Below the pieces are notes generated by a model. It had not been told where the DNA came from and searched no databases. It saw only the letters and a list, made by a program, of their open reading frames with translations. A DNA stretch of 64,000 nucleotides, from the NCBI GenBank assembly GCA_021737645.1, contig JAIPDO010000007.1, positions 1-64,000 on the forward strand. The letters run 5' to 3'. Positions 1-64,000 of the stretch are shown one piece after another (position 1 is the stretch's first letter; every line of letters starts with the position of its first letter). This DNA comes from Desulfarculaceae bacterium. GTDB lineage: Bacteria; Desulfobacterota; Desulfarculia; Desulfarculales; Desulfarculaceae. Both the position numbers and the translations under genes were made by a program.

Positions 1-161
1 TTCCCCCCCCCTCTCCTTTTTTTATCTCAGTATCTACCTGGCACAGCCAGGTGGTCGTGGGCAAGGCGTCGGGCGAGGGAAAGGAGCAGCTGTAGCCAAG
101 CCTACAGCGAGCCTTGAGCGATGCCGGCAACACAGCCCACGGGCAGTTGGCGAAGCCGGGG

Positions 162-440
162 TTAGGCCTGGTCGAGCTGCATGCTGATGGCCCCCTTGGG
201 GCACACCTCGGCGCAAAGGCCGCAGCCCTTGCAATAGGCCAGGTCGATCACCGCCCGCCCGGTGTCCGGGTCCTTGGTCACCGCCAGGTCCGGGCAGATC
301 AACACGCACAGTTCGCAACCCTGACAGGAGTGTCCCGACAAACAACGGGCCGCTTCCGCCTGGGCCTGTTCCATGGTCATCTCCCCATGCCCGGCGGCAA
401 TCTCGCTCTCGGGCAGGGGGCAAGGCGGACGCAGGCTCAT
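162..440 (-). CDS. 2[4Fe-4S] ferredoxin subunit of a 2-oxoacid oxidoreductase
   Basis: A 92-residue protein with two CxxCxxCxxxC clusters: CQGCELCVLICP near residue 39 and CKGCGLCAEVCP near residue 70. This is the usual delta/ferredoxin subunit layout of pyruvate- or 2-oxoglutarate:ferredoxin oxidoreductases, which takes electrons from the TPP-containing core. Its ATG overlaps the stop of the upstream GltD-like gene (ATGA), so it is the last gene of a translationally coupled five-gene operon. About 30 residues precede the first cluster and have no recognisable motif. The exact 2-oxoacid cannot be read from this subunit. Confidence 0.88.
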   Translation of the reverse strand: MSLRPPCPLPESEIAAGHGEMTMEQAQAEAARCLSGHSCQGCELCVLICPDLAVTKDPDTGRAVIDLAYCKGCGLCAEVCPKGAISMQLDQA

Positions 441-1780
441 GATCGCACCTCTTCCATGATGGCTCGGGCGGCCTTGATTCCTCCGGCCATGGCCTCCACC
501 ACCGTGGCCGGGCCGGTCTGCAAATCCCCGGCCAGGTAAAGCCCTGGAGCCAAGCGCCCCTGGGCATCGCCCTGTAAGTTGTCCAGGCCCAGGCCCGAGG
601 CCCAGGCGTCGGCCTCGCTCTGTTGCCCCAGGGCCAGGATCACGCTGCCCGCCTCCATGCGGCGCTCATCGCCGGGATCGGGCGCAAAGGCCACCCGCCC
701 GTCCGCGGCGGGCTGGCCGGGAGTGGTGCCAAGCACCTTGAGCGCGGCCACAGCGCCGCCCTCCCCTGCCTCCAGGGCCACCGGCTGCACCCGGTAGACC
801 AACTTTAAGCCCTCGGCCTCGGCCGCTTCCAGCTCTTCGGCATAGGCGGGCATCTGCTCGCGGTCGCGGCGATAGGCCAGGGTAACCGCAACGCCCTGGC
901 GCAGGGCCACCCGGGCCGCGTCCAGGGCCACGTTGCCCCCGCCCACCACCACCACCGGCGCGGTGAGTTGGGGCGGGCAATCCAGTGCGGCCTCGCGCAA
1001 GAAGTCCAGGCCCTGCCATACGCCCTTGAGATCCTCGCCAGGTAGCCCGGACCGCTTGGCCTGGGGCGCGCCGCAGGCCAGGATCACCGCATCGTAGTCA
1101 TCGCGCAGCCCGGCCACGTCCTCGGGCGTCAGGGCTTGTCCCAGCTTGAACTCCACCCCGTGGGCCAAGATGTAATCCAGATCCCGTTGCAGGTCAATGC
1201 GCGGCAGGCGGAAGTCGGGGATGGCCCAGGCCAGCATGCCCCCGGCCATGGGCTGTGCGTCGTAGACCACGGCCTGAGCGCCATTGCGGGCCAGCTCCCA
1301 GGCGGCGGCCAGACCGGCCGGTCCGGCGCCCACAACCGCCACCTTGGCCTTGGCCGTTCCCTGGGGCGCGGCGGGCTCGGGGCGCGGGGCCTGGGCAGCG
1401 AAACGCTTCAGGTCGCGGATGGACGGCGGCGCTTGCACCGTTGCCGAGAAGCAAGCTTGTTGACAGGGATGGTGGCAAACTTGGCCCAGCACCGAAGGCA
1501 GAGGGTTGTCCCGGAGGATAACCTCCAAAGCGCCTTGCTGGTCGCCCTTTGCCAAACAGGCCAAGTAGCCGTTGATGTCCTGGCCCAGGGGACAGGCATC
1601 CTGGCAAGGGGCCAAGTCTTCATTGCCCTGGGTTGCTTGGGGGGCCAGGGCGGCCCGCATGGTTCCGGTTTCGCCTTCAGCCAAATCCGGGCTGGCCAGG
1701 GCCGGGCAGGCGCCCCGGCAGATGCCGCATACTCCGCAAAGTGCCTCGTTCACCAAAGGCACGTGAGTTCTGCCTTCCAT
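437..1780 (-). CDS. GltD/NfnB-like FAD/NAD(P)H oxidoreductase with N-terminal Fe-S motif
   Basis: A 447-residue protein. Residues 1-30 hold one CGVCGICRGACP cluster motif. A GltD-type Cys-rich segment follows (CQDACP, then CHHPCQQAC). A FAD Rossmann fold begins at VAVVGAGPAGLAAAW, an NAD(P) fold has VVVVGGGNVALDAA, and the C-terminal FAD motif is GLYLAGDLQTGPATV. In glutamate synthase and NfnAB this fold moves electrons between NAD(P)H and Fe-S clusters. Placed between the KOR gamma gene and the ferredoxin gene, it probably links the oxidoreductase to the pyridine nucleotide pool. The start is an ATG behind GGAGG. Bifurcation is possible but not shown by the sequence. Confidence 0.85.
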   Translation of the reverse strand: MEGRTHVPLVNEALCGVCGICRGACPALASPDLAEGETGTMRAALAPQATQGNEDLAPCQDACPLGQDINGYLACLAKGDQQGALEVILRDNPLPSVLGQVCHHPCQQACFSATVQAPPSIRDLKRFAAQAPRPEPAAPQGTAKAKVAVVGAGPAGLAAAWELARNGAQAVVYDAQPMAGGMLAWAIPDFRLPRIDLQRDLDYILAHGVEFKLGQALTPEDVAGLRDDYDAVILACGAPQAKRSGLPGEDLKGVWQGLDFLREAALDCPPQLTAPVVVVGGGNVALDAARVALRQGVAVTLAYRRDREQMPAYAEELEAAEAEGLKLVYRVQPVALEAGEGGAVAALKVLGTTPGQPAADGRVAFAPDPGDERRMEAGSVILALGQQSEADAWASGLGLDNLQGDAQGRLAPGLYLAGDLQTGPATVVEAMAGGIKAARAIMEEVRS

Positions 1781-1781
1781 G

Positions 1782-2324
1782 TCAGGCCACCTCCCAGGCG
1801 CGGCCCATATCCAGGCCCTTGGCCAGTGCCGCCTTGTTCAACTCCGCGAATCGCTCGGGCACCAGGCTCACCAGAGTCCGCTCCAGCACCTCGGTCTGGA
1901 ACCAGCCGGTCACCCCGGCCACCAGGCCCACCCAGATCACGTTGGCCACCTGGCGGTTTTTGAACTCGTCCAGGGCCAGGGAGGTCACCTTGGCTCCGTA
2001 GCGGTCATGGGGAGCGTTGGGCTCCACCATGCCGGAGTCAAAGAGCACCCTGCCCTCAGGCGCTACGCCCGAGGCGTAGGTGTCATAGGCCCCTTGGCTC
2101 ATGGCCACCAACAGGTCGGGCTGCTGAACGTGGGGGTAGTCAATCTCTTGGCCATCCAGCACCAAATCGGCTCGGGCGCCCCCACCCCGGGCCTGGGCTC
2201 CGTAAGAGTTGGAGCCCGCCGCGTACAGGCCCTGATCCACCGCGGCCTGCCCCAGCAGCACCCCGGCCAAGACCACGCCCTGGCCTCCCAGTCCGGCCAA
2301 ACGAATTTCCTTGCGCTCAGTCAT
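1782..2324 (-). CDS. korC: 2-oxoacid:ferredoxin oxidoreductase, gamma subunit
   Basis: About 180 residues. The N-terminus RLAGLGGQGVVLAGVLLGQ is the signature of the gamma subunit of 2-oxoacid:acceptor oxidoreductases, followed by SYGAQARGGG, also typical. I chose the ATG at 2324 (MTERKEIRLAG) rather than the GTG three codons upstream in the ORF track. It overlaps the end of the beta gene, as expected for coupled translation. With alpha and beta it forms the TPP-dependent core that oxidatively decarboxylates a 2-oxoacid to acyl-CoA. Whether the substrate is 2-oxoglutarate, a branched-chain 2-oxoacid or pyruvate is undecided, so the symbol is provisional. Confidence 0.87.
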   Translation of the reverse strand: MTERKEIRLAGLGGQGVVLAGVLLGQAAVDQGLYAAGSNSYGAQARGGGARADLVLDGQEIDYPHVQQPDLLVAMSQGAYDTYASGVAPEGRVLFDSGMVEPNAPHDRYGAKVTSLALDEFKNRQVANVIWVGLVAGVTGWFQTEVLERTLVSLVPERFAELNKAALAKGLDMGRAWEVA

Positions 2325-3072
2325 TGAACTCACCCAACAGTAAGGTGTCCTCCGCGCCGTCCGGCGCGCAGGCCCCTTCTGCCCCGCTTTGGCATAACCC
2401 GCGCAAACGCTCGTACATGGCCCCCGCCGAGTCCAGCTTGTTGCGCCGCCCGTATTGGGTGGGACAGGGGCTCAGCACGTCAACGAAGGCGAAGTCCGGC
2501 GAGGCGATGGCTTTTTTCAGATAGCCGATCAACTCATAGGGCCGGGTAACCGCTCCCCGAGCCACGTAGGGCGCGCCCGCTCCCTTGACCAGCTTGACCA
2601 GGTCAAAGGGCCGGTAGGGGTTGCCCGTCACGCTGGTGGCGGTGAGGTGCCCCTGGGGGGTGGTGGGGGCCATCTGCCCGCCGGTCATGCCGTAGATCAT
2701 GTTGTTGGCGCAGATGACCGTAAGCTCCAGGTTGCGCCGGGCCGCGTGGATCAGGTGATTGCCTCCGATGGAAGCCAGGTCGCCGTCCCCGGAAATGACG
2801 ATCACCTTAAGCTCCGGGTTGGCCGCCTTGGCTCCGGTGGCAAACGCCACCGCGCGGCCATGCAGGGTGTGCAGGGTGTCGGCGGCGAAGTTGGGGCTGG
2901 GAATCCAGGCCGCGCAGCCGATGCCCGAAACGAACAGGGTGTTGGTCATGTCCAGCTCGAGCTGGTCTATGGCCCTGAGCAGGGAGCCCATGAGCACCCC
3001 GTGGCCGCAGCCCGGGCAAAAAGGCGTGGTCTTTACCTCGGGCCGCAGGTATTTCTCCATGGAGCGGGCCAT
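2317..3072 (-). CDS. korB: 2-oxoacid:ferredoxin oxidoreductase, beta (TPP-binding) subunit
   Basis: A 251-residue protein. FCPGCGHGVLMGSL near residue 18 is the conserved N-terminal motif. The TPP/Mg2+ motif GDGDLASIGGNH sits near residue 95, continuing into NNMIYGMTGGQMAPTTP. This size and motif set match the small beta subunits of four-subunit KOR/VOR enzymes. The start codon overlaps the alpha stop (TGATG) and the end overlaps the gamma gene, so the three are tightly coupled. It lacks the long Fe-S extension of single-chain PFOR, so the cluster is supplied by the separate ferredoxin subunit. Confidence 0.92.
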   Translation of the reverse strand: MARSMEKYLRPEVKTTPFCPGCGHGVLMGSLLRAIDQLELDMTNTLFVSGIGCAAWIPSPNFAADTLHTLHGRAVAFATGAKAANPELKVIVISGDGDLASIGGNHLIHAARRNLELTVICANNMIYGMTGGQMAPTTPQGHLTATSVTGNPYRPFDLVKLVKGAGAPYVARGAVTRPYELIGYLKKAIASPDFAFVDVLSPCPTQYGRRNKLDSAGAMYERLRGLCQSGAEGACAPDGAEDTLLLGEFND

Positions 3073-4217
3073 CAGCGCATCTCCCCCAGCGCGGCGAGAA
3101 TGCTCGCCGGGCTGATGGTGCTGCCGTTGACCTGAGTCAGCGACTTCACCGGCGTGTCTCCGGCGGCGGAGCGCACCAGGCCGTCCACTTGGCCCAGGTT
3201 CATCTCCGGCACCAAAAAGCCCTTGGCCCCCTGGGCTACCCGAGTGATCAACCCGTCGTCAAAGGGCCAGATGGTTATCAGGCGCAGCAGGCCCACGGCC
3301 AGGCCGTCCTGGCGGGCCTGGCGCACCGCGCGTAGCGCCGCCCGGGCTGTAAAGCCGTAGGCCACCACCACCAACTCGGCGTCATCCAGATAGTAGCCCT
3401 CGTGACGGCAGATCTCGGCCTTGCGGCTGAGCACCTTTTGGCTCAGGCGGCGCACCAGGCTGTCGTGGAAGGCCGGGCCCTCGGTCTTGCGATAGCCCCA
3501 CTGGTCGTGGGTGGAGCCGGTGACCAAGAGGTTCTCCCCCATCCCAAAACCGGGCATGGAGGGAATGCCGTCCGCAGCATCGCAGCCAAAGGGTGGCTGT
3601 TTGGGAACATAGTCACGGTCGTATATTTCCAGGGTCTCGGGCAGATCCACCCGCTCGCGCAGATGGCCGGTGGCCTCTTCGGCCAGCAGGAAGGCCGGCA
3701 CCCTCAGACGCTCGGCCAAGTTGAAGGCCTCAACGGTGAGGCTGAACATCTCCTGCACCGACCAGGGCGACAGGGCCACCACCTGATAGTCGCCGTGGGA
3801 GCCCCATTTCACGGCCATGATATCCCCAGCCCCCACCTTGGTGGCCTGTCCGGTGCAGGGCCCGGCCCGCTGCACGTCCACCAAGACCACCGGGGTCTCG
3901 GTGAAGGCGGCGTAGCCCAGGCACTCCTGCATGAGGCTAAGCCCCGGCCCGCTGGTGGCGGTCATGGCCTTGGCCCCGGACCAGGAAGCGCCCACCACCG
4001 ATGAGATGGAGGCAATCTCGTCCTCCATCTGCATGAAGGCGCCGCCCCTGGGAACCAGCTCCCGGCTCATGTACTCCATGATTTCCGAGGAGGGGGTGAT
4101 GGGGTAGCCGCCGTAGTAGCGGCAGCCGGCGGCAATGGCGCCCTCGGCGGCGGCATCGTTGCCTGATAAATAGCGTGAGCCCGCTTTCACGGGATTGGTC
4201 ACCGTAGTCAATGGCAT
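3072..4217 (-). CDS. korA: 2-oxoacid:ferredoxin oxidoreductase, alpha subunit
   Basis: About 381 residues starting at MPLTTVTNPVKAGSRYL. The PITPSSEIMEYM motif and the EDEIASISSVVGASW segment are typical of the pyrimidine-binding alpha subunit of KOR/VOR enzymes. The ORF track begins 23 codons earlier, but those codons are basic and low-complexity, whereas the ATG at 4217 lies behind a GGGAAAGGG ribosome-binding site. A promoter with good -35 and -10 boxes lies about 140 nt upstream. First gene of the operon. It would give low-potential electrons and acyl-CoA to, or recover them from, the surrounding acyl-CoA pathways. Confidence 0.9.
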   Translation of the reverse strand: MPLTTVTNPVKAGSRYLSGNDAAAEGAIAAGCRYYGGYPITPSSEIMEYMSRELVPRGGAFMQMEDEIASISSVVGASWSGAKAMTATSGPGLSLMQECLGYAAFTETPVVLVDVQRAGPCTGQATKVGAGDIMAVKWGSHGDYQVVALSPWSVQEMFSLTVEAFNLAERLRVPAFLLAEEATGHLRERVDLPETLEIYDRDYVPKQPPFGCDAADGIPSMPGFGMGENLLVTGSTHDQWGYRKTEGPAFHDSLVRRLSQKVLSRKAEICRHEGYYLDDAELVVVAYGFTARAALRAVRQARQDGLAVGLLRLITIWPFDDGLITRVAQGAKGFLVPEMNLGQVDGLVRSAAGDTPVKSLTQVNGSTISPASILAALGEMR

Positions 4218-4355
4218 GACCGGACCCTTTCCCAAAAATAAGAGCTGCCAGGCCCGGTTGGGCCTTGGCCCGGGCCGCTTCCGCACGGCAGCGCCCGGCT
4301 GTTATACGCGTTATTTCAGCGTGTTACACACTACATTCAAAACAATATATCATAT

Positions 4356-4384
4356 TTTATATCATTTCTCATAAACAGTTGCAA
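4356..4384 (-). promoter_or_regulatory. sigma70-type promoter for the korABC operon
   Basis: On the minus strand TTGCAA (4379-4384) and TATAAA (4356-4361) are separated by 17 bp, close to the sigma70 consensus, in an AT-rich patch upstream of korA. Inferred from sequence only. Confidence 0.6.
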
Positions 4385-4440
4385 ACCATGAAGTTACAAG
4401 ATAACTACCCGGCGGCCCTGAAAAAGACCCCGCCAAATCA

Positions 4441-4467
4441 AGGGGCCGGCCTTTAAGACCGGCCCCT
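4441..4467 (-). terminator. Hairpin downstream of the acyl-CoA ligase gene
   Basis: AGGGGCCGG pairs perfectly with CCGGCCCCT across a 9-nt loop, about 55 nt beyond the stop of the ligase gene. The minus-strand sequence after the stem has only a short T run (TCTTTTT) about 15 nt away, so the terminator is plausible but not classical. Confidence 0.5.
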
Positions 4468-4521
4468 CGCCCAGCTTGACTAAACCTGGCGCGCAGAACA
4501 AACCTAGTTTCGGTCCCCGGC

Positions 4522-6042
4522 CTAGAACGTAATGTCTCGCAATTGCCTCTTGAGCACCTTGCCCGAGGCGTTGCGGGGCAGCTCATCCACGAAATCCACC
4601 CGCTTGGGCTTTTTGTAGCTGGCCAGGTTTTGTTTGCAAAACTCGATCACCTCCTGGCTGCTCAACTTTTTGCCAGGCATGGTGACCACGAAAACCCGGG
4701 CGCTCTCGCCCCAGGTGGGATCGGGCATGGCCACCATGGCCGCTTCCAAAATATCCGGATGGGTGGCCAGGACCTCCTCCACCTCCCGGGGGTAGATGTT
4801 TTCGCCGCCACTGACAATCATGTCCTTTTTGCGGTCCACGAAGAAAAAGAAGCCTTCTTCGTCCATGTAGGCCAGATCGCCGGTGTGCAGCCAGCCCTTG
4901 CGAAGGGCCTTGGCGGTGGCCTCGGGGTCGTCGTGGTATCTGGGCATCACGTTGGGACCACGGCACACGATCTCGCCCACCTGGCCCACCGGCGCTTCCC
5001 GGTCGTTTTCGTCGAATACGCGCACCTCCGAAAAAACCACGGCCCGGCCAATCGAACCGTCCTTGCGCAGGCAGTCACGACCCTTGAGGATGGTAGCTAC
5101 CGGCGATACCTCGGTGCAGCCGTAGATGTCGTAGAGGCCATCGATGTTGGGGAAAAACGCCATAATCTCTTTTTTGGTGGCCACGGAAAGCCGGTCCGCG
5201 CCCACGGTGCACTTGGTAACCGAGGTGGTATCGTACTTGTCCGCCCCCGGATGCCGCAGCAACAGGTTGTACATGGCCGGGGAACCGGAGATAGTGGTGA
5301 CCCGCTCGCGCTCGATGCACTCCAAGACCATTTGCGGCTCGAACTTGACCGCCAAGATGCAGGTGCCGCCCAGAGCCAGTTGCACGGTTAGGTGGTGGTT
5401 GAGCGGCGCGCTGTGGTGCAAGGGGCCCACGATGATGGCCACCTGCCCGGCATCGTCGTCGCGGCCATGGATGATGTTGACCGCGTTCCAGAGAATATTG
5501 CGGTGGGTGAGCACTGCGCCCTTGGGCTTGCCGGTGGTGCCGGAGGTGTAGATGATCTGGCAGGTATCGTCCTCACCGATTTGGCTGGAGGTTGGCGTAT
5601 AGGCGCCGCCCTGCAAAAAGTCCTCGTAGTCCAGAGCCGCGCCCCCGACAGGCGAGCCGGGGCACAAAAACAGCCGCACCGTTTGCAGGTGCTCCCTGAT
5701 GCCGTCCAGCACCCCGGTGAACTCGGGACCGTGAATCAGGGCCTTGGCCTGGGAGTTTTCCAGGATAAAAACGATCTCGGGACCAACCAGGCGGAAGTTG
5801 ACCGGCACCGCCACCATCCCCACCCTGGTCAGGGCCAAGTAAGATTCCACGAAGTAGTCGGTGTTGTGGGACAGCAGGGCCACCCGGTCGCCCGGCTTGA
5901 GGCCTTGGTTCAGCAAGGCCCCGGCCAGCCGACCCGCCCTGTCGTCCAACTCGGCGTAGGTGCGCCTGGTCTCACCGCTGACCAGTGCCGTCCGCCCGCC
6001 GTATTTGGCCACCGTGTTGTCTAAGATACCGCCTAAGTTCAC
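4522..6042 (-). CDS. Acyl-CoA synthetase (AMP-forming, class I adenylate-forming family)
   Basis: A 506-residue protein activating a carboxylic acid to its CoA thioester through an acyl-adenylate. The P-loop reads IIYTSGTTGKPKGAV near residue 170. The A5-like motif is YDIYGCTEVSP, the hinge GWLHTGDLAYMDEEG, and the C-terminal lysine motif PRNASGKVLKRQLRD. Length fits medium/long-chain or aryl-CoA ligases, and no membrane segment is visible. The start is a GTG preceded by GGGTGGTGCGGT. It is the last gene of the minus-strand run that continues up to 16.7 kb, separated from the preceding dehydrogenase by a hairpin. Substrate is not readable. Confidence 0.88.
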   Translation of the reverse strand: MNLGGILDNTVAKYGGRTALVSGETRRTYAELDDRAGRLAGALLNQGLKPGDRVALLSHNTDYFVESYLALTRVGMVAVPVNFRLVGPEIVFILENSQAKALIHGPEFTGVLDGIREHLQTVRLFLCPGSPVGGAALDYEDFLQGGAYTPTSSQIGEDDTCQIIYTSGTTGKPKGAVLTHRNILWNAVNIIHGRDDDAGQVAIIVGPLHHSAPLNHHLTVQLALGGTCILAVKFEPQMVLECIERERVTTISGSPAMYNLLLRHPGADKYDTTSVTKCTVGADRLSVATKKEIMAFFPNIDGLYDIYGCTEVSPVATILKGRDCLRKDGSIGRAVVFSEVRVFDENDREAPVGQVGEIVCRGPNVMPRYHDDPEATAKALRKGWLHTGDLAYMDEEGFFFFVDRKKDMIVSGGENIYPREVEEVLATHPDILEAAMVAMPDPTWGESARVFVVTMPGKKLSSQEVIEFCKQNLASYKKPKRVDFVDELPRNASGKVLKRQLRDITF

Positions 6043-6119
6043 ACCGCACCACCCGCTGGAGAGGCCTCTGCTTGGGCCAAAAGCCGATCATGGGAACCGA
6101 CGATTTCACAAATATCGAA

Positions 6120-6160
6120 CGGCCGTCCCCCGGCAATATCATGAGGACGGCCGCTTTTTT
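6120..6160. terminator. Hairpin between acyl-CoA dehydrogenase and ligase genes
   Basis: CGGCCGTCC pairs with GGACGGCCG over a 16-nt loop. A T run follows on the plus strand (CTTTTTT) and an A run precedes it on the minus strand. It sits just after the stop of the dehydrogenase, so it may attenuate read-through into the ligase gene; orientation is ambiguous. Confidence 0.45.
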
Positions 6161-6162
6161 GC

Positions 6163-7311
6163 CTAGCGCTTTTTCAAAAGGTTGCGGGCTATGACCAGGC
6201 GCATGATCTCGTTGGTGCCTTCGTATATCTGGGTGATCTTGGCGTCGCGCATGTGGCGCTCCATGGGGTATTCCTTGCAATACCCGTAACCACCCAGTAT
6301 CTGCACACCCTCCACCGCGGCGGACATGGCTGCATCGCTGGCGAACATCTTGGCCATGGCCGAGTTTTTCTCGAAGTGCCCGTGCTGGTCTTCCATCCAG
6401 GCCGCCTTGAGCAGCAGCAACTCAGCCGCCTCCAGCGATGTGGCCATGTCGGCCAGCTTCCATTGGATGGCCTGGAAGGCGGATATGGGACGCCCGAACT
6501 GCTCGCGCTCCCCGGCGTACTGCACCGCCTCTTCCAGCACCGCCTTGCCGATGCCCAGGGCCTGGGAACCGATGCCGATGCGCCCGCTGTCCAGGGTGGT
6601 GAGCATCTGCCTGAGGCCCGCGCCCGGCTCACCCAGGATGTTGTCCTTGGGAATGCGCGCGTCTTCGAACACCAACTCCGATGTGCCCGAGGCGCAGATG
6701 CCCATCTTGTCTTCCACCCGACCCACGGAAAAACCGGGGGTGTTCTCCAAGTCCACGATGAACGAACTGATGCCCTTGGCCCCGGCGTCTTTGTCGGTCA
6801 CCGCCGCGATCACCGCGTAGGAGGCCACGTTGCCGTTGGTGATGAACTTCTTTTCGCCGTTGAGCACCCACTGATCGCCGTCCAAGACCGCGGTGGTGCG
6901 CAGGGATGCGGGGTCGCTGCCCGCTCCGGCCTCGGTAAGGCCGTAGCAGCCGATCTTGGCTCCGCTGGCCACGGGGCTGAGGAAGGCTTTTTTCTGCTCC
7001 TCAGTGCCAAAGGTCATCACCGGGAAGCAGTACAGGGAATTGTTTACGCTCATGATCACGCCCACGCTGGCGTCGCCCCGGGAAATCTCGCTCAGAGCCA
7101 GCACGTAGGACACATAATCCATGCCCGCGCCGCCATACTCCTCAGGCACCGCGATACCCATGAAGCCCAGCTCACCCAGGGCGGCACAGGCCTCGGCCGG
7201 GTGCTCGTGGTTCTCGTCGAAATGTGCCGCCTTGGGCTTGAGGTCATCGTCGGCGATGCGAGCCGCCGTCTCCTTGACCATCTGTTGTTCTTCCGTAAAT
7301 GCGAAATTCAT
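6163..7311 (-). CDS. Acyl-CoA dehydrogenase (short/medium-chain type)
   Basis: A 382-residue flavoprotein with the usual ACAD layout: N-terminal helical domain, central beta domain with GLTEAGAGSDPASL and NGEKKFITNG, and C-terminal helices. The catalytic glutamate is in the usual place, in IYEGTNEIMRLVIAR near the C-terminus. The family oxidises an acyl-CoA to the trans-2-enoyl-CoA and passes electrons to ETF. It is separated from the 3-hydroxyacyl-CoA dehydrogenase gene upstream by a hairpin, so it may be expressed at lower level than the main operon. Confidence 0.92.
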   Translation of the reverse strand: MNFAFTEEQQMVKETAARIADDDLKPKAAHFDENHEHPAEACAALGELGFMGIAVPEEYGGAGMDYVSYVLALSEISRGDASVGVIMSVNNSLYCFPVMTFGTEEQKKAFLSPVASGAKIGCYGLTEAGAGSDPASLRTTAVLDGDQWVLNGEKKFITNGNVASYAVIAAVTDKDAGAKGISSFIVDLENTPGFSVGRVEDKMGICASGTSELVFEDARIPKDNILGEPGAGLRQMLTTLDSGRIGIGSQALGIGKAVLEEAVQYAGEREQFGRPISAFQAIQWKLADMATSLEAAELLLLKAAWMEDQHGHFEKNSAMAKMFASDAAMSAAVEGVQILGGYGYCKEYPMERHMRDAKITQIYEGTNEIMRLVIARNLLKKR

Positions 7312-7376
7312 TTTTCCAGCCTTTTATCTTTACAAGCGATGACGGCCTATTTCCGCCCCACCATGTGCGTAACAAA

Positions 7377-7415
7377 CCCTCGAGGCCCAAGGGCAGCTGC
7401 GATAGGCCTCAAGGG
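7377..7415 (-). terminator. Probable terminator downstream of the 3-hydroxyacyl-CoA dehydrogenase gene
   Basis: CCCTCGAGGCC pairs with GGCCTCAAGGG with one mismatch, and on the minus strand TTTGTT follows the stem. It lies 50 nt beyond the stop of the 7465-8337 gene, marking a likely partial end of the eight-gene operon. Confidence 0.55.
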
Positions 7416-7464
7416 TTCGTTCGCTGACAAGAGCGGCAAAAGCCCAGAACAGCGGGAGTCTGTC

Positions 7465-8337
7465 CTAATCTATGCGCTTGCCGTCCTTGTCGTAGTCGTA
7501 CCAGCCCTTGCCGGTCTTGCGGCCCAGGTGCCCGGCCTCCACTTTGCGCCGGAGAATGGACGGCGGATAGAAGCGCGGGTCTTTTTCCTCGTCATACACG
7601 TTAGTGTAGGCCATGAGCTGCACATCCAGGCCCACCAGGTCCGAGGTCTCCAAGGGGCCCATCTTGCGGCCGAAAGCCAGGCGGAAGCCGGTGTCGATGT
7701 CCTTGGGGGTGGAGACTTTCTGCTCCACCAGGCGGTAGGCCTCCATGTTGAGCAGCATATTGCAGCGGTTCAAGATGAAACCGGCGATGTCGCTGTCCAC
7801 CCGGATGGGCTCCTTGCCCAAAAAGCGGACGAACTCCACCCCGGCGGCCATGGTCTCTTCGCTGGTGGAGATACCCTTGATCACTTCCACCGCGTTCAGC
7901 ATGGGCACCGGGTTGAAGAAGTGCAGGCCCAGCACCCGCTCGGGATGCTCCAGCCCACCGCCGATGGCGCTGATGGGAATGGCCGAGGTGTTGGAAGCCA
8001 ATAGGCACTGGGCGCTCACGGCCTTCTCCAATTTGCCGAAGACGTCCCTCTTCACCTCGATGCTCTCGAACACCGCCTCCACCACCAGGTCGGCGTCGGC
8101 GCCGGCGGCGTAGTCTTGGCTGGCGGTGATGCGCCCCATCACCGTGTCCTTGTCATCGGCTATCTTGCCTTTGTCGGCCAGCTTGCCCACCGACCAGGCG
8201 ATGGTCTTTAGGGCCTTGTCCAGCATCTCCTGAGAAACGTCGGTCATCACCACCTGCAAGCCGGACTGGGCGCAAACCTGCACGATTCCCGAGCCCATGG
8301 TCCCGCAGCCCACCACCATTACTTTCTTGATATTCAT
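7465..8337 (-). CDS. 3-hydroxyacyl-CoA (3-hydroxybutyryl-CoA) dehydrogenase
   Basis: A 290-residue stand-alone L-3-hydroxyacyl-CoA dehydrogenase. The NAD-binding motif VMVVGCGTMGSGIVQVCAQ is at the N-terminus. The active-site histidine and asparagine are in GLHFFNPVPMLNAVEVI, and the second asparagine is in GFILNRCNML. It oxidises 3-hydroxyacyl-CoA to 3-ketoacyl-CoA with NAD+. The ATG lies behind GGAGGG. It is 39 nt downstream of the thiolase gene, so the two steps are co-transcribed. A second, more divergent paralogue lies at 57630-58508. Confidence 0.93.
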   Translation of the reverse strand: MNIKKVMVVGCGTMGSGIVQVCAQSGLQVVMTDVSQEMLDKALKTIAWSVGKLADKGKIADDKDTVMGRITASQDYAAGADADLVVEAVFESIEVKRDVFGKLEKAVSAQCLLASNTSAIPISAIGGGLEHPERVLGLHFFNPVPMLNAVEVIKGISTSEETMAAGVEFVRFLGKEPIRVDSDIAGFILNRCNMLLNMEAYRLVEQKVSTPKDIDTGFRLAFGRKMGPLETSDLVGLDVQLMAYTNVYDEEKDPRFYPPSILRRKVEAGHLGRKTGKGWYDYDKDGKRID

Positions 8338-8376
8338 TTCAGACCCTCCGACGGTCTAGGTACGATTTAAAAAGCC

Positions 8377-9564
8377 CTACCCCTTTTCGTTGCCCAAGAT
8401 GGCCACCGCGCTGATCTGGGGCGGGCCGCCAAAGGTGTGGGACAGCCCCAGGCGCGGGTTCTTCACCTGGCGTTCAGGGTTGTCCACCTTTTGTTGCAAC
8501 TGCTTGTATATCTCATAGGTCATGCGCAGGCCGCTGGCCCCAATGGGGTGGCCGAAGCACTTGAGCCCGCCGTCGATGTTCACCGGCAGGCCGCCACCGA
8601 TCTCGAAAAAGCCGGAACGGATGTCCTCTATGGCCCCGCCGGGCTTGCTGAACCCGAAGTTCTCGTAGATGGCCAATTCGGTGATGGTGAAGCAGTCGTG
8701 CACCTCGGCCAGGTCGAGTTCCTCGCGGGGGTTGGTGATGCCGGCCATCTCGTAGGCCTTCTTGGATGAGTTCATCAGGGCCCCGAAGTGAATCCAGTCG
8801 AAGTTGGGGCGCAAATGGGGCATGGTGGAATCCATGGCCACGCCCACGCCCTTTAGGTATATGGGGTCGTCCCGGAAGTTCTTGGCCATGTCGGCCCGGG
8901 TGACGATGGCGCAGGCCGCGCCGTCGCTGTTGCCGCAGCAATCGAAAAGGCCCAAAGGCCAGGCGATCACCGGGGCGGCCAGCACTTTTTCCAAAGGCAC
9001 CTTGTTGTGGAAATGGGCCTTGGGGGCGCGGCTGCCGTTATCGTGGTTCTTCACCGCGATGCGGCCGATAAGCTCCTTGCCTTCCTCGTTGCTAAGGCCG
9101 TACTCCTGGAAATAGCGCTTGGCGATGAGCGCGAAGGAGCCGGGCGCGGTGCGCCGGGCCTCCAGCACCGGGTTCATGCCCCGGCCCATGCCCAGACCGG
9201 CGTATCCGGTGTCCTTGAGCTTTTCCACGCCCAAAGCCATGACCACGTCGTACATGCCGCTGGCCACGGCCATGCAAGCCTCGAACAGGGCGATGTGCCC
9301 GCTGGTGCACCAGTTCTCGTTGCGGATGATGGGAATGTCGCGCAGTTTGAGGGCGTCGGCCGCCGCCGAGGAGCCGGTGCCGCCCATGGGGGCGTACACC
9401 GTGCTGAAGAAGCAGGCCTCGATATCCTCGGGCCCTACCCCCGCGTCCTTGAAAGCTTCGCTGGAAGCCTCGATGGCCAGGTCGCTCATGCCGGTGTCCC
9501 AGCGCTCGCCAAACTGGCTGCACCCCATGCCGATGATCGCTACTTTGTCCTTTATGCTACCCAT
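8377..9564 (-). CDS. SCP2/archaeal-type thiolase
   Basis: A 395-residue thiolase of the SCP-2/acetyl-CoA acetyltransferase branch. The nucleophilic cysteine lies in NENWCTSGHIAL (Cys86), the ECH-like histidine segment is EVHDCFTI, and the GHP motif is KCFGHPIGASG. This branch is known to work with DUF35 zinc-ribbon/OB-fold partners, as in the archaeal thiolase/HMG-CoA synthase complex and in BbsAB of anaerobic toluene degradation. The upstream neighbour, 13 nt away, carries exactly such a DUF35 domain, so a complex is likely. It should cleave a 3-ketoacyl-CoA with CoA; the chain is unknown. ATG behind GGGGAG. Confidence 0.87.
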   Translation of the reverse strand: MGSIKDKVAIIGMGCSQFGERWDTGMSDLAIEASSEAFKDAGVGPEDIEACFFSTVYAPMGGTGSSAAADALKLRDIPIIRNENWCTSGHIALFEACMAVASGMYDVVMALGVEKLKDTGYAGLGMGRGMNPVLEARRTAPGSFALIAKRYFQEYGLSNEEGKELIGRIAVKNHDNGSRAPKAHFHNKVPLEKVLAAPVIAWPLGLFDCCGNSDGAACAIVTRADMAKNFRDDPIYLKGVGVAMDSTMPHLRPNFDWIHFGALMNSSKKAYEMAGITNPREELDLAEVHDCFTITELAIYENFGFSKPGGAIEDIRSGFFEIGGGLPVNIDGGLKCFGHPIGASGLRMTYEIYKQLQQKVDNPERQVKNPRLGLSHTFGGPPQISAVAILGNEKG

Positions 9565-9577
9565 GATATTCTCCCCG

Positions 9578-10981
9578 CTACCTCACCGGCCGGCATTTCC
9601 AGAAGTAGTTGTGGAACCCACCCAGATCGTGCATGCGGCGCAGGGTGAGCTTAACCGGCGTGCCCAGTTCCACACTGGTGGGATCGGCGTCGGTCATCAG
9701 GCCGTAGAAACGGGCCCCGTTTTCCATCTGCACCACGGTCTGCACTATCACCGGGTCGTCGGGCCTTCCGGCCAGATTGTCCCGGCTGAAGGTGAAGACC
9801 TCTCCGGCCATGCCGCTCAGACGCACCGTGTCAAACTGGTCCACGCTGCGGCAGTTGTCGCAGATGCGCTGGATGGGGAAGGCCGCAGTGCCGCACTCCC
9901 GGCACTTGCTGCCCCGGCAGCGCAACAGGGAGTCGCGTTCCCGCCAGGTCACAGTGGCCGAGGGCACCAGGCGAAAAGGTTCGCCCGGCTGCGGCTCCAC
10001 CAGCCCGTTGAAGCTGAGGAAGCGTGCATAGGAGTTGATGGCGCGGCGGCTCTCCAGCTGCTGGAGCACACTCACCGCGGGCAGGACCGGCTGGGCCTTC
10101 ACCTCGAACAACAGGGCCTGAGCACCGTCGCCGTAGGCGGCCACCAGAATCTTTTCGCCGGGCTGGGCTTGCTCCAAGACGGCGGCCATCATCACCAGCG
10201 GATGGGCCGTCCCGCAGAACCCGACCGTCTCCAAAAGGGAGTCCACGGCCTGGCCCGCATCGTTAAGCCCGGTTTTCTTCAATATTCCCATGGCCGAACG
10301 GGGGTCCGGCGCGGGGATGATGGCCTTGGCGATGTCCTCGGACTTCAGGCCCATCTTGCTCATCAGGCCCTTTACCGCCTGGGCAGTGACCCGGAGGTAG
10401 CCCTCGCCGGTGACGAAGCGGCCTTCCCAGGACTGCACGTAGGTGTCCTCCTGAGTGCGCCACACATCATTGATCTCGTCGGTTACCGCGTAGCCACCCA
10501 GGTAGGCCACCGGCGCATCGCCGCCGCCCACCAAGACCGCCGCCCCGGCGTCGCCGAAGAGCTGCTCCTGGTCGGAGCGGGGATAGCCCAGGCGCTTCTC
10601 GCCGGAGGCCACCAGCACCTTGCCATCGCCAGCGGTGTCCAGGGCCAGTTTCAATGCGCCCAGCCCGGAACGCAGGGAGTTACCCAGGTCCAGGGTCTCC
10701 ATATTGCCTCCAAGGTCCAGGACCGTGGCCAACATGGCAGCGGTGGCCTTTTCCTTGTAAGGGGCGGTGGTGGAAGCGAAATATAGCGCCTGCACCCCGT
10801 CGCGCCCTCCGGCCTCCAGGGCAGCCCCGGCGGCCTCGGCGGCCATGGTCAGGGAGTCCTCGTCGCTGCCCGCCACGCTGCGGCAGCCTTTTTGGGCGCC
10901 CCGCTCCCAAGCCCCCCCGATGGTTTTTCGCTCAATCTTGAGATAGGGAATATGAGCAGCGGCTGTAAAAATGCCCGCCAT
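9578..10981 (-). CDS. HMG-CoA synthase-like domain fused to a DUF35 zinc-ribbon/OB-fold domain
   Basis: A 467-residue fusion. Residues 1-300 resemble the HMG-CoA synthase/KAS III fold of archaeal type (SGEKRLGYP, FGDAGAAVLVGG, AAYGDGAQALLF). Residues 355-377 form a zinc ribbon (CRECG then CDNC), followed by an OB-fold to the end. By my alignment the synthase nucleophile Cys is Ser102 (LDLGNSLRSGLG) and the catalytic His region is IIPAPDPRS, so the Claisen chemistry is probably lost. The gene directly precedes the thiolase, and in archaea these three parts form one complex that channels the CoA intermediate. Here it probably acts as a substrate-binding or scaffold partner of the thiolase. RBS GGAGG. 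Confidence 0.8.
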   Translation of the reverse strand: MAGIFTAAAHIPYLKIERKTIGGAWERGAQKGCRSVAGSDEDSLTMAAEAAGAALEAGGRDGVQALYFASTTAPYKEKATAAMLATVLDLGGNMETLDLGNSLRSGLGALKLALDTAGDGKVLVASGEKRLGYPRSDQEQLFGDAGAAVLVGGGDAPVAYLGGYAVTDEINDVWRTQEDTYVQSWEGRFVTGEGYLRVTAQAVKGLMSKMGLKSEDIAKAIIPAPDPRSAMGILKKTGLNDAGQAVDSLLETVGFCGTAHPLVMMAAVLEQAQPGEKILVAAYGDGAQALLFEVKAQPVLPAVSVLQQLESRRAINSYARFLSFNGLVEPQPGEPFRLVPSATVTWRERDSLLRCRGSKCRECGTAAFPIQRICDNCRSVDQFDTVRLSGMAGEVFTFSRDNLAGRPDDPVIVQTVVQMENGARFYGLMTDADPTSVELGTPVKLTLRRMHDLGGFHNYFWKCRPVR

Positions 10982-11027
10982 TATCTGATCCTCCTGCTTA
11001 ATTAAAATCCATCAGGCCCCTTCAGGC

Positions 11028-12677
11028 TTAGATGGTTCGAACCGGCTGATACTCGCCAAATACCTCGCGCAGCACGCCGCAGATCTCGCCCAAGCTGGCG
11101 TAGGCCTCCACCGCCGCGATAATCACCGGCATCAGGGCTCCGTCGCCCTGGGCGTTTTGTTTGAGAGCGGCCAAGGCGCCGTCCACCTTGTCCTGGCTGC
11201 GCCGACTCTTCAGGGCTTGCAGCCGCTGAATCTGGTCCTGCTCCGCCTGGGGGTTGGACTCGACCAAAACCTCTTGCTCGTCTTCCTCGATGGCGTACTT
11301 GTTCACGCCCACCACCACCTGTTCGCCGAGCTCGACCTCTTTCTGAATATCGTAGGCCCGGCGCTCGATCTCTTTTTGCACGAAGCCCTTTTCGATGGCT
11401 TCCACCGCGCCGCCCATTTCCTGGACCTCGGCCATCAGCTCCTTGATGCGCGCGTAGAGCTGGTTGGTCAGGGCTTCCAGGTAATAGGAGCCGCCCATGG
11501 GGTCTATGGTGTCGGTGACCCCGGTCTCCTCGCGCAGTATCTGCTGAGTGCGCAGGCTGGTGCGCACCGATTCCTCGGTAGGCAGGCTGAGCGCCTCGTC
11601 GTAGGAGCAGGCGGCGATGGACTGAGCCCCGGCCAGCACCGCGGCCAGAGTCTGGTAAGCCACCCGCACCACGTTGTTCAGGGGCTGTTGGGCGGTCAGG
11701 CTGGCTCCGCTGGTCTGGGTGTGGAAGCGCAGCATGCACGAACGCGGGTCCTTGGCGCCAAAGCGGTCCCTGAGCATCTCGGCCCAGATGCGCCGGGCAG
11801 CCCGGTATTTGGCCACCTCTTCGAAAATCTTGTTGTTGGTGTTGAAAATCCAGCTGATGCGCGGAGCGAACTTGTCGATATCCAAACCAGCCTCAAGACC
11901 GGCCTCGATGTAGGCGATGGCGTTGCTGAAAGCAAAGGCTATTTCCTGTACCGCCGAACAGCCCGCCTCTCGCATATGGTAGCCGGCCACGTTGATGGTG
12001 TTGAAGCGCGGCGCGTTATTGCTGCAATAGGCGAAGATATCGGTGACCAGCCGGATGGACGGCTTGGGCGGGAAGATGTAGGTGCCCCGCACCGTGTACT
12101 CCTTGAGCACGTCGTTTTGCAGGGTGCCCCGCAGCACCTTGGGCTCCAGGCCCTGCTTCTTGCCGATGCTCACGTACATGGCCAACATGATGGCCGAGGG
12201 CGCGTTGATGGTCATGGAGGTGGAAAGCTTGTCCAGGGGCAGGCCCTCGAAGATAACCTCCATGTCCTCCAGGGTGTCAACCGGCACCCCCACCTTGCCC
12301 ACCTCTCCGGCGGACATGGGATGGTCCGAGTCGTAGCCGATCTGGGTGGGCAAATCGAAAGCCACGCTCAGGCCGGTCTGACCCTGCTCCAGCAGATAGC
12401 GGAAGCGGGCGTTGGTGTCTTTGGGCGAGTCATAGCCCGAATACTGGCGCACCGTCCAGGGGCGGCCCAGGTACATGCTGGGGTACACCCCGCGCGCAAA
12501 GGGATGCTCGCCGGGGAAGCCCAACTGCTCAAGGTAGTCCTGTTCCTGCACGTCGGCGGGAGTGTAGAGGCTCTCCACCGGGTCTCCCCAGTCGGTGTGG
12601 CGGGGAGACAACTTTGCCAGACCGGGGTCGCTTTGGGCCCACCTGGCTTTTTCTACTTTTATCTTGTTCTGGTCCAT
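11028..12677 (-). CDS. Methylmalonyl-CoA mutase-type large subunit (separate from B12 domain)
   Basis: About 549 residues: the TIM-barrel substrate domain of a cobalamin-dependent acyl-CoA mutase with no B12 domain. Relative to P. shermanii mutase, Tyr89, Arg207 and His244 are matched by Tyr79 (WTVRQYSGYD), Arg197 (YTVRGTYIFPP) and His234 (GYHMREAG). Tyr and Arg at these positions bind the free carboxylate of methylmalonyl-CoA; isobutyryl-CoA mutases carry Phe and Gln. The substrate should therefore be a CoA dicarboxylate: methylmalonyl/succinyl or an alkyl homologue. I prefer the ATG at 12677 (RBS CGGAG) to the GTG two codons upstream. The B12 subunit gene is 25 nt upstream. No MeaB-type chaperone or epimerase is present in this window. 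Confidence 0.9.
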   Translation of the reverse strand: MDQNKIKVEKARWAQSDPGLAKLSPRHTDWGDPVESLYTPADVQEQDYLEQLGFPGEHPFARGVYPSMYLGRPWTVRQYSGYDSPKDTNARFRYLLEQGQTGLSVAFDLPTQIGYDSDHPMSAGEVGKVGVPVDTLEDMEVIFEGLPLDKLSTSMTINAPSAIMLAMYVSIGKKQGLEPKVLRGTLQNDVLKEYTVRGTYIFPPKPSIRLVTDIFAYCSNNAPRFNTINVAGYHMREAGCSAVQEIAFAFSNAIAYIEAGLEAGLDIDKFAPRISWIFNTNNKIFEEVAKYRAARRIWAEMLRDRFGAKDPRSCMLRFHTQTSGASLTAQQPLNNVVRVAYQTLAAVLAGAQSIAACSYDEALSLPTEESVRTSLRTQQILREETGVTDTIDPMGGSYYLEALTNQLYARIKELMAEVQEMGGAVEAIEKGFVQKEIERRAYDIQKEVELGEQVVVGVNKYAIEEDEQEVLVESNPQAEQDQIQRLQALKSRRSQDKVDGALAALKQNAQGDGALMPVIIAAVEAYASLGEICGVLREVFGEYQPVRTI

Positions 12678-12702
12678 GGACACAGCTCCGCTCTCCCGGC
12701 TT

Positions 12703-13101
12703 TCAGCTCAGGGACACGTTGTTCCTGATGAACTCGGCAATTTCGGTCATGGTGGTGCCGGGCCCGAAGATTTCCTTGACGCCTTTTTCCCTGAGGGCCA
12801 CGCGGTCCTTGGGTGGCACGATGCCCCCGGCCACCAACAGAATGTGGGCCGCGTCCTTTTCGCGCAATAGCTGGGCCACCCGGGGCAGGTGTTGGTTGTG
12901 GGCTCCGGACAAGGTGCTCAGGGCGATGACGTCCACATCCTCCTGCATGGCGGCGGCCACGATGGCTTCGGGAGTCTGGCGCAGGCCGGTGTAGATTACC
13001 TCCATGCCCGCGTCCTTGAGACCGGCGCAAACCACCTTTATGCCGCGGTCGTGCCCGTCCAGGCCGGGCTTGGCCGCCAGAACTCGAATACGTTTACTCA
13101 T
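12703..13101 (-). CDS. Cobalamin-binding small subunit of the acyl-CoA mutase
   Basis: About 132 residues forming only a B12-binding Rossmann domain. The DxHxxG cobalt-ligand motif is [12 protein letters not shown], with STLSGAH and VAGGIVPP completing the nucleotide-tail pocket. It is the partner of the large subunit encoded immediately downstream; split mutases are usual in archaea and many anaerobes. The ATG at 13101 ([11 protein letters not shown]) follows AAGGAG; the ORF-track start three codons earlier is a TTG. Interconverts a branched and a linear CoA dicarboxylate with the large subunit. Confidence 0.93.
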
Positions 13102-13134
13102 GACTATCAAGCTCCTTTTACCTACAGGCCCGGC

Positions 13135-14676
13135 CTACAGGGGGACGTTGCCGTGCTTGCGCCACGGTTTGGGTTCCTGCTTGTCCTCCAGGGACTGGAG
13201 GGCCTGCACCAGATAGCGCCGGGTGTCGCCGGGCAGGATCACCGCATCCACATGCAGCTTTCTGGCCACGTTGTAGGGGTTGGCGAACTTCTCCCGGTAC
13301 TCCTCGATCTTGGCCTGGCGGGTGGCCTCGGGGTCGTCGGACTTGGCGATGTCCTTGGCGTAGACGATATCCACCGCGCCCTCGGCCCCCATCACCGCCA
13401 CCTCGGCCGAAGGCCAGGCCCACACCTGATCCGCACCCAACTGCTTGGAACACATGGCCTGATAGGCTCCGCCGTAGGCCTTGCGCAAAATGATGGTGAT
13501 CTTGGGGACCGTGGCCTCGGAGTAGGCGTAGATCATTTTGGCCCCGTGGCGGATGATGCCGCTGTACTCGTGCTTGACCCCGGGCAGATAGCCCGGCACG
13601 TCCACCAGGCTCACCAGGGGGACGTTGAAGGCGTCGCAGGTGCGAACGAAGCGGGCGGCTTTGTCCGAGGCGTCGCTGTCCAGGGCCCCTCCCAAATGGC
13701 GCGACTGGTTGGCGATGATGCCCACCGAGCGCCCGGCCACCCGGCCGAAGCCGACCACGATGTTGGGCGCGTACAGGGCCTTGATTTCCATGAAGTCGCC
13801 GCCGTCGACCAGGCGGGAGATGACCTCGCGCACATCGAAGAACTTTTTGCGGTCCTCGGGGATGAGCTTATGGATATCCTCGTCAAAGGGCGCCTCGTCC
13901 GAGGCGTCCAAGAGCGGAGGGGCGTTACGAGCGTTGCTGGGCAAGAAGGATAGCAGTCGCTTTGTCTGCTCCAGGCAGTCATGGTCGTCCTTGGCGGCCA
14001 GGTCGCAGTTGCCCGATATCTTGGTGTGGATGCGTGGCCCGCCCAGTTTTTCCATGGTCACGTCTTCGCCGGTGACCGACATGATGACCTTGGGGCCGGT
14101 GATGAACATGTATGAGGTCTTTTTGACCATGAACACGAAGTCGGTCATGGCCGGCGAATAGACCGCGCCACCGGCGCAGTTGCCCATGATCAGAGAGATC
14201 TGGGGCACCACCCCGCTGGCATTGACGTTGCGCTTGAAGATGAGGCCGTACCCGGCCAGGCCCTCTGCGCCTTCCTGCACCCTGGCCCCGGCCGAATCGT
14301 TTATGCCCACGATGGGGGCCCCGGCCTTGACCGCCAAGTCCATGATGGTGCAGATCTTCTGGGAGTGCATGTCCCCCAAGCTGCCGCCCATTACCGTGGC
14401 GTCCTGGGCAAAAGCGAAGACCGTGCGGCCGTCCACCTTGCCGTAGCCGGTCACCACGCCGTCGCCGGGCATATGTTTTTCTTCCAGGCCAAAATCGCGG
14501 CAGGTGTGGTCGGTCAACAAGCCCACCTCGATGAAGGTGTCCTTGTCGAACAGGAAGTCCAAGCGCTCCCGGGCGGTGAGCTTGCCTTTGGCGTGCTCCC
14601 GCTCGATGCGCTTGATCCCGCCTCCCAGACGATGCTCTTGGTTCTTCTGCTCGAGCTGCTCGATGAAATGATCCAT
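13135..14676 (-). CDS. Biotin-dependent acyl-CoA carboxyltransferase (propionyl-CoA carboxylase beta / methylmalonyl-CoA decarboxylase alpha)
   Basis: A 513-residue carboxyltransferase with two crotonase-fold halves. The acyl-CoA oxyanion segments are GINDSAGARVQEG and NCAGGAVYSPA in the first half, and VDVPGYLPG with LRKAYGGAYQAM in the second. It moves CO2 between carboxybiotin and an acyl-CoA. No biotin carboxylase, biotin carrier or Na+-pump decarboxylase subunits occur in this window, so it must use partners encoded elsewhere. Placed 33 nt upstream of the mutase small subunit, it most likely carboxylates propionyl-CoA or decarboxylates the malonyl-type product of the mutase. Confidence 0.9.
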   Translation of the reverse strand: MDHFIEQLEQKNQEHRLGGGIKRIEREHAKGKLTARERLDFLFDKDTFIEVGLLTDHTCRDFGLEEKHMPGDGVVTGYGKVDGRTVFAFAQDATVMGGSLGDMHSQKICTIMDLAVKAGAPIVGINDSAGARVQEGAEGLAGYGLIFKRNVNASGVVPQISLIMGNCAGGAVYSPAMTDFVFMVKKTSYMFITGPKVIMSVTGEDVTMEKLGGPRIHTKISGNCDLAAKDDHDCLEQTKRLLSFLPSNARNAPPLLDASDEAPFDEDIHKLIPEDRKKFFDVREVISRLVDGGDFMEIKALYAPNIVVGFGRVAGRSVGIIANQSRHLGGALDSDASDKAARFVRTCDAFNVPLVSLVDVPGYLPGVKHEYSGIIRHGAKMIYAYSEATVPKITIILRKAYGGAYQAMCSKQLGADQVWAWPSAEVAVMGAEGAVDIVYAKDIAKSDDPEATRQAKIEEYREKFANPYNVARKLHVDAVILPGDTRRYLVQALQSLEDKQEPKPWRKHGNVPL

Positions 14677-14685
14677 GACCCCGCC

Positions 14686-15837
14686 CTAGAATCCACACTC
14701 TTTGGAGATGACGATGCGTTGCACCTCAGAGGTGCCCTCTGTCACGGTGTACAGGCGGCCGTCGCGCCAGTGACGCTGGATGGGGTACTCCATCATGTAG
14801 CCGTAGCCGCCATGGATCTGCATGCCGGTGTTGGTGATATTCTGCAGAAGCTCGGCGCAGAACAGCTTGACCATGGAGGATTCCTTCTTCACGTTGGCCC
14901 CGGCCTCGTACAAACGAGCCACCCGCCACACGTAGGTGCGCATCACGTCGATGTAGGTGGCCATCTCGGCCAGTTTGAAGGAGGTGTTCTGGAACTTGAT
15001 GATGGGCTTGCCGAACTGAACCCGTTGCTTGGCGTACTCCACGCTGAGGTCGTAGGCCGCTTGCGCGGTGCCCAGGCAGCGGGCTCCGTAGGTGATGCGC
15101 CCGGAGATCAGGATGTCCTCCAGTTGCTGGAAGCCACCGCACTCCTTGCCGCCGATGAGGTTTTCGGCCGGTACCCGGCAGTCCTCGAACACCAGTTCGC
15201 CGGTCTCGGCGGCGTGGTTGCCCACCTTGTCCAGCTTCTTGCTCACCGTGAAGCCCGGGGTGCCCTTGTCCACCAGGAACAGGTTGATGCCCAGGCCCCG
15301 TTTGTCGGGCTGGGTGTAGGCGGCCACGATCACGTAATCGCAGATGGGCGCGTTGGTGATGAACATCTTGGTGCCGTTGATCACGTATTCGTCGCCATCG
15401 CGCACCGCGCGGGTCTGAATGGAGGCGGCGTCGGAGCCCACGTTGGGCTCGGTAAGCCCGAAGGCTGCGATTTTTTTGCCCTGGATGGCCGGAATCAGGT
15501 ACTTCTCTTTTTGTTCCTGGGAGCCGTGCAGAAAGATGGGCATGGTGCCAAGGCCGCTGTGGGCCACGATGGCCCCGCAGAAACCGGCGTTTATCCGGCA
15601 AACCTGCTCGATCATGATGCACTCGCTGAGCTTGTCCGCGCCGCCGCCGCCCAACTCTTCGGGGTAGCGGGGGCACAAAAAGCCCATCTCGGCCATCTTG
15701 GTGAACAGAGCCAGGGGAGTGTGCCCCGTCTCTTCAGCCTCGTCTACCATGGGGGCCAAGACCTCGTCGGCGAAGTCGGCCATCATATCCTGGAATATTC
15801 TCTGCTCTTCGGTGAGCTCGGAGGTGTTGTATTGCAT
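14686..15837 (-). CDS. Acyl-CoA dehydrogenase
   Basis: About 383 residues with complete ACAD features: GLTEPNVGSDAAS, NGTKMFITNA, and the catalytic Glu in TVTEGTSEVQRIVISK near the end. It resembles the anaerobic acyl-/glutaryl- and benzylsuccinyl-CoA dehydrogenase-like group as much as butyryl-CoA dehydrogenase; I cannot separate them by eye. I set the start at the ATG (15837), one codon inside the GTG of the ORF track, behind GAGGCAGTG. It lies nine bases from the carboxyltransferase gene, firmly within the operon. Confidence 0.9.
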   Translation of the reverse strand: MQYNTSELTEEQRIFQDMMADFADEVLAPMVDEAEETGHTPLALFTKMAEMGFLCPRYPEELGGGGADKLSECIMIEQVCRINAGFCGAIVAHSGLGTMPIFLHGSQEQKEKYLIPAIQGKKIAAFGLTEPNVGSDAASIQTRAVRDGDEYVINGTKMFITNAPICDYVIVAAYTQPDKRGLGINLFLVDKGTPGFTVSKKLDKVGNHAAETGELVFEDCRVPAENLIGGKECGGFQQLEDILISGRITYGARCLGTAQAAYDLSVEYAKQRVQFGKPIIKFQNTSFKLAEMATYIDVMRTYVWRVARLYEAGANVKKESSMVKLFCAELLQNITNTGMQIHGGYGYMMEYPIQRHWRDGRLYTVTEGTSEVQRIVISKECGF

Positions 15838-15889
15838 CACTGCCTCACTTGGTTTTTTTTAAATAGTCGTATGTCTAGGGCAAGGTGCT

Positions 15890-16675
15890 TTACTTGCCCT
15901 GGAATTTCGGCTCACGTTTTTCAAACAGCGCCTTGATGCCCTCTTGGCGGTCCTCGCTGGTGAACAGCAGGCACTCCACCATGGCCTCGTAATCCAGCCC
16001 GGCCCTGAGCCCGGTTTCCTGGGAGGCGTTGATGGCCTTTTTGGCCCATTTGAGGGCCAGGCTGCTCTTGGCCGCGATTTTTTTGGCCACGGCCATGACC
16101 TGCTCCTCAAGCTCATCCGCCGGGTAGACCTGGTTGACGATACCCAAGCGCAGGGCCTCGTCGGCCTTGATGAACTCGCCGGTGAAGATAAGCTCCTTGG
16201 TCTTGGCCACCCCCACCAAGCGGGGCAGGCGCTGGGTGCCCCCGCCTCCGGGCATGATGCCCAGGCGTATCTCGGGCAGGCCCATCAGGGAGCGATCCGA
16301 GGCAAAGCGCAGGTCGCAGGCCAGGGCGAACTCAAGCCCGCCGCCCAGGCACAGGCCGTCGATCATGGCGATCACCGGGCGGTCCAGGCGCTCGAACTGG
16401 GAGTAGAAACCCTGTGCAAGGGTGTCCATGAAGTTTTCCATGTCCAAGGGGCTGTACTTGGCCAGTTCCTTGACGTCCGAGCCGGCCACGAAGGCCTTGT
16501 CACCGGCCCCGGACACCACCAGAACCCTTATAGACGGGTCACCCTGCACCTTGGCCAACACGTCGGCCATTTCCAGGCGGGCGGCCCGGTTGAGGGCGTT
16601 GCGCACCTCGGGCCGGTTGATGACGAGTTGGCCGATGCCCTCCCGGACCTCAAAAATGATGTTTTGATACTCCAT
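15890..16675 (-). CDS. Enoyl-CoA hydratase (crotonase)
   Basis: About 261 residues. The oxyanion-hole segment AFVAGSDVKEL, the first catalytic Glu in LGGGLEFALACD and the second in GLPEIRLG are all present, so it should hydrate trans-2-enoyl-CoA. The C-terminus FEKREPKFQGK is typical. The ATG at 16675 (MEYQNIIFEV) sits behind GGGGAAAC; the 33 extra codons of the track are not conserved-looking. First gene of the minus-strand operon that runs through the dehydrogenase, carboxyltransferase, mutase, fusion, thiolase and 3-hydroxyacyl-CoA dehydrogenase. Confidence 0.93.
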   Translation of the reverse strand: MEYQNIIFEVREGIGQLVINRPEVRNALNRAARLEMADVLAKVQGDPSIRVLVVSGAGDKAFVAGSDVKELAKYSPLDMENFMDTLAQGFYSQFERLDRPVIAMIDGLCLGGGLEFALACDLRFASDRSLMGLPEIRLGIMPGGGGTQRLPRLVGVAKTKELIFTGEFIKADEALRLGIVNQVYPADELEEQVMAVAKKIAAKSSLALKWAKKAINASQETGLRAGLDYEAMVECLLFTSEDRQEGIKALFEKREPKFQGK

Positions 16676-16791
16676 ATTGTCTGTTTCCCCGCTCAAGATC
16701 TGTTTTGGTGTCGAGCTTTGCCGGTGCTTGCGGCAGCCACATCCCGTGTCGGCTGCGTCACTGCCGTTTATCATAAATATGATTTTATATT

Positions 16792-16819
16792 AAATTACAT
16801 TATTCGGCTGCGATGACAA
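16792..16819 (-). promoter_or_regulatory. Candidate promoter of the 16.7-7.5 kb catabolic operon
   Basis: Minus-strand TTGTCA (16814-16819) and TAATTT (16792-16797) are 16 bp apart in an AT-rich patch upstream of the hydratase gene. A moderate match; no palindromic operator of the TAACGCA type was found here. Confidence 0.4.
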
Positions 16820-16902
16820 GAAAAAAGTTGATTAGGTTATTTTAAATTTAATTTTTTGGGTGGTTACCGTAATGGCCGCCAGGCAGTCCCCCGGGCTTGC
16901 CG

Positions 16903-17604
16903 CTATTGGTAAAATCCGGTTTCTTGACGATATTCCAGGGCGCGGGTTATTCGTTGCTTGCTGGCCGCGATGTGCTTGCTGGTGGTTTCGATCGCGGTTT
17001 GGGCGTCTCTCCTGCCCAGGGCATCCAATATTTTCCGGTGCTCGGCGGATACTTCCCGCACTTGGGGCGCTTCCAAATATTCAGGGGGGTATTTCAGGTA
17101 CAGTTTTTCATAAATATCGCCGAGCATGGTGTTAATGACATCGTTGCCCGAGTATTCGGCCAGCTTAAGATGGAAGCGTGCATCCACCAAAATGATCTTC
17201 CGGTTGGGGCCACCCGCGGCTTCACGGTTGTATTTGCGAAAAAGAACCTTGATTTCCTCGATGTCCGACATGGTGATGTTCTCGATGATCTGGGGGATTA
17301 TGTAGCGTTCAAGAGCCTCGCGGGCCTCGTAGAGTTCCATGGCTTCTTCTTGGGTGATCTCACCCACGAAATACCCTTTATTGGGTATGTAGTTGACAAA
17401 GCCGTTGGCCTCCAGGCGATTGAGGGCCTGAATCACCGGAGTGACGCTGGTATCGATTCGTTTGCTTAGGTCGCTGTAAATAATTTTTTGGCCGGGCGCC
17501 AGCTGGTTCAGGTAGATCATGTTTTTGATACGCCTGTGGGCCTCCTCGATGGCCATGCCCCTTTTGCCCGTTGTTATCCCTTGGCCTTTGCTTTTTACAG
17601 CCAT
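16903..17604 (-). CDS. GntR family regulator with FCD domain (paralogue 1)
   Basis: About 233 residues. An N-terminal winged helix (LSKRIDTSVTPVIQALNRLE, wing NYIPNKGYFVG) is followed by an all-helical FCD ligand domain with the expected metal/ligand residues in LVDARFHLKLAE, EHRKILDALGRRD and HIAASKQR. FCD regulators sense small organic acids or acyl-CoAs and usually repress. It shares long near-identical stretches (LNQLAPGQKI, VTPVIQALNRLEA, PNKGYFV) with the genes at 30307 and 38042. I prefer the ATG at 17604 to the GTG four codons upstream. It is divergent from the PaaK-like gene, with tandem palindromic sites in between, so it is a candidate owner of that operator. Confidence 0.9.
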   Translation of the reverse strand: MAVKSKGQGITTGKRGMAIEEAHRRIKNMIYLNQLAPGQKIIYSDLSKRIDTSVTPVIQALNRLEANGFVNYIPNKGYFVGEITQEEAMELYEAREALERYIIPQIIENITMSDIEEIKVLFRKYNREAAGGPNRKIILVDARFHLKLAEYSGNDVINTMLGDIYEKLYLKYPPEYLEAPQVREVSAEHRKILDALGRRDAQTAIETTSKHIAASKQRITRALEYRQETGFYQ

Positions 17605-17807
17605 TTTGTTTATCACCTTTTCGCACCGTCATTATTATCGTATATTTGATTTTTATTTTAATTATATTATACTCGACCGGCAAGTAATTAATTGAGGCAA
17701 CGCCACGACGATATATACTGAGTCATTTCTACTAATTATATGATGCACCCACGCAAGAGTTCGTGCGGTGCTGTTGGTCATCCCACACATTAAGGAATAA
17801 AAAATGA

Positions 17808-17837
17808 TTGACATGCTGCTAAAGTTAAATGAAATAT
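17808..17837 (+). promoter_or_regulatory. Promoter for the PaaK-like/lipoate-ligase-like operon
   Basis: A perfect -35 TTGACA (17808-17813) is followed after 18 bp by AAATAT (17832-17837), a weak -10. The tandem operator begins 4 bp downstream, which would let a bound repressor block RNA polymerase. Confidence 0.5.
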
Positions 17838-17840
17838 TAC

Positions 17841-17878
17841 GTAACGCATTGCAGATCATGATAACGCATTGCGTTATC
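17841..17878. promoter_or_regulatory. Tandem operator, TAACGCA-N-TGCGTTA type
   Basis: The second copy, GATAACGCATTGCGTTATC (17860-17878), is a perfect 19-bp palindrome with one central base. The first, starting GTAACGCATTGC (17841), keeps the left arm fully and three of seven bases of the right arm. The same palindrome recurs at 24932, 37451, 37554 and 50339. Likely bound by one of the GntR/FCD regulators; inferred. Confidence 0.7.
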
Positions 17879-18000
17879 ATTCGTCAGGTGCCGGCAGGCC
17901 GAACCCGCCGAAGAGCCGGTAGCCGGCCCACGGCGAAGCACCTGGACCCGGCGGACCGGTATAAACTTGTATTCTGCCGACATTTGGAAAGGAGCTAACT

Positions 18001-19203
18001 GTGGCGGTTATAAACCAGTTGCAGGCTCAACTTAAGTACTTGGACACGCTAGATTTCTATCGCCGCAAGTTCCAGCAGGCCTCTGTGGATACTGGGAAAG
18101 TCAAATCCCTGGAGGATTTTCAAAAGCTCCCCTTCACCACATCCAAGGAATTCCAGGCGGAAATACAAAAGCCCCCGTCCGGGTGTTCCCTGTACAGCCC
18201 CGAGGTAACCAGGGTGAACCTCTCCCCTTCCGGTCAGGAGCTATACCCGGTCTACCAAACCAATAAAGACCTGGAATTCATGCACCAGGTCTGCGCCCGA
18301 TCCTTGAAGGCGGCCGGAGTGACCCCTCAGGACATGGTGGCGGTCACCTTCGGATATCATTTGTTTATTGCCGGTCTTTTCTATCAGGGTCAGTTTGAAT
18401 ACTACGGCTCCAAGGTCATCCCTCTGGGGCCCGGCGAGTCTACCCGCGCGGTGCAGCTGATCAACGACTACCAAATCGGGGTGCTGATATCCAACCCAAC
18501 ATTTGCCATGAAGCTGGCCGAGGCGGGCATCCCCTCGGTGCACACCATCTTCGTGGGTGGCGAGCCCTTCACCTCGGTGCAGGGCTATCCCGAAAAGGTG
18601 CGCGCCGCCTTTGAACGGGACATCACCATCATCGACTCCTACAGCATGGCCCTGTGCATGCCCATCGCCCGTTCCTGCCGCCACGACAACGGCCTGCACA
18701 TCATGGACGAGTTCGTCTACACCGAGGTCATAGACCCGGCCACCGGCGAGCCCGTGCCCTTGGGCGAAAAGGGCGAATTGGTGCTCACCCACCTGCACAA
18801 ACAAGCCGCTCCCCTGCTTCGCTACCGCACCGGCGACCTGACCATGCTGGAGAACAAAACCTGCGCCTGCGGACGCGAACTGACCATGCCCCAAAGCGTA
18901 ATTGGACGCACCGACGACATGCTCAAAATCAAGGGCGTCAAGTTCTGGCCCAGCCAACTCGCCACCATTTTGCGCAGCTACCCCCAGTTCTCGCCCCAGT
19001 ATCGGCTGGTGGTGGACTCCCTGAAGGGAGTGGACACCTTGTCCCTGGTGGTGGAGGGCAAAACCGATGACGCGCCGGTGTTGGACAAGCTGGCCACCCA
19101 TCTCAAATCCGAAACCCTGCTCAAGTTCAATGAGATCAGGATCACCGAGAAGCTCGAAGATGGCCCCAGCGTGGTGGACAAGCGCAAGGGGCGATCCTTT
19201 TAG
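18001..19203 (+). CDS. PaaK-like adenylate-forming protein with degenerate P-loop
   Basis: A 400-residue homologue of phenylacetate-CoA ligase. The hinge and C-terminal parts are well conserved: YRTGDLTML, CACGRE, GRTDDMLKIKGVKFWPSQ. The ATP P-loop normally read as SSGTTGKP is replaced by LSPSGQELYP (74-83), and the A5 region has SYSMALCMP in place of the usual YG(x)TE-type motif. Either ATP binding has been rebuilt or the protein no longer adenylates. GTG start behind AAGGAG. First gene of an operon with the PaaG-like isomerase, a lipoate-ligase-like protein and a cupin. Family assignment is firm, activity is uncertain. Confidence 0.8.
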   Translation: MAVINQLQAQLKYLDTLDFYRRKFQQASVDTGKVKSLEDFQKLPFTTSKEFQAEIQKPPSGCSLYSPEVTRVNLSPSGQELYPVYQTNKDLEFMHQVCARSLKAAGVTPQDMVAVTFGYHLFIAGLFYQGQFEYYGSKVIPLGPGESTRAVQLINDYQIGVLISNPTFAMKLAEAGIPSVHTIFVGGEPFTSVQGYPEKVRAAFERDITIIDSYSMALCMPIARSCRHDNGLHIMDEFVYTEVIDPATGEPVPLGEKGELVLTHLHKQAAPLLRYRTGDLTMLENKTCACGRELTMPQSVIGRTDDMLKIKGVKFWPSQLATILRSYPQFSPQYRLVVDSLKGVDTLSLVVEGKTDDAPVLDKLATHLKSETLLKFNEIRITEKLEDGPSVVDKRKGRSF

Positions 19204-19517
19204 CCGTAGCGATAAAAACCGGAAAGTTAGGCCTTGGATAAGCCACTCGACAACTCAATTTCCCTAGCCCTGGCCCATGGCGCCGGGCTCCGGTGGCGGG
19301 ATGCATTTCCATATATTTTTTGATATTTTTAGTTTAATTATATATATGACTATATATAACATTCACTTTCGCGGGCAGGGGCCCCTGGCCAACCAATAAA
19401 TATTTTCGGCTGGAGGCCTCTTGCCCGCACTTAAACAACTTCTGCCGCGACTGGCATAACCAGCAAATGTGACCAGACGCCACTTACCCGAAACCATGCC
19501 GTAAGGAGCAGAACAAT
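19204..19517 (+). other. Leader region with a long hairpin before the PaaG-like gene
   Basis: No gene. It contains a very AT-rich run (19310-19360) and then a large inverted repeat (19371-19428) in which GCGGGCA pairs with TGCCCGC and GGCC with GGCC inside it. This could be an intra-operon attenuator or a new 5' leader. The AT-rich run may hold an internal promoter, but I cannot pick one with confidence. Confidence 0.45.
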
Positions 19518-20318
19518 ATGTCCAGGACAGTAGACAACCGCGGCTACAGCAAGCTTCTGTTTGAGCAAGAAGACTCCGTGCTCAAGGTAATGATCAACAT
19601 TCCGGAAAAACGCAATGCCCTGGATATGGAGATAAGGCCACAGCTACTGGAGGTGCTCCAGGGACTGCAAAACGACTCCTCGGTGCGGGCGGTCATTCTG
19701 GCAGGCGCGGGCGCGCACTTTTGCGCCGGCGGCGACCTGCGCTCCATGCAGGAAGTAAACGGCCCGGTGGCCGCCTACGACCGCCTGAAAAACGGCCACC
19801 GCCTGGTGCGGGCCATGGTCGAGTTGCCCAAGCCAATCATCACCTCTGTGGACGGCGTGGCCGCCGGCGCCGGGGTGAGCCTGCTCTTGGCTTCGGACCT
19901 GAGCATCGTCTCCGATCGAGCCAAGTTCTTCTTCTCATTTGTCAAGGTGGGCCTGGCCCCGGACTGGGGGCAGTACTTCTTCCTACCCCAAAGAGTGGGC
20001 ATGGCCCGCACCAAGCAGTTGATGATGGAAGGCGGCTCTCTCACCGCCCAGGAGGCCCTGGACGCGGGCATGATCAACCGTATCGCCCCTCATGAAGAGC
20101 TTGAGGAGCAGACCTGGGCCTGGGCCCATAGCCTGTCTCAAGGCGCCACCAAGGCCCAGGTCCTTATAAAGGCCGCCCTCAACTGCTGGCCCATGAACCT
20201 GTCCAGCTATCTGGAACTGGAGGCCAACATCCAGGCCGTGGCCCTGTCCAGCGAGGACCACCAGGAGGGGCGTGACGCCTTCTTGGAAAAGCGTAAACCC
20301 AATTTCCAGGGAAAGTAA
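19518..20318 (+). CDS. PaaG-like enoyl-CoA hydratase/isomerase family protein
   Basis: A 266-residue crotonase-fold protein. Both hydratase glutamates are missing: the first site reads GAGVSLLLASD (Ser121), the second FFSFVKVGLAPDWG (Phe141). The aspartate in GLAPD (Asp149) is where PaaG-type isomerases keep their acidic residue, so an enoyl- or epoxyphenylacetyl-CoA isomerase type role fits better than hydration. The oxyanion segment HFCAGGDLRSM is intact. ATG behind AAGGAG. It follows the PaaK-like gene, which supports an aromatic or unusual unsaturated acid, though no ring-epoxidase is present. Confidence 0.83.
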   Translation: MSRTVDNRGYSKLLFEQEDSVLKVMINIPEKRNALDMEIRPQLLEVLQGLQNDSSVRAVILAGAGAHFCAGGDLRSMQEVNGPVAAYDRLKNGHRLVRAMVELPKPIITSVDGVAAGAGVSLLLASDLSIVSDRAKFFFSFVKVGLAPDWGQYFFLPQRVGMARTKQLMMEGGSLTAQEALDAGMINRIAPHEELEEQTWAWAHSLSQGATKAQVLIKAALNCWPMNLSSYLELEANIQAVALSSEDHQEGRDAFLEKRKPNFQGK

Positions 20319-20406
20319 GTCTTGGACCGAGGGGCGTAGCCGCCTCACAAAGCAAAATTGCCGACCGTATCTCCAAGGCCCTTTCAACTTTTTTGCGGAG
20401 TTTGTA

Positions 20407-21513
20407 ATGAAGCAGTTGCGATTTATCAAATGTGATTATTCTTACGCCGATTTTTCCACCAGCATTTCTCCGGCGGTTGAAAAGGGCTTGGACAGCGGAG
20501 TCGCACCCAACACGGTGTTGCTCAACGTGTTCAGCACCGACAGCATTACCTCGGGCTATCTCGACGACCCGGAAAAGGCCATCGATCTGGAATATTGCGC
20601 TCAGGCGGGCATCGTGGTGCGCCGCCGCCAAAACACCGGCGGCGCGGTGTTCGGACCCAAGGGCGGCGCCTTCCTGTGCCTGTACCTGAACCCCAAGGAG
20701 ATGGGCGTCCCACTCACCAACATCAAGGACGCTTTCCGCGTTTCGCTGACTGCCATAGCCGAGGCCCTCAAGGAACTTTGGGGGCTTGAGGCGCTCTACC
20801 GCCCGCTAAACGACGTGGAGGTGGAGGGCCGCAAGGTGGTGCCCAGTTCGGCCCGTTTGGAAAAAGGCATCCTGAGCCTGCGCCTGTTGATCAATGTGGT
20901 CAACACCGACCGGGACGTGCTGCGCAAGGCCATCATCACCAACCCGGTGAAGGTGCAGGACAAGGCCATCAAGGATATCGGCCAGCGGTTTACCAGCCTG
21001 GAAAACGAGTTGGGCCGTGAAATCACCGCGGACGACCTGGAAGACCTTTCCCGCCTGACCATCCACAAGATGTTCGGGGGCGAAATATCCCTGGCCCCTG
21101 GCGAGTTGACCGCTCAGGAAGAAGGCTTTCTCAAGGACTACCAGGCCACCTACAACTCGGAAGACTGGTTCTACGGCAACTCCGAACGACTGCGCTTCAG
21201 CCAGGCCCCGGCCGATGCGCTCAAAAGCGAAGGATGTCAAAAGGCCGTGGCCGGACTTTTGCGGGTCACCCTGTTGAGCAAAAACAACCTCATTGAAGAC
21301 CTGATCGTGACCGGCGACTTCCACCCCTCCCCCTACCGCGTGACCCTGGATATAGAAGACGCCCTGCGTGGCAAGCCCTGTGACTTGAATGTGGTGCGCA
21401 AGGAGTTGGAGCAGATTTACGCCCTCCCGGATGTTGAGATGACCGGCATTGAAATAGACGACTTTCTGGCCGCCTTTGCCAAGGCTTTCGGTCGGGAGGC
21501 CGCTGGTTGCTGA
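20407..21513 (+). CDS. Lipoate-protein ligase A-like protein (paralogue 1)
   Basis: About 368 residues of the LplA/biotin-lipoate ligase fold. LEYCAQAGIVVRRR leads to NTGGAVF (77-82), the ligase's RRxxGGGAVYHD region, but with one extra Arg and no His-Asp after it. The acyl-adenylate lysine is kept in NDVEVEGRKVVPSSAR (Lys143). SEDWFYGNSE and a C-terminal accessory domain (DLIVTGDFHPSPYR) follow, as in full-length LplA. It aligns with the 22491-23585 protein residue for residue through the core. No lipoyl-carrier gene lies nearby. The start at 20407 has GGAG; the track begins 45 codons too early. Target is unknown. Confidence 0.78.
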   Translation: MKQLRFIKCDYSYADFSTSISPAVEKGLDSGVAPNTVLLNVFSTDSITSGYLDDPEKAIDLEYCAQAGIVVRRRQNTGGAVFGPKGGAFLCLYLNPKEMGVPLTNIKDAFRVSLTAIAEALKELWGLEALYRPLNDVEVEGRKVVPSSARLEKGILSLRLLINVVNTDRDVLRKAIITNPVKVQDKAIKDIGQRFTSLENELGREITADDLEDLSRLTIHKMFGGEISLAPGELTAQEEGFLKDYQATYNSEDWFYGNSERLRFSQAPADALKSEGCQKAVAGLLRVTLLSKNNLIEDLIVTGDFHPSPYRVTLDIEDALRGKPCDLNVVRKELEQIYALPDVEMTGIEIDDFLAAFAKAFGREAAGC

Positions 21514-21606
21514 GCCGCTTCAGCTGGCGGAAAAATTGGACCGCCAGGGTGGCGGGCATTAACTCAGGCCCAGTTAAGAATTCAAGACCATTGGAGGTTG
21601 CATCCC

Positions 21607-22002
21607 ATGAGTGAAAAATATGCCAAGTACATCGTCTCCGAGCCCAAGATCATCGACGAATTCGCGGCGCATGCCAAGGGCAAATACCAGATATTGATGG
21701 ACGGTGAGATGGTGCCCGGGGCCAACTTCTTCATCGCCGGCGGCATTCACACCAAGATTCACCAGGCAGAGCCCATCACCATCAAGCATCACCACGAGCA
21801 GAGTGAAGCATATCTGTTCATCAGCAAAAAGGGTGACGCGGAGATCGAGATGGAGATAGAGGACGAGACCTACACCGTGACCACGCCCGCCTCGGTATTT
21901 ATTCCGGCGGGCCTGAAACACACCTATCGTTACAAAAGAATCGACGGACCTCTTACTGTGGTAGCTATCGTGCAGAGTGGGGAATACGTACCAATCGGTT
22001 AA
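21607..22002 (+). CDS. Small cupin-domain protein
   Basis: About 131 residues, one cupin barrel. The metal motif IKHHHEQSEAYLF and the second motif PAGLKHTYRY give the three His and one Glu typical of metal-binding cupins. ATG at 21607 behind GGAGG; the track's TTG start three codons earlier is less likely. Last gene of the plus-strand operon, followed at once by a strong terminator. Cupins of this size can be metal-dependent isomerases, dioxygenases or sensors; nothing visible decides. Confidence 0.8.
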   Translation: MSEKYAKYIVSEPKIIDEFAAHAKGKYQILMDGEMVPGANFFIAGGIHTKIHQAEPITIKHHHEQSEAYLFISKKGDAEIEMEIEDETYTVTTPASVFIPAGLKHTYRYKRIDGPLTVVAIVQSGEYVPIG

Positions 22003-22021
22003 TCGCTCGACAACCGTCAAG

Positions 22022-22057
22022 GCCCCCGCCACTCCCCGCTGGCGGGGGCTGTTTTTT
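22022..22057 (+). terminator. Rho-independent terminator after the cupin gene
   Basis: GCCCCCGCCA pairs perfectly with TGGCGGGGGC over an 8-nt loop, followed by TGTTTTTT. It ends the plus-strand operon at the point of convergence with the NifU-like gene. Confidence 0.9.
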
Positions 22058-22091
22058 ACCCGGCGCGGCTCACCCGGCCCCCCTGCCCTGC

Positions 22092-22463
22092 CTAGCCGCT
22101 TTGCCGGCGCTGGCAGTCACGCACCGCCCGGTGCAGGGCCAGGGACACCAGGCGGGCGCAAGGCCACTTATCTTCCGGAAGCCCAGCCTGTTCCCGTGCC
22201 AGGGCCTCACCATCCACCGCCAAAGCCTCGGCGGGAGTGCTCCCCATAACCATCTCGGTGATCCAGGAGGCCATGGCCACTGCGGCCCAGCAGCCGTGGG
22301 TGGTGAAGGAAGCCCGGTTGATGCACCCGTCCTTCATCTGAATATACAGCACCACCTGGTCGCCGCAGGTGGGCCCCACCACTTCGCCCACCCCGTCGGC
22401 AGAGGGGATCACCCCTTGGTTGCGGGGCGAAACGATATGCTCTTTTATCAAATCCGAAAGCAT
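22092..22463 (-). CDS. NifU/IscU-like Fe-S cluster scaffold protein
   Basis: A 123-residue protein of the IscU/SufU/NifU N-terminal family. The three ligand cysteines are kept: Cys33 in GPTCGDQVV (with Asp35), Cys58 in THGCWAAVA and Cys102 in WPCARL. There is no NifU C-terminal domain. Isolated scaffolds of this short type are common in anaerobes. It is the last gene of the minus-strand operon with the dehydrogenase and lipoate-ligase-like paralogue 2. A cluster-assembly role for a neighbouring enzyme is possible; no cysteine desulfurase is nearby. Confidence 0.85.
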   Translation of the reverse strand: MLSDLIKEHIVSPRNQGVIPSADGVGEVVGPTCGDQVVLYIQMKDGCINRASFTTHGCWAAVAMASWITEMVMGSTPAEALAVDGEALAREQAGLPEDKWPCARLVSLALHRAVRDCQRRQSG

Positions 22464-22490
22464 GTCATTGCCCCGTCTCCTTTGGCCGCC

Positions 22491-23585
22491 CTAGAGCTGC
22501 TTCAGGCCCTTGCCCAGCAAGGTGGCGAAGTCGCTCAACTCGGCGCCGGGGATCTCCACCCCCGGTGCGTTGTACACCTCATCTACCCTGGCCATCAGGG
22601 TGTCCAGGTCCAGGGGCTGCCCGCGCAAGGCCTCCTCCAAAGTTCCCATAACCGAGTAGGGGCTGGGGTGGAAGTCGGCCAAAAGGATTATGTCGTGGAC
22701 CTTGCCGTCCAGGGCCAACAGAGCCAGGCCCATGAGTCCGGCGGGGGCCTTGTGATAGGCCTCCGCCCGGAGAGCGGCCGGGTCGGCACCCGCGAAACGC
22801 ACCCGCTCGCTGTTGCCGTAATACCATTCTTCAGAGCCGAATCGCTCCAGGTAGTCCTCCAGGTATTGTTGCTCCGTGGGCGTCAGCTCGCCTTCTGCGA
22901 TCTCCAGGTCCTGGCCAAAAGCCCTTTGCATGGTGCCGGTGGCCAGGGCGTATATTTCCTCGCGCTCTATGGGACGGCCCACCTCGTCCTGAAAGCAGGT
23001 AAACCGGGCGCCGCCATCTTTTTGTACTTTGTCCTGGAATTTCTCCGGCCGGGCGATGATGGCCCCGGACATGAGGGAGCGGTCCACGGGGACGACGTTG
23101 ATCACGCTGCGCAAGGTGAGGATGCCTTTTTCCAGGCGGGCCGAGGTGGCCACCAATTTGCGACTGCCCACCTCGATGTCGTTTACCGGACGATAGCGGG
23201 CGTCTATACCGAACAACTCGCTGGTTACTTGGGCCATGCGATCTAAAAAGTAGGGAAAGGCCTCGCGGATGGTCTTGAAAGGCATCCAGGGCTGGCTCAG
23301 GTCCAGATATAGACAATTCATAACCGAACCCTGGTTGGCGAATATCGCGCCCCCGGCGTTTAGCCGCCGCCGCACCACGATGCCCTTTTCCCGGCAAAAA
23401 TCCAGGTGCAGGGACTTTTCCGGATCTTCCAGAACGCCGGTGGTTATGCTGTCGGCGGAGAAAAAGTTGACCACCAGTGTGCTGGGAGCCTTTTTCTCCT
23501 CCAGGCTTTTTTCCACGGCCGGCGAAAGGCTGGTGGACAAATCCGCATAGCTGTAGTCGGTCTTTAGCAGGCGTAGGTACCCCAT
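22491..23585 (-). CDS. Lipoate-protein ligase A-like protein (paralogue 2)
   Basis: A 364-residue paralogue of the 20407-21513 protein, sharing the N-terminus YSYADLSTSLSPAVEK, VVRRRLNAGGAIF, NDIEVGSRKLVATSARLEKG (Lys143 in both) and the C-terminal ADFHPSPYSV. The GGG and HD parts of the classical ligase motif are again altered (NAGGAIFAN), so the two form a distinct subfamily. It sits between an acyl-CoA dehydrogenase and the NifU-like gene on the minus strand, mirroring its paralogue in the convergent operon. It may act on a lipoyl- or other acyl-carrier protein encoded elsewhere. Confidence 0.78.
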   Translation of the reverse strand: MGYLRLLKTDYSYADLSTSLSPAVEKSLEEKKAPSTLVVNFFSADSITTGVLEDPEKSLHLDFCREKGIVVRRRLNAGGAIFANQGSVMNCLYLDLSQPWMPFKTIREAFPYFLDRMAQVTSELFGIDARYRPVNDIEVGSRKLVATSARLEKGILTLRSVINVVPVDRSLMSGAIIARPEKFQDKVQKDGGARFTCFQDEVGRPIEREEIYALATGTMQRAFGQDLEIAEGELTPTEQQYLEDYLERFGSEEWYYGNSERVRFAGADPAALRAEAYHKAPAGLMGLALLALDGKVHDIILLADFHPSPYSVMGTLEEALRGQPLDLDTLMARVDEVYNAPGVEIPGAELSDFATLLGKGLKQL

Positions 23586-23601
23586 TTTAATCTCCCGGTG
23601 A

Positions 23602-24777
23602 TTAACTGGCGGACTCTTGCTCTTTGGCGAATTCTTGGTAGTGCTCTCTCTGCACCACCAACTTCATTATCTCGTTGGTACCCACAGCGACCATCCCTCC
23701 GCGGATGTCGCGGAAGTGCCGCTCCATGTCGTGCTTGGTAGTGTAGCCGATGCCTCCCATTACCTGAAGGGCCTCGTTGGCCACCCAATAGGAGTTTTCC
23801 GCGGCAAAGCCCTTGGCCATGGCCGCCACCTTGGTCACGTCCTGGCCCATGTCCAGCATGCGCGCTGCCTTGAAGCGAAGCAGGTTGGCCGCCTCCAAAC
23901 GGGTGGCCATCTCCGCCACCTTGAAGCTCACGCCTTCGAAGTTGCGGATGGGCCGGTGGAAGGCCTCGCGCTCCATGGTGTAGGCGGTGGCGATCTCCAG
24001 GCAGGTGCGGGCGGTGCCCAGCAGGCCGCTGGCCACCAAAATGCGCTCGCTGTTGAGCATATCCATTAGGATGGGGAAACCTTGGCCCCGTTGTCCGATG
24101 AGGTTATCCTGGGGTATCTCGGTGCCGTCGAAGATCAGTTCCGAAACGATGCGCAGCCCCCGCCAGCCCATGGTATCGAACTCTTCCATGGCCACGATGC
24201 CCGGCGCGTCCTTTTCCACCGCAAACACGCTCATGCCCTTACTAGGGTGCACGTCCGGCTCGGTCATGGCAAACACCACGAACAGATCGGCCACCGCACC
24301 GGAGGCCTGGAATCGCTTCTCGCCGTTGATGACCCACTTGTCGCCCTTGAGTTCCGCCTTGGTCTTCATGCGGACCGCATCCGAACCACCGGTGGGCTCG
24401 GTGATGCATTCAGCGGTAAGCAGGTCGGCGGTGAAAATGCCGGGCAGGTATTTTTGCTTCTGCTCTTCGCTGCCATAATTGGCGATGATGAAAGCGCAGT
24501 GGTGGGGCACGCTACGGGCGCAAGCCAGGGCGTAGGACTGGGCGGCGGTTTCTTCGTTGACCAGGGCCTCGTGCATCATGTCCAATCCCCCTCCGCCATA
24601 GCGGGCGGGAAAACGGACGCCGATGTAACCCTGCTTACCCATTTTCTTTAGCAGTTCAAAGGGATACTCATTTTCTCGGTCCATGGCCAAAATGTGAGGA
24701 CGAGCCTCCCGCTTGAAAAACTCCCTCGCCTCAAGGGCATAGGCCTGTTCCTGCTCGCTCAAAAAAATGGATTCCAT
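23602..24777 (-). CDS. Acyl-CoA dehydrogenase with isovaleryl/long-chain-type catalytic base
   Basis: A 391-residue ACAD (CITEPTGGSDAVR, NGEKRFQASG). At the usual catalytic position the sequence reads MVAVGTNEIMKL, with Val in place of Glu. Instead Glu244 in MLNSERILVAS falls where isovaleryl-CoA and long-chain acyl-CoA dehydrogenases carry their base in helix G. It is therefore probably active, and this hints at a branched or bulky substrate. First gene of the minus-strand operon with the lipoate-ligase-like and NifU-like genes, and divergent from the IclR gene. Confidence 0.87.
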   Translation of the reverse strand: MESIFLSEQEQAYALEAREFFKREARPHILAMDRENEYPFELLKKMGKQGYIGVRFPARYGGGGLDMMHEALVNEETAAQSYALACARSVPHHCAFIIANYGSEEQKQKYLPGIFTADLLTAECITEPTGGSDAVRMKTKAELKGDKWVINGEKRFQASGAVADLFVVFAMTEPDVHPSKGMSVFAVEKDAPGIVAMEEFDTMGWRGLRIVSELIFDGTEIPQDNLIGQRGQGFPILMDMLNSERILVASGLLGTARTCLEIATAYTMEREAFHRPIRNFEGVSFKVAEMATRLEAANLLRFKAARMLDMGQDVTKVAAMAKGFAAENSYWVANEALQVMGGIGYTTKHDMERHFRDIRGGMVAVGTNEIMKLVVQREHYQEFAKEQESAS

Positions 24778-24883
24778 TCAATTTCCTCCTAGTCCTTTTT
24801 CCGATATGCAACCCACGGCCGACCAGGGCGGCCTACAACTTTGGCCACTGTAGAGACATTGTTTTCTCTAGGCCAAATTGAAC

Positions 24884-24913
24884 TTGACTTTAAATTAAAT
24901 TAAATTTTAGAAT
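24884..24913 (+). promoter_or_regulatory. Promoter of the IclR regulator gene
   Basis: TTGACT (24884-24889) and TAGAAT (24908-24913) are 18 bp apart. On the opposite strand TTGTCT (24920-24925) and TAATTT (24897-24902) form an overlapping divergent promoter for the acyl-CoA dehydrogenase gene. Confidence 0.5.
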
Positions 24914-24931
24914 AACGCAAGACAATACGAG

Positions 24932-24948
24932 GTAACGCATTGCGCGAC
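24932..24948. promoter_or_regulatory. Operator copy overlapping the IclR start codon
   Basis: GTAACGCATTGCGCGAC keeps the complete left arm TAACGCA and five of seven right-arm bases. The putative TTG start codon (24940-24942) lies at its centre. A half-site ATAACGCA precedes it at 24912. The identical 17-mer occurs inverted at 37554-37570. Confidence 0.65.
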
Positions 24949-25728
24949 AGAAAGTTTATCCAATCCGTAGGCAAAGCCATTGCCATAATGGAACTATTTG
25001 GCAGTTCCCCCGAACCTCTGTCCCTCACCCAGATAGCCGAACGTCTGGAAACCAACAAGACCACGGTGCAGCGTTTCCTCTATACCCTGATGGAACTGGG
25101 CTATGTGCGCATCCTCACCGGAAAGCGCTACATGCTGGGCAACAAGGTGCTCAGTTTGGCTTTTCAGTTTTTGCACAGCGAGGGCGTGTTCAGCATCGCA
25201 CGCCCTTACCTTGAAGATCTGTCCAACAGCCTGGAACGCAGCGTAAGCATGGGTGTGTTGGACGGCGCCGAGGTGTTGGTGATTTTCCGCAAGGAACGCA
25301 CCCGCTACTATCCATTCGCGGTGTATGTCGGTTCTCGGGTGCCCGCCCACTGCACCACCATGGGGAAAGTACTTTTGGCCTCCCTGCCCACGGACAAAGC
25401 CAAGGAACTCCTGGACCAGATGAACTTATTCAAGGTAACCCCCAACACCGTGGTTAATAAGAACGGAATCATAAAGGACCTCAAAGCCACCAGAGACCGG
25501 GGTTATGCCATTTCCGACGGAGAGTTTTCTCTGGATCTTTATTCCATTGGGGTCCCTCTGCTCAATCACGAAGGTCAAGTAGTGGCCTCGGTGGCGCTTT
25601 CTCTAAACACCAGCGACAAGCCGGTGCAAAAGACCGTTGATAAAGCATTGGACAAACTGTTTCAAACCGGAAAAGTGATATCCCAGGGTCTAGGTTACGA
25701 AGGCTCGTACCCGGTAATTCCATCTTAG
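24940..25728 (+). CDS. IclR family transcriptional regulator
   Basis: A 262-residue protein. The N-terminal winged helix (SVGKAIAIMELF, LSLTQIAERLETNKTTVQRFL) is followed by the IclR ligand domain (ARPYLEDLSNSLERSVSMGVLDG, VPAHCTTMGKVLLASLP). The only upstream start giving the full helix-turn-helix domain is TTG at 24940, with GAGG seven bases before it; the first ATG (Met17) would cut the first helix. It precedes the TRAP transporter genes on the same strand and is divergent from an acyl-CoA dehydrogenase operon. Effectors of this family are usually aromatic or aliphatic acids. Confidence 0.87.
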   Translation: MRDRKFIQSVGKAIAIMELFGSSPEPLSLTQIAERLETNKTTVQRFLYTLMELGYVRILTGKRYMLGNKVLSLAFQFLHSEGVFSIARPYLEDLSNSLERSVSMGVLDGAEVLVIFRKERTRYYPFAVYVGSRVPAHCTTMGKVLLASLPTDKAKELLDQMNLFKVTPNTVVNKNGIIKDLKATRDRGYAISDGEFSLDLYSIGVPLLNHEGQVVASVALSLNTSDKPVQKTVDKALDKLFQTGKVISQGLGYEGSYPVIPS

Positions 25729-26065
25729 AAATACAACTTTGAGCGCCCGGATAGCCTTTACTCCCCTATTTGCTTGATGTAACCAAGGGGTAATAATTTT
25801 GAGGGCTGTTTTTTCCAATTTTTGCCGCTTGATTATCAACACTCCGCCCAGTGCCGCTCAATTCACCCACACCTGTGTCGGGTGGAGCACCCTTGTGCCT
25901 CCGTTGTGCGCCGCGGCAAACATCGCATCTCAACCACATAGAGTTTCCAACTCAATAACCAACCGTTGGATTAAACCTTCGTTGCGGGTCCCACTCAAAA
26001 ACTAAGTCGAACCCGGAACGGGGGGAGTGCATAGGATTGTTTTCATGAACCAGGAGGGAAAGATC
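25729..26065 (+). other. Intergenic region before the TAXI-TRAP genes
   Basis: 337 nt, less GC-rich than the genes. A T run (CTGTTTTTT, about 25806) after the IclR stop, preceded by imperfect inverted repeats, suggests a weak terminator. No convincing promoter box or operator was found; the 68-residue ORF in the track lacks a ribosome-binding site. Confidence 0.4.
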
Positions 26066-27220
26066 ATGAGAAACTTAGTCAAAAAGAAAATTATCTTTAT
26101 TCTGGGTGCGATCTTGGCACTGGCCTTGGCCTCCGCGCCGGGCGCCTGGGCAGGCGACAAGGTGGCGATGCCCAAAACCATGGTGTGGAGCTGCTACGAC
26201 GTAGGCTCGTCAGGCTACATGCAGGCCTCGGCCATCGCCGATGCCTTTGGCAAGAAGTTCGGCATGCGCATCCGCCTGCTGCCTTCGGGCACCTCCATCG
26301 GCCGTTTGATGCCCCTGACCGCCAACCGGGTGGCCTGCGGCTTCCTGGCCAACGAGGTGTACTTTGCGGCGGAAGGCCTTTATGACTTCGCCACCGTGCA
26401 GTGGGGTCCCCAGGACCTCCGGGTGATCCTGGCCCACCCGGCCACCATCGCCTTGGCCACCACCAAAGAATCGGGCATAAAGAGCTTCAAGGACCTCAAG
26501 GGCAAGCGGGTGTCCTATATCCCCGGCGCTCCCACCCTCAACGTCAAAATGGACGCCTTCTTGGCCTTCGCCGGCCTGACCTGGAAGGACGTGCAAAAGG
26601 TGGAGTTCCCCAGCTATGCCTCTTCCCTTAAGGCTCTCATCGAGGGCAAGACCGACGCTTCGGTAACCGTCACCTCGGCCTCCATCATGTACGAGCTGGA
26701 GACTTCCTCCCGCGGCCTCTACTGGATTCCGTTCGACCCCAAGGACAAGGCCGCCTGGAAGCGCATGACCAAGGTTGCCCCCTTCCTGGCCCCTGCCCAG
26801 GAAACCATCGGCGCGGGCATCTCCCCGGAAAAGCCCGTGTGGCTGGCTGAGTACCGCTACCCCATGATCACCGTGTACGCCAACAAGGACGCCAACTGGG
26901 TTTACAACATGGCCAAGGCCATGGACGAAACCTTTGACCTGTACAAGAGCGCCCATAAGGTCATGCCCCTGTGGAACATCAAGAAGTCCGGTAACCCTCC
27001 GGCAGACGCCCCCTTCCATGAGGGCGCCATCCGCTACCTGAAAGAAAAGGGTGTGTGGACCGCCGAGGCCCAGGCATGGAACGACGGGCGCGTGGCTCAC
27101 ATGAAGAAGCTCCAGGCTGCCTGGGAAAAGGCCCTGGATGAAAAGACGGCCAAGAAAATCAAGGAAAAGAAGTTCGGGGAGTTCTGGCTCAAGATTCGGG
27201 CCGAGGCCTTGGCCAAATAA
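26066..27220 (+). CDS. TAXI family TRAP transporter solute-binding protein
   Basis: About 384 residues. A Sec signal peptide (KKKIIFILGAILALALASAPGAWA) is followed by the TAXI-type fold: SSGYMQASAIADAFGKKFGM, LLPSGTSIGRLMPL, and a DLKGKRVSYIPGAP segment. It should bind a carboxylic acid in the periplasm and deliver it to the fused permease encoded next. The ATG at 26066 follows AGGAGGG with 7-nt spacing; the track's start 13 codons upstream has no such site. A strong hairpin directly after the stop should raise its level over the permease. Confidence 0.9.
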   Translation: MRNLVKKKIIFILGAILALALASAPGAWAGDKVAMPKTMVWSCYDVGSSGYMQASAIADAFGKKFGMRIRLLPSGTSIGRLMPLTANRVACGFLANEVYFAAEGLYDFATVQWGPQDLRVILAHPATIALATTKESGIKSFKDLKGKRVSYIPGAPTLNVKMDAFLAFAGLTWKDVQKVEFPSYASSLKALIEGKTDASVTVTSASIMYELETSSRGLYWIPFDPKDKAAWKRMTKVAPFLAPAQETIGAGISPEKPVWLAEYRYPMITVYANKDANWVYNMAKAMDETFDLYKSAHKVMPLWNIKKSGNPPADAPFHEGAIRYLKEKGVWTAEAQAWNDGRVAHMKKLQAAWEKALDEKTAKKIKEKKFGEFWLKIRAEALAK

Positions 27221-27231
27221 GCATAAACCAA

Positions 27232-27273
27232 GTTTGGCCGGCGCCCATGACGGCGCCGGCCAAACCATTTTTT
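27232..27273 (+). terminator. Strong intra-operon terminator/attenuator between TRAP receptor and permease
   Basis: GTTTGGCCGGCGCC pairs perfectly with GGCGCCGGCCAAAC (14 bp, 6-nt loop) and is followed by CATTTTTTG. It has full rho-independent terminator form, so permease expression probably depends on partial read-through. Confidence 0.88.
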
Positions 27274-27328
27274 GTGTCTTCCCAGGTGAACATGGGCAAA
27301 TCAAATATAAGTAGCTAGGGTAAAAATC

Positions 27329-29272
27329 ATGTCCGACATGCCGCGTGAAAGCATTAAACCGATGCGGGTCAGGTCCTCTAAGGTGGTGTACATATTGGCC
27401 GCCGTCCTGTCCGTGCTGGGCACCCTGTTGTGCATCAACCAGATCTTCCACCTGAAGATCGGCGGATTCATGCCCATAGGCAACGCCTACTACTACTACA
27501 TCTTGGCCACTTACCTTTCCCTGGTCTTTTTGCTCTTCCCAGGCAGCAAGGCAGGCAACGTCAAGGTCATGTGGTACGACTGGGCCCTGTTCTTCCTGAG
27601 CGTGAGCATCAACTTGTACCTGGGAGCCAACGCATACAACATCCTCACCAAGGGATGGGAATTTGCCGCCCCCAGCCTGCCCACCTTGGCCAGCGGCATG
27701 CTTTGTCTCCTGGCCCTGGAAGGAGTGCGGCGAGCCGGCGGTGGCTCCCTGTTCTGGATATGCCTGGGTTTTTCCGTTTACCCATTGTTTGCCGGATACA
27801 TGCCCGGCTTCCTCTGGGGCAACGAACTGAGCCTCATGGAAACCGTGCGCTACCACGCCATGGGCGTGGAAAGCATAATCGGCATACCCACTCGGGTGGT
27901 GGGCAACCTGCTGATCGGCTTCATCATCTTCGGAGTGGCCCTGGTCTCCACCGGCGGGGGCAAGTTCTTCATGGACTTTGCCATGTCCCTAATGGGGCAC
28001 AGCCGGGGCGGGGCGGCCAAGGTCTCGGTCATCTCCAGCGCCTTCATGGCCAGCCTCAGCGGCAGCGTGATTTCCAATGTGGTCACCACCGGCGCAATGA
28101 CCATTCCGGCCATGAAAAAAACCGGCTACAGCCCCGTATGGGCCGCATCGGTTGAGGCCTGCTCATCCACCGGCGGCTCCATCATGCCTCCGGTCATGGG
28201 CGCGGCGGGTTTTTTGATCGCCTCTTTTTTGAATGTGCCCTACGCCGTGGTGATGCTGGCCGCTTTCTTCCCGGCCTTTTTGTATTACTTCACCCTGCTG
28301 TTGCAGGTGGACCTGCATGCCGTGTCCCACAACATGGGAGGCATGCCCAAGGACCAGCTCCCGCGCTTCGGAGAAACCATGCGCAAAGGCTGGTTTTTCC
28401 TGGGCACCATCTTCCTGCTGGTATTCATACTTTTTTACATGCGCACCGAGGCCTGGGCGCCTTTCTTTGTAATGATATTCCTGTTCACCTGCTCCATGCT
28501 ACGCCGTGAGACCCGCCTCAATCTGCGCAGCTTCATCGGCTTTTTGGTGGATTCGGGCCGTTTGCTGGCCCAGATCGCGGGCATCCTGGCCGGCGTCGGG
28601 CTTATCATCGGAGCCCTGTCCTGCACCGGCGTGGCCAACTCCTTCAGCCGAGAGCTGGTGCTCTACGCCGGAGGCAACGTGGCTCTGCTGTTGATCTTCG
28701 GCGCGCTCACCAGCTTCGTGTTGGGTATCGGCATGACCGTGACCGCATGCTACGTATTTTTGGCCATCGTGCTGGTCCCGGCCCTGGTGGGCGTGGGGCT
28801 CAACGAAATGGGAGCCCACCTTTTCGTGCTCTATTGGGGCTGCCTGTCCTACATAACCCCGCCGGTGGCCCTGGGCGCCATCACCGCCGCGGCCATTGCC
28901 GGCTCCGACCCCATGAAGACGGGCTTCTTGTCCATGCGCCTGGGCTCGGCCAAATACATCGTGCCCTTCTTGTTCGTACTCAATCCCGCCATGATCATGG
29001 ACGGCACACCGGGCGAAGTAATTCCCACGATCATCTCATCCTTGATCGGGTGCGTCCTCTTGGCCGGCAGCTTGGAAGGGCATCTCTACGGCTTCGGCAA
29101 ACTGCCCTGGGTGTACAGAGGCCTGCTTTTCTGCACGGCCTTCTTGTTCCTATTCCCCCATCTGCCTACCGACCTGGCGGGCGTAGCGCTGTTGATTGCG
29201 CTTTACATCTTGGCCAAAATCGGGCCTTTTAAACTGGATCGGAGTTTGCAAACTCCGCAAAACGCCGGTTAA
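27329..29272 (+). CDS. TRAP transporter fused permease (TAXI type, DctQ-DctM)
   Basis: A 647-residue, highly hydrophobic protein with many predicted membrane spans: an N-terminal four-helix DctQ-like part and a long DctM-like part (ISSAFMASLSGSVISNVV, EACSSTGGSIMPPVMGAAGF, GIGMTVTACYVFLA). This matches the fused permeases that pair with TAXI receptors. Import is driven by an ion gradient. ATG behind AGGG. Substrate is unknown; the neighbouring nitronate-monooxygenase-family gene and IclR regulator suggest an organic acid whose breakdown starts nearby. Confidence 0.92.
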   Translation: MSDMPRESIKPMRVRSSKVVYILAAVLSVLGTLLCINQIFHLKIGGFMPIGNAYYYYILATYLSLVFLLFPGSKAGNVKVMWYDWALFFLSVSINLYLGANAYNILTKGWEFAAPSLPTLASGMLCLLALEGVRRAGGGSLFWICLGFSVYPLFAGYMPGFLWGNELSLMETVRYHAMGVESIIGIPTRVVGNLLIGFIIFGVALVSTGGGKFFMDFAMSLMGHSRGGAAKVSVISSAFMASLSGSVISNVVTTGAMTIPAMKKTGYSPVWAASVEACSSTGGSIMPPVMGAAGFLIASFLNVPYAVVMLAAFFPAFLYYFTLLLQVDLHAVSHNMGGMPKDQLPRFGETMRKGWFFLGTIFLLVFILFYMRTEAWAPFFVMIFLFTCSMLRRETRLNLRSFIGFLVDSGRLLAQIAGILAGVGLIIGALSCTGVANSFSRELVLYAGGNVALLLIFGALTSFVLGIGMTVTACYVFLAIVLVPALVGVGLNEMGAHLFVLYWGCLSYITPPVALGAITAAAIAGSDPMKTGFLSMRLGSAKYIVPFLFVLNPAMIMDGTPGEVIPTIISSLIGCVLLAGSLEGHLYGFGKLPWVYRGLLFCTAFLFLFPHLPTDLAGVALLIALYILAKIGPFKLDRSLQTPQNAG

Positions 29273-29316
29273 GTTTTTTAGTTCTGCCCCTCAATAAAGC
29301 GTTGCGAGATATTTTT

Positions 29317-30279
29317 ATGTTATCGACTGAACTGACCAAGCGCCTCGGCATAGAGCATCCTATCCAGTGCGGCACCATGCAGTGGTTATCTCGGGCGGAG
29401 TTGGTGGGGCCGGTGGCCGAGGCCGGGGCCCTGGCCTGCATCGCCTCAGCCATAAACCCCGACCCGGCGGCCCTGCGCGAAGAGATAGACAAGACTCGCG
29501 CTTACACCAGCCGCCCTTTCGGGGTCAACGTCTCTCTTTTCCCCAGCCTGTCGGCCAGCGACATCGGCAAGCTAATCAGCGTCGTGGCGGAAAGCGGGGT
29601 GGGCATTTTGGAGACAGCGGGCCGCAGCCCGGAGCCCTACCGCGCCCAGATCAAGGAGGCGGGCCTGTTCCACATTCACAAGTGCGCCCGCATCCGCGAC
29701 GCCCTCAAGGCCCAAAGCTTGGGAGTGGACGCCATTTCAGTAGTGGGCGTGGAGTGCGGCGGCCATCCCGGCGAGGCGGGCCTGGGCTCCATCGTGTTGA
29801 TCCCTCAGGTGGTCAGCGCGGTGGACCGCCCGGTGATCGGCGGCGGCGGTTTCTGCGACGGCCGCACCCTGGCCGCGGGATTGGCCATGGGCGCCCAGTG
29901 CATCAACATGGGCACCCGTTTCATAATGACCAAGGAATGCCCCGGCCACGCCGATTTAAAAGAGTTCTACTTGAAGTCGGCCGCCGCCGACACCATGCTC
30001 ATAATGGGTTCGCTCAAAAACACCGGGCGGGTGCTGCGCACCGCTTGGAGCGAAGAAGTGGACCGCCTGGAAAAAGATGGCGCGGGCATTGAAACGTTGG
30101 CCCCGTATATCTCCGGGCAATTGGCGCGCCAAGGATGGGCCGACGGCGGCAAGGACAAGGGGCTGTATTACGCAGGGCAGGTGGTGGAGCGCTGCGGCGA
30201 TCTGCCCAGTGTAGATGAGTTGGTAAGCAAGATCGTGGCCGAAGCGCAAGAGGTCATCAAAGGCTTGGCCGGGGCCTGA
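29317..30279 (+). CDS. Nitronate monooxygenase (2-nitropropane dioxygenase) family flavoprotein
   Basis: About 320 residues, an FMN TIM barrel. IEHPIQCGTMQWLSRAELV, GVECGGHPGEAGLG with the family histidine, and GGGFCDGRTLAAGLAMGAQ for the FMN phosphate are present. In anaerobes members of this family are often enoyl reductase-like (FabK-like) or of unknown role rather than true nitronate oxidases. I use the ATG at 29317; the TTG five codons upstream in the track is less likely. It is 44 nt after the permease gene, so it is probably co-transcribed and may act on the imported compound. Confidence 0.83.
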   Translation: MLSTELTKRLGIEHPIQCGTMQWLSRAELVGPVAEAGALACIASAINPDPAALREEIDKTRAYTSRPFGVNVSLFPSLSASDIGKLISVVAESGVGILETAGRSPEPYRAQIKEAGLFHIHKCARIRDALKAQSLGVDAISVVGVECGGHPGEAGLGSIVLIPQVVSAVDRPVIGGGGFCDGRTLAAGLAMGAQCINMGTRFIMTKECPGHADLKEFYLKSAAADTMLIMGSLKNTGRVLRTAWSEEVDRLEKDGAGIETLAPYISGQLARQGWADGGKDKGLYYAGQVVERCGDLPSVDELVSKIVAEAQEVIKGLAGA

Positions 30280-30306
30280 GGGCCTATTGAACCGATGCCG
30301 AGGGCG

Positions 30307-31023
30307 TTACAGGTCCACACCCAGCATCGATTCGCTTTCAGACTGGGCGCGCAAGCTTTCGACAATCCTTTTGGCTCCAGACGCCAGATGGACGCGGGTG
30401 GTCTCCTGGGCCAGTTCCACGTCCCTCTGGCGTAGCGCGTCCAGAAGCTCTTTATGCTCCCGGTAAATTCCTTTGAAGGTGTCGCTGTGTAAATATTCGG
30501 GGCGATACTTGAGGAAGATTTTTTCAAAGATATCCTTGAGCAACCGGCAGATCACCTCGTTGCCCGAAATTTTGGCGATGCGCAGGTGGAACTCGGCGTC
30601 CACCAAAATAAACTGCCGCCTGGCCCGGTCGCTTTGGCCCACCCGCTGGCGGGCAAAAGTCTTGCGCACCTGATCAAGCTTCTTGTTGGTTATCTTCTCC
30701 ACCACTTTGGGAATCAGGTAAAGCTCCAGGGCTTCGCGCGCCTCGTAAAGCTCCTGGGCCTCCTGCTCGTTTATCTCTCCCAGGAAATAACCCTTGTTGG
30801 GCACATACTCCACCAGGCCCGAGGCCTCCAGCCGGTTGAGCGCCTGAATCACCGGGGTTACCGAGATGTTCAACCGCTGCGACATGTCGTTGTAGTGAAT
30901 CTTCTGCCCGGGAGCGAGCTGGTTGAGATAGAGCATCTCCTTGATGCGCCGGTAGGCCTCTTCGATGGCCACACCCTTGCGGGAGGCTCCTTTAGCGTTT
31001 TTGACTTCGCCGTCTGTGGGCAT
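30307..31023 (-). CDS. GntR family regulator with FCD domain (paralogue 2)
   Basis: A 238-residue paralogue of the regulators at 16903 and 38042. The winged helix has MSQRLNISVTPVIQALNRLEA and VEYVPNKGYFLGE. The FCD domain has LVDAEFHLRIAK, EHKELLDALRQRD and HLASGAKR. It converges with the nitronate-monooxygenase-family gene. No TAACGCA-type palindrome was found in its own upstream region, unlike the other two paralogues, so it may regulate by a different site or not regulate itself. The ribosome-binding site is weak. Confidence 0.9.
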   Translation of the reverse strand: MPTDGEVKNAKGASRKGVAIEEAYRRIKEMLYLNQLAPGQKIHYNDMSQRLNISVTPVIQALNRLEASGLVEYVPNKGYFLGEINEQEAQELYEAREALELYLIPKVVEKITNKKLDQVRKTFARQRVGQSDRARRQFILVDAEFHLRIAKISGNEVICRLLKDIFEKIFLKYRPEYLHSDTFKGIYREHKELLDALRQRDVELAQETTRVHLASGAKRIVESLRAQSESESMLGVDL

Positions 31024-31413
31024 GGTCTAGCCGTTTCACCCCGCCGGTGACTTGAAAGAGCAATTGGGCCGGAACCAACCGGAGCTAAAGTGTTCAGCCC
31101 AAAAATGGGTTTGTGGTGACAATTGGAAACATTTCCTAACCTTGCAGATTTATAACCCACAAGGTGTTTCCTGTCCAGCCTGGCCCATAACCCCTTCCCC
31201 CATGGGCACGGCCATGGCCAAGTTGAACCCCAGCCCTCAAAAGAAGGCTGGGGTTCATTTTAATTGCGCCCCCGCATTATCGGCCCGAAGTGTTAAATCC
31301 TCCAACCAGCTTGAGGATTCGGACCAGCGCGGGGAAACGCGCCCCCCCTATATTTTCAACTCGCCACGATTCATTAGCCACTTGGGGCTGGATGTCCTAA
31401 GGCAAACCCGTGC
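31024..31413. other. Intergenic region with an orphan plus-strand hairpin
   Basis: 390 nt between GntR paralogue 2 and the alcohol dehydrogenase gene, both on the minus strand. A 10-bp hairpin with a T-rich tail on the plus strand has no plus-strand gene before it. The ORF at 31052-31492 runs through the hairpin and into the dehydrogenase gene and looks non-coding. A divergent small RNA is possible. Confidence 0.4.
31226..31265 (+). terminator. Orphan terminator-like hairpin
   Basis: AACCCCAGCC pairs perfectly with GGCTGGGGTT over a 10-nt loop, followed by CATTTTAATT on the plus strand. Its orientation does not suit the minus-strand genes on either side. Confidence 0.55.
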
Positions 31414-32517
31414 TCACATATTCACCACGCCGCGCAGGTTCTTGCCGGCCACAAGGTCGGCGAATCCCTGGTTGATATCTTCCAGGCTATAGCGGGCGCT
31501 GATCAAGGCATCCAGGTCCAGGCGGCCTATCTTGTAAAGGTCCAGCAGCATAGCCAGGTCAGTACACATGTCGCTGGAGCCGTAGTAGCAGGACAGCAGC
31601 GACTTTTCCATGACCAACAGAGGGGTCAAGGGGAGGTCCAACTTTTGATCCGCCGGGCCCATGCCCACCATGATCACCTTGCCGCCGCGCCGGATGACTT
31701 CAACGCCAAGCGCCACCAACTGAGGGCTGCCCACCACGTCAAAGGCAAAGTCCGCACCCCTGCCGCTGGTGAATTCCATCACCTTTTCCACCACGTTTTC
31801 ATTGCTCGAATTGATGGTGTGGGTGGCCCCGAATTTTTTGGCCAACTCCAGCTTGTTGTCCAGCAGATCCACAGCGATGATCTTGGTGGCTCCGGCCAAC
31901 ACGGATCCTTGGATGACGTTGATGCCCACGCCGCCGCTACCGATGATCACCACGCTGCTGCCGGGTTTGACCTTGGCGGTGTTGAGCACCGCGCCGACCC
32001 CGGTGATAACGCCGCAGCCGGTGAGAGCGGCTATCTCAAAGGGAATTTCTTTATCTATGGGTAACACGCAGTTCTGAGTCATCACGTTGAAGCGGTTGAA
32101 GGTGCCCACCCCGGTCATGTTGAAAATGTTGGTGTCGCCTTTGTGCAGGCGATGGGTGCCGTCGGGCATCATGCCTCCGCGGGTGAATTCGCGGAAGTCG
32201 CACATATACGGTTGGCCGTGCTGGCAATAGAAACAATGCCCGCAGGAGGGAGCCCATAAAATCATTACATGGTCACCTGGCTTGACCTTTTCCACCCCGG
32301 GGCCCACTTCGCGCACGATGCCCGCGCCCTCATGGCCGGGTATGCAAGGCAAGGGAGGCATCTGAAACACGCCGGTAAGCACCGACAGGTCGCTGTGGCA
32401 AATGCCCGCGGCCTTCATCTCCACCAAAACCTCGCCTTTTTTGGGCGGGTCCAGTTCCAGTTCCTCAATTACCAGTGGGGTATTTCGTTCGTATAAAACC
32501 GCGCCGGTAGTTTTCAT
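31414..32517 (-). CDS. Zinc-dependent alcohol dehydrogenase
   Basis: About 367 residues of the medium-chain dehydrogenase family. The catalytic zinc site is in [11 protein letters not shown] and [14 protein letters not shown], the structural zinc site is [15 protein letters not shown], and the NAD(P) fold is [16 protein letters not shown]. It oxidises an alcohol to an aldehyde or ketone, or the reverse. The ATG at 32517 lies behind GGGGAG; the track's 19 extra codons are not supported. It follows the LIV transporter 1 genes on the same strand after about 100 nt, so the imported substrate or a product may be an alcohol. Confidence 0.88.
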
Positions 32518-32614
32518 GATAGCTGGCTCCCCTCTCCCGGGGCATCTGTTCGCCCCGGCAAAATCAATCTCCATTCACAACACATCTCAGTTGCAACACA
32601 TCTCACACTCGCAC

Positions 32615-33316
32615 TCACACCCCCAGGTAGCGGTCCAAGATCATGGGATCGTCCCGCAATTGTTGAGAGTTCCCATGCCAGCAAACTTGGCCCTTTTCCA
32701 AAATGTAGGAGCGGCTGGATACGTCCAGCACAAAGGACGAATCTTGCTCGGAGATAAGGATGGTAACACCCTCATTTTGGATGAGCAATATTTGCTCTTT
32801 GATCGCCCGGACCACCAAGGGCGCCAGGCCTTCGGACAACTCGTCGAGCAAAAGAAGGCTGGGGTTGCCCATGAGGGTCCTGGCTATGGTGAGCATCTGC
32901 TGCTCCCCGCCGGAAAGGGTGCCCCCCTGCTGGTTGCGCCGCTCCTTGAGTATGGGAAACAGGACGTAGATCTTTTCCAAATCCCAGCCGCTGCGCCCGC
33001 TGTTTTTTTGCATCCCCATCTCCAGGTTTTCCTTTACCGAGAGGTTGGGGAAAATGTCGCGGTCCTCGGGAACGAAGCCCACGCCCTGGCGGGCGATCTG
33101 AAACGGCTGGCGGCCGTTTATCTTGCGGTCCTGGAAATAGATCCGGCCCTTGCGCGGAGGAGTCAGGCCGATGATGCTCCTGAGCAAGGTGGTCTTGCCC
33201 ACCCCGTTGCGGCCCAGCACGCTTACCGTCTCGCCCTCGGCCACCTCCAGGCTGACCCCGAACAGGATGTGGGTGGCGTCGTAGTAGGTGTCTATGTTGT
33301 CTACTTTGAGAAACAC
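32615..33316 (-). CDS. livF: LIV-type ABC transporter ATP-binding protein LivF (transporter 1)
   Basis: A 233-residue ATPase with Walker A GRNGVGKTTLLR, signature LSGGEQQML and Walker B SLLLLDELSEGLAP. The short form without the LivG C-terminal extension is LivF. Its ATG overlaps the LivG stop. It powers import of branched-chain-amino-acid-like or carboxylic acid substrates. Given the catabolic neighbours, an aliphatic or aromatic acid is as likely as an amino acid. Confidence 0.92.
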   Translation of the reverse strand: MFLKVDNIDTYYDATHILFGVSLEVAEGETVSVLGRNGVGKTTLLRSIIGLTPPRKGRIYFQDRKINGRQPFQIARQGVGFVPEDRDIFPNLSVKENLEMGMQKNSGRSGWDLEKIYVLFPILKERRNQQGGTLSGGEQQMLTIARTLMGNPSLLLLDELSEGLAPLVVRAIKEQILLIQNEGVTILISEQDSSFVLDVSSRSYILEKGQVCWHGNSQQLRDDPMILDRYLGV

Positions 33317-34059
33317 TACTTCTCACCCTTACCCAAGTAGATCCGCTGCACCTCATCGTTGGCCCTGACCTCCTCGGGCTTGCCGCTGAAGATCAACATG
33401 CCCTGGTGCAATACGTTGATTCGGTCGGATATGCCGAATACCACGCTCATGTCGTGCTCCACAAAGGCCAGGCTTATGTGCCGGGCCCGCACCAGGCCTC
33501 GGATCAACTCCGTGGTTTCCACGGTTTCTCCGGGGCTCATGCCCTGGGTCGGCTCGTCCAAGAGCAACAGCTCCGGGTTCAGCGCCAGGGCAATGCCGAT
33601 CTCAAGCCTCTTCTGGTCGCCGTGAGCCAGCAAGCCGCCCAGGGTGTCCGACCGGCCTCCCAAGCCCACGCTTTCCAGTATCTCCTCGGCTTCGTCACCC
33701 AACATGCGGCTGGCGTCGGCAAAGAGCTTGCGGTTGATTTTCTGGGCCGAGAACAAGGCCGCCTGAACGTTTTGAAAGGCGGTCAGGCGGGGGAAGATGT
33801 TGAGTTTCTGAAAAGAGCGCCCTATGCCCAGGCGGGATATGTCATATGGCTTGCGGCCGGTGATATCCTCGCCCTTGTAGGTCACCGTTCCCTTGTCCGG
33901 GCGGATGTGGCCTGTGATCAGGTTGAACAAAGTAGACTTACCGGCTCCGTTAGGCCCTATGATAGAGACCAACTCTTCCTGGCCGATGGTCAGGTCAACC
34001 TCGGAAACCGCGCTGAGCCCGCCGAAGGACTTGCTGATCCCTTTTGCCTCTAGCAGCAT
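33316..34059 (-). CDS. livG: LIV-type ABC transporter ATP-binding protein LivG (transporter 1)
   Basis: A 247-residue ATPase. Walker A is GPNGAGKSTLFN, the signature region LLAHGDQKRLEIG, Walker B ELLLLDEPTQGMSP, and the C-terminal extension typical of LivG ends PEEVRANDEVQRIYLG. It lies 15 nt downstream of LivM and overlaps LivF by one base, so it is part of the same operon. Confidence 0.92.
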   Translation of the reverse strand: MLLEAKGISKSFGGLSAVSEVDLTIGQEELVSIIGPNGAGKSTLFNLITGHIRPDKGTVTYKGEDITGRKPYDISRLGIGRSFQKLNIFPRLTAFQNVQAALFSAQKINRKLFADASRMLGDEAEEILESVGLGGRSDTLGGLLAHGDQKRLEIGIALALNPELLLLDEPTQGMSPGETVETTELIRGLVRARHISLAFVEHDMSVVFGISDRINVLHQGMLIFSGKPEEVRANDEVQRIYLGKGEK

Positions 34060-34074
34060 GATTATCGTCCCTCC

Positions 34075-35046
34075 CTACGCGGCCGCGCTTTTGCGGTCGG
34101 CCCAATACGCAGACAAGGTACCCACCACGCCCTTGCGCATGGCCAGGATGATGACCACGATGATGCCGCCCAGGATCAGGTGCCAGTGCATGGTGTACTC
34201 GGAGATGATCTTGGTGAGCATGGTGTAGACAACAGTACCCACCAGGGGGCCAAAGAAATTGTAGATGCCGCCCAGCAGGCAGATTACCAGCATGTCGGCC
34301 GACTTGGCCCAATAGGCGTAGTCCGGAAACACGCTGCCGCTGAACACACAGAACATGCTTCCCGCGATACCCAGAAACATGCTGGAAATGATGAAGGAGG
34401 CCAGTTGGTAATGCTTGACGTTTACCCCTATGAACTCAACCCGGTTGGGGTTTTCCCGGATAGCCTGCAGAGTCATCCCGAAGGGGGAGTTGACGATCTT
34501 CCAGATGACGAACAGGCACACGCTCACCACGGCCAGCATGAAGTAGTAGCAGTTGGTGATCTCGAAGAAAAAATCGGGGATGGGCACCGAGACAAGGCCG
34601 TCATCGCCTCCGGTTACCGAATACCACTGGAAAACCACGGTCCAGATGACCTGGGAAAAGGCCAGGGTCAACAGGGCAAAGTACACCGCCGAGCGTCGCA
34701 CGCAGAACCAGCCGACCAACGCGCCGACCAAGCCGGCCATAACCGGGGCGGCCAAGGTGGCCGGCAGCATGCCCCAGCCCAGCTTCTCCATTAGTACGCC
34801 GGTGGTGTAGGCTCCCACCGCATACAGGCCCGCCGGGCCGAAGGAAACCAGGCCGGTGTAGCCCAGCATGATGTTCAGGGCGCTGGCAGCCAAGGCCAGA
34901 ATAAGCATCTCGGTGGTGATGCTCAACCAGCTCTGACCCAAAAAATAGGGAAGCGCCACCATCACGATCATCGCGCCAGCCAGCATTACGGCGTTGCGGG
35001 GGCTGGTGCCCAGCAAGGAAATTCGATTCATGCTTACCGCCGTCAT
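34075..35046 (-). CDS. livM: LIV-type ABC transporter permease LivM (transporter 1)
   Basis: A 323-residue membrane protein with about ten hydrophobic segments and the LivM hallmark GYTGLVSFGPAGLYAVGAYT. The second conserved loop reads RENPNRVEFIGVNVKHYQL. The ATG overlaps the LivH stop (ATGA). Unlike the LivM of transporter 2, it has no C-terminal zinc ribbon; it ends shortly after the last helix in a basic tail. Confidence 0.92.
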   Translation of the reverse strand: MTAVSMNRISLLGTSPRNAVMLAGAMIVMVALPYFLGQSWLSITTEMLILALAASALNIMLGYTGLVSFGPAGLYAVGAYTTGVLMEKLGWGMLPATLAAPVMAGLVGALVGWFCVRRSAVYFALLTLAFSQVIWTVVFQWYSVTGGDDGLVSVPIPDFFFEITNCYYFMLAVVSVCLFVIWKIVNSPFGMTLQAIRENPNRVEFIGVNVKHYQLASFIISSMFLGIAGSMFCVFSGSVFPDYAYWAKSADMLVICLLGGIYNFFGPLVGTVVYTMLTKIISEYTMHWHLILGGIIVVIILAMRKGVVGTLSAYWADRKSAAA

Positions 35047-35921
35047 TCGGGTTCACCCATCAGGCCATAGGGGCGAATTATCAAGATAATGATCATCAGG
35101 ATGAAGCCAAAGGCCACGGCCAACTTGGGTATCAAATAGAGCCCGAAGGCGGTTGTCAGCCCCAGGATAAGAGCTCCCACGAAGGCCCCGGCCAAGCTGC
35201 CCAGCCCGCCGATGACCACGATAATAAAACAATCGATCACCACGGCCATGTCCGAGCCCAGCATCACCACCGAAACCGGCGGCCACAACGAACCTGCCAA
35301 TCCGGCCAGCCAGGCCCCTAACATGAACACCCCGGTGTATACCCGGGGCACGTTGGTGCCCAAGGCGTTGGCCATTTCCCGGTTCTCGGTTACCGCCCGT
35401 ATGTTGCGCCCTAAGTCGGTTTTATTGATCAGGGTTCTAAGGCCGATAAAAACAACAGGGCCCATGGCGATGAGGAACAGGTTGTAGATGGGGAAGGAAA
35501 GCCCGAACATACCCACCGATCCCTTGAAGGGCCAGGGGACTGCGACGCTATGGTAGCCGGTACCCCAGATCATCTTGCAGGCCTCGGCGATAATCAGCAC
35601 CAGGGCGAAAGTCAGGATGTACTGATATATCATCTCGGCCTTGTAGATCGGCCGCAGTAAAAATATCTCGATGATTCCGCCCACCAAGGCCACCACCAAA
35701 GGGGCGACCAGCACCGCAAGCCAGAAGTTTCCCGGCACGCCCGCCAAGCTCACCGTCACCTGATAGCAGCAGAAGCTGCCCAGCATGTACAGACTGCCGT
35801 GAGCCAGGTTGAGAACCTTGAGGGTGCCGAAGATAATGGACAAGCCCGCTGCGATGAGGAACCAGACCATGCCCAGGCTGACTCCTGCCAAGGCTTGACC
35901 GGCGAATGATTCGAACGTCAC
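35043..35921 (-). CDS. livH: LIV-type ABC transporter permease LivH (transporter 1)
   Basis: A 292-residue membrane protein. GTLKVLNLAHGSLYMLGSF and the VTENREMANALGTNVPRVY loop are typical of LivH. The start is a GTG behind AGGTG. A GC-rich hairpin separates it from the upstream receptor gene, which would lower permease expression relative to the receptor. Confidence 0.92.
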   Translation of the reverse strand: MTFESFAGQALAGVSLGMVWFLIAAGLSIIFGTLKVLNLAHGSLYMLGSFCCYQVTVSLAGVPGNFWLAVLVAPLVVALVGGIIEIFLLRPIYKAEMIYQYILTFALVLIIAEACKMIWGTGYHSVAVPWPFKGSVGMFGLSFPIYNLFLIAMGPVVFIGLRTLINKTDLGRNIRAVTENREMANALGTNVPRVYTGVFMLGAWLAGLAGSLWPPVSVVMLGSDMAVVIDCFIIVVIGGLGSLAGAFVGALILGLTTAFGLYLIPKLAVAFGFILMIIILIIRPYGLMGEPE

Positions 35922-35964
35922 GTTGGCACCTATATTCTAATGGGGAGGGCAGTTTTCTTATGGG

Positions 35965-36004
35965 GGGCAGGCGGAGCTTAAGCCCCGCCTGCCCAGCATT
36001 TTTA
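35965..36004. terminator. Hairpin between the receptor and LivH genes of transporter 1
   Basis: GGGCAGGCGG pairs with CCGCCTGCCC over a 10-nt loop in the 89-nt gap after the receptor stop. There is a T run on the plus strand only (CATTTTTA), so on the coding strand it more likely stabilises the receptor mRNA end or attenuates than fully terminates. Confidence 0.55.
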
Positions 36005-36010
36005 TACCGG

Positions 36011-37255
36011 TTATTTTCCTCGGACCTTCTTGATCTGCTCGACGGTGTGGTAACTTTCCGCGCCGAGTTTGCCCACGTCGGTGATATGGGGGAAGGGCAG
36101 ATCCGGGGTGAAGCGCATAATGCCGTACCAAGTGGGCATCATGGCTTGGTGGTCATAGGCTCGCATTTCAACCGGGCCTACGAAGGTATCCATCTTTAGG
36201 GTTTCCAGGGCCTTTATGACTTTCTGGGTTTCGGTGGTGCCGGCCTTGGTCACCGCATCCTTGATGGCGTACATGATCACGTAGGCGTCCATGGAGCCGT
36301 AGGAGGGCCACAGGCCGGTCATCTCGCGAATTTGCTTCACGAAGTTGGCGTTTTGGTCACCCTTGATGGCCCAGAAGGGGTAACGGCAGGTGGCCAGAGC
36401 GTTTTTGGGGTAGGGATCGCCTTGCTTGACCTTGCCCCAAGTCTCCACGTCGCCGGCGCAGGGCTGCACCGCTTTCATCTTGTCGTAAAGGCCGAAGGAC
36501 CAGGCCTGCTTGGTGAAGGCCAGTTCGCCGCCACCATATATTCCCGCGAGATAGAAGCAATCCGCGCCCGAGTTAGCCATTTTGGCAATGTGAGCGGTGA
36601 AGTCGGTGGAGCCCAGAGGGACCCAAAGCTCATCGATGATCTTGGCATCCGGAACCATTTTGAGGTAAGTGGCCTTGAACTCCTTAAGGGAGTTCTTGCC
36701 CATCTCATAGTCATAACCCAATGAGATAATCTTTTTGGCCTTGTAGGTCTTGGCCAAGGCCAGCGCCGGGCCCTTGCCAAAGTAAGGCGTGGCGTTGGTG
36801 GTGAAACGGAAGGTGTACTTGTTGAATTTCTCTTCGGTGATCCGGGTGCTCTGGGCGATGTTGATCATGTAGATCTTCTTGGCCCGGCGCGCATACCCGG
36901 AGATGGCCAAGGCCACGCCCGAGCTGATGGTTCCGGCCAAAAAGTCCACCTTTTCCTTGAGCACCAAGTCCTTGGCCTCGCGCAGACCGGCCTCGGGGCT
37001 GATCTTGTCATCGCGGACGATCAACTGCAGCTTGCGGCCCATCACGCCGCCGGCCGCGTTGATCTCCTCCACCGCGATCTTGGCGCCGGCGGCCGAGGTG
37101 ATGCCGTACATGGAGATCGGGCCGCTCATGGTGTGGATGAAGCCGATTTTGATGGGTGGTTTTTCTGCCAAAACCGTGGTAGGCGCCAACCCCATAACCG
37201 CCACCAAGGCGGCCGTGGCCAGCATGATTCCAAAGGCCTTTAACGTATTAGTCAT
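36011..37255 (-). CDS. LIV-type ABC transporter substrate-binding protein (transporter 1)
   Basis: About 414 residues. A signal peptide ends near VLAEKPP. The periplasmic-binding type I fold shows IKIGFIHTMSGPISMYG, VEEINAAGGVMGRKL and DDKISPEAGLREAKDLV. It captures the transported acid in the periplasm. The ATG at 37255 follows GGGAGGAG; the track starts eight codons earlier. First gene of the receptor-LivH-LivM-LivG-LivF-alcohol dehydrogenase operon, with a strong promoter and two palindromic operators upstream. Confidence 0.93.
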   Translation of the reverse strand: MTNTLKAFGIMLATAALVAVMGLAPTTVLAEKPPIKIGFIHTMSGPISMYGITSAAGAKIAVEEINAAGGVMGRKLQLIVRDDKISPEAGLREAKDLVLKEKVDFLAGTISSGVALAISGYARRAKKIYMINIAQSTRITEEKFNKYTFRFTTNATPYFGKGPALALAKTYKAKKIISLGYDYEMGKNSLKEFKATYLKMVPDAKIIDELWVPLGSTDFTAHIAKMANSGADCFYLAGIYGGGELAFTKQAWSFGLYDKMKAVQPCAGDVETWGKVKQGDPYPKNALATCRYPFWAIKGDQNANFVKQIREMTGLWPSYGSMDAYVIMYAIKDAVTKAGTTETQKVIKALETLKMDTFVGPVEMRAYDHQAMMPTWYGIMRFTPDLPFPHITDVGKLGAESYHTVEQIKKVRGK

Positions 37256-37450
37256 AAATACTCCTCCCTTAGAGTACAAAACGTTACGGCAATTGGTGCG
37301 GGCGGTTCAACTATGCTGGTCACTCATTTTGTGTGCGCCCTATTTCAGAAAATCTTGCGCGGATGATGGACCGCGTATTCGATTACTCAACCCCTCCCAC
37401 CTTGGTTCCTGCTGCCCCCACCTGCGGATATCTACCTGAACTTTCAAAGC

Positions 37451-37465
37451 TAACGCATTGCGTTA
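37451..37465. promoter_or_regulatory. Perfect operator copy downstream of the transporter 1 promoter
   Basis: TAACGCATTGCGTTA is a perfect 7-1-7 palindrome, 22 bp downstream of the -10 box on the minus strand. Binding here would block transcription of the transporter 1 operon. Confidence 0.72.
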
Positions 37466-37487
37466 CCACTTAATTTTATTTATATAT

Positions 37488-37517
37488 TTTATAATTAATT
37501 ATGTTTAAGCCGGTCAA
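37488..37517 (-). promoter_or_regulatory. Promoter of the LIV transporter 1 operon
   Basis: Minus-strand TTGACC (37512-37517) and TATAAA (37488-37493) with an 18-bp spacer, close to the sigma70 consensus. Flanked by operator copies downstream (37451) and upstream (37554). Confidence 0.65.
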
Positions 37518-37553
37518 GTGTTATCTGCCAAAAGTTACAAAAAATGTTACTAA

Positions 37554-37570
37554 GTCGCGCAATGCGTTAC
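37554..37570. promoter_or_regulatory. Second operator copy upstream of the transporter 1 promoter
   Basis: GTCGCGCAATGCGTTAC is the exact reverse complement of the 17-mer that overlaps the IclR start at 24932. Spaced about 104 bp centre to centre from the perfect copy at 37451, it could support looping or act on the GntR paralogue 3 promoter. Confidence 0.65.
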
Positions 37571-38041
37571 AATTCAAGATGCTACCCGCAAAAAAACGAC
37601 CCCAAAATATTTTTTTCGTCGAAAACTGATTCGCGATATTTTCAGGAGTGAATCTCGCACCAAGAACGGCGCAGGTTTTTATGCGGAGCCGCCAGGTTCA
37701 AAGCGAGTACCTCGCCAAAGTCGGCCACCGCAACTCGGTTTTCGCGCGGTTTGATATTAGTTGACCGGTGGAGAGCAATATCCACTAAGGATTTGGCTTT
37801 ATTGCTAAACCGTGCTATCCCAGATATTGTTGTAGGAGAACAATAGCCTTCCGGCATCAAGGCCCATGTTTTTTTGGCTAAAGCCTTTATTAACTGGCTG
37901 CTCCGGCTTGCCTTGGCGAGCCACCTTAGCCACCGCGCCGCATGCCGGTTTTGAGCCCGCACCCGGGCAGAGGCAGTTTCAGCGTCAAGTCGAGCCTCTG
38001 CCCACATAGACGGTCATTCGCACTTAGGGGGAGATACGCAC

Positions 38042-38749
38042 GTGGTGAAAACACCCAAAAAGGCCAGTCCCAAAAACGGCAACAGAAGAGGCCTGGCCAT
38101 TGAGGAAGCCTATCAAAAAGTAAAAAAGATGATCTACCTCAATCAGTTCGCGCCAGGCCAAAAAATCATCAGCAACGACCTGGCCAAGCGCCTGGACATC
38201 AGCATCACCCCGGTGATCCAAGCCCTGAACCGCCTGGAAGCATCCAACTTCGTCACCTACGTGCCCAACAAGGGCTACTTCGTCAGCGAGATCACCGAGG
38301 AGGACGCCAAGCAGCTCTACAAGGCCCGTGAGGCCCTTGAGTTGTACATTCTGCCCTCGGTCATCGAAAACATGACCGCCAAAAACTTCGACGAGATCAA
38401 GGAGGCTTTCAGCCTCCAACGCAGCGAGGCCAAGAATCTGGTGGGCCGCCGCCTTATCCTGCTGGACGCGCAGTTCCACTTGAAGATCGCCAGCTTTTGC
38501 GGCAACGACATAATCTGCCACATGCTGCTCGAAATTTTCGAGAAGCTGTATCTGCGCTACCGGCCGGAATATTTGGGCAGCAACCGCATCAAAGAGGTGG
38601 CCGAGGAGCACCGCGCCCTGATCGAGGCGATTCGCCAAAGAGACGTTGACAAGGCCCTGGCCGCCATCCGCCATCACATCGCCCAGGGAATGGATCGAGT
38701 GGTCAGCAGCCTACAGGCGGAACAGCAGACCGACCTGAGCCTGGACTAG
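38042..38749 (+). CDS. GntR family regulator with FCD domain (paralogue 3)
   Basis: A 235-residue paralogue of the regulators at 16903 and 30307: LAKRLDISITPVIQALNRLEAS, VTYVPNKGYFVSE, then FCD residues in LLDAQFHLKIAS, EHRALIEAIRQRD and HIAQGMDRV. GTG start behind GGGGGAG. It is divergent from LIV transporter 1, whose promoter carries two copies of the TAACGCA palindrome, making it the most likely regulator of that operon and perhaps of its own gene. Confidence 0.9.
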   Translation: MVKTPKKASPKNGNRRGLAIEEAYQKVKKMIYLNQFAPGQKIISNDLAKRLDISITPVIQALNRLEASNFVTYVPNKGYFVSEITEEDAKQLYKAREALELYILPSVIENMTAKNFDEIKEAFSLQRSEAKNLVGRRLILLDAQFHLKIASFCGNDIICHMLLEIFEKLYLRYRPEYLGSNRIKEVAEEHRALIEAIRQRDVDKALAAIRHHIAQGMDRVVSSLQAEQQTDLSLD

Positions 38750-38835
38750 GCCATGGGGCGCTTTGCTCCGGCCGTTACGCCTTGATTTGCGTGGGGATAG
38801 CTTGGTTGGGCGCCGCCCAGGATGCTCCCCCTAAT

Positions 38836-39675
38836 TTAGCGGTTGAATGCAGCCAAAATGCCTTCCAGCACCGATCCCCCCACGGCCCTGGCCTTTTCGC
38901 TGATGGTGTGCAGATACTCTATCTGACCCCTGGGGTCCACATCGCCCGCCTTGGTGCCCTTGCTGACTACGGCGCCGGGGCGCAGCAGGCCCCGCAAAAT
39001 GCCGGCCACCTTGGCCTCGATGGCCTGGCCGTTCACCCGCGCCACCACCTGCCCCGCGCTCACCCGCCCGCCCAGAGCCAAATCCGTCTCGAACACCCCG
39101 TCGGCCGGCGAACGCAGCACCCTCTTGGAGGTGTAGCCCGCTATGTTGCCCGGCACCCCGGTGTTGGGCTCCGGTGAGCCCAGGCTGATCAAACGGCCCA
39201 GGTTATGCCCCCGGTTGGTCTCAATGGCCAAGTCCACCTCATCCGGGGCGTGGAAACCCGGCCCCAGGCCGATGGTCAAGGGAGCCATGCCCTTGTTCAG
39301 CCCGGTGTTGCGCTTGGCCAAAAGGGCGTCCACTATCACCATGGGCCGCAGACCGCCACGGCAGGTCATGTGGGGGTCGATCAGCACCGGCAGTTCGGAT
39401 CTGGCCCACAGCGCCTCGGCCTCGTCCGGGTGTTCAATGAGTCGGGCGGTGCGGCCTTCCACGATCTTGCTGCCATCGTAGACCGCCTCGCAGAAGCATA
39501 CTGCCCGGCGCACCGCCAGGGGGGTGCTGATCTCGGTCATCAACACGCGAAAGCCCGAGTGGGCCAAACGATAGGCCACGCCGCTGGCCATCTCACCCGC
39601 GCCGCGGATGAGGACTTTCATCCCGCTAAGGCTTGAGTTGGGCAGAACGTGACTTATGGCATGCTCGTGATTCAT
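38836..39675 (-). CDS. YqeB/EF2563-like selenium-dependent molybdenum hydroxylase accessory protein
   Basis: Up to 279 residues. An N-terminal Rossmann-like segment (VLIRGAGEMASGVAYRLA), a middle part with GLGPGFHAPDEVDLAIETNRGH, and a C-terminal barrel-sandwich segment (SPADGVFETDLALGGRVSAG) match the EF2563/YqeB family linked to selenium-dependent molybdenum hydroxylases. No hydroxylase, selD or molybdopterin gene is present in this window. The start may be Met19 (MKVLIRG, 39621) rather than the ATG at 39675; neither has a clear ribosome-binding site. It converges with GntR paralogue 3. Confidence 0.78.
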   Translation of the reverse strand: MNHEHAISHVLPNSSLSGMKVLIRGAGEMASGVAYRLAHSGFRVLMTEISTPLAVRRAVCFCEAVYDGSKIVEGRTARLIEHPDEAEALWARSELPVLIDPHMTCRGGLRPMVIVDALLAKRNTGLNKGMAPLTIGLGPGFHAPDEVDLAIETNRGHNLGRLISLGSPEPNTGVPGNIAGYTSKRVLRSPADGVFETDLALGGRVSAGQVVARVNGQAIEAKVAGILRGLLRPGAVVSKGTKAGDVDPRGQIEYLHTISEKARAVGGSVLEGILAAFNR

Positions 39676-39775
39676 GGCGCACCGTTGAGGATGTGTTTAT
39701 ATAGCTGTATTTATCAGGGGTAATTCTACCACCACTTCCACATCCTTGCGCCCACGGCGATCAGCCGCGCAGCCC

Positions 39776-39814
39776 AAAAAAAGGGCAGGGAACGGTTCGT
39801 GCCGTCCCCTGCCC
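39776..39814 (-). terminator. Rho-independent terminator after the large acyl-CoA dehydrogenase gene
   Basis: On the minus strand GGGCAGGGGACGG pairs with CCGTTCCCTGCCC (one mismatch) over a short loop, followed by seven T. It ends the run of minus-strand genes that includes LIV transporter 2. Confidence 0.9.
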
Positions 39815-39837
39815 CACTTTGACGTTTTATAAGTGGC

Positions 39838-41658
39838 CTAGAAGGCTTCCTCGGGAATCTCCATGGCTGAGAGATCTTCGGTCTTCAGGGAGGCGTAGCG
39901 GCCAAAAACGTTGGTCAGGATGTTGCGGCAGAAGAACTTGGCCGTGGCCACCTTGCCTTGATAGAAAAATCCGTCCGATGAGCCCGGCTCCACGGTGGAC
40001 AGCTTTTCACGGGCGATGAGCCCCTGCTCCAGCATGAGCTTGGCCAGCACCGCCTCGGCGAAGCACTCCAGGAACCGGGTGGCGAACATGGGCACCAGAG
40101 ATATGCGGCCCTGCTTGAAGTACCCGGCAAAGCGCTGGGCGAAATCCGCCACCATGCCCACCGCCTGACCCAGCAGCTTGAAGTCGGCCTGAAAGTCCTG
40201 GTCCGCCTCGTTCTCCTTGGCAAAGGCCATCAGCTCGGCCACCCACTCCTGGAACACCTTGCCACCCTGGGCGCCGATCTTGCGGCCCACCAGGTCCAGT
40301 GACTGGATGTAGTTGGTGCCCTCCCAGATGGAAAGGATCTTTATGTCCCGGGCGTACTGTTCCACCGGGAAGTCGCTGCAATAGCCCGCCCCGCCCAAGA
40401 CCTGGATGGCGTCGCGGATGAGCACGTAGCCCAGGTCCGGAGGGTAGGCTTTTACCAAGGGAGTGAGGATGTCCACCCTGGCCTGGGCCGTTAGGCGCAC
40501 CTGTTCGTCCGGGTCGTGCTTGGCCACGTCGGAGTGCAGCATGAGATAGGCAATGAACACCCGCATGGCTTCGGAGCCCGCCTTGAGGTTCATCAGCATG
40601 CGGCGCACGTCCTCGTGCTGAATGATGGGCACCGCCGGGCCGTGGCGGTCGGTGAGCGGTGCGCCTTGCACCCGCTCCTTGGCGTAGATGCGGGCGGTGT
40701 CATAGGCGCTGGCCGTGGCCCCGGCCGCCTGTATGCCGCAACCGATGCGGGCGTGGTTCATCATTTGGAACATCTTGGCCATGCCGCTGTGGGGCTCGCC
40801 CAAGAGTATGCCCCGGCACTTGCCCTGCTCCCCGAAGTTCAGGGTGCAGGTGCTGGAGCCGTGGATGCCCATCTTGTGCTCAATGCCGGCGCAGAACACA
40901 TCGTTGGGCTCGCCCATGGAGCCGTCGGGGTTCACCCATATTTTGGGCACGATGAACAGACTCACCCCCTTTGTGCCGGCCGGGCCGCCCTCTATGCGGG
41001 CCAGAACCAGGTGGACGATGTTTTCGGTAAGGTCGTGCTCCCCGCAGGTGATGAAGCGTTTGACCCCGTCTATCTTATAGATGCGCTGGTCATCCGCGTC
41101 CGTATCCGGCACCGCCTTGGTGCGCAACGCCCCCACGTCCGAACCGGCGTCCGGCTCGGTGAGGCACATGGTGCCCCCCCACACCCCGGTGTACATCTTC
41201 TCCAAAAACATGGCCCGGTCCTGGTCGGTGCCGAAGTCCTCGATGAGGTGGCCGTTGCCCACCATGAGCCCGGAGTAGGTCATCATTGCCATGTTGGCCC
41301 CGTTGAAAATCTCGCCCACCAGGCCGCCCACTATCTCGGGCAGGCCCTGGCCCCCGAACTCGGGGTTGTAGGTGGCCGAAGGCCAGCCATTCTCGTTGAG
41401 CACCCGCCAACATTCCTTGATTGCGTCTGGGGTGGTTACCTTGCCGCCCTCATAGGTGCAGCCGATGCGATCGCCGTCCTGCAAGGCCGGGCCCATCACT
41501 TCCCTACCCACCTTGAGGGCCTCGTCGATGATCATGGCGAAGTCATCGGCCGAGAAATCCTGGTAAGCCGGGTAGCTCAGAAGCCGTTCCACACCCAGGT
41601 GCTCCAGAAGCACGAACTTGCTGTCCCGACCATCGCGGCGGAAGTAGTTGACGCCCAT
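39838..41658 (-). CDS. Large acyl-CoA dehydrogenase with C-terminal extension
   Basis: About 606 residues, the long ACAD class with an extra N-terminal segment (LGVERLLSYPAYQDFSAD) and about 130 residues beyond the catalytic core. CLTEPDAGSDVGALRTKAV, FITCGEHD and the catalytic Glu in SIWEGTNYIQSLDLVGRK are present. It may act on long-chain or aryl-alkyl acyl-CoA; a close relative is the 52665-54467 gene. The ATG at 41658 is behind GGGGAG; the track's 11 upstream codons are unlikely. It lies after LIV transporter 2, with its own 154-nt leader holding a weak operator copy. Confidence 0.9.
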   Translation of the reverse strand: MGVNYFRRDGRDSKFVLLEHLGVERLLSYPAYQDFSADDFAMIIDEALKVGREVMGPALQDGDRIGCTYEGGKVTTPDAIKECWRVLNENGWPSATYNPEFGGQGLPEIVGGLVGEIFNGANMAMMTYSGLMVGNGHLIEDFGTDQDRAMFLEKMYTGVWGGTMCLTEPDAGSDVGALRTKAVPDTDADDQRIYKIDGVKRFITCGEHDLTENIVHLVLARIEGGPAGTKGVSLFIVPKIWVNPDGSMGEPNDVFCAGIEHKMGIHGSSTCTLNFGEQGKCRGILLGEPHSGMAKMFQMMNHARIGCGIQAAGATASAYDTARIYAKERVQGAPLTDRHGPAVPIIQHEDVRRMLMNLKAGSEAMRVFIAYLMLHSDVAKHDPDEQVRLTAQARVDILTPLVKAYPPDLGYVLIRDAIQVLGGAGYCSDFPVEQYARDIKILSIWEGTNYIQSLDLVGRKIGAQGGKVFQEWVAELMAFAKENEADQDFQADFKLLGQAVGMVADFAQRFAGYFKQGRISLVPMFATRFLECFAEAVLAKLMLEQGLIAREKLSTVEPGSSDGFFYQGKVATAKFFCRNILTNVFGRYASLKTEDLSAMEIPEEAF

Positions 41659-41709
41659 CTTTGTCTCCCCAGCCCGCCATCGGGCCGCCATATTACATTT
41701 ATCGTTTAT

Positions 41710-41724
41710 CTACGCTATACGTTA
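41710..41724. promoter_or_regulatory. Weak operator copy upstream of the large acyl-CoA dehydrogenase
   Basis: CTACGCTATACGTTA matches six of seven right-arm bases but only four of seven left-arm bases of TAACGCA-N-TGCGTTA. Listed because of its position, about 50 nt upstream of the dehydrogenase start. Confidence 0.3.
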
Positions 41725-41812
41725 TGCCATGATATAGGCATCAGATGGATAGCGCAATCAATCTTTGCGTTTCGTGGTAATCGGCCGCTTGGGCTCGCGC
41801 CCTGGCCTCCCC

Positions 41813-42562
41813 CTAAAGCCCCAGGTAGGTCTTTCGGATCATCTCGTCTTCAAGCAGGTCCTCGCCCTTGCCCTGAGCGATTATTTTGCCTGAGGAAAGT
41901 ACGTAGTTGCGGGTGGCCATCTTGAACACCGTGCCCACCTCCTGCTCCACCAAAAGAATGGTTATGCCCATGCCCTTGATTTGCTCGATCTTGTTGAACA
42001 CCTCCTTGCGCATCAAGGGGGCCAAGCCGGTGGAAGGCTCGTCGATGCAAAGCAGCTTGGGCCGCGACATCAAGGCCCGGCCCACGGCCAGCATCTGCTG
42101 CTCGCCGCCGGACAGAGTGCCCGAGATTTGCCTGGTGCGCTTTTGAAGCACCGGGAAAAGCTTGTAGACCATCTCCAGGTCGGCCTGGGTCTGGGCCTTG
42201 TCCGGGTGCAGGTATGCCCCGGCGAGGAGGTTTTCAAGCACGCTCAGCTCCCGGAAGGGCCGTCGCCGCTCCGGGCAATGCACCAGGCCCATGCGCACGA
42301 TTTCGTGGGCCGGAGTCTTTTCTATGGCCCGGCCCTCGAAGTTGATGCTCCCCTTGAGGGTCACGTCGCCTCCGGCGGTGCCTCTGAGGGTCATCTTTTC
42401 CCAGGCCACCAGGCCGGTGACCGCTCGAAGCAGGGTGGTTTTGCCCGCGCCGTTGGGGCCCACCAGGCTCACCAACTCGCCATCGGCCACATGCATACTC
42501 AGATCGTTGATGAGCATGGCCTTGTCGTAAGAGACCGTCAGGTTGGCAACCTCCAGCAGCAC
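41813..42562 (-). CDS. livF: LIV-type ABC transporter ATP-binding protein LivF (transporter 2)
   Basis: A 249-residue ATPase with GPNGAGKTTLLRAVTG, LSGGEQQMLAVGRAL and LLCIDEPSTGLAPL. Relative to LivF of transporter 1 it has an insertion after the Walker A helix (WEKMTLRGTAGGDVTLKG). It abuts the LivG gene with no gap. The last gene of the transporter 2 operon proper. Confidence 0.92.
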   Translation of the reverse strand: MLLEVANLTVSYDKAMLINDLSMHVADGELVSLVGPNGAGKTTLLRAVTGLVAWEKMTLRGTAGGDVTLKGSINFEGRAIEKTPAHEIVRMGLVHCPERRRPFRELSVLENLLAGAYLHPDKAQTQADLEMVYKLFPVLQKRTRQISGTLSGGEQQMLAVGRALMSRPKLLCIDEPSTGLAPLMRKEVFNKIEQIKGMGITILLVEQEVGTVFKMATRNYVLSSGKIIAQGKGEDLLEDEMIRKTYLGL

Positions 42563-43333
42563 TTAGACCCCTCCCTCTCCCAGATATGCCTCGATCACCT
42601 CGGGATTGGCCACGATTTTCTCCGGCGTGCCGTCGGCGATGATGGTTCCGAAGTCCAAAACTATGATGCGGTCCACGATCTTCATGAGCTGGGCCAGCTT
42701 GTGCTCGATTATGATCATGGCCGGGCCCTCGCTGTGCAGCCGGCCAAAACGGCCTCCCTTGTGCAGCCGGGCGATGGACTTGGCCATCAGGTCGGTCTCC
42801 GCTGGGCTCAGGCCGCCGAAGGGCTCGTCCAACAGCAGCAGCTCCGGCTCAGTGGCCACGGCACGGGCCACCTCCAAACGCTTCAGATCGCCCTGGGACA
42901 GGGTGGAGGCCTTTTCCAGGGCCATGTCCGAGATGCCCGCGAACTCCAGGGCGTCCATGGCCTTGGCCTCCACCTTCTTGACCCACTCGCCGCGCTTCAT
43001 GGCCCGGGGGCTCAGGCAGGAGACCATCACGTTGGCGATGATGGGCAAACGGCGGAAGGGGCGCATGTTCTGGAAGGTGCAGGCGATGCCCATGTTGACG
43101 ATGTCCCAGGTCTTCTTGCCGGTGATGTTCTTGCCCTTGAAGCGGATTTTTCCCCGGTCGGGGTGCAGTATTCCGCTGATCAGGCGCACCAAGGTGGTCT
43201 TGCCCGCCCCGTTGGGGCCGATGAGCCCGATTATTTCGTCGCGGCCCATGCTGAAGCTGACCTCGTTGGTGGCGGTGAGGCCACCGAAGTCCTTGTGCAG
43301 TCCGCTTATCTCCAAAAATGGCTGGGCCGCCAT
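42563..43333 (-). CDS. livG: LIV-type ABC transporter ATP-binding protein LivG (transporter 2)
   Basis: About 256 residues with GPNGAGKTTLVRLISG, LSQGDLKRLEVARAV and ELLLLDEPFGGLSP. An insert near residue 190 (HKGGRFGRLHSEGPA) lengthens the region after Walker B. The ATG at 43333 (MAAQPFLEISG) follows GGAGGAGG; the ORF track starts 42 codons earlier, inside the synthetase gene, which is an artefact. It begins two bases after the acyl-CoA synthetase stop. Confidence 0.9.
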   Translation of the reverse strand: MAAQPFLEISGLHKDFGGLTATNEVSFSMGRDEIIGLIGPNGAGKTTLVRLISGILHPDRGKIRFKGKNITGKKTWDIVNMGIACTFQNMRPFRRLPIIANVMVSCLSPRAMKRGEWVKKVEAKAMDALEFAGISDMALEKASTLSQGDLKRLEVARAVATEPELLLLDEPFGGLSPAETDLMAKSIARLHKGGRFGRLHSEGPAMIIIEHKLAQLMKIVDRIIVLDFGTIIADGTPEKIVANPEVIEAYLGEGGV

Positions 43334-43335
43334 AC

Positions 43336-45048
43336 CTAGGCCTCCTCCGCCTCTTCGCGCAGCTCCCGGCGGGACACCTTGCCCACGTCGGTCTTGGGCA
43401 ACTCGCCCCGGAACTCGATGATCTGAGGCACCTTGTAGTGGGCCATTTTTTCCTTGCAATGGGCGATCAGTTCCTCCTCGGAGAGCTTGCCCCTAGCCTC
43501 GGCCTGCAACACCACGTAGGCCTTGATGAGCTGGCCCACTTTGGGATCGGGCACCCCTACCACCCCGGCGGCCTTTACCTGGGGATGGTTGTAGAGCACC
43601 TCCTCCACGTGCTTGGCGAACACCGAGAAGCCCTTGTGCTTGATCAAGTCACGCTTACGATCGAAGAAATGGAAGTAGCCATCCTCGTCCATGCTCACCA
43701 GGTCGCCGGTGCGCATCCAGGTCTTGCCCTCCAGCTCGATCATGGTTTCTTTGTTGTCTTCGGGCCGCTGCCAGTATCCCCGCATGACGTTGGGCCCGCT
43801 GAGCACCATCTCACCGACCTCACCCACCGGTACGAATTCGTCGCGCTCCACCTCCATGATGGCGGCGGATACATTGGGGATGGGTATCCCGAAGGAACCC
43901 CGCTTGGGCCGGTGCAAGGGGTTGGTGTGGCTCACCGCAGCGGTCTCGGTCATTCCGTAACCCTCGGTGATATGGCTTCCGGTGCGCCGCTCCCAGCCCT
44001 CCACGGTGCTCTCGTGCAGGGTGTCCGCCCCGCATACGATTACCTTGATGCGCTTCCAGTCCACCCGGTCTGTCTTGTCGTACTCCTTTAGGTACTCGTA
44101 CAGGGTGGGCACCCCGTAGAAGCCCGAGGCGTCGTAGCGCTCCACCGCGTTTAATATCTCGTCCATGTCCGGGGTGGTGAATAGCACCATGGTGTAGCCG
44201 TTTACCAGGCTGGTGAGCATGATCACCACCTGCCCATAGATGTGGAACATGGGCAGGAACGCGATGATGGTCTCGTTGCCCTCCTCGAACTTGTCGCTCC
44301 AAAAGGACAAGGCCTGAGCCTGGCAGGCGATGATGTTGTAGTGGGTGAGCATGGCCGCCTTGGGCAGGCCGGTGGTGCCCCCGGTGTAGGGCAGCGCGGC
44401 CAAGTCCTTCATGGGGTCCAGGCTCACCTGAGGCGCCTGGGCGGGCGCCTTCTTTATCATGTCCTGAAACTTCAGCAGCCCGTCGCGCTGGATCATGGCC
44501 TCGTCGGGCACGTGCATGCCGCCATAAGCCTTGGACATGATTTTTTTGGCGAACATCTTTTTAAGCTTGGGCAGGTACTCATCCACCCCGGTGATGATCA
44601 CCTGGTCCAGCTCCACCCCTGCCTCGGACACCTTGTCGTAAAGGATGTCTTGGCACACCACCACCTTGGCCCCGCTGTCGCTGAGCTGATGGCGCACCTC
44701 CTGGCTGGTGTAGACCGGGCTCACCGGAGTGACCACCGCGCCCACCTTCAAGGCGCCCATATAGGCTATGACGTACTGGGGGCAGTTGAGCAGGAACAAG
44801 GCCACCCGGTCGCCCTTTTGTATCCCCAGGCCGCTCAGGGCCGCGGCAAAGCGGTCGGCCTGATCCTTGAGCTCCCGATAGCTGATCTTCTTGCCGTAGT
44901 AGATCAGCGAGGTCTTGTTGCCGTACTTCTCCACCACCTGGTCGAACATCGCCGGAATGGAAACCACGGGAATGTCCATTTCGGGGGGCACGCCTTGGGG
45001 GTAATGCTGCAGCCAGGGTTTGGATAGGTAGGCCTCTTTGGCATCCAT
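43336..45048 (-). CDS. Long-chain-type acyl-CoA synthetase embedded in the LIV transporter 2 operon
   Basis: A 570-residue AMP-forming ligase. The P-loop is LPYTGGTTGLPKAAML, with Gly in place of the usual first Ser (TGGTTG). EGYGMTETAAVSH, WMRTGDLVSMDEDG, DRKRDLIKHKGFSV and the C-terminal Lys motif PKTDVGKVSRREL follow. It sits between LivM and LivG with almost no spacing, so transport and CoA activation are genetically coupled, as in vectorial uptake of fatty or aromatic acids. ATG behind GAGG. Confidence 0.9.
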   Translation of the reverse strand: MDAKEAYLSKPWLQHYPQGVPPEMDIPVVSIPAMFDQVVEKYGNKTSLIYYGKKISYRELKDQADRFAAALSGLGIQKGDRVALFLLNCPQYVIAYMGALKVGAVVTPVSPVYTSQEVRHQLSDSGAKVVVCQDILYDKVSEAGVELDQVIITGVDEYLPKLKKMFAKKIMSKAYGGMHVPDEAMIQRDGLLKFQDMIKKAPAQAPQVSLDPMKDLAALPYTGGTTGLPKAAMLTHYNIIACQAQALSFWSDKFEEGNETIIAFLPMFHIYGQVVIMLTSLVNGYTMVLFTTPDMDEILNAVERYDASGFYGVPTLYEYLKEYDKTDRVDWKRIKVIVCGADTLHESTVEGWERRTGSHITEGYGMTETAAVSHTNPLHRPKRGSFGIPIPNVSAAIMEVERDEFVPVGEVGEMVLSGPNVMRGYWQRPEDNKETMIELEGKTWMRTGDLVSMDEDGYFHFFDRKRDLIKHKGFSVFAKHVEEVLYNHPQVKAAGVVGVPDPKVGQLIKAYVVLQAEARGKLSEEELIAHCKEKMAHYKVPQIIEFRGELPKTDVGKVSRRELREEAEEA

Positions 45049-45094
45049 GTTTTTTCACCTCACACGTTGCTGGGGAATAAGGACCTGCCAGGGT

Positions 45095-46156
45095 TTAGTC
45101 CAGATCGGCGTCGCATACGCGGCACCTGTGTCTGCTGAAGACGTTGCGCACCTTGCAACGGGGGCATTCGGTCTCTATCTTGTCGCGCACCCAGGGAATA
45201 AGCCCCTCGGGCATGAACAACAGGGTCAGCAGCACCAAGCCCGCGAAAATAAACATGCGTATCTCGGGCAGACTGGGAAAGTTGTCCAGGACTACGCGAA
45301 GAATCTCCATGAGGGGGTAGAGGATGAAGACCCCGGCTATGGGGCCGTAGATGGTGACCATGCCGCCGAACACCGCCCAGATGATCACCTGGAAGGACAG
45401 GCCCACCTCCAGGCCGGAAGGCCCGGCCAGGCGCATGAAGTGGGCGTAGAGCCCGCCGGCCACGCCGGCGAAAAAGCCGCTCATGCAAAAGGCCAGAAGC
45501 TTGTAGCGGGTGGTGTTGACCCCCGCGGTGCGCACCGCCAACTCGTCCTCGCGGATGGCGTGCAGGATGATGCCGGTCTTGGAGTCTGTGATCTTCCACA
45601 TGGTAAAGCCCAGGATCAGCATCAGGCCGCTGGTCAAGTAGTAGTCCATCACCCGGGAGCCGGTGAGGCGAGACAGCCCGGCCAGGCCCAGCTCGCCACC
45701 GGTGATGTCTGGAATGGCAAAGACTACGCCGGTGAGGATGATGGGAAAGGCCAAGGTGGTCAGGGCCAGATAGGAGCCCTTGAGCCTGAGGCAGGGGATG
45801 CCCACTATCAACCCGGTGAGCACTCCTCCCACCGCGCCCAAGGGTATGGAGAAATAAGGCGGCAGGCCCAGCTTGAGGTTCAACAAGGCGGTGACGTAGG
45901 CGGCCACCCCGAAAAACAGGGCGTGGCCGAAGTTCATCTGCCCGGTGAACCCGGAAAGCAGGTCCCAGCTCGCCGCGAAGATGGCAAAGATGGAGGTGAG
46001 TATCAGCACTCTGAGGAAGTAATAGTCCTGGGTGAAAATAGGCAAGGCCATGAGTGCCACGATGAAAACCAGCACCGCCACGCGGCTGGGCAGAACCAGC
46101 ACCTCGGTGCGCAGCACCTTTACGGTCCTACGGAAGTAAACGCCGGGCAGGCCCAT
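45095..46156 (-). CDS. livM: LIV-type permease LivM with C-terminal zinc ribbon (transporter 2)
   Basis: A 353-residue membrane protein with LivM features (SGFTGQMNFGHALFFGVAAY, REDELAVRTAGVNTTRYKL). After the last helix a short linker leads to residues 330-353 with CPRC and CRVC pairs (Cys331, 334, 345, 348), a zinc-ribbon or rubredoxin-like knuckle on the cytoplasmic side. LivM of transporter 1 lacks this. It might contact the ATPases or the acyl-CoA synthetase encoded immediately downstream. ATG behind GGAGGAG, one base after LivH. Confidence 0.9.
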   Translation of the reverse strand: MGLPGVYFRRTVKVLRTEVLVLPSRVAVLVFIVALMALPIFTQDYYFLRVLILTSIFAIFAASWDLLSGFTGQMNFGHALFFGVAAYVTALLNLKLGLPPYFSIPLGAVGGVLTGLIVGIPCLRLKGSYLALTTLAFPIILTGVVFAIPDITGGELGLAGLSRLTGSRVMDYYLTSGLMLILGFTMWKITDSKTGIILHAIREDELAVRTAGVNTTRYKLLAFCMSGFFAGVAGGLYAHFMRLAGPSGLEVGLSFQVIIWAVFGGMVTIYGPIAGVFILYPLMEILRVVLDNFPSLPEIRMFIFAGLVLLTLLFMPEGLIPWVRDKIETECPRCKVRNVFSRHRCRVCDADLD

Positions 46157-46157
46157 G

Positions 46158-47027
46158 CTAACGCTCCTCCTCGAAAGACACCCCGAACAGGCCCTCGGGC
46201 CTGATCAAAAGCACCAAAATCATGATGGACAGGGCAACCGAGTCCTTGAGGAACGAGCCCATGGGAAGCAGGAAAACCACCATGGACTCGGCAAATCCCA
46301 GGATGAAGGCCCCCACGAAGCTGCCCTCGATGCTGCCCAGGCCTCCCAAGACCACGATGGCCAGCATCATTATGAGGGGATGCATCCACATGGTGGGCTC
46401 CACCGTGACCAGGGGCACCACGATGGCTCCGGTGATCGCGGCCATGCCCACGGAAACGGCCATGGTGCCCATGGCCACCCGGGTCACGTTCATGCCCATG
46501 AGGTTGGCCACCTCCCGGTCCTGGGCCGTGGAGCGTATGGCCAAGCCCAGGCGGGTCTTCTGCAAGAAGACCCTGGTGGCCAGCAGCACCACCAAAGCCA
46601 GGCCCAAGGCAAGCAGGTGCTGATAGGTGACCTTCACCCCTAAAATGGTGGCGTAGCCGTCTATCAGAGGATTCACTCCCAGATAGTGGCCGCCGAAAAT
46701 CATCAGGAAAACCTCTTGGATCATCATGGCCACGGCGATGGTGGCTATGAGCACCGCCGCCTCATGCTCCTGGATGGGCTTGATGAAAAAGTTGTAGATC
46801 AACAGACCCAGGACCACTGTGAGCAAAATGGAAGCCACCATGGCCACGGGGGCGGGCAGGCCCATCATTTTGGTGCCTATATAGATGAGGTAGGCAGCGG
46901 TCATGTACAGGGCGGTGTGGGCGATATTGATGATGCGCGCCACGCCCAGCACCAGGGAAAAGCCGATGGCCAGCAGGGCGTAAACGCTGCCCTTTATCAA
47001 GCCGTCGATGATGATGTCCAGTATCAT
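46158..47027 (-). CDS. livH: LIV-type ABC transporter permease LivH (transporter 2)
   Basis: A 289-residue membrane protein. GVARIINIAHTALYMTAAYL and the TAQDREVANLMGMNVTRVA loop identify LivH. It is 129 nt downstream of the receptor gene, with a perfect 9-bp hairpin in between, and directly followed by LivM. Confidence 0.92.
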   Translation of the reverse strand: MILDIIIDGLIKGSVYALLAIGFSLVLGVARIINIAHTALYMTAAYLIYIGTKMMGLPAPVAMVASILLTVVLGLLIYNFFIKPIQEHEAAVLIATIAVAMMIQEVFLMIFGGHYLGVNPLIDGYATILGVKVTYQHLLALGLALVVLLATRVFLQKTRLGLAIRSTAQDREVANLMGMNVTRVAMGTMAVSVGMAAITGAIVVPLVTVEPTMWMHPLIMMLAIVVLGGLGSIEGSFVGAFILGFAESMVVFLLPMGSFLKDSVALSIMILVLLIRPEGLFGVSFEEER

Positions 47028-47115
47028 GCGTCCATCCTTAGCCCGGCGGTAAGCCCTGATGGTCGGCGCGGCGTTGAGACCCCACGCCTAAGATTGGCCG
47101 GTCATGCCTCCGAGC

Positions 47116-47139
47116 CCCTCCGGGCCGGAGCCCGGAGGG
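47116..47139 (-). terminator. Hairpin between receptor and LivH genes of transporter 2
   Basis: CCCTCCGGG pairs perfectly with CCCGGAGGG over a 6-nt loop, 18 nt after the receptor stop. There is no T run, so an mRNA-stabilising or attenuating role is more likely than full termination. Confidence 0.55.
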
Positions 47140-47156
47140 ACTGAAGATGCAATCTC

Positions 47157-48440
47157 TTACTTTTTGTTCTTCCAGTAATCCACGACCCAAGGGGGCAGCT
47201 TGAAAGGCACGGTGCCCTCGTAGAACACCTTCTGCCAGTGATAGGGCCAAACGCACTTGATCTCGCCGTCCTGCCACTGGGTGCCTATGGCGGTCACGTA
47301 GCCCGGACCCCAGGTCACGTCGTGGGACTTGTCGAAAACCACGCGCCCGGCGGTGTCTATGTAGTCGGTCTTCTCCAGGAAGGGCAGCACCTTGTCGGAA
47401 TTGACGCTGCCAGCCTTCTCCACCGCTTCTTTGAGGATGTACAAGGCATCATAGGTCCCGGCGGTGTAGTTGGGCGCTTGGTTATAGAGCTTTACGTACT
47501 TGTCGTAGAAGGGAATGGTCTTGGGAGTGATGGCCACCCGAGCGTAGGTATTGATGGTTTCGACGTAGTTACCCTTGCCGCCGGTGGCTTCCCAGAAGCC
47601 GGACTTCTGCGACTCCACGTTGATACCAACCGCCACGGCGGGGACCTTGAGTTCGCCCATCTGCTTGGCGAAGGTCAGGCCCACCGAAGACGAAAATGTG
47701 GTGAATACGATATGGGCCCCGGAGCGCTGGATAGCCGCCAACTCGGCGGTGCAATCCTTGGCCACCGGAGAGGGACGCCACACGCCGACCACTTCCATAC
47801 CCATCTTGGCCGGGAGCACCTTCTGGGAGATGTGGACGATAGGATCGGCCCAGGCCGCCTTTTCGGCCACTACCGCCACCTTGATCTTCTTGATACCCAG
47901 GGTCTTCTTCATGATGGCGGCAGCGGTGCCCAGCAGGATGAAGTCGACCTTGCCCAAGAACTTCGAGTTGATGGGGGTCAGGCGGAACCAATACTTATAG
48001 CGGTCGTAATCCTTGGTAACCCTGGTGCACAGCTCCGGGTGGGCCGCGCCGCAGCCAATGAAAATCTTTTTGGCGTCCATGGCGATGTCTTGCATCACCT
48101 GCACCGCCTCGGTACGGAAGCCACCGACCAAAAAGTCCACGTTGTAGCGGCTGATGGCCATTTCAACCGCATTGGTGGCATCGGGTATGCTCAGGAACTC
48201 GTTGGTGTCCACCTTAATGAGCTTGATGGGGCGCATCACCCCGGCCACCTTTACGCCACCGGCCTTGTTGATTTCGTCGGCCGCCATGGTGGCCCCGTTC
48301 CAGTGGCCCTCGCCCTGGGTGAAGGACATGGGACCCAGCACCCCGATTTTAACGGGCTCTACCGCTCCCACCGGCAGGCACATGGCCATGACCAAAGACA
48401 GCCCCAGCAGCACTGTCCCAACTCTCCCCAAAAATTGCAT
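47157..48440 (-). CDS. LIV-type ABC transporter substrate-binding protein (transporter 2)
   Basis: About 427 residues. Signal peptide GTVLLGLSLVMAMCLPVGA, then the type I periplasmic fold with VKIGVLGPMSFTQGEGHWNG and AADEINKAGGVKVAGVM. The GPMSFTQGEGHW pocket differs from the LSGPxAxxG pattern of amino-acid receptors, in line with an unusual ligand. The ATG at 48440 follows GGGAGGG; the track's 64 upstream codons are low-complexity and rejected. First gene of the transporter 2/acyl-CoA synthetase operon. Confidence 0.92.
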   Translation of the reverse strand: MQFLGRVGTVLLGLSLVMAMCLPVGAVEPVKIGVLGPMSFTQGEGHWNGATMAADEINKAGGVKVAGVMRPIKLIKVDTNEFLSIPDATNAVEMAISRYNVDFLVGGFRTEAVQVMQDIAMDAKKIFIGCGAAHPELCTRVTKDYDRYKYWFRLTPINSKFLGKVDFILLGTAAAIMKKTLGIKKIKVAVVAEKAAWADPIVHISQKVLPAKMGMEVVGVWRPSPVAKDCTAELAAIQRSGAHIVFTTFSSSVGLTFAKQMGELKVPAVAVGINVESQKSGFWEATGGKGNYVETINTYARVAITPKTIPFYDKYVKLYNQAPNYTAGTYDALYILKEAVEKAGSVNSDKVLPFLEKTDYIDTAGRVVFDKSHDVTWGPGYVTAIGTQWQDGEIKCVWPYHWQKVFYEGTVPFKLPPWVVDYWKNKK

Positions 48441-49464
48441 GATACTTCCCTCCCTTTTGACTGTTGGGCCAGACCGCTTACTTGGGCAGAGATACTGCCG
48501 GAAGCCGGCCGTGGCCGGGTATCCTTGGCCGGGTGGCAGCCACGGGACCACCGCCCTTGCTCGACCAGAGCCTTGCGCTGACGGTAGCGTCGGGCCCCAG
48601 CGGGATCGTCCAATAGGAAGCTGTAAAATCAAGTTGTCTGCGGTTCAAGGTGCAGTTCAGGATGAGGCGCAGATATTCACAGTGTGAGATTCAATATCCG
48701 CTTAGCCGTGGGCGCTTGCTGCCCGGCGCACGAAGCTTAAAGCATTCGATACATTAGCGGCCGGTTCTGCATCGGCCGGTCAATGCCTAGATGATGATTG
48801 GCTGGGTTCGAGCCACGGCCCCAAAAGGGGCGATGGTTGATTGTGTGCTGGTGCAAAGGGTGTAAGGTTGCGGGCTAGTGCTGAGTATGATTCAACCCAT
48901 CTTGGCATAAAACCCGTCCTGTTTTCACCCATGGAAAGCGACCCCGGCATTTTCGCGCCCGCTATGGCCCTGGCAGGTTTTGCGCCGGGCATTCGGCCCT
49001 TCAGCCTTAAAGTAAAATTACTTTCCAAATTTGAGGCACTCCACCGGCCGGGCCAGCTTTATAGGGCTGCCTCTTCGCTTTTTCAGTATCTACTGTATAT
49101 TCGCACTCAACGTTTAGTCAAGCTATTCGTTCAGATTATTTAATTAAGTATTAACTTAAAGATATGTTGCCAACTTAAAGCCTTTATGAGATCATGCACC
49201 AATATGATAGATTGTAAAAAATGGGGAGGCAGAGGCACTTTGGGGGTTTCATGCGGCAGGTCGCGGCTTTCTCTGCCGGACCGAAAACGCTTTAAGAGCA
49301 AACGATGCTGCCGCAGGCGTGGCGGGGGTAATTTTATCCCGGTACATATTCGATGATTTGGGTTTTCTCCGCGAGTGGTGTAAAAAAGTGTCCAGCATGA
49401 ATATTATTCATTTGCTCCCAAATAAAAATAGAGCTTGCAACAAACCGTGGGAGGCAGGGTTGCA
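48441..49464. other. 1 kb divergent intergenic region
   Basis: No gene is supported; the 82- and 100-residue ORFs lack ribosome-binding sites and overlap antisense to each other. The first 350 nt are GC-rich and probably form the transporter 2 leader and promoter, but no box is convincing. An AT-rich part contains a direct repeat of AACTTAAAG at 49153 and 49172 (19-bp period), a possible regulator site. No TAACGCA palindrome was seen. Confidence 0.45.
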
Positions 49465-50154
49465 ATGAAAATAAGTGAACTGGCCAAGCGCACCGATGTG
49501 CCCAAACAGACCATCCATTATTATATTAGGTCCGGCTTGCTGCCCAAGCCCCGCAAGCTGGGCTCCAACTCCGCTGACTACGATGAAAGCTACGTGGAGC
49601 GCATACGGCTCATCAAGGAGTTGCAAAACGACTTCTTCCTGCCCCTGCCCACCATCAAGAAAATCATGTGGGAAAACCGCAGCGCCAGCAAAATGGCCAT
49701 GCTCAAGCTGCGCACTGAATATTTCCGCCCCATGGAGCACTACCTGGGAAACGGGGTGGTAGGGGACGAGGCATTTCTCAAGGCCACCAGCTTGGCCGCG
49801 CGCTGGCTGCCCATCATGAAGGAATGGAACCTCATCAGTTCCAAGGAGGAAAACGGCGAAAACGTCTATTCCCAAGACGACATCATCATAGCCAAGGTCA
49901 TGGTCAACATGGCCAAGCTGGGCATCAACCGGGCGAGCAACTTCCAGCCGGAAGTCACCCTGCCCATGCTGGCCGACACCTTCAAGAAGGTGGCCAAGGA
50001 CCTCATTGAGGACTTCCGCCGGGCCACCGTGGACATGAAACCTGGCGAGCGCGAAGAACTGTCCTTCCGCGGTCACGAGATCATGGGCGTGCTTTTTTAT
50101 CACCTCTACCGCAAATACGCACGGGAATACCTGCAAGAAAAGCCACGCAGCTAG
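49465..50154 (+). CDS. MerR family transcriptional regulator
   Basis: About 229 residues. The N-terminal MerR winged helix is clear: MKISELAKRTDVPKQTIHYYIRSGLLP, followed by YVERIRLIKELQNDFFLPLPTIKKIM. The remaining 150 residues are helical and lack the Cys pattern of metal sensors, so a small organic or acyl-CoA effector is more likely. ATG at 49465 behind GGAGG, ten codons inside the track start. It precedes the beta-oxidation operon on the same strand by 368 nt and may control it. Confidence 0.88.
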   Translation: MKISELAKRTDVPKQTIHYYIRSGLLPKPRKLGSNSADYDESYVERIRLIKELQNDFFLPLPTIKKIMWENRSASKMAMLKLRTEYFRPMEHYLGNGVVGDEAFLKATSLAARWLPIMKEWNLISSKEENGENVYSQDDIIIAKVMVNMAKLGINRASNFQPEVTLPMLADTFKKVAKDLIEDFRRATVDMKPGEREELSFRGHEIMGVLFYHLYRKYAREYLQEKPRS

Positions 50155-50281
50155 CGCCCTCTCCCCACCCAGCCAACCGCCAAAATTAGGCCCGGCCAGG
50201 CCAATCCGGCCATACCTGCCCAAATGAGAGCCATTCACTGCCCTCATAGTCCATTTTTCCGAACCATTGTTCATTTTATGC

Positions 50282-50312
50282 TTGCATTAGTTCATGTCTT
50301 TGCTTGTATAAT
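50282..50312 (+). promoter_or_regulatory. Promoter of the FadB-like operon
   Basis: A consensus -10 TATAAT (50307-50312) with TTGCAT (50282-50287) 19 bp upstream. The spacing is long, so the -35 is tentative; the -10 is good. Confidence 0.5.
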
Positions 50313-50338
50313 CTAGGTGTTGCAGGTTTAGTACAGAG

Positions 50339-50353
50339 CAACGCAATACGTTA
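50339..50353. promoter_or_regulatory. Operator copy downstream of the FadB-like operon promoter
   Basis: CAACGCAATACGTTA matches six of seven bases in each arm of TAACGCA-N-TGCGTTA. It starts about 27 bp after the -10 box, the same arrangement as at the IclR and transporter 1 promoters. Confidence 0.55.
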
Positions 50354-50522
50354 TTCTTCAACATAATAACGGCCTTAACCACTCGGATGAAGCTTAATTT
50401 AGGGGCAATGCCCAGGTTGCCGCGGCCCGCGGGGCCAAGGCACGGGCAAAAAAAGCTCGCAGCCGCCCGCCGAACGGCGGCAGGCTGGTGGCGGCACCCC
50501 CTTTTGGTCTAGGGAGAGGGAA

Positions 50523-52652
50523 ATGAACACGCAATACCAGACGGTCAAGGTGGAGCTTATTGACGGGGTGGCCATTTTGCAGATGGACAATCCCCCGGTC
50601 AACCAGATGTCCGAGCACTTCATACTGGAGTTGAAGCAGGCCACCCTGGAAACGGTGGAAGACCCCGAGGTAAAGGTGATCATCCTCACCGGCACGGGCA
50701 AAAATTTCGTGGCCGGGGCCGACGTCACCCAACTTCTCACCGTAAATGAGAAGGCCCCTTTCGTTGCCAAGCTCATGGATGTGCACAGCTGGTTGAACGC
50801 CCTGGAAGCCTCGCCCAAGCCCATCATCGCGGCCATCAACGGCAACTGCCTGGGCGGGGGCATGGAAATCGCCCTGGCCTGCCACTACCGCATCGCCGCC
50901 CAGGGAGTGAGCCTGGGCCTGCCCGAGGTAAAGCTGGGCCTGTTGCCCGGCAGCGCGGGCACCCAGCGCATGCCCCGGATCGTCGGCCTGCCCGAAGCCC
51001 TGGACCTGATGCTCACCGGCAAGTTCATCAAGGCCCAAAAGGCTTGGTCCCTGGGCCTGGTGGACGAAGAAGTGCCTTTGGATCAGCTACGCCAGGCGGC
51101 GCTGACTGCCGCGGGCAAATTCCAAAAAGGCCTATTGAGCCACAAAAGCCGCAAAGCCAGCCGCCGCTTCGACCGCCTGCCCAGCGCCAGCGAGAAAACC
51201 AGCCTGATCAATTTCATAAAGGCCCAGACCGCGCCCAAGGCCAAGGGCTATATCGCCCCCTTCAAGATCATCGAGGCGGTGGAAAAGGGCCTGTCCACCG
51301 ATTTCGAGGCGGACATCGCCCGGGAAGCCGACCTGTTCGGCGACTGCCTGGTGTCCGACGTGGCCAAGAACCTCATCGGTATCTTCCTGAATGAGCGCTC
51401 CGCGGGGCGTTTGCCCCGCATCAAGGGCCTCACCCCGGCCAAGCCCAAAAAGGTGGGCATGCTGGGCGGCGGGGTCATGGGGTCGAGCATCGTGCACCTG
51501 CTGCTGTCCAGCGGCCTGGATGCGGTGCTGTGGGAGGTGAACGACCAGGCCCTGGCCAAGGCGGTTGAGGCCATCAAGAAGACCTTCGCCTACAAGATAA
51601 AGATAAAGAAGCTAAAACCGGCGCAGCTCGATGCCCTTATCGCCGAAAAGCTCACCACCACCACCGACCTGGCCGACATGGCCGAGGTGGACCTGGTGAT
51701 CGAGGCGGTTTTGGAAAACATGGAGGTGAAACAGGACATCTGGAAAAAGCTGGAGGGCATCTGCCGCCCAGATGTGATTTTCGCCACCAACACCTCGGCC
51801 CTGCCCATCACCGAGATGGCCACGGTGCTGGCTGACCCCGGCCGCATGATCGGTCTGCACTTCTTCAACCCGGCCGAGCGCATGCCATTGCTGGAGATCA
51901 TCTGCGCCGAGCAGACCTCGGACCAGACCTTGGCCACCAGCGTGGCCTTTGGCCGCACCATCAAGAAGGTGCCGGTGGTGGTAAACGACGGCCCCGGCTT
52001 CTACGTATCACGCCAGTTGGGCGGGCTCATGGGCGGCTCAGTGTTCCTCATGGCCGATGGCGTCAGCCCGGTGGATATCGAGGCGGCCCTCATGGACTAC
52101 GGCATGCCCATGGGGCCGGCCACCCTGTCGGACCTCACCGGCATCGACATCAACTACCACGTGAACCAGACCTTCGCCCGCCGCCTGGGCGACCGCTACA
52201 AGGTCCATCCGCTCACCGAGGCCATCTACGCCCTGGGAGATTACGGCCGCAAGACCGGGCGGGGCTACTTTGACTACAGCGGCCCCAAGCCGGTGCCCAA
52301 CCCCCGGGTGGCCCAGGTGCTGGCCGACTATCTCAAAGAGCATCAGGTGGCCCCCCGCGAGATGAGCAAGCAAGAGATCATCGACGTGATGCTGGCCAAC
52401 GGCATCAACGAGGCGGCCCTGATGATGCAAGAAGGCATCTGCGACCGTCCGGCGGACATGGATTTGGCCATGATCTACGGCACCGGCTTCCCGCCCTACC
52501 GGGGCGGCATCTTCCGCTACGCCGACAAGTGGGGATTGGACAAGGTGCTGGCCAAGCTCACCGAACTGGAAGCACGCTACGGGGCCCGCTTTGCCCCAGC
52601 CGAGCTTATCAAGAGCATGGCCGCCGAAGGCCGCACCTTCTATCAGGACTAA
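50523..52652 (+). CDS. FadB-like fusion: enoyl-CoA hydratase / 3-hydroxyacyl-CoA dehydrogenase
   Basis: A 709-residue bifunctional enzyme. The hydratase half has NFVAGADVTQL and both catalytic Glu residues in LGGGMEIALACHY and GLPEVKLGLLPG. The dehydrogenase half starts near residue 300 with KVGMLGGGVMGSSIVHLL and carries LHFFNPAERMPLLEII and GPGFYVSRQLG; in the last the usual Asn of the NR motif is Ser. It performs two consecutive beta-oxidation steps. ATG behind AGGGAGAGGG. First gene of a tight operon with an acyl-CoA dehydrogenase and a thiolase, together a full cycle. Confidence 0.93.
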   Translation: MNTQYQTVKVELIDGVAILQMDNPPVNQMSEHFILELKQATLETVEDPEVKVIILTGTGKNFVAGADVTQLLTVNEKAPFVAKLMDVHSWLNALEASPKPIIAAINGNCLGGGMEIALACHYRIAAQGVSLGLPEVKLGLLPGSAGTQRMPRIVGLPEALDLMLTGKFIKAQKAWSLGLVDEEVPLDQLRQAALTAAGKFQKGLLSHKSRKASRRFDRLPSASEKTSLINFIKAQTAPKAKGYIAPFKIIEAVEKGLSTDFEADIAREADLFGDCLVSDVAKNLIGIFLNERSAGRLPRIKGLTPAKPKKVGMLGGGVMGSSIVHLLLSSGLDAVLWEVNDQALAKAVEAIKKTFAYKIKIKKLKPAQLDALIAEKLTTTTDLADMAEVDLVIEAVLENMEVKQDIWKKLEGICRPDVIFATNTSALPITEMATVLADPGRMIGLHFFNPAERMPLLEIICAEQTSDQTLATSVAFGRTIKKVPVVVNDGPGFYVSRQLGGLMGGSVFLMADGVSPVDIEAALMDYGMPMGPATLSDLTGIDINYHVNQTFARRLGDRYKVHPLTEAIYALGDYGRKTGRGYFDYSGPKPVPNPRVAQVLADYLKEHQVAPREMSKQEIIDVMLANGINEAALMMQEGICDRPADMDLAMIYGTGFPPYRGGIFRYADKWGLDKVLAKLTELEARYGARFAPAELIKSMAAEGRTFYQD

Positions 52653-52664
52653 GGAAGGCGCCCC

Positions 52665-54467
52665 ATGGCCGATAGATTCGTTAGCCTGCGCAACCTGCGC
52701 TTTCTGCTCTACGAGGTCATGCAGGCCGAGCGGCTGGCCGCTTGGCCCCGCTTTGCCGAGTATGATCGCGAGAGCTTTGACATGATGCTGGACACAGCCC
52801 TACGCCTGTCCAGCGAACTGCTCTTTCCGGCCCTGCGGGATCTGGACCAGAACCCGCCCCGCTTCGAGGACGGCAAGGTGCAGGTGCGCCCGCTGGTGCG
52901 CGCCTTCCTGGCCCAGGCCGGGGAAGGCGGCTGGGTGGGCGCTCCCTTTGAGTATGAGCACGGCGGGCTTCAGCTTCCCACCATGATCAACACCTCCTGC
53001 CTGTACATGTTCAACGCGGCCAACTTCTCGGCCGCGGCCTACCTGGGCCTCACCACCGGCGCGGCCCATCTGATCCTGTCCTACGGCAGCGAGGAGCTCC
53101 AGGAAGCCTACGTGCCTCCCATGCTGGAGGGACGCTGGCAGGGCACCATGGCCCTCACCGAACCCCAGGCGGGCAGCTCCCTGACCGACGTGGCGGTGAG
53201 CGCCGAACCCACTGAACAGGGCCACTACCTCATCAGCGGCCAGAAGATATTCATCTCCGCCGGCGACCACGACGGGGCTGACAATGTGGTGCATCTCATG
53301 CTGGCGCGCATCAAGGGCGCGCCCGCCGGAATCAGGGGCATTTCCCTGTTCGTGGTGCCCAAACTGCGCCCCGAGGGTGGCGGCCTGGCCCCCAACGACC
53401 TGGCCACCGCAGGGTTGTTCCACAAGATGGGCTATAGAGGCTGTCCCATTGTGCAGTTGTCCATGGGCGAGGCGGGCGACTGCCGAGGTTGGCTGGTGGG
53501 CGAGCCCCACAAGGGACTGTCCTACATGTTCCAGATGATGAACGAGGCCCGTATCGGGGTGGGCAAGCAGGCCACAGCCGTGGCCTCGGCTGCCTACTAC
53601 GCCTCGCTGCAATACGCCAAGGAACGCCTGCAGGGCCGCCCGGTGGGCGACAAGGACCCCAACCAGCCTCCCGTGCCCCTGATCCGCCACGCGGACGTAA
53701 AACGCATGCTGTTGTTGCAGCGAGCGGTTGTGGAAGGCTCCCTGTCCTTGATCCTGCAAGCGGCTTGGTACGCCGACCTGTACACCCACGGCCCGGAGGA
53801 AAGTCGCGATGACGCGTTCCTCCTGCTAGAGCTCATAACCCCGGTGGTCAAGAGCTACCCCTCGGAGATGGGCATCCTTTCCACCAGCGCGGGCATGCAG
53901 ATTTTGGGCGGCTACGGTTACACCGACGAATTCCCCCTGGAGCAGCTCTACCGCGATATGCGCATCCACCCTATCCACGAGGGCACCACCGGCATCCAGG
54001 GCATGGATTTGCTGGGACGCAAGGCCATGATGAACCAGGGACGCGGCCTTGAGCTTTTCACCCAAGAGGTACGCGAAGACATCGCCGCCGCCGAGGGCTT
54101 GGAGGCCCTGGCGCCCCTAGCCCAGCGGCTGACCGAAGCCCTGGGCCAACTGCGCCAGGCCACCCAAGTCAAGACCGCCCTGGCCGCCAGGGGCGAAATC
54201 GAGAACTTCCTCTCCGACGCCACCCTGTACCTGGAACTGTTCGGGCTGGTGGCCGTTGCCTGGCAGTGGCTCAAGCAGGGCTTGGCCGCGGCCCGGGCCT
54301 TGGAGGGCTCGCCCAGCCAAACGGAGCAGGACTTCTACAACGGCAAACTGGCCACCATGCGCTACTTCTTCGCCTATGAGCTGCCCAAGTCCCACGGCCT
54401 GGCCCAGCGCCTGGGGGAAGACGATGGACTAACCGTCAGCCTGCAAGAGGAGCATTTCGCCGACTGA
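52665..54467 (+). CDS. Large acyl-CoA dehydrogenase
   Basis: A 600-residue ACAD of the same long class as the 39838-41658 protein: ALTEPQAGSSLTDVAVSAE, FISAGDHDGADN, and the catalytic Glu in PIHEGTTGIQGMDLLGRK, with about 130 residues C-terminal to it. It supplies the first oxidation step for the FadB-like protein, whose gene ends 12 nt upstream. Long-chain or ring-bearing acyl-CoA are likely substrates. ATG behind AAGGAAGG. Confidence 0.92.
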   Translation: MADRFVSLRNLRFLLYEVMQAERLAAWPRFAEYDRESFDMMLDTALRLSSELLFPALRDLDQNPPRFEDGKVQVRPLVRAFLAQAGEGGWVGAPFEYEHGGLQLPTMINTSCLYMFNAANFSAAAYLGLTTGAAHLILSYGSEELQEAYVPPMLEGRWQGTMALTEPQAGSSLTDVAVSAEPTEQGHYLISGQKIFISAGDHDGADNVVHLMLARIKGAPAGIRGISLFVVPKLRPEGGGLAPNDLATAGLFHKMGYRGCPIVQLSMGEAGDCRGWLVGEPHKGLSYMFQMMNEARIGVGKQATAVASAAYYASLQYAKERLQGRPVGDKDPNQPPVPLIRHADVKRMLLLQRAVVEGSLSLILQAAWYADLYTHGPEESRDDAFLLLELITPVVKSYPSEMGILSTSAGMQILGGYGYTDEFPLEQLYRDMRIHPIHEGTTGIQGMDLLGRKAMMNQGRGLELFTQEVREDIAAAEGLEALAPLAQRLTEALGQLRQATQVKTALAARGEIENFLSDATLYLELFGLVAVAWQWLKQGLAAARALEGSPSQTEQDFYNGKLATMRYFFAYELPKSHGLAQRLGEDDGLTVSLQEEHFAD

Positions 54468-54535
54468 GCAGGCGGAGCGGTCATAACTTGAAACCAAAGG
54501 GTGATCTCACCCCTGTCATGGCAAGGAGAATCCAA

Positions 54536-55738
54536 ATGCAAGAAGTAGTTATCGCCGGGTACCTACGCACGGCCCAATCCCGCTGCCGGCCCAACGACCC
54601 CGGCCGCGACTGGTTCCACGCCCTGAGGGCCGACGAACTTTTGGCCCTGGTGCTGCCCGAGCTTATCAAGCGCTCCGGGGTGGAGCCGGAAGAGGTTGAC
54701 GACTTTATCGTGGGCTCGGCCACCGGGGTGGGCGAACAGTGGACCTACGGCGGGCGCACTCCCATTTTCCTGGCCAATTTGCCCGAAACCATCGCCGCCA
54801 AATTCGTGGACCAGCAGTGCGGCTCGGCCATGGCTGGGGCGCACATCGGCTTCATGGAGATCGCCCAGGGATTCGCCGACGTGGTCATGGTGGGCGGCAT
54901 GGAGCACATGACCAGGGTGCCCATGGGCGGCACCACCACGGACAGGGGCCTGGCCGCGCCCAACCTTAACCTTTTCCTGGCCCCCGAGTACCGCCACTGG
55001 GACATGATGAGCGCCATGAACATGGGGCTCACGGCGGAAAAGCTCTTCGCCCAGTCCGGCTGCACCAAGCAAGAGATGGACGAGTGGGCGGTGCGCTCCC
55101 ATCATCGGGCGGCCCAGGCCCAGACCGACGGCTTCTTTGACGGCGAGATACTGCCCGTGGACGCGCCCCAGGCCGATGGCTCGGTGATGAGCGTGACAAC
55201 GGACCAGGCGGTGCGCGGCGATACCACCCTGGAAGGCCTGGCCTCCCTGAGGCCCGTTTTCAAAAAGGACGGCGTCATCACCGCCGGGGTCAGCTCACCG
55301 CTCAACGCCGCGGGCACGGGCATGATCCTCATGTCCAAGCAAAAGGCCCAAGCCAAGGGCATAAAACCCCTGGCCACCATCCGCTCCATCGGCTTCGCCG
55401 GGGTGGACCCCACCATCATGGGCCAAGGCCCGGTTCCCGCCAGCCTCAAGGCCCTGGAAAACCTGGGGATGAAGCCCAGCGACATAGACTATTGGGAGAT
55501 CAACGAAGCCTTTGCCATCGTGGCCCTAAACTGCATAAAGGAGTTGGGCCTTGACCCCGAGCGGGTCAACGTGATGGGCGGCGGTTTGGCCATCGGCCAC
55601 CCCCTGGGGGCCACCGGCAACCGGCTCATCGGCACCCTGGCCCGCATTTTGGAGAGCAAGGACGCCCGCTGGGGCTGCGCCAACGCCTGCGTGGGCGGCG
55701 GCCAGGGCGTGGCCACCATCATCGAGCGCGAAGCCTAG
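54536..55738 (+). CDS. Acetyl-CoA acyltransferase (thiolase, FadA type)
   Basis: About 400 residues. The nucleophilic Cys is in VDQQCGSAMAGAHIG, the GHP motif in GGGLAIGHPLGATGNRL, and the second Cys in CANACVGGGQGVA. This is the standard degradative thiolase fold, unlike the SCP2-type at 8377. ATG at 54536 behind AAGGAG; the track's 16 upstream codons are not needed. Third gene of the beta-oxidation operon, followed by a terminator. Confidence 0.94.
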   Translation: MQEVVIAGYLRTAQSRCRPNDPGRDWFHALRADELLALVLPELIKRSGVEPEEVDDFIVGSATGVGEQWTYGGRTPIFLANLPETIAAKFVDQQCGSAMAGAHIGFMEIAQGFADVVMVGGMEHMTRVPMGGTTTDRGLAAPNLNLFLAPEYRHWDMMSAMNMGLTAEKLFAQSGCTKQEMDEWAVRSHHRAAQAQTDGFFDGEILPVDAPQADGSVMSVTTDQAVRGDTTLEGLASLRPVFKKDGVITAGVSSPLNAAGTGMILMSKQKAQAKGIKPLATIRSIGFAGVDPTIMGQGPVPASLKALENLGMKPSDIDYWEINEAFAIVALNCIKELGLDPERVNVMGGGLAIGHPLGATGNRLIGTLARILESKDARWGCANACVGGGQGVATIIEREA

Positions 55739-55754
55739 ACTCAAACCACCAGCT

Positions 55755-55798
55755 AAAGGGCCCGCTCCGATTTTTTTTGCATCGGGGCGGGCCTTTTT
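55755..55798 (+). terminator. Rho-independent terminator after the thiolase gene
   Basis: AAAGGGCCCGCTCCGAT pairs with ATCGGGGCGGGCCTTT with one bulge and one wobble, ending in TTTTT. It closes the beta-oxidation operon. Confidence 0.85.
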
Positions 55799-55949
55799 CC
55801 GTTTTAGCTATTTGCCTCTCACGAAAACGGCATAATAATATGACTAGTGAGGCGCGATTCAGTTGGGGGGATGAGATGGGTGTAAAAAACGGCCCGACCG
55901 TTACGCTGGAACGGCAAAGTTTTTATCTGCGGGGACAAGGCATCGCATC

Positions 55950-56804
55950 ATGTTTGAACACAACTCATATAAAGGTGTGATCTTCGCGGGCGGCGGGTCG
56001 CGCTGTTTTTGGCAGGCTGGCTTTTGGCAAGCCACGGCCCCGGCCCTGAACCTGACTCCCGATGCGGTGGCGGCGGTGAGCGCCGGAGCCAGCACCGCCT
56101 GCCATCTCTTGTCTGGCGAAATCCAAGCGGCCATGGACTACTACCAGGCCGCCCATGCCCGCCGAGCCCAACACGACCCTCCCGGCCGCAATCCTTTTTG
56201 GCCCGACCCCACCGGCCTGGCCGTTTACCGGGGAGCCTTGGAGTCGGTGCTGGAGGGCGAGCCCTTCCGCCGCCTCAAGCAGGGCCCGGATCTGCGCATC
56301 TTCATGAGCCGCCCGCCGGACTGGGCCAAGTCGGGCCTGGGGGTGTGCTTGGGTTACCTGGGCTATGGCCTGGACAAGGGTATGGGAGATCCGGTGCACC
56401 ACCGCTTTGCCCGGCGCCTGGGCTTCCAGCCGGTGGTGGGCCATGCCTCCCAGTGCGCCACGGTAAAGGAGCTTACGGATTTGGTGGTGGCCTCTTCCTG
56501 CCTGCCGCCCATGGTGCCCTGGTGCCGTTGGAACGGCGGCAGAGTGGTCGACGGCGGTATTTTCGACAACGCCCCGCTGGATTTGCTGGGGCCCCGGGAA
56601 ATGCCGGCCCTGGTGCTGCTCACGAGGCGCTATGCGGCCCATGAGTTGCGAGGCCGCCCTGGAGTCACCTATGCCCAGCCCTCCAAGGACTTGGCCATAT
56701 CCAAATGGGAAAAGGCCAACCCGGATTTGGTGCGGGAAAGCTATGAGCAGGGCCTGCGCGACGGCGAGCTTTTCGCCCGGCGCGGCCCGGAGGCCCTTTA
56801 CTAA
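55950..56804 (+). CDS. Patatin-like phospholipase family protein
   Basis: A 284-residue serine hydrolase of the patatin fold. The oxyanion motif is GVIFAGGGSRCFWQAGF, the nucleophile elbow AVSAGAST, with Ala where the first Gly of GxSxG usually stands, and the catalytic Asp lies in VVDGGIFDNAPL. No signal peptide or membrane anchor is visible, so it acts in the cytoplasm, perhaps releasing fatty acids from lipids or acting on thioesters. It stands alone between a terminator and a convergent operon. Confidence 0.82.
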   Translation: MFEHNSYKGVIFAGGGSRCFWQAGFWQATAPALNLTPDAVAAVSAGASTACHLLSGEIQAAMDYYQAAHARRAQHDPPGRNPFWPDPTGLAVYRGALESVLEGEPFRRLKQGPDLRIFMSRPPDWAKSGLGVCLGYLGYGLDKGMGDPVHHRFARRLGFQPVVGHASQCATVKELTDLVVASSCLPPMVPWCRWNGGRVVDGGIFDNAPLDLLGPREMPALVLLTRRYAAHELRGRPGVTYAQPSKDLAISKWEKANPDLVRESYEQGLRDGELFARRGPEALY

Positions 56805-56815
56805 AGGCGCACCGC

Positions 56816-57577
56816 TCAGACTATGGTAGTACCGCCGTCGACCACGATGGTTTGGCCGGTAATATAATCCGCCGCCGTTGAGGCAAGGAAAAGCACCGGC
56901 CCGGCCACATCTCCGGCCTCGGCCAGGCGGCCCAAAGGAATGCGCTCGGTGATCAGGTCGTGTTTTTCGGGGTTGGACCAAAATGGCTTGGAAAAGCCGG
57001 TTTTGACCATGCTCGGAGCCACGGCGTTTACCTGCACGTTGTTCTTGGCCAACTCCGCTGCCAAAACCCTGGTCATCATCTCCACGCCCGCCTTGGCAAT
57101 GCCGTAAATACCCATGGGCGGGGCCGCCCTCCGCCCCGCGGTGGAAGAAACGTTGATAATCTTGCCGCAGTTTTGTCCACGCATGATGCCTGCCGCCGCC
57201 CGGGAGCAGAGAAAAGTTCCGGTGAGGTTGCTGTCCACGATCTTTTGCCACAAGCCCAGTTCCACGTCGGCCAGGCCAGGGGTCCGCAAATTCATCCCAA
57301 CGTTGTTTACCAGAATGTCCAGGCGGCCGTGGGCTTCCATGAGCGCCTGAAACAAGGCGGTCACCTCATTTTCCTTGGCGATATGGCAGGGTATGGCCAG
57401 GACCCCCTCTTGGCCCAGTTCCTCCACCGCCGCCTTTAGGCCTTCCGCTTTGCGGGCGCAGATGACCACCTTGGCCTTTTCCTCTTTAAGTTGCCGGGCC
57501 AGCTCCAAGCCGATACCCCGGCTAGCCCCGGTAATCAGGGCTACCTTGCCTTCCAACCCATAAGAAACCTTATCCAT
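56816..57577 (-). CDS. Short-chain dehydrogenase/reductase
   Basis: About 253 residues of the classical SDR family. The cofactor motif is VALITGASRGIGLELARQL, NNVGMN marks the NAG-like turn, and the catalytic Ser and YxxxK are in INVSSTAGRR and YGIAKAG. In the last motif the Tyr and Lys are spaced as expected. Substrates are typically 3-oxo- or 4-oxoacyl-CoA/ACP. The ATG at 57577 (MDKVSYGLEGK) has GGGGAGGA; the 91 extra codons of the track are noise. Last gene of the kinase/ACAD10-11 operon, where it could play the LvaD-like ketone reductase role. Confidence 0.88.
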   Translation of the reverse strand: MDKVSYGLEGKVALITGASRGIGLELARQLKEEKAKVVICARKAEGLKAAVEELGQEGVLAIPCHIAKENEVTALFQALMEAHGRLDILVNNVGMNLRTPGLADVELGLWQKIVDSNLTGTFLCSRAAAGIMRGQNCGKIINVSSTAGRRAAPPMGIYGIAKAGVEMMTRVLAAELAKNNVQVNAVAPSMVKTGFSKPFWSNPEKHDLITERIPLGRLAEAGDVAGPVLFLASTAADYITGQTIVVDGGTTIV

Positions 57578-57629
57578 GCCGGTCCTCCCCGCGCCGCCCC
57601 CAGGACGGCGCCTCGGCTCCAAAAGGCCG

Positions 57630-58508
57630 CTAATCCTCTTTCCGAGGCACCCGCTTGCCCTCGGGGGTGTAGTCGTAGAATCCCTTGCCCACCTTGCGGC
57701 CCAGGCGGCCCTGCTCCGCCATCTTTTCCACCAGATCGCAGCGGGCCACCAGGTCGGTCTCGCCCATGGACTGCAGGAAGCGGTCGATGAGCACGAAGGT
57801 GTCCAGGCCCGCGTTGTCCACCACCTCAAAGGGCCCGGCGGCCCAGCCATAGCCCAGGCGCATGCCTGCGTCCAGGTCTTCGGGGGTGGTTACCCCGGTG
57901 GCCACCAAATCCACCGCCTCGCGGAAAGCGGCGGCGAACACCCGGTTCATGACAAAGCCGGGGATGTCGCGCCCCACCCGTACCGGGTGCTTGCCCAGGG
58001 CGCGGATAAAGTCCATGCTCAGCTCGAAGACCTCGTCCGAGGTCTTATCCCCCTTGACCACCTCCACCAGGCCCATTAGGGGCACCGGCCCGAAAAAGTG
58101 CAAGCCCAGCACTCGCTGCGGGTGGCTGGTGGCCGCGGCCAAGCGGCTGATGGGTATGGAGGAGGTGTTGCTGGCCAGGGGGGTGCCGGGCTTGGCCAGG
58201 CGGTCCAGCTCGGCGAACAGCTCCAGCTTCAGGGACTCGATCTCCAAGGCGGCCTCGAGCACCCAATCGGCGCTCGTCGCGCTCTCCAGGCTGTCCACGG
58301 GAGTCACCCTAGCCAGCACCGCGCCGGGGTCGTCGCTGAGCAGGCCCTTGGAGGCCAGCTTGCCCACCGAGGTCTTCATGCCTTCCATGGCCCTGTCCAG
58401 GGCCTGGGGTTTCACGTCCATCAAGCTGACTTGGTGGCCCGCCTGGGCGCACACCTGAGCGATGCCCGCCCCCATGAACCCGGCTCCCACAACCAATACG
58501 CGTTGCAT
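57630..58508 (-). CDS. 3-hydroxyacyl-CoA dehydrogenase with altered active-site motif
   Basis: About 292 residues with VLVVGAGFMGAGIAQVCAQ and the usual Ser in SNTSSIPIS. The catalytic His137 is present, but the following motif is LHFFGPVPLMG, with Gly140 where nearly all family members have Asn. The later Asn in GFVMNRVF is kept. The change should alter substrate positioning; it is seen in some crystallin-like or 3-hydroxyadipyl relatives. ATG behind GGGAG, 26 nt after the DUF362 gene. Confidence 0.88.
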   Translation of the reverse strand: MQRVLVVGAGFMGAGIAQVCAQAGHQVSLMDVKPQALDRAMEGMKTSVGKLASKGLLSDDPGAVLARVTPVDSLESATSADWVLEAALEIESLKLELFAELDRLAKPGTPLASNTSSIPISRLAAATSHPQRVLGLHFFGPVPLMGLVEVVKGDKTSDEVFELSMDFIRALGKHPVRVGRDIPGFVMNRVFAAAFREAVDLVATGVTTPEDLDAGMRLGYGWAAGPFEVVDNAGLDTFVLIDRFLQSMGETDLVARCDLVEKMAEQGRLGRKVGKGFYDYTPEGKRVPRKED

Positions 58509-58534
58509 GTTCTCAACTCCCGCGATAGATGAAC

Positions 58535-59857
58535 TCACTCGATGGTGAACAGGCCCTGGTCGTATTCCGGCTTGTCCTTATAGCGTTTCATGAACATGCC
58601 GGGCATACGGTCCAGGCTGGCGAAAAACTGATCATCGGCCATTATGCCCGCCTGGTGCAAGGCTTTGATGATCTGCTCGGGCTTGGGCGGGCACCCCTTG
58701 ACCGCGATCATCTCCTTGATGTCCGGGTTGTCCTTGTGGGCCTGATACATGCACTTGCCCAGGAGGATGGTCTTGTTGGCTCCGGGCCGGGGCTGCATTT
58801 TCTTGCCGGTCAAGACCTCCACCTCGTCCCATGGCTCGCCGTTCCAGGTCATGGCAATGGCCGAGAGCACCGCGCCGTTGATGCCCGAGCAATAGGTGCA
58901 CAGGCTGGTGTCGTACTTGTAGTAGGAGATTCCAGAGATGCCACGCTTGGCCATGGGTGCGGGCAGGCAACCGTCTTCGGTGTAGGGAAAAGCCCAAGCG
59001 TGAAACTTGGCATGGTCCTTTACCGCCTCGCCGACCACTTCCACCGAATCCAGCTCCAGGGAGCGCCCCCGGTTGCGGGCGGCGTGGGCCAGGTGGGGCA
59101 CGCTCTGGGGTGGGTGGCCCAAAAGGTTGCATCCCACTATGTCCGCGGCCAGCACATCCCAGGAAGCGGCCAGCAGGTCGCGGCGGTGGATCACCCCGTC
59201 AAAGGCCGGGCCGTACTCCGAGGTGAAGGTGCCGTCGATGATGGTGAGTAGAGGGGGCATGGGGTCGGCCAGGCGGGAGACGTAGAAGTTGAGGTCCTTG
59301 TCCGGGTCCGCGTTGTGGCAGCGCTTGCGCGAGTTCACGTCAATCATGCCCTTGAGGTTCTTGATGCCCAGGCTGACCATGGTCTGGGCGTGGGTCTTCA
59401 TCACCGGCAGGTCGATGACGAAATCACTGGCCAATATGTCCTGGTTGAAATTGAGAACCACCCCGTCGCCCAGGTCCACTTCCTTAAAGGGACGCTGGAA
59501 GGTGTCCACCAGCTTGACCCCGTAACGGTCCCTTAGCTTGGTGTAGCCCAGGCTCTCATAGGCGTGAGCCGAGGTCTCGGTGTCGTTGGCGCGGCCCAGA
59601 ACCATGCCCTCGCCGATGGTGATGTCGCTGACTCCGTGCTCACGCAACAGGGTCACCACGTCGTTCATCAGGCGGCTGGTGGTTATCACCCCCCATTTGG
59701 GGAAATTCACCGCCTTGGTCCAAAAGACGATGTTGGGTTTTATGAAAACCTTGGCGCTTGCCGGGATGCGCTCCAGGCCGCCGCACAGCTCCACCGCCCG
59801 GCGCACCGGCTCCAAGGGCTTATCGTAACGCACCAGGGATACCAGAGGCTTGTCCAT
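58535..59857 (-). CDS. DUF362 domain protein
   Basis: A 440-residue protein of the DUF362 family, whose function is unknown. The conserved core includes VFIKPNIVF, the DFVIDLPVMKTHAQTMVSLGIKNLKGM stretch and IIDGTFTSEYGP. There are cysteines in SLCTYCSG, GKCMYQ and KGCPPKP, which could hold an Fe-S cluster, but no classical ferredoxin domain follows. No signal peptide. It lies between the APH-like kinase and the 3-hydroxyacyl-CoA dehydrogenase in the same operon, which ties it to CoA-ester metabolism. ATG behind AAGGAG. Confidence 0.82.
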   Translation of the reverse strand: MDKPLVSLVRYDKPLEPVRRAVELCGGLERIPASAKVFIKPNIVFWTKAVNFPKWGVITTSRLMNDVVTLLREHGVSDITIGEGMVLGRANDTETSAHAYESLGYTKLRDRYGVKLVDTFQRPFKEVDLGDGVVLNFNQDILASDFVIDLPVMKTHAQTMVSLGIKNLKGMIDVNSRKRCHNADPDKDLNFYVSRLADPMPPLLTIIDGTFTSEYGPAFDGVIHRRDLLAASWDVLAADIVGCNLLGHPPQSVPHLAHAARNRGRSLELDSVEVVGEAVKDHAKFHAWAFPYTEDGCLPAPMAKRGISGISYYKYDTSLCTYCSGINGAVLSAIAMTWNGEPWDEVEVLTGKKMQPRPGANKTILLGKCMYQAHKDNPDIKEMIAVKGCPPKPEQIIKALHQAGIMADDQFFASLDRMPGMFMKRYKDKPEYDQGLFTIE

Positions 59858-59953
59858 GCTTTTCTCCTTGCCGGCATGCGCCCGCCTTCTGCGCGGGCCT
59901 TATTTCATTGGATCAGCGATCGGCCTTAATCAAAACCCACATGAGGCGCCATT

Positions 59954-61024
59954 CTAGGCGTACTCTCCACTCGCTACCGCTTGGGCCTTGGCCAACAGAA
60001 TGTTCACCATGCCCCCCAGGCGGGCGAAACGGCTGTCGGCGGTTTGGCCGTGGAAGTATCGATAGTAAATCTGCTGGGCGATGACCACCAAGCGAAATAG
60101 GCCAAAGCAGTAGTAAAAGTCCATGCGATCCATCACCCGCCCGGTCAGTTGCCCATAATACTCCACCGCTTCCCAGCGGGTCAGGCAGCCAGGCAAATGG
60201 GTGATCATGGAGGCCCCTTCCACCATTTCCGGAGGGTCGTCAGCCTGCACCCAATAGGCCAGGGTGCAGGCCAGGTCCATGAGCGGGTCGCCCAGGGTAG
60301 CCATCTCCCAGTCCAGCACCCCCACGATCTTCAAAGGGTCGCCAGAATCCAGCACTACGTTGTCCAATTTCAAATCGTTGTGGATCACCGTGGAGGTGGG
60401 GCTTTCCGGCGGCATCTCGGCGGCCAGCCACTGCATCACCGCCTCGCCGTCGGGCACGTCCGGGGTGCGGGCCGCGCGGTAGCGTTTGCTCCAACCCTCA
60501 ACCTGGCGGCGCACGTAGCCCTGGGGCTTGCCGAACTCGCCCAGCCCGGCGGCCTGGTAATCCACCGCGTGCAACTCGGCCATCACCTCCACCAAACGCT
60601 GGGTTAGTCGCCTGAGTTCCGACTCGCCGAAGCCCAACTCCGGCGGAAGGCTGCGGCGCAAGATGATGCCCTCGATGCGCTCCATCACGTAAAAATGGCA
60701 GCCCATGACGGCCGGGTCCTCGCTGTAGACCAGGGGCTTGGGGCAATAGGGAAACACCGGATGCAGGGCGCTTAGCACCTTGTGCTCGCGGCTCATGTCG
60801 TGGGCGGTCTTGGCCTTGGTGCCGTGGGGAGGCCTGCGCAAGACCATCTCCCGCCCGCCCATGCGCAAAAAATAGGTGAGGTTGGAGTACCCCGACGGGA
60901 ACTGGCTGATCTCCAACTTGCCGTCCAGGCCGGGAATGCTCAGGCGCAGGAATTCTTCCAGCCGCCCGGCGTCCAACTCCTCGCCCGGCCTGACCTGGGC
61001 GGCCCGGTCCAGAAGCTCATTCAT
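59954..61024 (-). CDS. APH-like phosphotransferase of the ACAD10/11-associated (LvaA-like) type
   Basis: About 356 residues of the aminoglycoside-phosphotransferase fold. The catalytic loop is VIHNDLKLDN (215-222) and the metal-binding motif VLDWEMATLGDP (238-246), both as in the kinase domain of ACAD10/ACAD11; FPSGYSNLTY is the nucleotide loop. In Pseudomonas LvaA and in mammalian ACAD10/11 this domain phosphorylates a 4-hydroxyacyl-CoA so that a linked dehydrogenase can remove the phosphate. The ATG at 61024 overlaps the TetR stop, and the partner dehydrogenase lies just upstream in the operon. Function inferred from this pairing. Confidence 0.82.
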   Translation of the reverse strand: MNELLDRAAQVRPGEELDAGRLEEFLRLSIPGLDGKLEISQFPSGYSNLTYFLRMGGREMVLRRPPHGTKAKTAHDMSREHKVLSALHPVFPYCPKPLVYSEDPAVMGCHFYVMERIEGIILRRSLPPELGFGESELRRLTQRLVEVMAELHAVDYQAAGLGEFGKPQGYVRRQVEGWSKRYRAARTPDVPDGEAVMQWLAAEMPPESPTSTVIHNDLKLDNVVLDSGDPLKIVGVLDWEMATLGDPLMDLACTLAYWVQADDPPEMVEGASMITHLPGCLTRWEAVEYYGQLTGRVMDRMDFYYCFGLFRLVVIAQQIYYRYFHGQTADSRFARLGGMVNILLAKAQAVASGEYA

Positions 61025-61736
61025 CCCGCGCCTCCCCTGCCCCGCTTGAGCCGAGGCCGTTCCGGCAATATCCCTGGGCCAGACCCACCACAAAATCGGC
61101 GTAGCGCTCCACGCTCACCCGGCGCTTGGCGTACTTCCAGCGTTTGAGATACCAGTCTTGCAGCATGCCTTTTATCACCGCGGCGGTGAGCTGGTGGTCC
61201 ACATCGGCGAAGACGCCTTGCCGTTTGCCCTGTTTTATGACCTCGGCGATGTGACGCTCAGTGGCCATTTCGCCCTCTTTGGCGCGCTGTTTTTCCACCT
61301 TGCCCAAATGGCGCGCCTCCATATAAGAGAAAAAGAACCAGGGCTGCATGGCCTCGCTAAGGTACAAGTGGGCGCGGATGACGGCAGCCAACTTTTCCGG
61401 CGGAGCCTCGCTGCCGGAAACCGCCTGGCCCATCACCCGCCGGGTTATGCGGCGGCCCGCCTCCTGGATCATCTCCAGCAGGGCCTCCTTACCGCCGAAG
61501 TAGTCGTAGAGCGCCCCGATGGACAGGCCGCTGGCCCTGCTCAGGTCGCGCATGGTCATGGCCTGGAAGCCCTTTTGGTTGCTCACCTTGAGGGTGGCCT
61601 GGAAGATCAGCTCCAGGTTCTTGAGCGCGGTCTGCTCCTTTTTTGCCTTGATCTCCTCGCGGTGGGCGGCCAGCATTTCCAGGCAAAAATCCCTCTGGGT
61701 CAGCTTGGCCTGGCGTTGGAACTGGCGATAGGTCAT
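61017..61736 (-). CDS. TetR family transcriptional regulator
   Basis: About 239 residues. The N-terminal helix-turn-helix reads MTMRDLSRASGLSIGALYDYFGGKEALL after a 45-residue extension. The C-terminal domain is helical, as in acyl-CoA-responsive TetR proteins. The true ATG at 61736 overlaps the stop of the acyl-CoA dehydrogenase gene (ATGA); the track extends the frame 240 codons too far. It sits inside the operon between dehydrogenase and kinase, so it is made together with the enzymes and likely represses the divergent promoter near 63740. Confidence 0.9.
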   Translation of the reverse strand: MTYRQFQRQAKLTQRDFCLEMLAAHREEIKAKKEQTALKNLELIFQATLKVSNQKGFQAMTMRDLSRASGLSIGALYDYFGGKEALLEMIQEAGRRITRRVMGQAVSGSEAPPEKLAAVIRAHLYLSEAMQPWFFFSYMEARHLGKVEKQRAKEGEMATERHIAEVIKQGKRQGVFADVDHQLTAAVIKGMLQDWYLKRWKYAKRRVSVERYADFVVGLAQGYCRNGLGSSGAGEARDE

Positions 61737-62941
61737 GAGAGGCCGTGCTCCGCCGCGTATTCCTTGAGTATGCGCCGGGCCACCGACACCTTGTGCACCT
61801 CGTCCACCCCATCGTAGATGCGCGCCGAGCGCTCGCCCCGGTAGAAGGCGGCCAGCACCGTGTCGTCGGTGACCCCCAGGCCGCCGTGTACCTGCACCGC
61901 CCGGTCCAGCACCCGCTGCATCACCCCGGCGGTGTAGAACTTGATCAGGGAGATGTCCTGGCGGGCCTCCTTCTGGCCGTAGTGCTCGATGCGCCAGGCG
62001 CAGTTTAGCACCATGAGCCGGGCGGCCCGCATCTCCGCGGCGCTCTCGGCTATCCATGCCTGGATGATTTGCTTGTCGGCCAAGTGCTTGCCCGGAGATA
62101 TCTCCCTGGTCAGGGCCTGGTGGCACATCATCTCCAAGGCCCGGTTGCAGATGCCGATCCAGCGCATGCAGTGGTGGATGCGGCCTGGACCCAGGCGCTC
62201 CTGGGCGATGACGAAGCCATGACCCTCTGGGCCCAACAGGTTGGCCCGGGGCACATGGCAGGATTGGTAGAGTATCTCGCCGTGGCTGTGCCAGCCCGAG
62301 CCCGCGTGGCCCATCACCGGGATGTTGCGCACCAGATTGAAGCCGGGAGTGTCGGTGGGCACGATGATCATGGAGGCCCGCAGATGACGGGGGGCATCGG
62401 GGTTGGTCACTGCCATGACGATGGCGAAGGATGCGCCGTCGGCCGAGGAGGTGAACCATTTGTGCCCGTTGATCACATAGTCATCGCCGTCGGCGACCGC
62501 CGTGGTGTCCATGAGCACCGGGTTGGAGCCGGGCTGCTCCGGCTCGGTCATGGAGAAGCAGGAGCGGATGTCTCCGGCGATAAGTGGGGCCAGGTATTTT
62601 TCCTTTTGCTCCGGGGTGCCGTATTTTATGAGAATCTCGATGTTGCCCGCGTCCGGGGCCTGGCAGCCGAACACGTACACCCCCAGGGGGTTGCGAGCCA
62701 GGGCCTCGCACACCAGCCCGTAGTCTACCAGGCCCAGGCCCACGCCCCCGTACTCCTGGGGGTGCAGAGGGGCCCAAAGTTCCATTTGCTTGACCATCTC
62801 CCGCTTGGCGGCCAGCACCGGCTCCAGCTCTTCCCAGGAGCGGTGCAGAAAATCCTGCTCCAGGGGAATGAGTTCCTTGTCCACGAACTCATTGATGAGT
62901 TCCAGGATGGTCTGGGTTTCCTCGGATATTTGAAAATCCAT
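61733..62941 (-). CDS. Acyl-CoA dehydrogenase, ACAD10/11-like
   Basis: A 402-residue ACAD with CFSMTEPEQPGSNP and NGHKWFTSSADG. The catalytic position reads RIYDGVDEVHKVSVARR, with Asp377 in place of Glu, as in ACAD10/ACAD11 (ADGPDEVH). In those enzymes and in LvaC the domain turns 4-phosphoacyl-CoA into an enoyl-CoA. Here kinase and dehydrogenase are separate genes rather than fused. ATG behind GGAAGG, 16 nt after the histidine phosphatase gene. Confidence 0.88.
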   Translation of the reverse strand: MDFQISEETQTILELINEFVDKELIPLEQDFLHRSWEELEPVLAAKREMVKQMELWAPLHPQEYGGVGLGLVDYGLVCEALARNPLGVYVFGCQAPDAGNIEILIKYGTPEQKEKYLAPLIAGDIRSCFSMTEPEQPGSNPVLMDTTAVADGDDYVINGHKWFTSSADGASFAIVMAVTNPDAPRHLRASMIIVPTDTPGFNLVRNIPVMGHAGSGWHSHGEILYQSCHVPRANLLGPEGHGFVIAQERLGPGRIHHCMRWIGICNRALEMMCHQALTREISPGKHLADKQIIQAWIAESAAEMRAARLMVLNCAWRIEHYGQKEARQDISLIKFYTAGVMQRVLDRAVQVHGGLGVTDDTVLAAFYRGERSARIYDGVDEVHKVSVARRILKEYAAEHGLS

Positions 62942-62957
62942 GGCAAATCCTTCCGGC

Positions 62958-63656
62958 CTAGCGGTAGGTGATCAACTCCGGTTTCCGGTGCAATTCCAGA
63001 TGGGCGGTGGAGTTGAACAGGGAAAGGGAAAAGTCGCGGTCATTGTAAAAAAAGCTGCTAAGGGAGGCGTTCTTGATGACCCAGGTCAGGCGCAGGGCGG
63101 TTTCATCGTCCAGCCCCAGGGCCAAGCGCAGGGCTGCGGAGATAGACCCACCCGAGCTGAACACCAATACTGTCTTGCCCCGGCCGTTGTCCGCCCACAC
63201 CTGCTCCAGGGCCGTGCGGCTGCGGGCCAAAAACGCCTGCCACGCCTCTCCCTGGTCCAAGGTATAGCGCCCGGATATCCAGCGGCGCATGGCCCCTTCG
63301 TAAACGGTCTGAAAGGCCTTGCGGTCGTCGAACATATGGGGCGCGGCCTGGACCACGGCCGGGTCTTCCTTTTGCATGGCCGGTAGCAGGGCCTTGATGA
63401 TGGGGCCGGAGTCATATTCGTTGAACTCGGGCAGCACCCTGAGCGGCGGCGGTGCGGGCAGCGCGGCCAACGCGGCCCGGGCGGTGTCCTGTTGCCGGGA
63501 CATGGTGCCGCAATAGGCGGCGTCAAAGGTAAGGCCCAGGTTGGCCAGGTGCTCGCCGGTCAGGGCCGATTGGCGCAGGCCCAGGTCCGAGAGCCGGTCG
63601 TAGTTGTCCTGGCCGAAAGACGCCTGACCGTGGCGCATCATGTATAAAACGCTCAT
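62958..63656 (-). CDS. Histidine phosphatase family protein lacking the second histidine
   Basis: About 232 residues. The phosphohistidine motif MRHGQAS (His9) is intact and NEYDSG is in the acid region, but the second catalytic motif, usually VSHGG, is VFSSGGS (Ser168). Catalysis may be weak or the protein may bind phosphorylated ligands without hydrolysing them. The ATG at 63656 (MSVLYMMRHG) is chosen from the family N-terminus; the track starts at a GTG 19 codons upstream. First gene of the operon with the ACAD10/11-like dehydrogenase and kinase. Confidence 0.83.
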   Translation of the reverse strand: MSVLYMMRHGQASFGQDNYDRLSDLGLRQSALTGEHLANLGLTFDAAYCGTMSRQQDTARAALAALPAPPPLRVLPEFNEYDSGPIIKALLPAMQKEDPAVVQAAPHMFDDRKAFQTVYEGAMRRWISGRYTLDQGEAWQAFLARSRTALEQVWADNGRGKTVLVFSSGGSISAALRLALGLDDETALRLTWVIKNASLSSFFYNDRDFSLSLFNSTAHLELHRKPELITYR

Positions 63657-63740
63657 GCCGAATGGGTTCTCCCCGGCCCTGAGGCCGTTTGGCTTGTAGC
63701 TGAATTTAGCCACGTCTGAGCTGGGATTGCAACTATTTTC

Positions 63741-63754
63741 CGAGCGATCGTTCG
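63741..63754. promoter_or_regulatory. Candidate TetR operator between the phosphatase and etfB genes
   Basis: CGAGCGATCGTTCG is a 14-bp near-palindrome (one mismatched pair) around the centre GATC, in the 174-nt divergent region. Such CGATCG-centred sites are common for TetR regulators of acyl-CoA genes. The TetR of this operon is the likely binder; inferred. Confidence 0.45.
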
Positions 63755-63830
63755 TTTTTTATTGGCAGAGGCCGAGCCATGCCCTACACTAGTTGTGAGA
63801 GATTCATCCCGGGCACAGGCGAGGGGAGCC

Positions 63831-64000
63831 ATGCGCATTCTGGCGTGTATCAAACAGGTGTGGGAGCCGGAGAGTCTGTTCAGCCTCCAGGGAGCCGAGT
63901 TGCGCCCCCGCCCTCCCCTGCGCCGCAAGATAAGCTCCTATGACGAGCTGGCCCTGGAGGAGGCCCTGCGCCTGAAGGACCGTCTGCCGCAGGTGCGGGT
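63831..64000 (+). CDS. etfB: Electron transfer flavoprotein beta subunit (partial, cut by window end)
   Basis: Not in the ORF track. From the ATG at 63831, behind GAGGGGAG, the reading frame gives MRILACIKQVWEPESLF and then SSYDELALEEALRLKD, the typical start of EtfB (CIKQV, then the DExALEEALRLK segment). About 56 codons are visible before the window ends. ETF accepts electrons from acyl-CoA dehydrogenases, of which this window has seven. The segment between the two motifs is about 24 residues and lacks the usual proline-aspartate-threonine after CIKQV, so it may be a divergent ETF. Confidence 0.85.
   Translation, partial: MRILACIKQVWEPESLFSLQGAELRPRPPLRRKISSYDELALEEALRLKDRLPQVR

Follow-up and report, generated by a model that had tools for sequence, protein, structure and literature searches.

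The locus studied here raises the question of what a protein resembling HMG-CoA synthase does in a bacterium when it is fused to a DUF35 domain and encoded next to a thiolase. We analysed the first 64,000 nucleotides of contig JAIPDO010000007.1 from a Desulfarculaceae bacterium (called the window here). The initial annotation had located the two open reading frames correctly, including their strand; 13 bp separate the fusion gene from the thiolase gene, and both are on the minus strand. The features of the pair are listed below.

9578..10981, minus strand: fused pseudo-HMG-CoA-synthase/DUF35 protein, 467 aa (phmmer; AlphaFold2 model)
10094..10981, minus strand: HMG-CoA-synthase-like domain, aa 1–296, predicted to be catalytically dead (phmmer with 6esq_I, PhlA and MucA; Foldseek)
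9581..9952, minus strand: DUF35 domain (zinc ribbon plus OB fold), aa 344–467 (profile and phmmer matches)
9851..9904, minus strand: C4 zinc ligands Cys360, Cys363, Cys374 and Cys377 (C-x2-C-x10-C-x2-C), invariant in 68 of 68 relatives
8377..9564, minus strand: SCP2-type thiolase, 395 aa, with Cys86, His289-Asp-Cys291-Phe and Gly-His339-Pro (NF004810)

The proposed fusion of an HMG-CoA-synthase-like domain to DUF35 was borne out by phmmer searches. Residues 4–327 match 6esq_I, the HMG-CoA synthase chain in the archaeal 6ESQ complex (E 8e-24); residues 345–466 match 6esq_E, the DUF35 subunit of the same complex (E 2e-10). Residues 34–289 also match PhlA-type subunits (E 6e-23 and 1e-20). The Pfam matches of the fused protein are weak and under the cut-off (21.6 against 27.1 for OB_ChsH2_C), and the cut-offs of the HMG-CoA synthase families are missed as well (148.5 of 244 bits for NF003274 and 117 of 353 bits for TIGR00748). 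The C-terminal part was assigned to DUF35 by the invariant cysteine set of the zinc ribbon followed by the OB fold that matches 6esq_E. The AlphaFold2 model, built from a 39-sequence alignment, has a pLDDT of 89.5 and a pTM of 0.91. Foldseek placed its N-terminal part in the HMG-CoA synthase fold, with a TM score of 0.89 (normalised to the target) and an rmsd of 1.9 Å to 6esq_I. The synthase of 6ESQ/6ET9 ranked first, then PhlA, its CsATase equivalent and MucA, and free-standing HMG-CoA synthases came after these. The nearest folds, those of 6ESQ, PhlA and MucA, are all synthase subunits of thiolase/DUF35 complexes.

We then aligned the synthase domain to the archaeal enzyme, and the three catalytic columns correspond to the following codons.

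10673..10675, minus strand: Leu103, in the column of the catalytic Cys114 of archaeal HMG-CoA synthase (alignment)
10769..10771, minus strand: Thr71, in the column of the catalytic Glu82 (alignment)
10313..10315, minus strand: Pro223, in the catalytic His column, within the PAPDP motif (alignment)

The alignment around the nucleophile is free of gaps (archaeal DLEFA-C114-KAG against DLGNS-L103-RSG). Ser102, which the initial annotation took for the nucleophile position, is therefore one residue off and lies opposite the archaeal Ala113. Its reading of PAPDP in the catalytic His region was right, and its wider claim that the synthase lacks its nucleophile is strengthened, with Glu and His replaced in addition. 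Across 68 relatives, the nucleophile column holds Leu in 53, Gln in 6, Ile in 3, Thr and Met in 2 each, and Ser and Ala in 1 each; Cys occurs in none. The Glu82 column is Thr in 65 of the 68, none has His in the catalytic His column, and all keep the four zinc cysteines. Five further members encoded on plasmids, two of them haloarchaeal, have neither Cys nor Glu in the catalytic columns; the Haladaptatus member does carry His at the catalytic His position, and zinc cysteines have been lost from the Variovorax member. Judged by these residues, the synthase domain is catalytically dead.

Compared with three close relatives, the dN/dS of the dead domain is 0.12–0.13 and that of the thiolase is 0.04–0.08; the domain is thus maintained by selection, yet it drifts faster than its neighbor. 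Several of its residues are highly conserved (DED 40–42, Y75, K78, D98, R104, W174 and R175). The fusion retains two residues of the archaeal synthase, a CoA-using enzyme, that PhlA replaces, namely Trp174 and Arg188; this is suggestive of a kept CoA contact. The domain appears to be a case of an enzyme fold stripped of its chemistry and retained within the substrate chamber of another enzyme.

The adjoining gene had been called an SCP2-type thiolase, and the protein indeed scores 511 bits against a cut-off of 403 for NF004810 (PRK06157). C86, H289-D-C291-F and GH339P are invariant across all aligned partner thiolases, so that the enzyme looks active from its residues. Its best solved relatives are the archaeal AACT 6ESQ_A and other archaeal thiolases, then BbsB and SCP2 thiolases. 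The sequence scores are 211 bits for archaeal AACT, 145 for BbsB and 94–100 for PhlC. The AlphaFold model of the thiolase is of moderate quality (pLDDT 79.7), and its structural matches are 7YVY, 4YZO, 6ET9, SCP2 thiolase and BbsB. We built a tree of 64 sequences, comprising 56 fusion-partnered thiolases, five paralogues from the source genome and three solved archaeal thiolases. The 56 partnered thiolases, which come from several phyla, form one group with support 100/100; several of the other rows are long-branched, and this grouping is the only result taken from the tree.

The recurrence of the fusion exceeds chance, and the protein is not peculiar to the source bacterium. A scan of genome contigs gave 36 loci, among others in Desulfobacterota, Chloroflexota, Actinomycetota, Nitrospinota and Sporomusa, and about 35 homologues came up directly. 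The architecture is present in 92 of 297 sampled Desulfobacterota genomes (31%), with five copies in some. A further 62 plasmid records have a match, from sphingomonads, Rhodococcus, Variovorax, Azoarcus, a Mycobacterium avium plasmid and haloarchaea, so that Proteobacteria and haloarchaea are also among the carriers. Among the 59 loci with over 900 bp of sequence available downstream, the thiolase gene lies directly downstream of the fusion in 57, at a median gap of 12 bp; the two haloarchaea that we inspected have the thiolase gene immediately upstream. This conserved pairing could partly reflect operon inheritance rather than contact. The pair recurs in clusters for the breakdown of fats, steroids and aromatics in many bacteria and some archaea, and the neighbors in the annotated relatives that we inspected are mostly catabolic acyl-CoA genes.

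Some relatives encode longer chains. In eight of nine long-frame Desulfobacterota loci, the chain measures 788–917 aa and a separate thiolase gene follows downstream. Pfam matches for three of the eight chains comprise the synthase C-terminal domain, DUF35 and an SDR dehydrogenase, and in one of them SCP2 too. The extension of the same chain by SDR and SCP2 in some relatives ties the family to the step that makes 3-ketoacyl-CoA. A fusion of the dead synthase to the thiolase itself was considered and rejected, since the long frames are SDR or SDR-SCP2 fusions. No Pfam family matches the long N-terminal part of the L071 chain, and this part may result from a wrongly called start.

The pair is part of a longer run of genes in the window, whose other members are given here.

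16903..17616, minus strand: GntR/FCD regulator at the head of the run, conserved in relatives (neighborhood comparison)
15890..16774, minus strand: enoyl-CoA hydratase (family profiles)
14686..15840, minus strand: acyl-CoA dehydrogenase 2, short-chain type (profile and homology)
13135..14676, minus strand: carboxyltransferase of the propionyl-CoA carboxylase beta/MmdA family (profile and homology)
12703..13110, minus strand: B12-binding mutase small subunit (family profiles)
11028..12683, minus strand: methylmalonyl-CoA-mutase-type large subunit with Tyr81 and Arg199, human Tyr110/Arg228 (alignment)
7465..8337, minus strand: 3-hydroxyacyl-CoA dehydrogenase (family profiles)
6163..7311, minus strand: acyl-CoA dehydrogenase 1 (family profiles)
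4522..6042, minus strand: AMP-forming acyl-CoA ligase (family profiles)

The order of the run is thus regulator, hydratase, acyl-CoA dehydrogenase, carboxyltransferase, small and large mutase subunits, fusion, thiolase, 3-hydroxyacyl-CoA dehydrogenase, acyl-CoA dehydrogenase and ligase. The stretch from the GntR gene to the 3-hydroxyacyl-CoA dehydrogenase gene is kept in four related loci (L004, L005, L006 and L073), in which the fusion is 73–91% identical. In methylmalonyl-CoA mutase, a Tyr/Arg pair binds the substrate carboxylate. The neighboring mutase has this pair and is of the methylmalonyl-CoA mutase type; 2-hydroxyisobutyryl-CoA mutase has Ile and Gln at these positions. Other relatives carry a second mutase type, 39–42% identical, upstream of the fusion and with the same pair. 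Since at least four more mutase-like genes are present in the source genome, the mutase in the run need not be the general methylmalonyl-CoA mutase. Loci such as that of Sporomusa have the fusion and the thiolase without mutase or carboxyltransferase, which indicates that the substrate varies. When the loci were read by eye, a neighboring gene looked like one for a MeaB-type chaperone in L009, L012 and L019, and L019 also has an apparent methylmalonyl-CoA epimerase gene.

On this evidence, the fused protein probably belongs to a degradative thiolase complex as its non-catalytic subunit; the plan would be that of the archaeal complex and PhlABC, with the A and B parts in one chain. This reading draws on the dead synthase and intact zinc ligands throughout the 68 relatives, the invariant thiolase residues, the close pairing of the genes and the single thiolase clade. 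It draws equally on the nearest folds, the confident two-domain model and the low dN/dS of the dead domain. A precedent is PhlABC, in which a dead synthase and a DUF35 protein are needed while the reactive residues lie only in PhlC. PhlA is an HMG-CoA-synthase homologue without the Cys and Glu, all three proteins must be co-expressed, and the PhlA and PhlC sites share one cavity that is closed by PhlB (PMC6392133). According to the accounts of the archaeal complex in this paper and a second one, DUF35 holds the thiolase and the synthase together and the CoA site is common to both; the synthase is active, with Cys114 and Glu82 (via PMC6392133).

By analogy, Cys86 of the thiolase would take the acyl group from a 3-ketoacyl-CoA, with His339, His289 and Cys291 serving as acid/base residues and CoA completing the thiolysis, so that all the chemistry would be done by the thiolase. 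The DUF35 part would dock the thiolase, and the dead synthase part would form a wall of the shared CoA/acyl chamber and a scaffold for the dimer. The complex itself, the chamber or channel role and the direction of thiolysis are what we infer from these comparisons.

As for the substrate, a short α-methyl 3-ketoacyl-CoA, e.g. 2-methylacetoacetyl-CoA, is our tentative candidate. The hydratase, dehydrogenases, carboxyltransferase and mutase share the run in related genomes, and the mutase has the Tyr/Arg pair. A substrate of this kind could be made by the acyl-CoA dehydrogenase, the hydratase and the 3-hydroxyacyl-CoA dehydrogenase of the run. The propionyl-CoA released by the thiolase would then pass through the carboxyltransferase and the mutase to succinyl-CoA. 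A thiolase that releases propionyl-CoA would account for the carboxyltransferase and mutase travelling with it, and an α-methyl 3-ketoacyl-CoA would be the simplest substrate to do so. We also considered a branched-chain 2-oxoacid oxidoreductase as the entry point. The ketoacid oxidoreductase genes at 1782–4286 are a better match to the 2-oxoglutarate type and adjoin the run only in the close relative L004; that entry point was rejected, and the isoleucine idea is thereby left without this support.

The same genes can be read in another order, in which the run degrades a substituted succinate: the mutase would give an alkylmalonyl-CoA, the carboxyltransferase would decarboxylate it, and one round of β-oxidation would end in the thiolase, as in anaerobic alkane degradation. 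The mutase, carboxyltransferase, dehydrogenase, hydratase, hydroxyacyl dehydrogenase, thiolase and ligase all have a place in such a sequence, and the mutase carries the residues of carboxylate-type substrates. We nevertheless regard it as unlikely. The sole glycyl radical enzyme of the genome is closer to hydroxyproline and glycerol dehydratases (369 and 347 bits) than to MasD and the benzylsuccinate synthase TutD (189 and 166 bits), and within the genus, a genome assembled as one contig contains the run but no PFL-like gene at all. These glycyl-radical-enzyme searches make an alkylsuccinate pathway improbable; uptake of ready-made substituted succinates may still provide an entry to the run.

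Two further alternatives concern the pair itself. It might act in biosynthesis or acyl transfer, in the manner of PhlABC or MucABC, and form C–C bonds instead of cleaving them, given that the three-part make-up with a dead synthase is the same and the matches to PhlA profiles equal those to the archaeal synthase in strength. The mostly catabolic neighbors in the annotated relatives inspected, the retained HDCF and GHP motifs of SCP2-type thiolases and the closer similarity of the thiolase to archaeal AACT and BbsB than to PhlC make this very unlikely. That the fused protein is still active with some other chemistry, e.g. as a hydrolase or transferase for acyl-CoA that relies on other residues in the synthase pocket, is highly improbable; the strong conservation of many synthase-domain residues would fit such an enzyme, but the nucleophile and the His/Glu set are gone in all 68 relatives, and PhlA is non-catalytic in acyl transfer (PMC6392133). 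A non-catalytic subunit of a degradative thiolase thus stays our preferred reading.

Among known systems, the archaeal complex 6ESQ has all three parts in common with the pair described here, and it provides the closest synthase fold and a thiolase that is 37% identical. It differs in having an active synthase and separate chains and in serving mevalonate synthesis. The benzoylsuccinyl-CoA thiolase BbsAB (PDB ID: 7PXP) is also a catabolic SCP2-type thiolase with a DUF35 partner, but it has no synthase domain, and the proteins of the window fall well below the NCBIfam cut-offs for BbsA (23 of 250 bits) and BbsB (164 of 750 bits). In the aldolases Ltp2-ChsH2 and Sal-Shy, too, a thiolase-fold enzyme goes together with a DUF35 domain that is itself fused to a second enzymatic domain; there, the fused domain is a hydratase and not a synthase, and the reaction is a retro-aldol cleavage with altered catalytic residues. 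Lignin VceA/VceB was rejected as a known member, as the published accounts consulted give no link to a thiolase or DUF35.

The estrogen-degrading edc cluster contains an HMG-CoA synthase homologue, EGO55_13555, beside a thiolase; its authors considered an anabolic reaction senseless there and could not assign the gene (PMC7793797). The gene order of this cluster in Novosphingobium tardaugens is the same as that around L075 on a Novosphingobium ES2-1 plasmid, which is 35% identical to the fusion, lacks the Cys and has a thiolase gene next to it. By gene order and through this relative, EGO55_13555 is a likely member of the fusion family, which offers it a role as a thiolase subunit; the substrate would be an estrogen-derived CoA ester. 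We see an even chance that the family arose once and forms a class of catabolic thiolase complexes found across many bacterial phyla and in haloarchaea, with the fusion as the substrate-holding subunit. The substrates would range from short branched acyl-CoAs to estrogen-derived acids, and the presence of a synthase gene in the edc cluster would be explained.

In the relatives that we looked at, the annotation goes no further than "OB-fold domain-containing", "zinc ribbon", "ACP synthase III C-terminal" or "HMG-CoA synthase", and the last label would wrongly imply mevalonate chemistry. Reading the protein as a second subunit of the thiolase gives genes in many degradation clusters, including the edc synthase gene, a testable role. 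Thiolases of such pairs may appear inactive when they are expressed without their partner.

The closest parallel in make-up is PhlABC, the 2,4-diacetylphloroglucinol acyltransferase of Pseudomonas (PDB ID: 5M3K), which likewise has a dead synthase, a DUF35 protein and an active thiolase-fold subunit; here too, a dead synthase, DUF35 and an active-looking thiolase-fold subunit are encoded together. MucABC of Streptococcus macacae (PDB ID: 9VBO) has homologous subunits, with a Glu aligned at the nucleophile column. In both systems the chains are separate, whereas here they are fused into one, and the dead nucleophile column holds Leu here and Gly or Glu in PhlABC/MucABC. PhlABC transfers acyl groups without CoA in an (A2C2)2B4 assembly, whereas the context here suggests CoA catabolism. 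A 2010 paper drew attention in general terms to fusions of DUF35 with thiolase-superfamily domains and regarded PhlA as inactive (PMC2954200); an open-access literature search found no description of the fused family or its role. The suggestion that a synthase fold has been reused beside a thiolase holds insofar as the dead domain is under selection, its partner thiolase looks active and the settings are those of acyl-CoA catabolism. Such an arrangement has a precedent, however, as PhlABC already combines a dead synthase with a thiolase-fold subunit and DUF35. What is new, as far as we found, is the fusion into one chain, the catabolic CoA setting and the breadth of the family.

The run (GntR regulator through mutase, fusion and thiolase to acyl-CoA ligase) is flanked in the window by divergent neighbours at 18001-24777. 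These include the following genes:

within 18001-24777, PaaK-like CoA ligase of 400 aa
within 18001-24777, second enoyl-CoA hydratase
within 18001-24777, acyl-CoA dehydrogenase
20272-21513, plus strand, lipoate-protein-ligase-like gene
22491-23585, minus strand, lipoate-protein-ligase-like gene

Similar genes border the run at loci L004, L005, L073 and L015.

DUF35 thiolases are close to mutases at three places in the window's genome. On contig 100 (L100:6288-13843), a further run comprises a B12 mutase, an SDR, a standalone DUF35, an SCP2-type thiolase, hydratases and an apparent MeaB gene. The mutase there has neither of the carboxylate-binding residues (the Tyr/Arg pair). Elsewhere, a mutase-like protein (L016:1450-3135) has other sequence in place of the usual Arg/Tyr region. 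Contig 92 of the window's genome encodes a glycyl radical enzyme (L063:868-3903) that is of hydroxyproline/glycerol dehydratase type. Its additional N-terminal stretch of approximately 200 aa had no match in Pfam. Of three further genomes from this genus, two carry PFL-like genes with comparably long frames.

The fusion family, a dead HMG-CoA-synthase-like domain joined to DUF35, has a homologue in Novosphingobium ES2-1 (L075:7995-9398), where the surrounding gene order agrees with that of the estrogen edc cluster described in PMC7793797, whose authors left the corresponding HMG-CoA synthase gene without assignment. The Variovorax member (L098:5974-7464) has lost several of the DUF35 zinc cysteines. 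In many Desulfobacterota, the chain is extended by an SDR dehydrogenase, in some cases with an SCP2 domain as well (identified by Pfam in L064, L067 and L069, and judged from length in L065, L066, L068, L070 and L072), and a separate thiolase gene follows. These extended chains, together with the thiolase gene, recall peroxisomal multifunctional enzyme 2 and SCPx.
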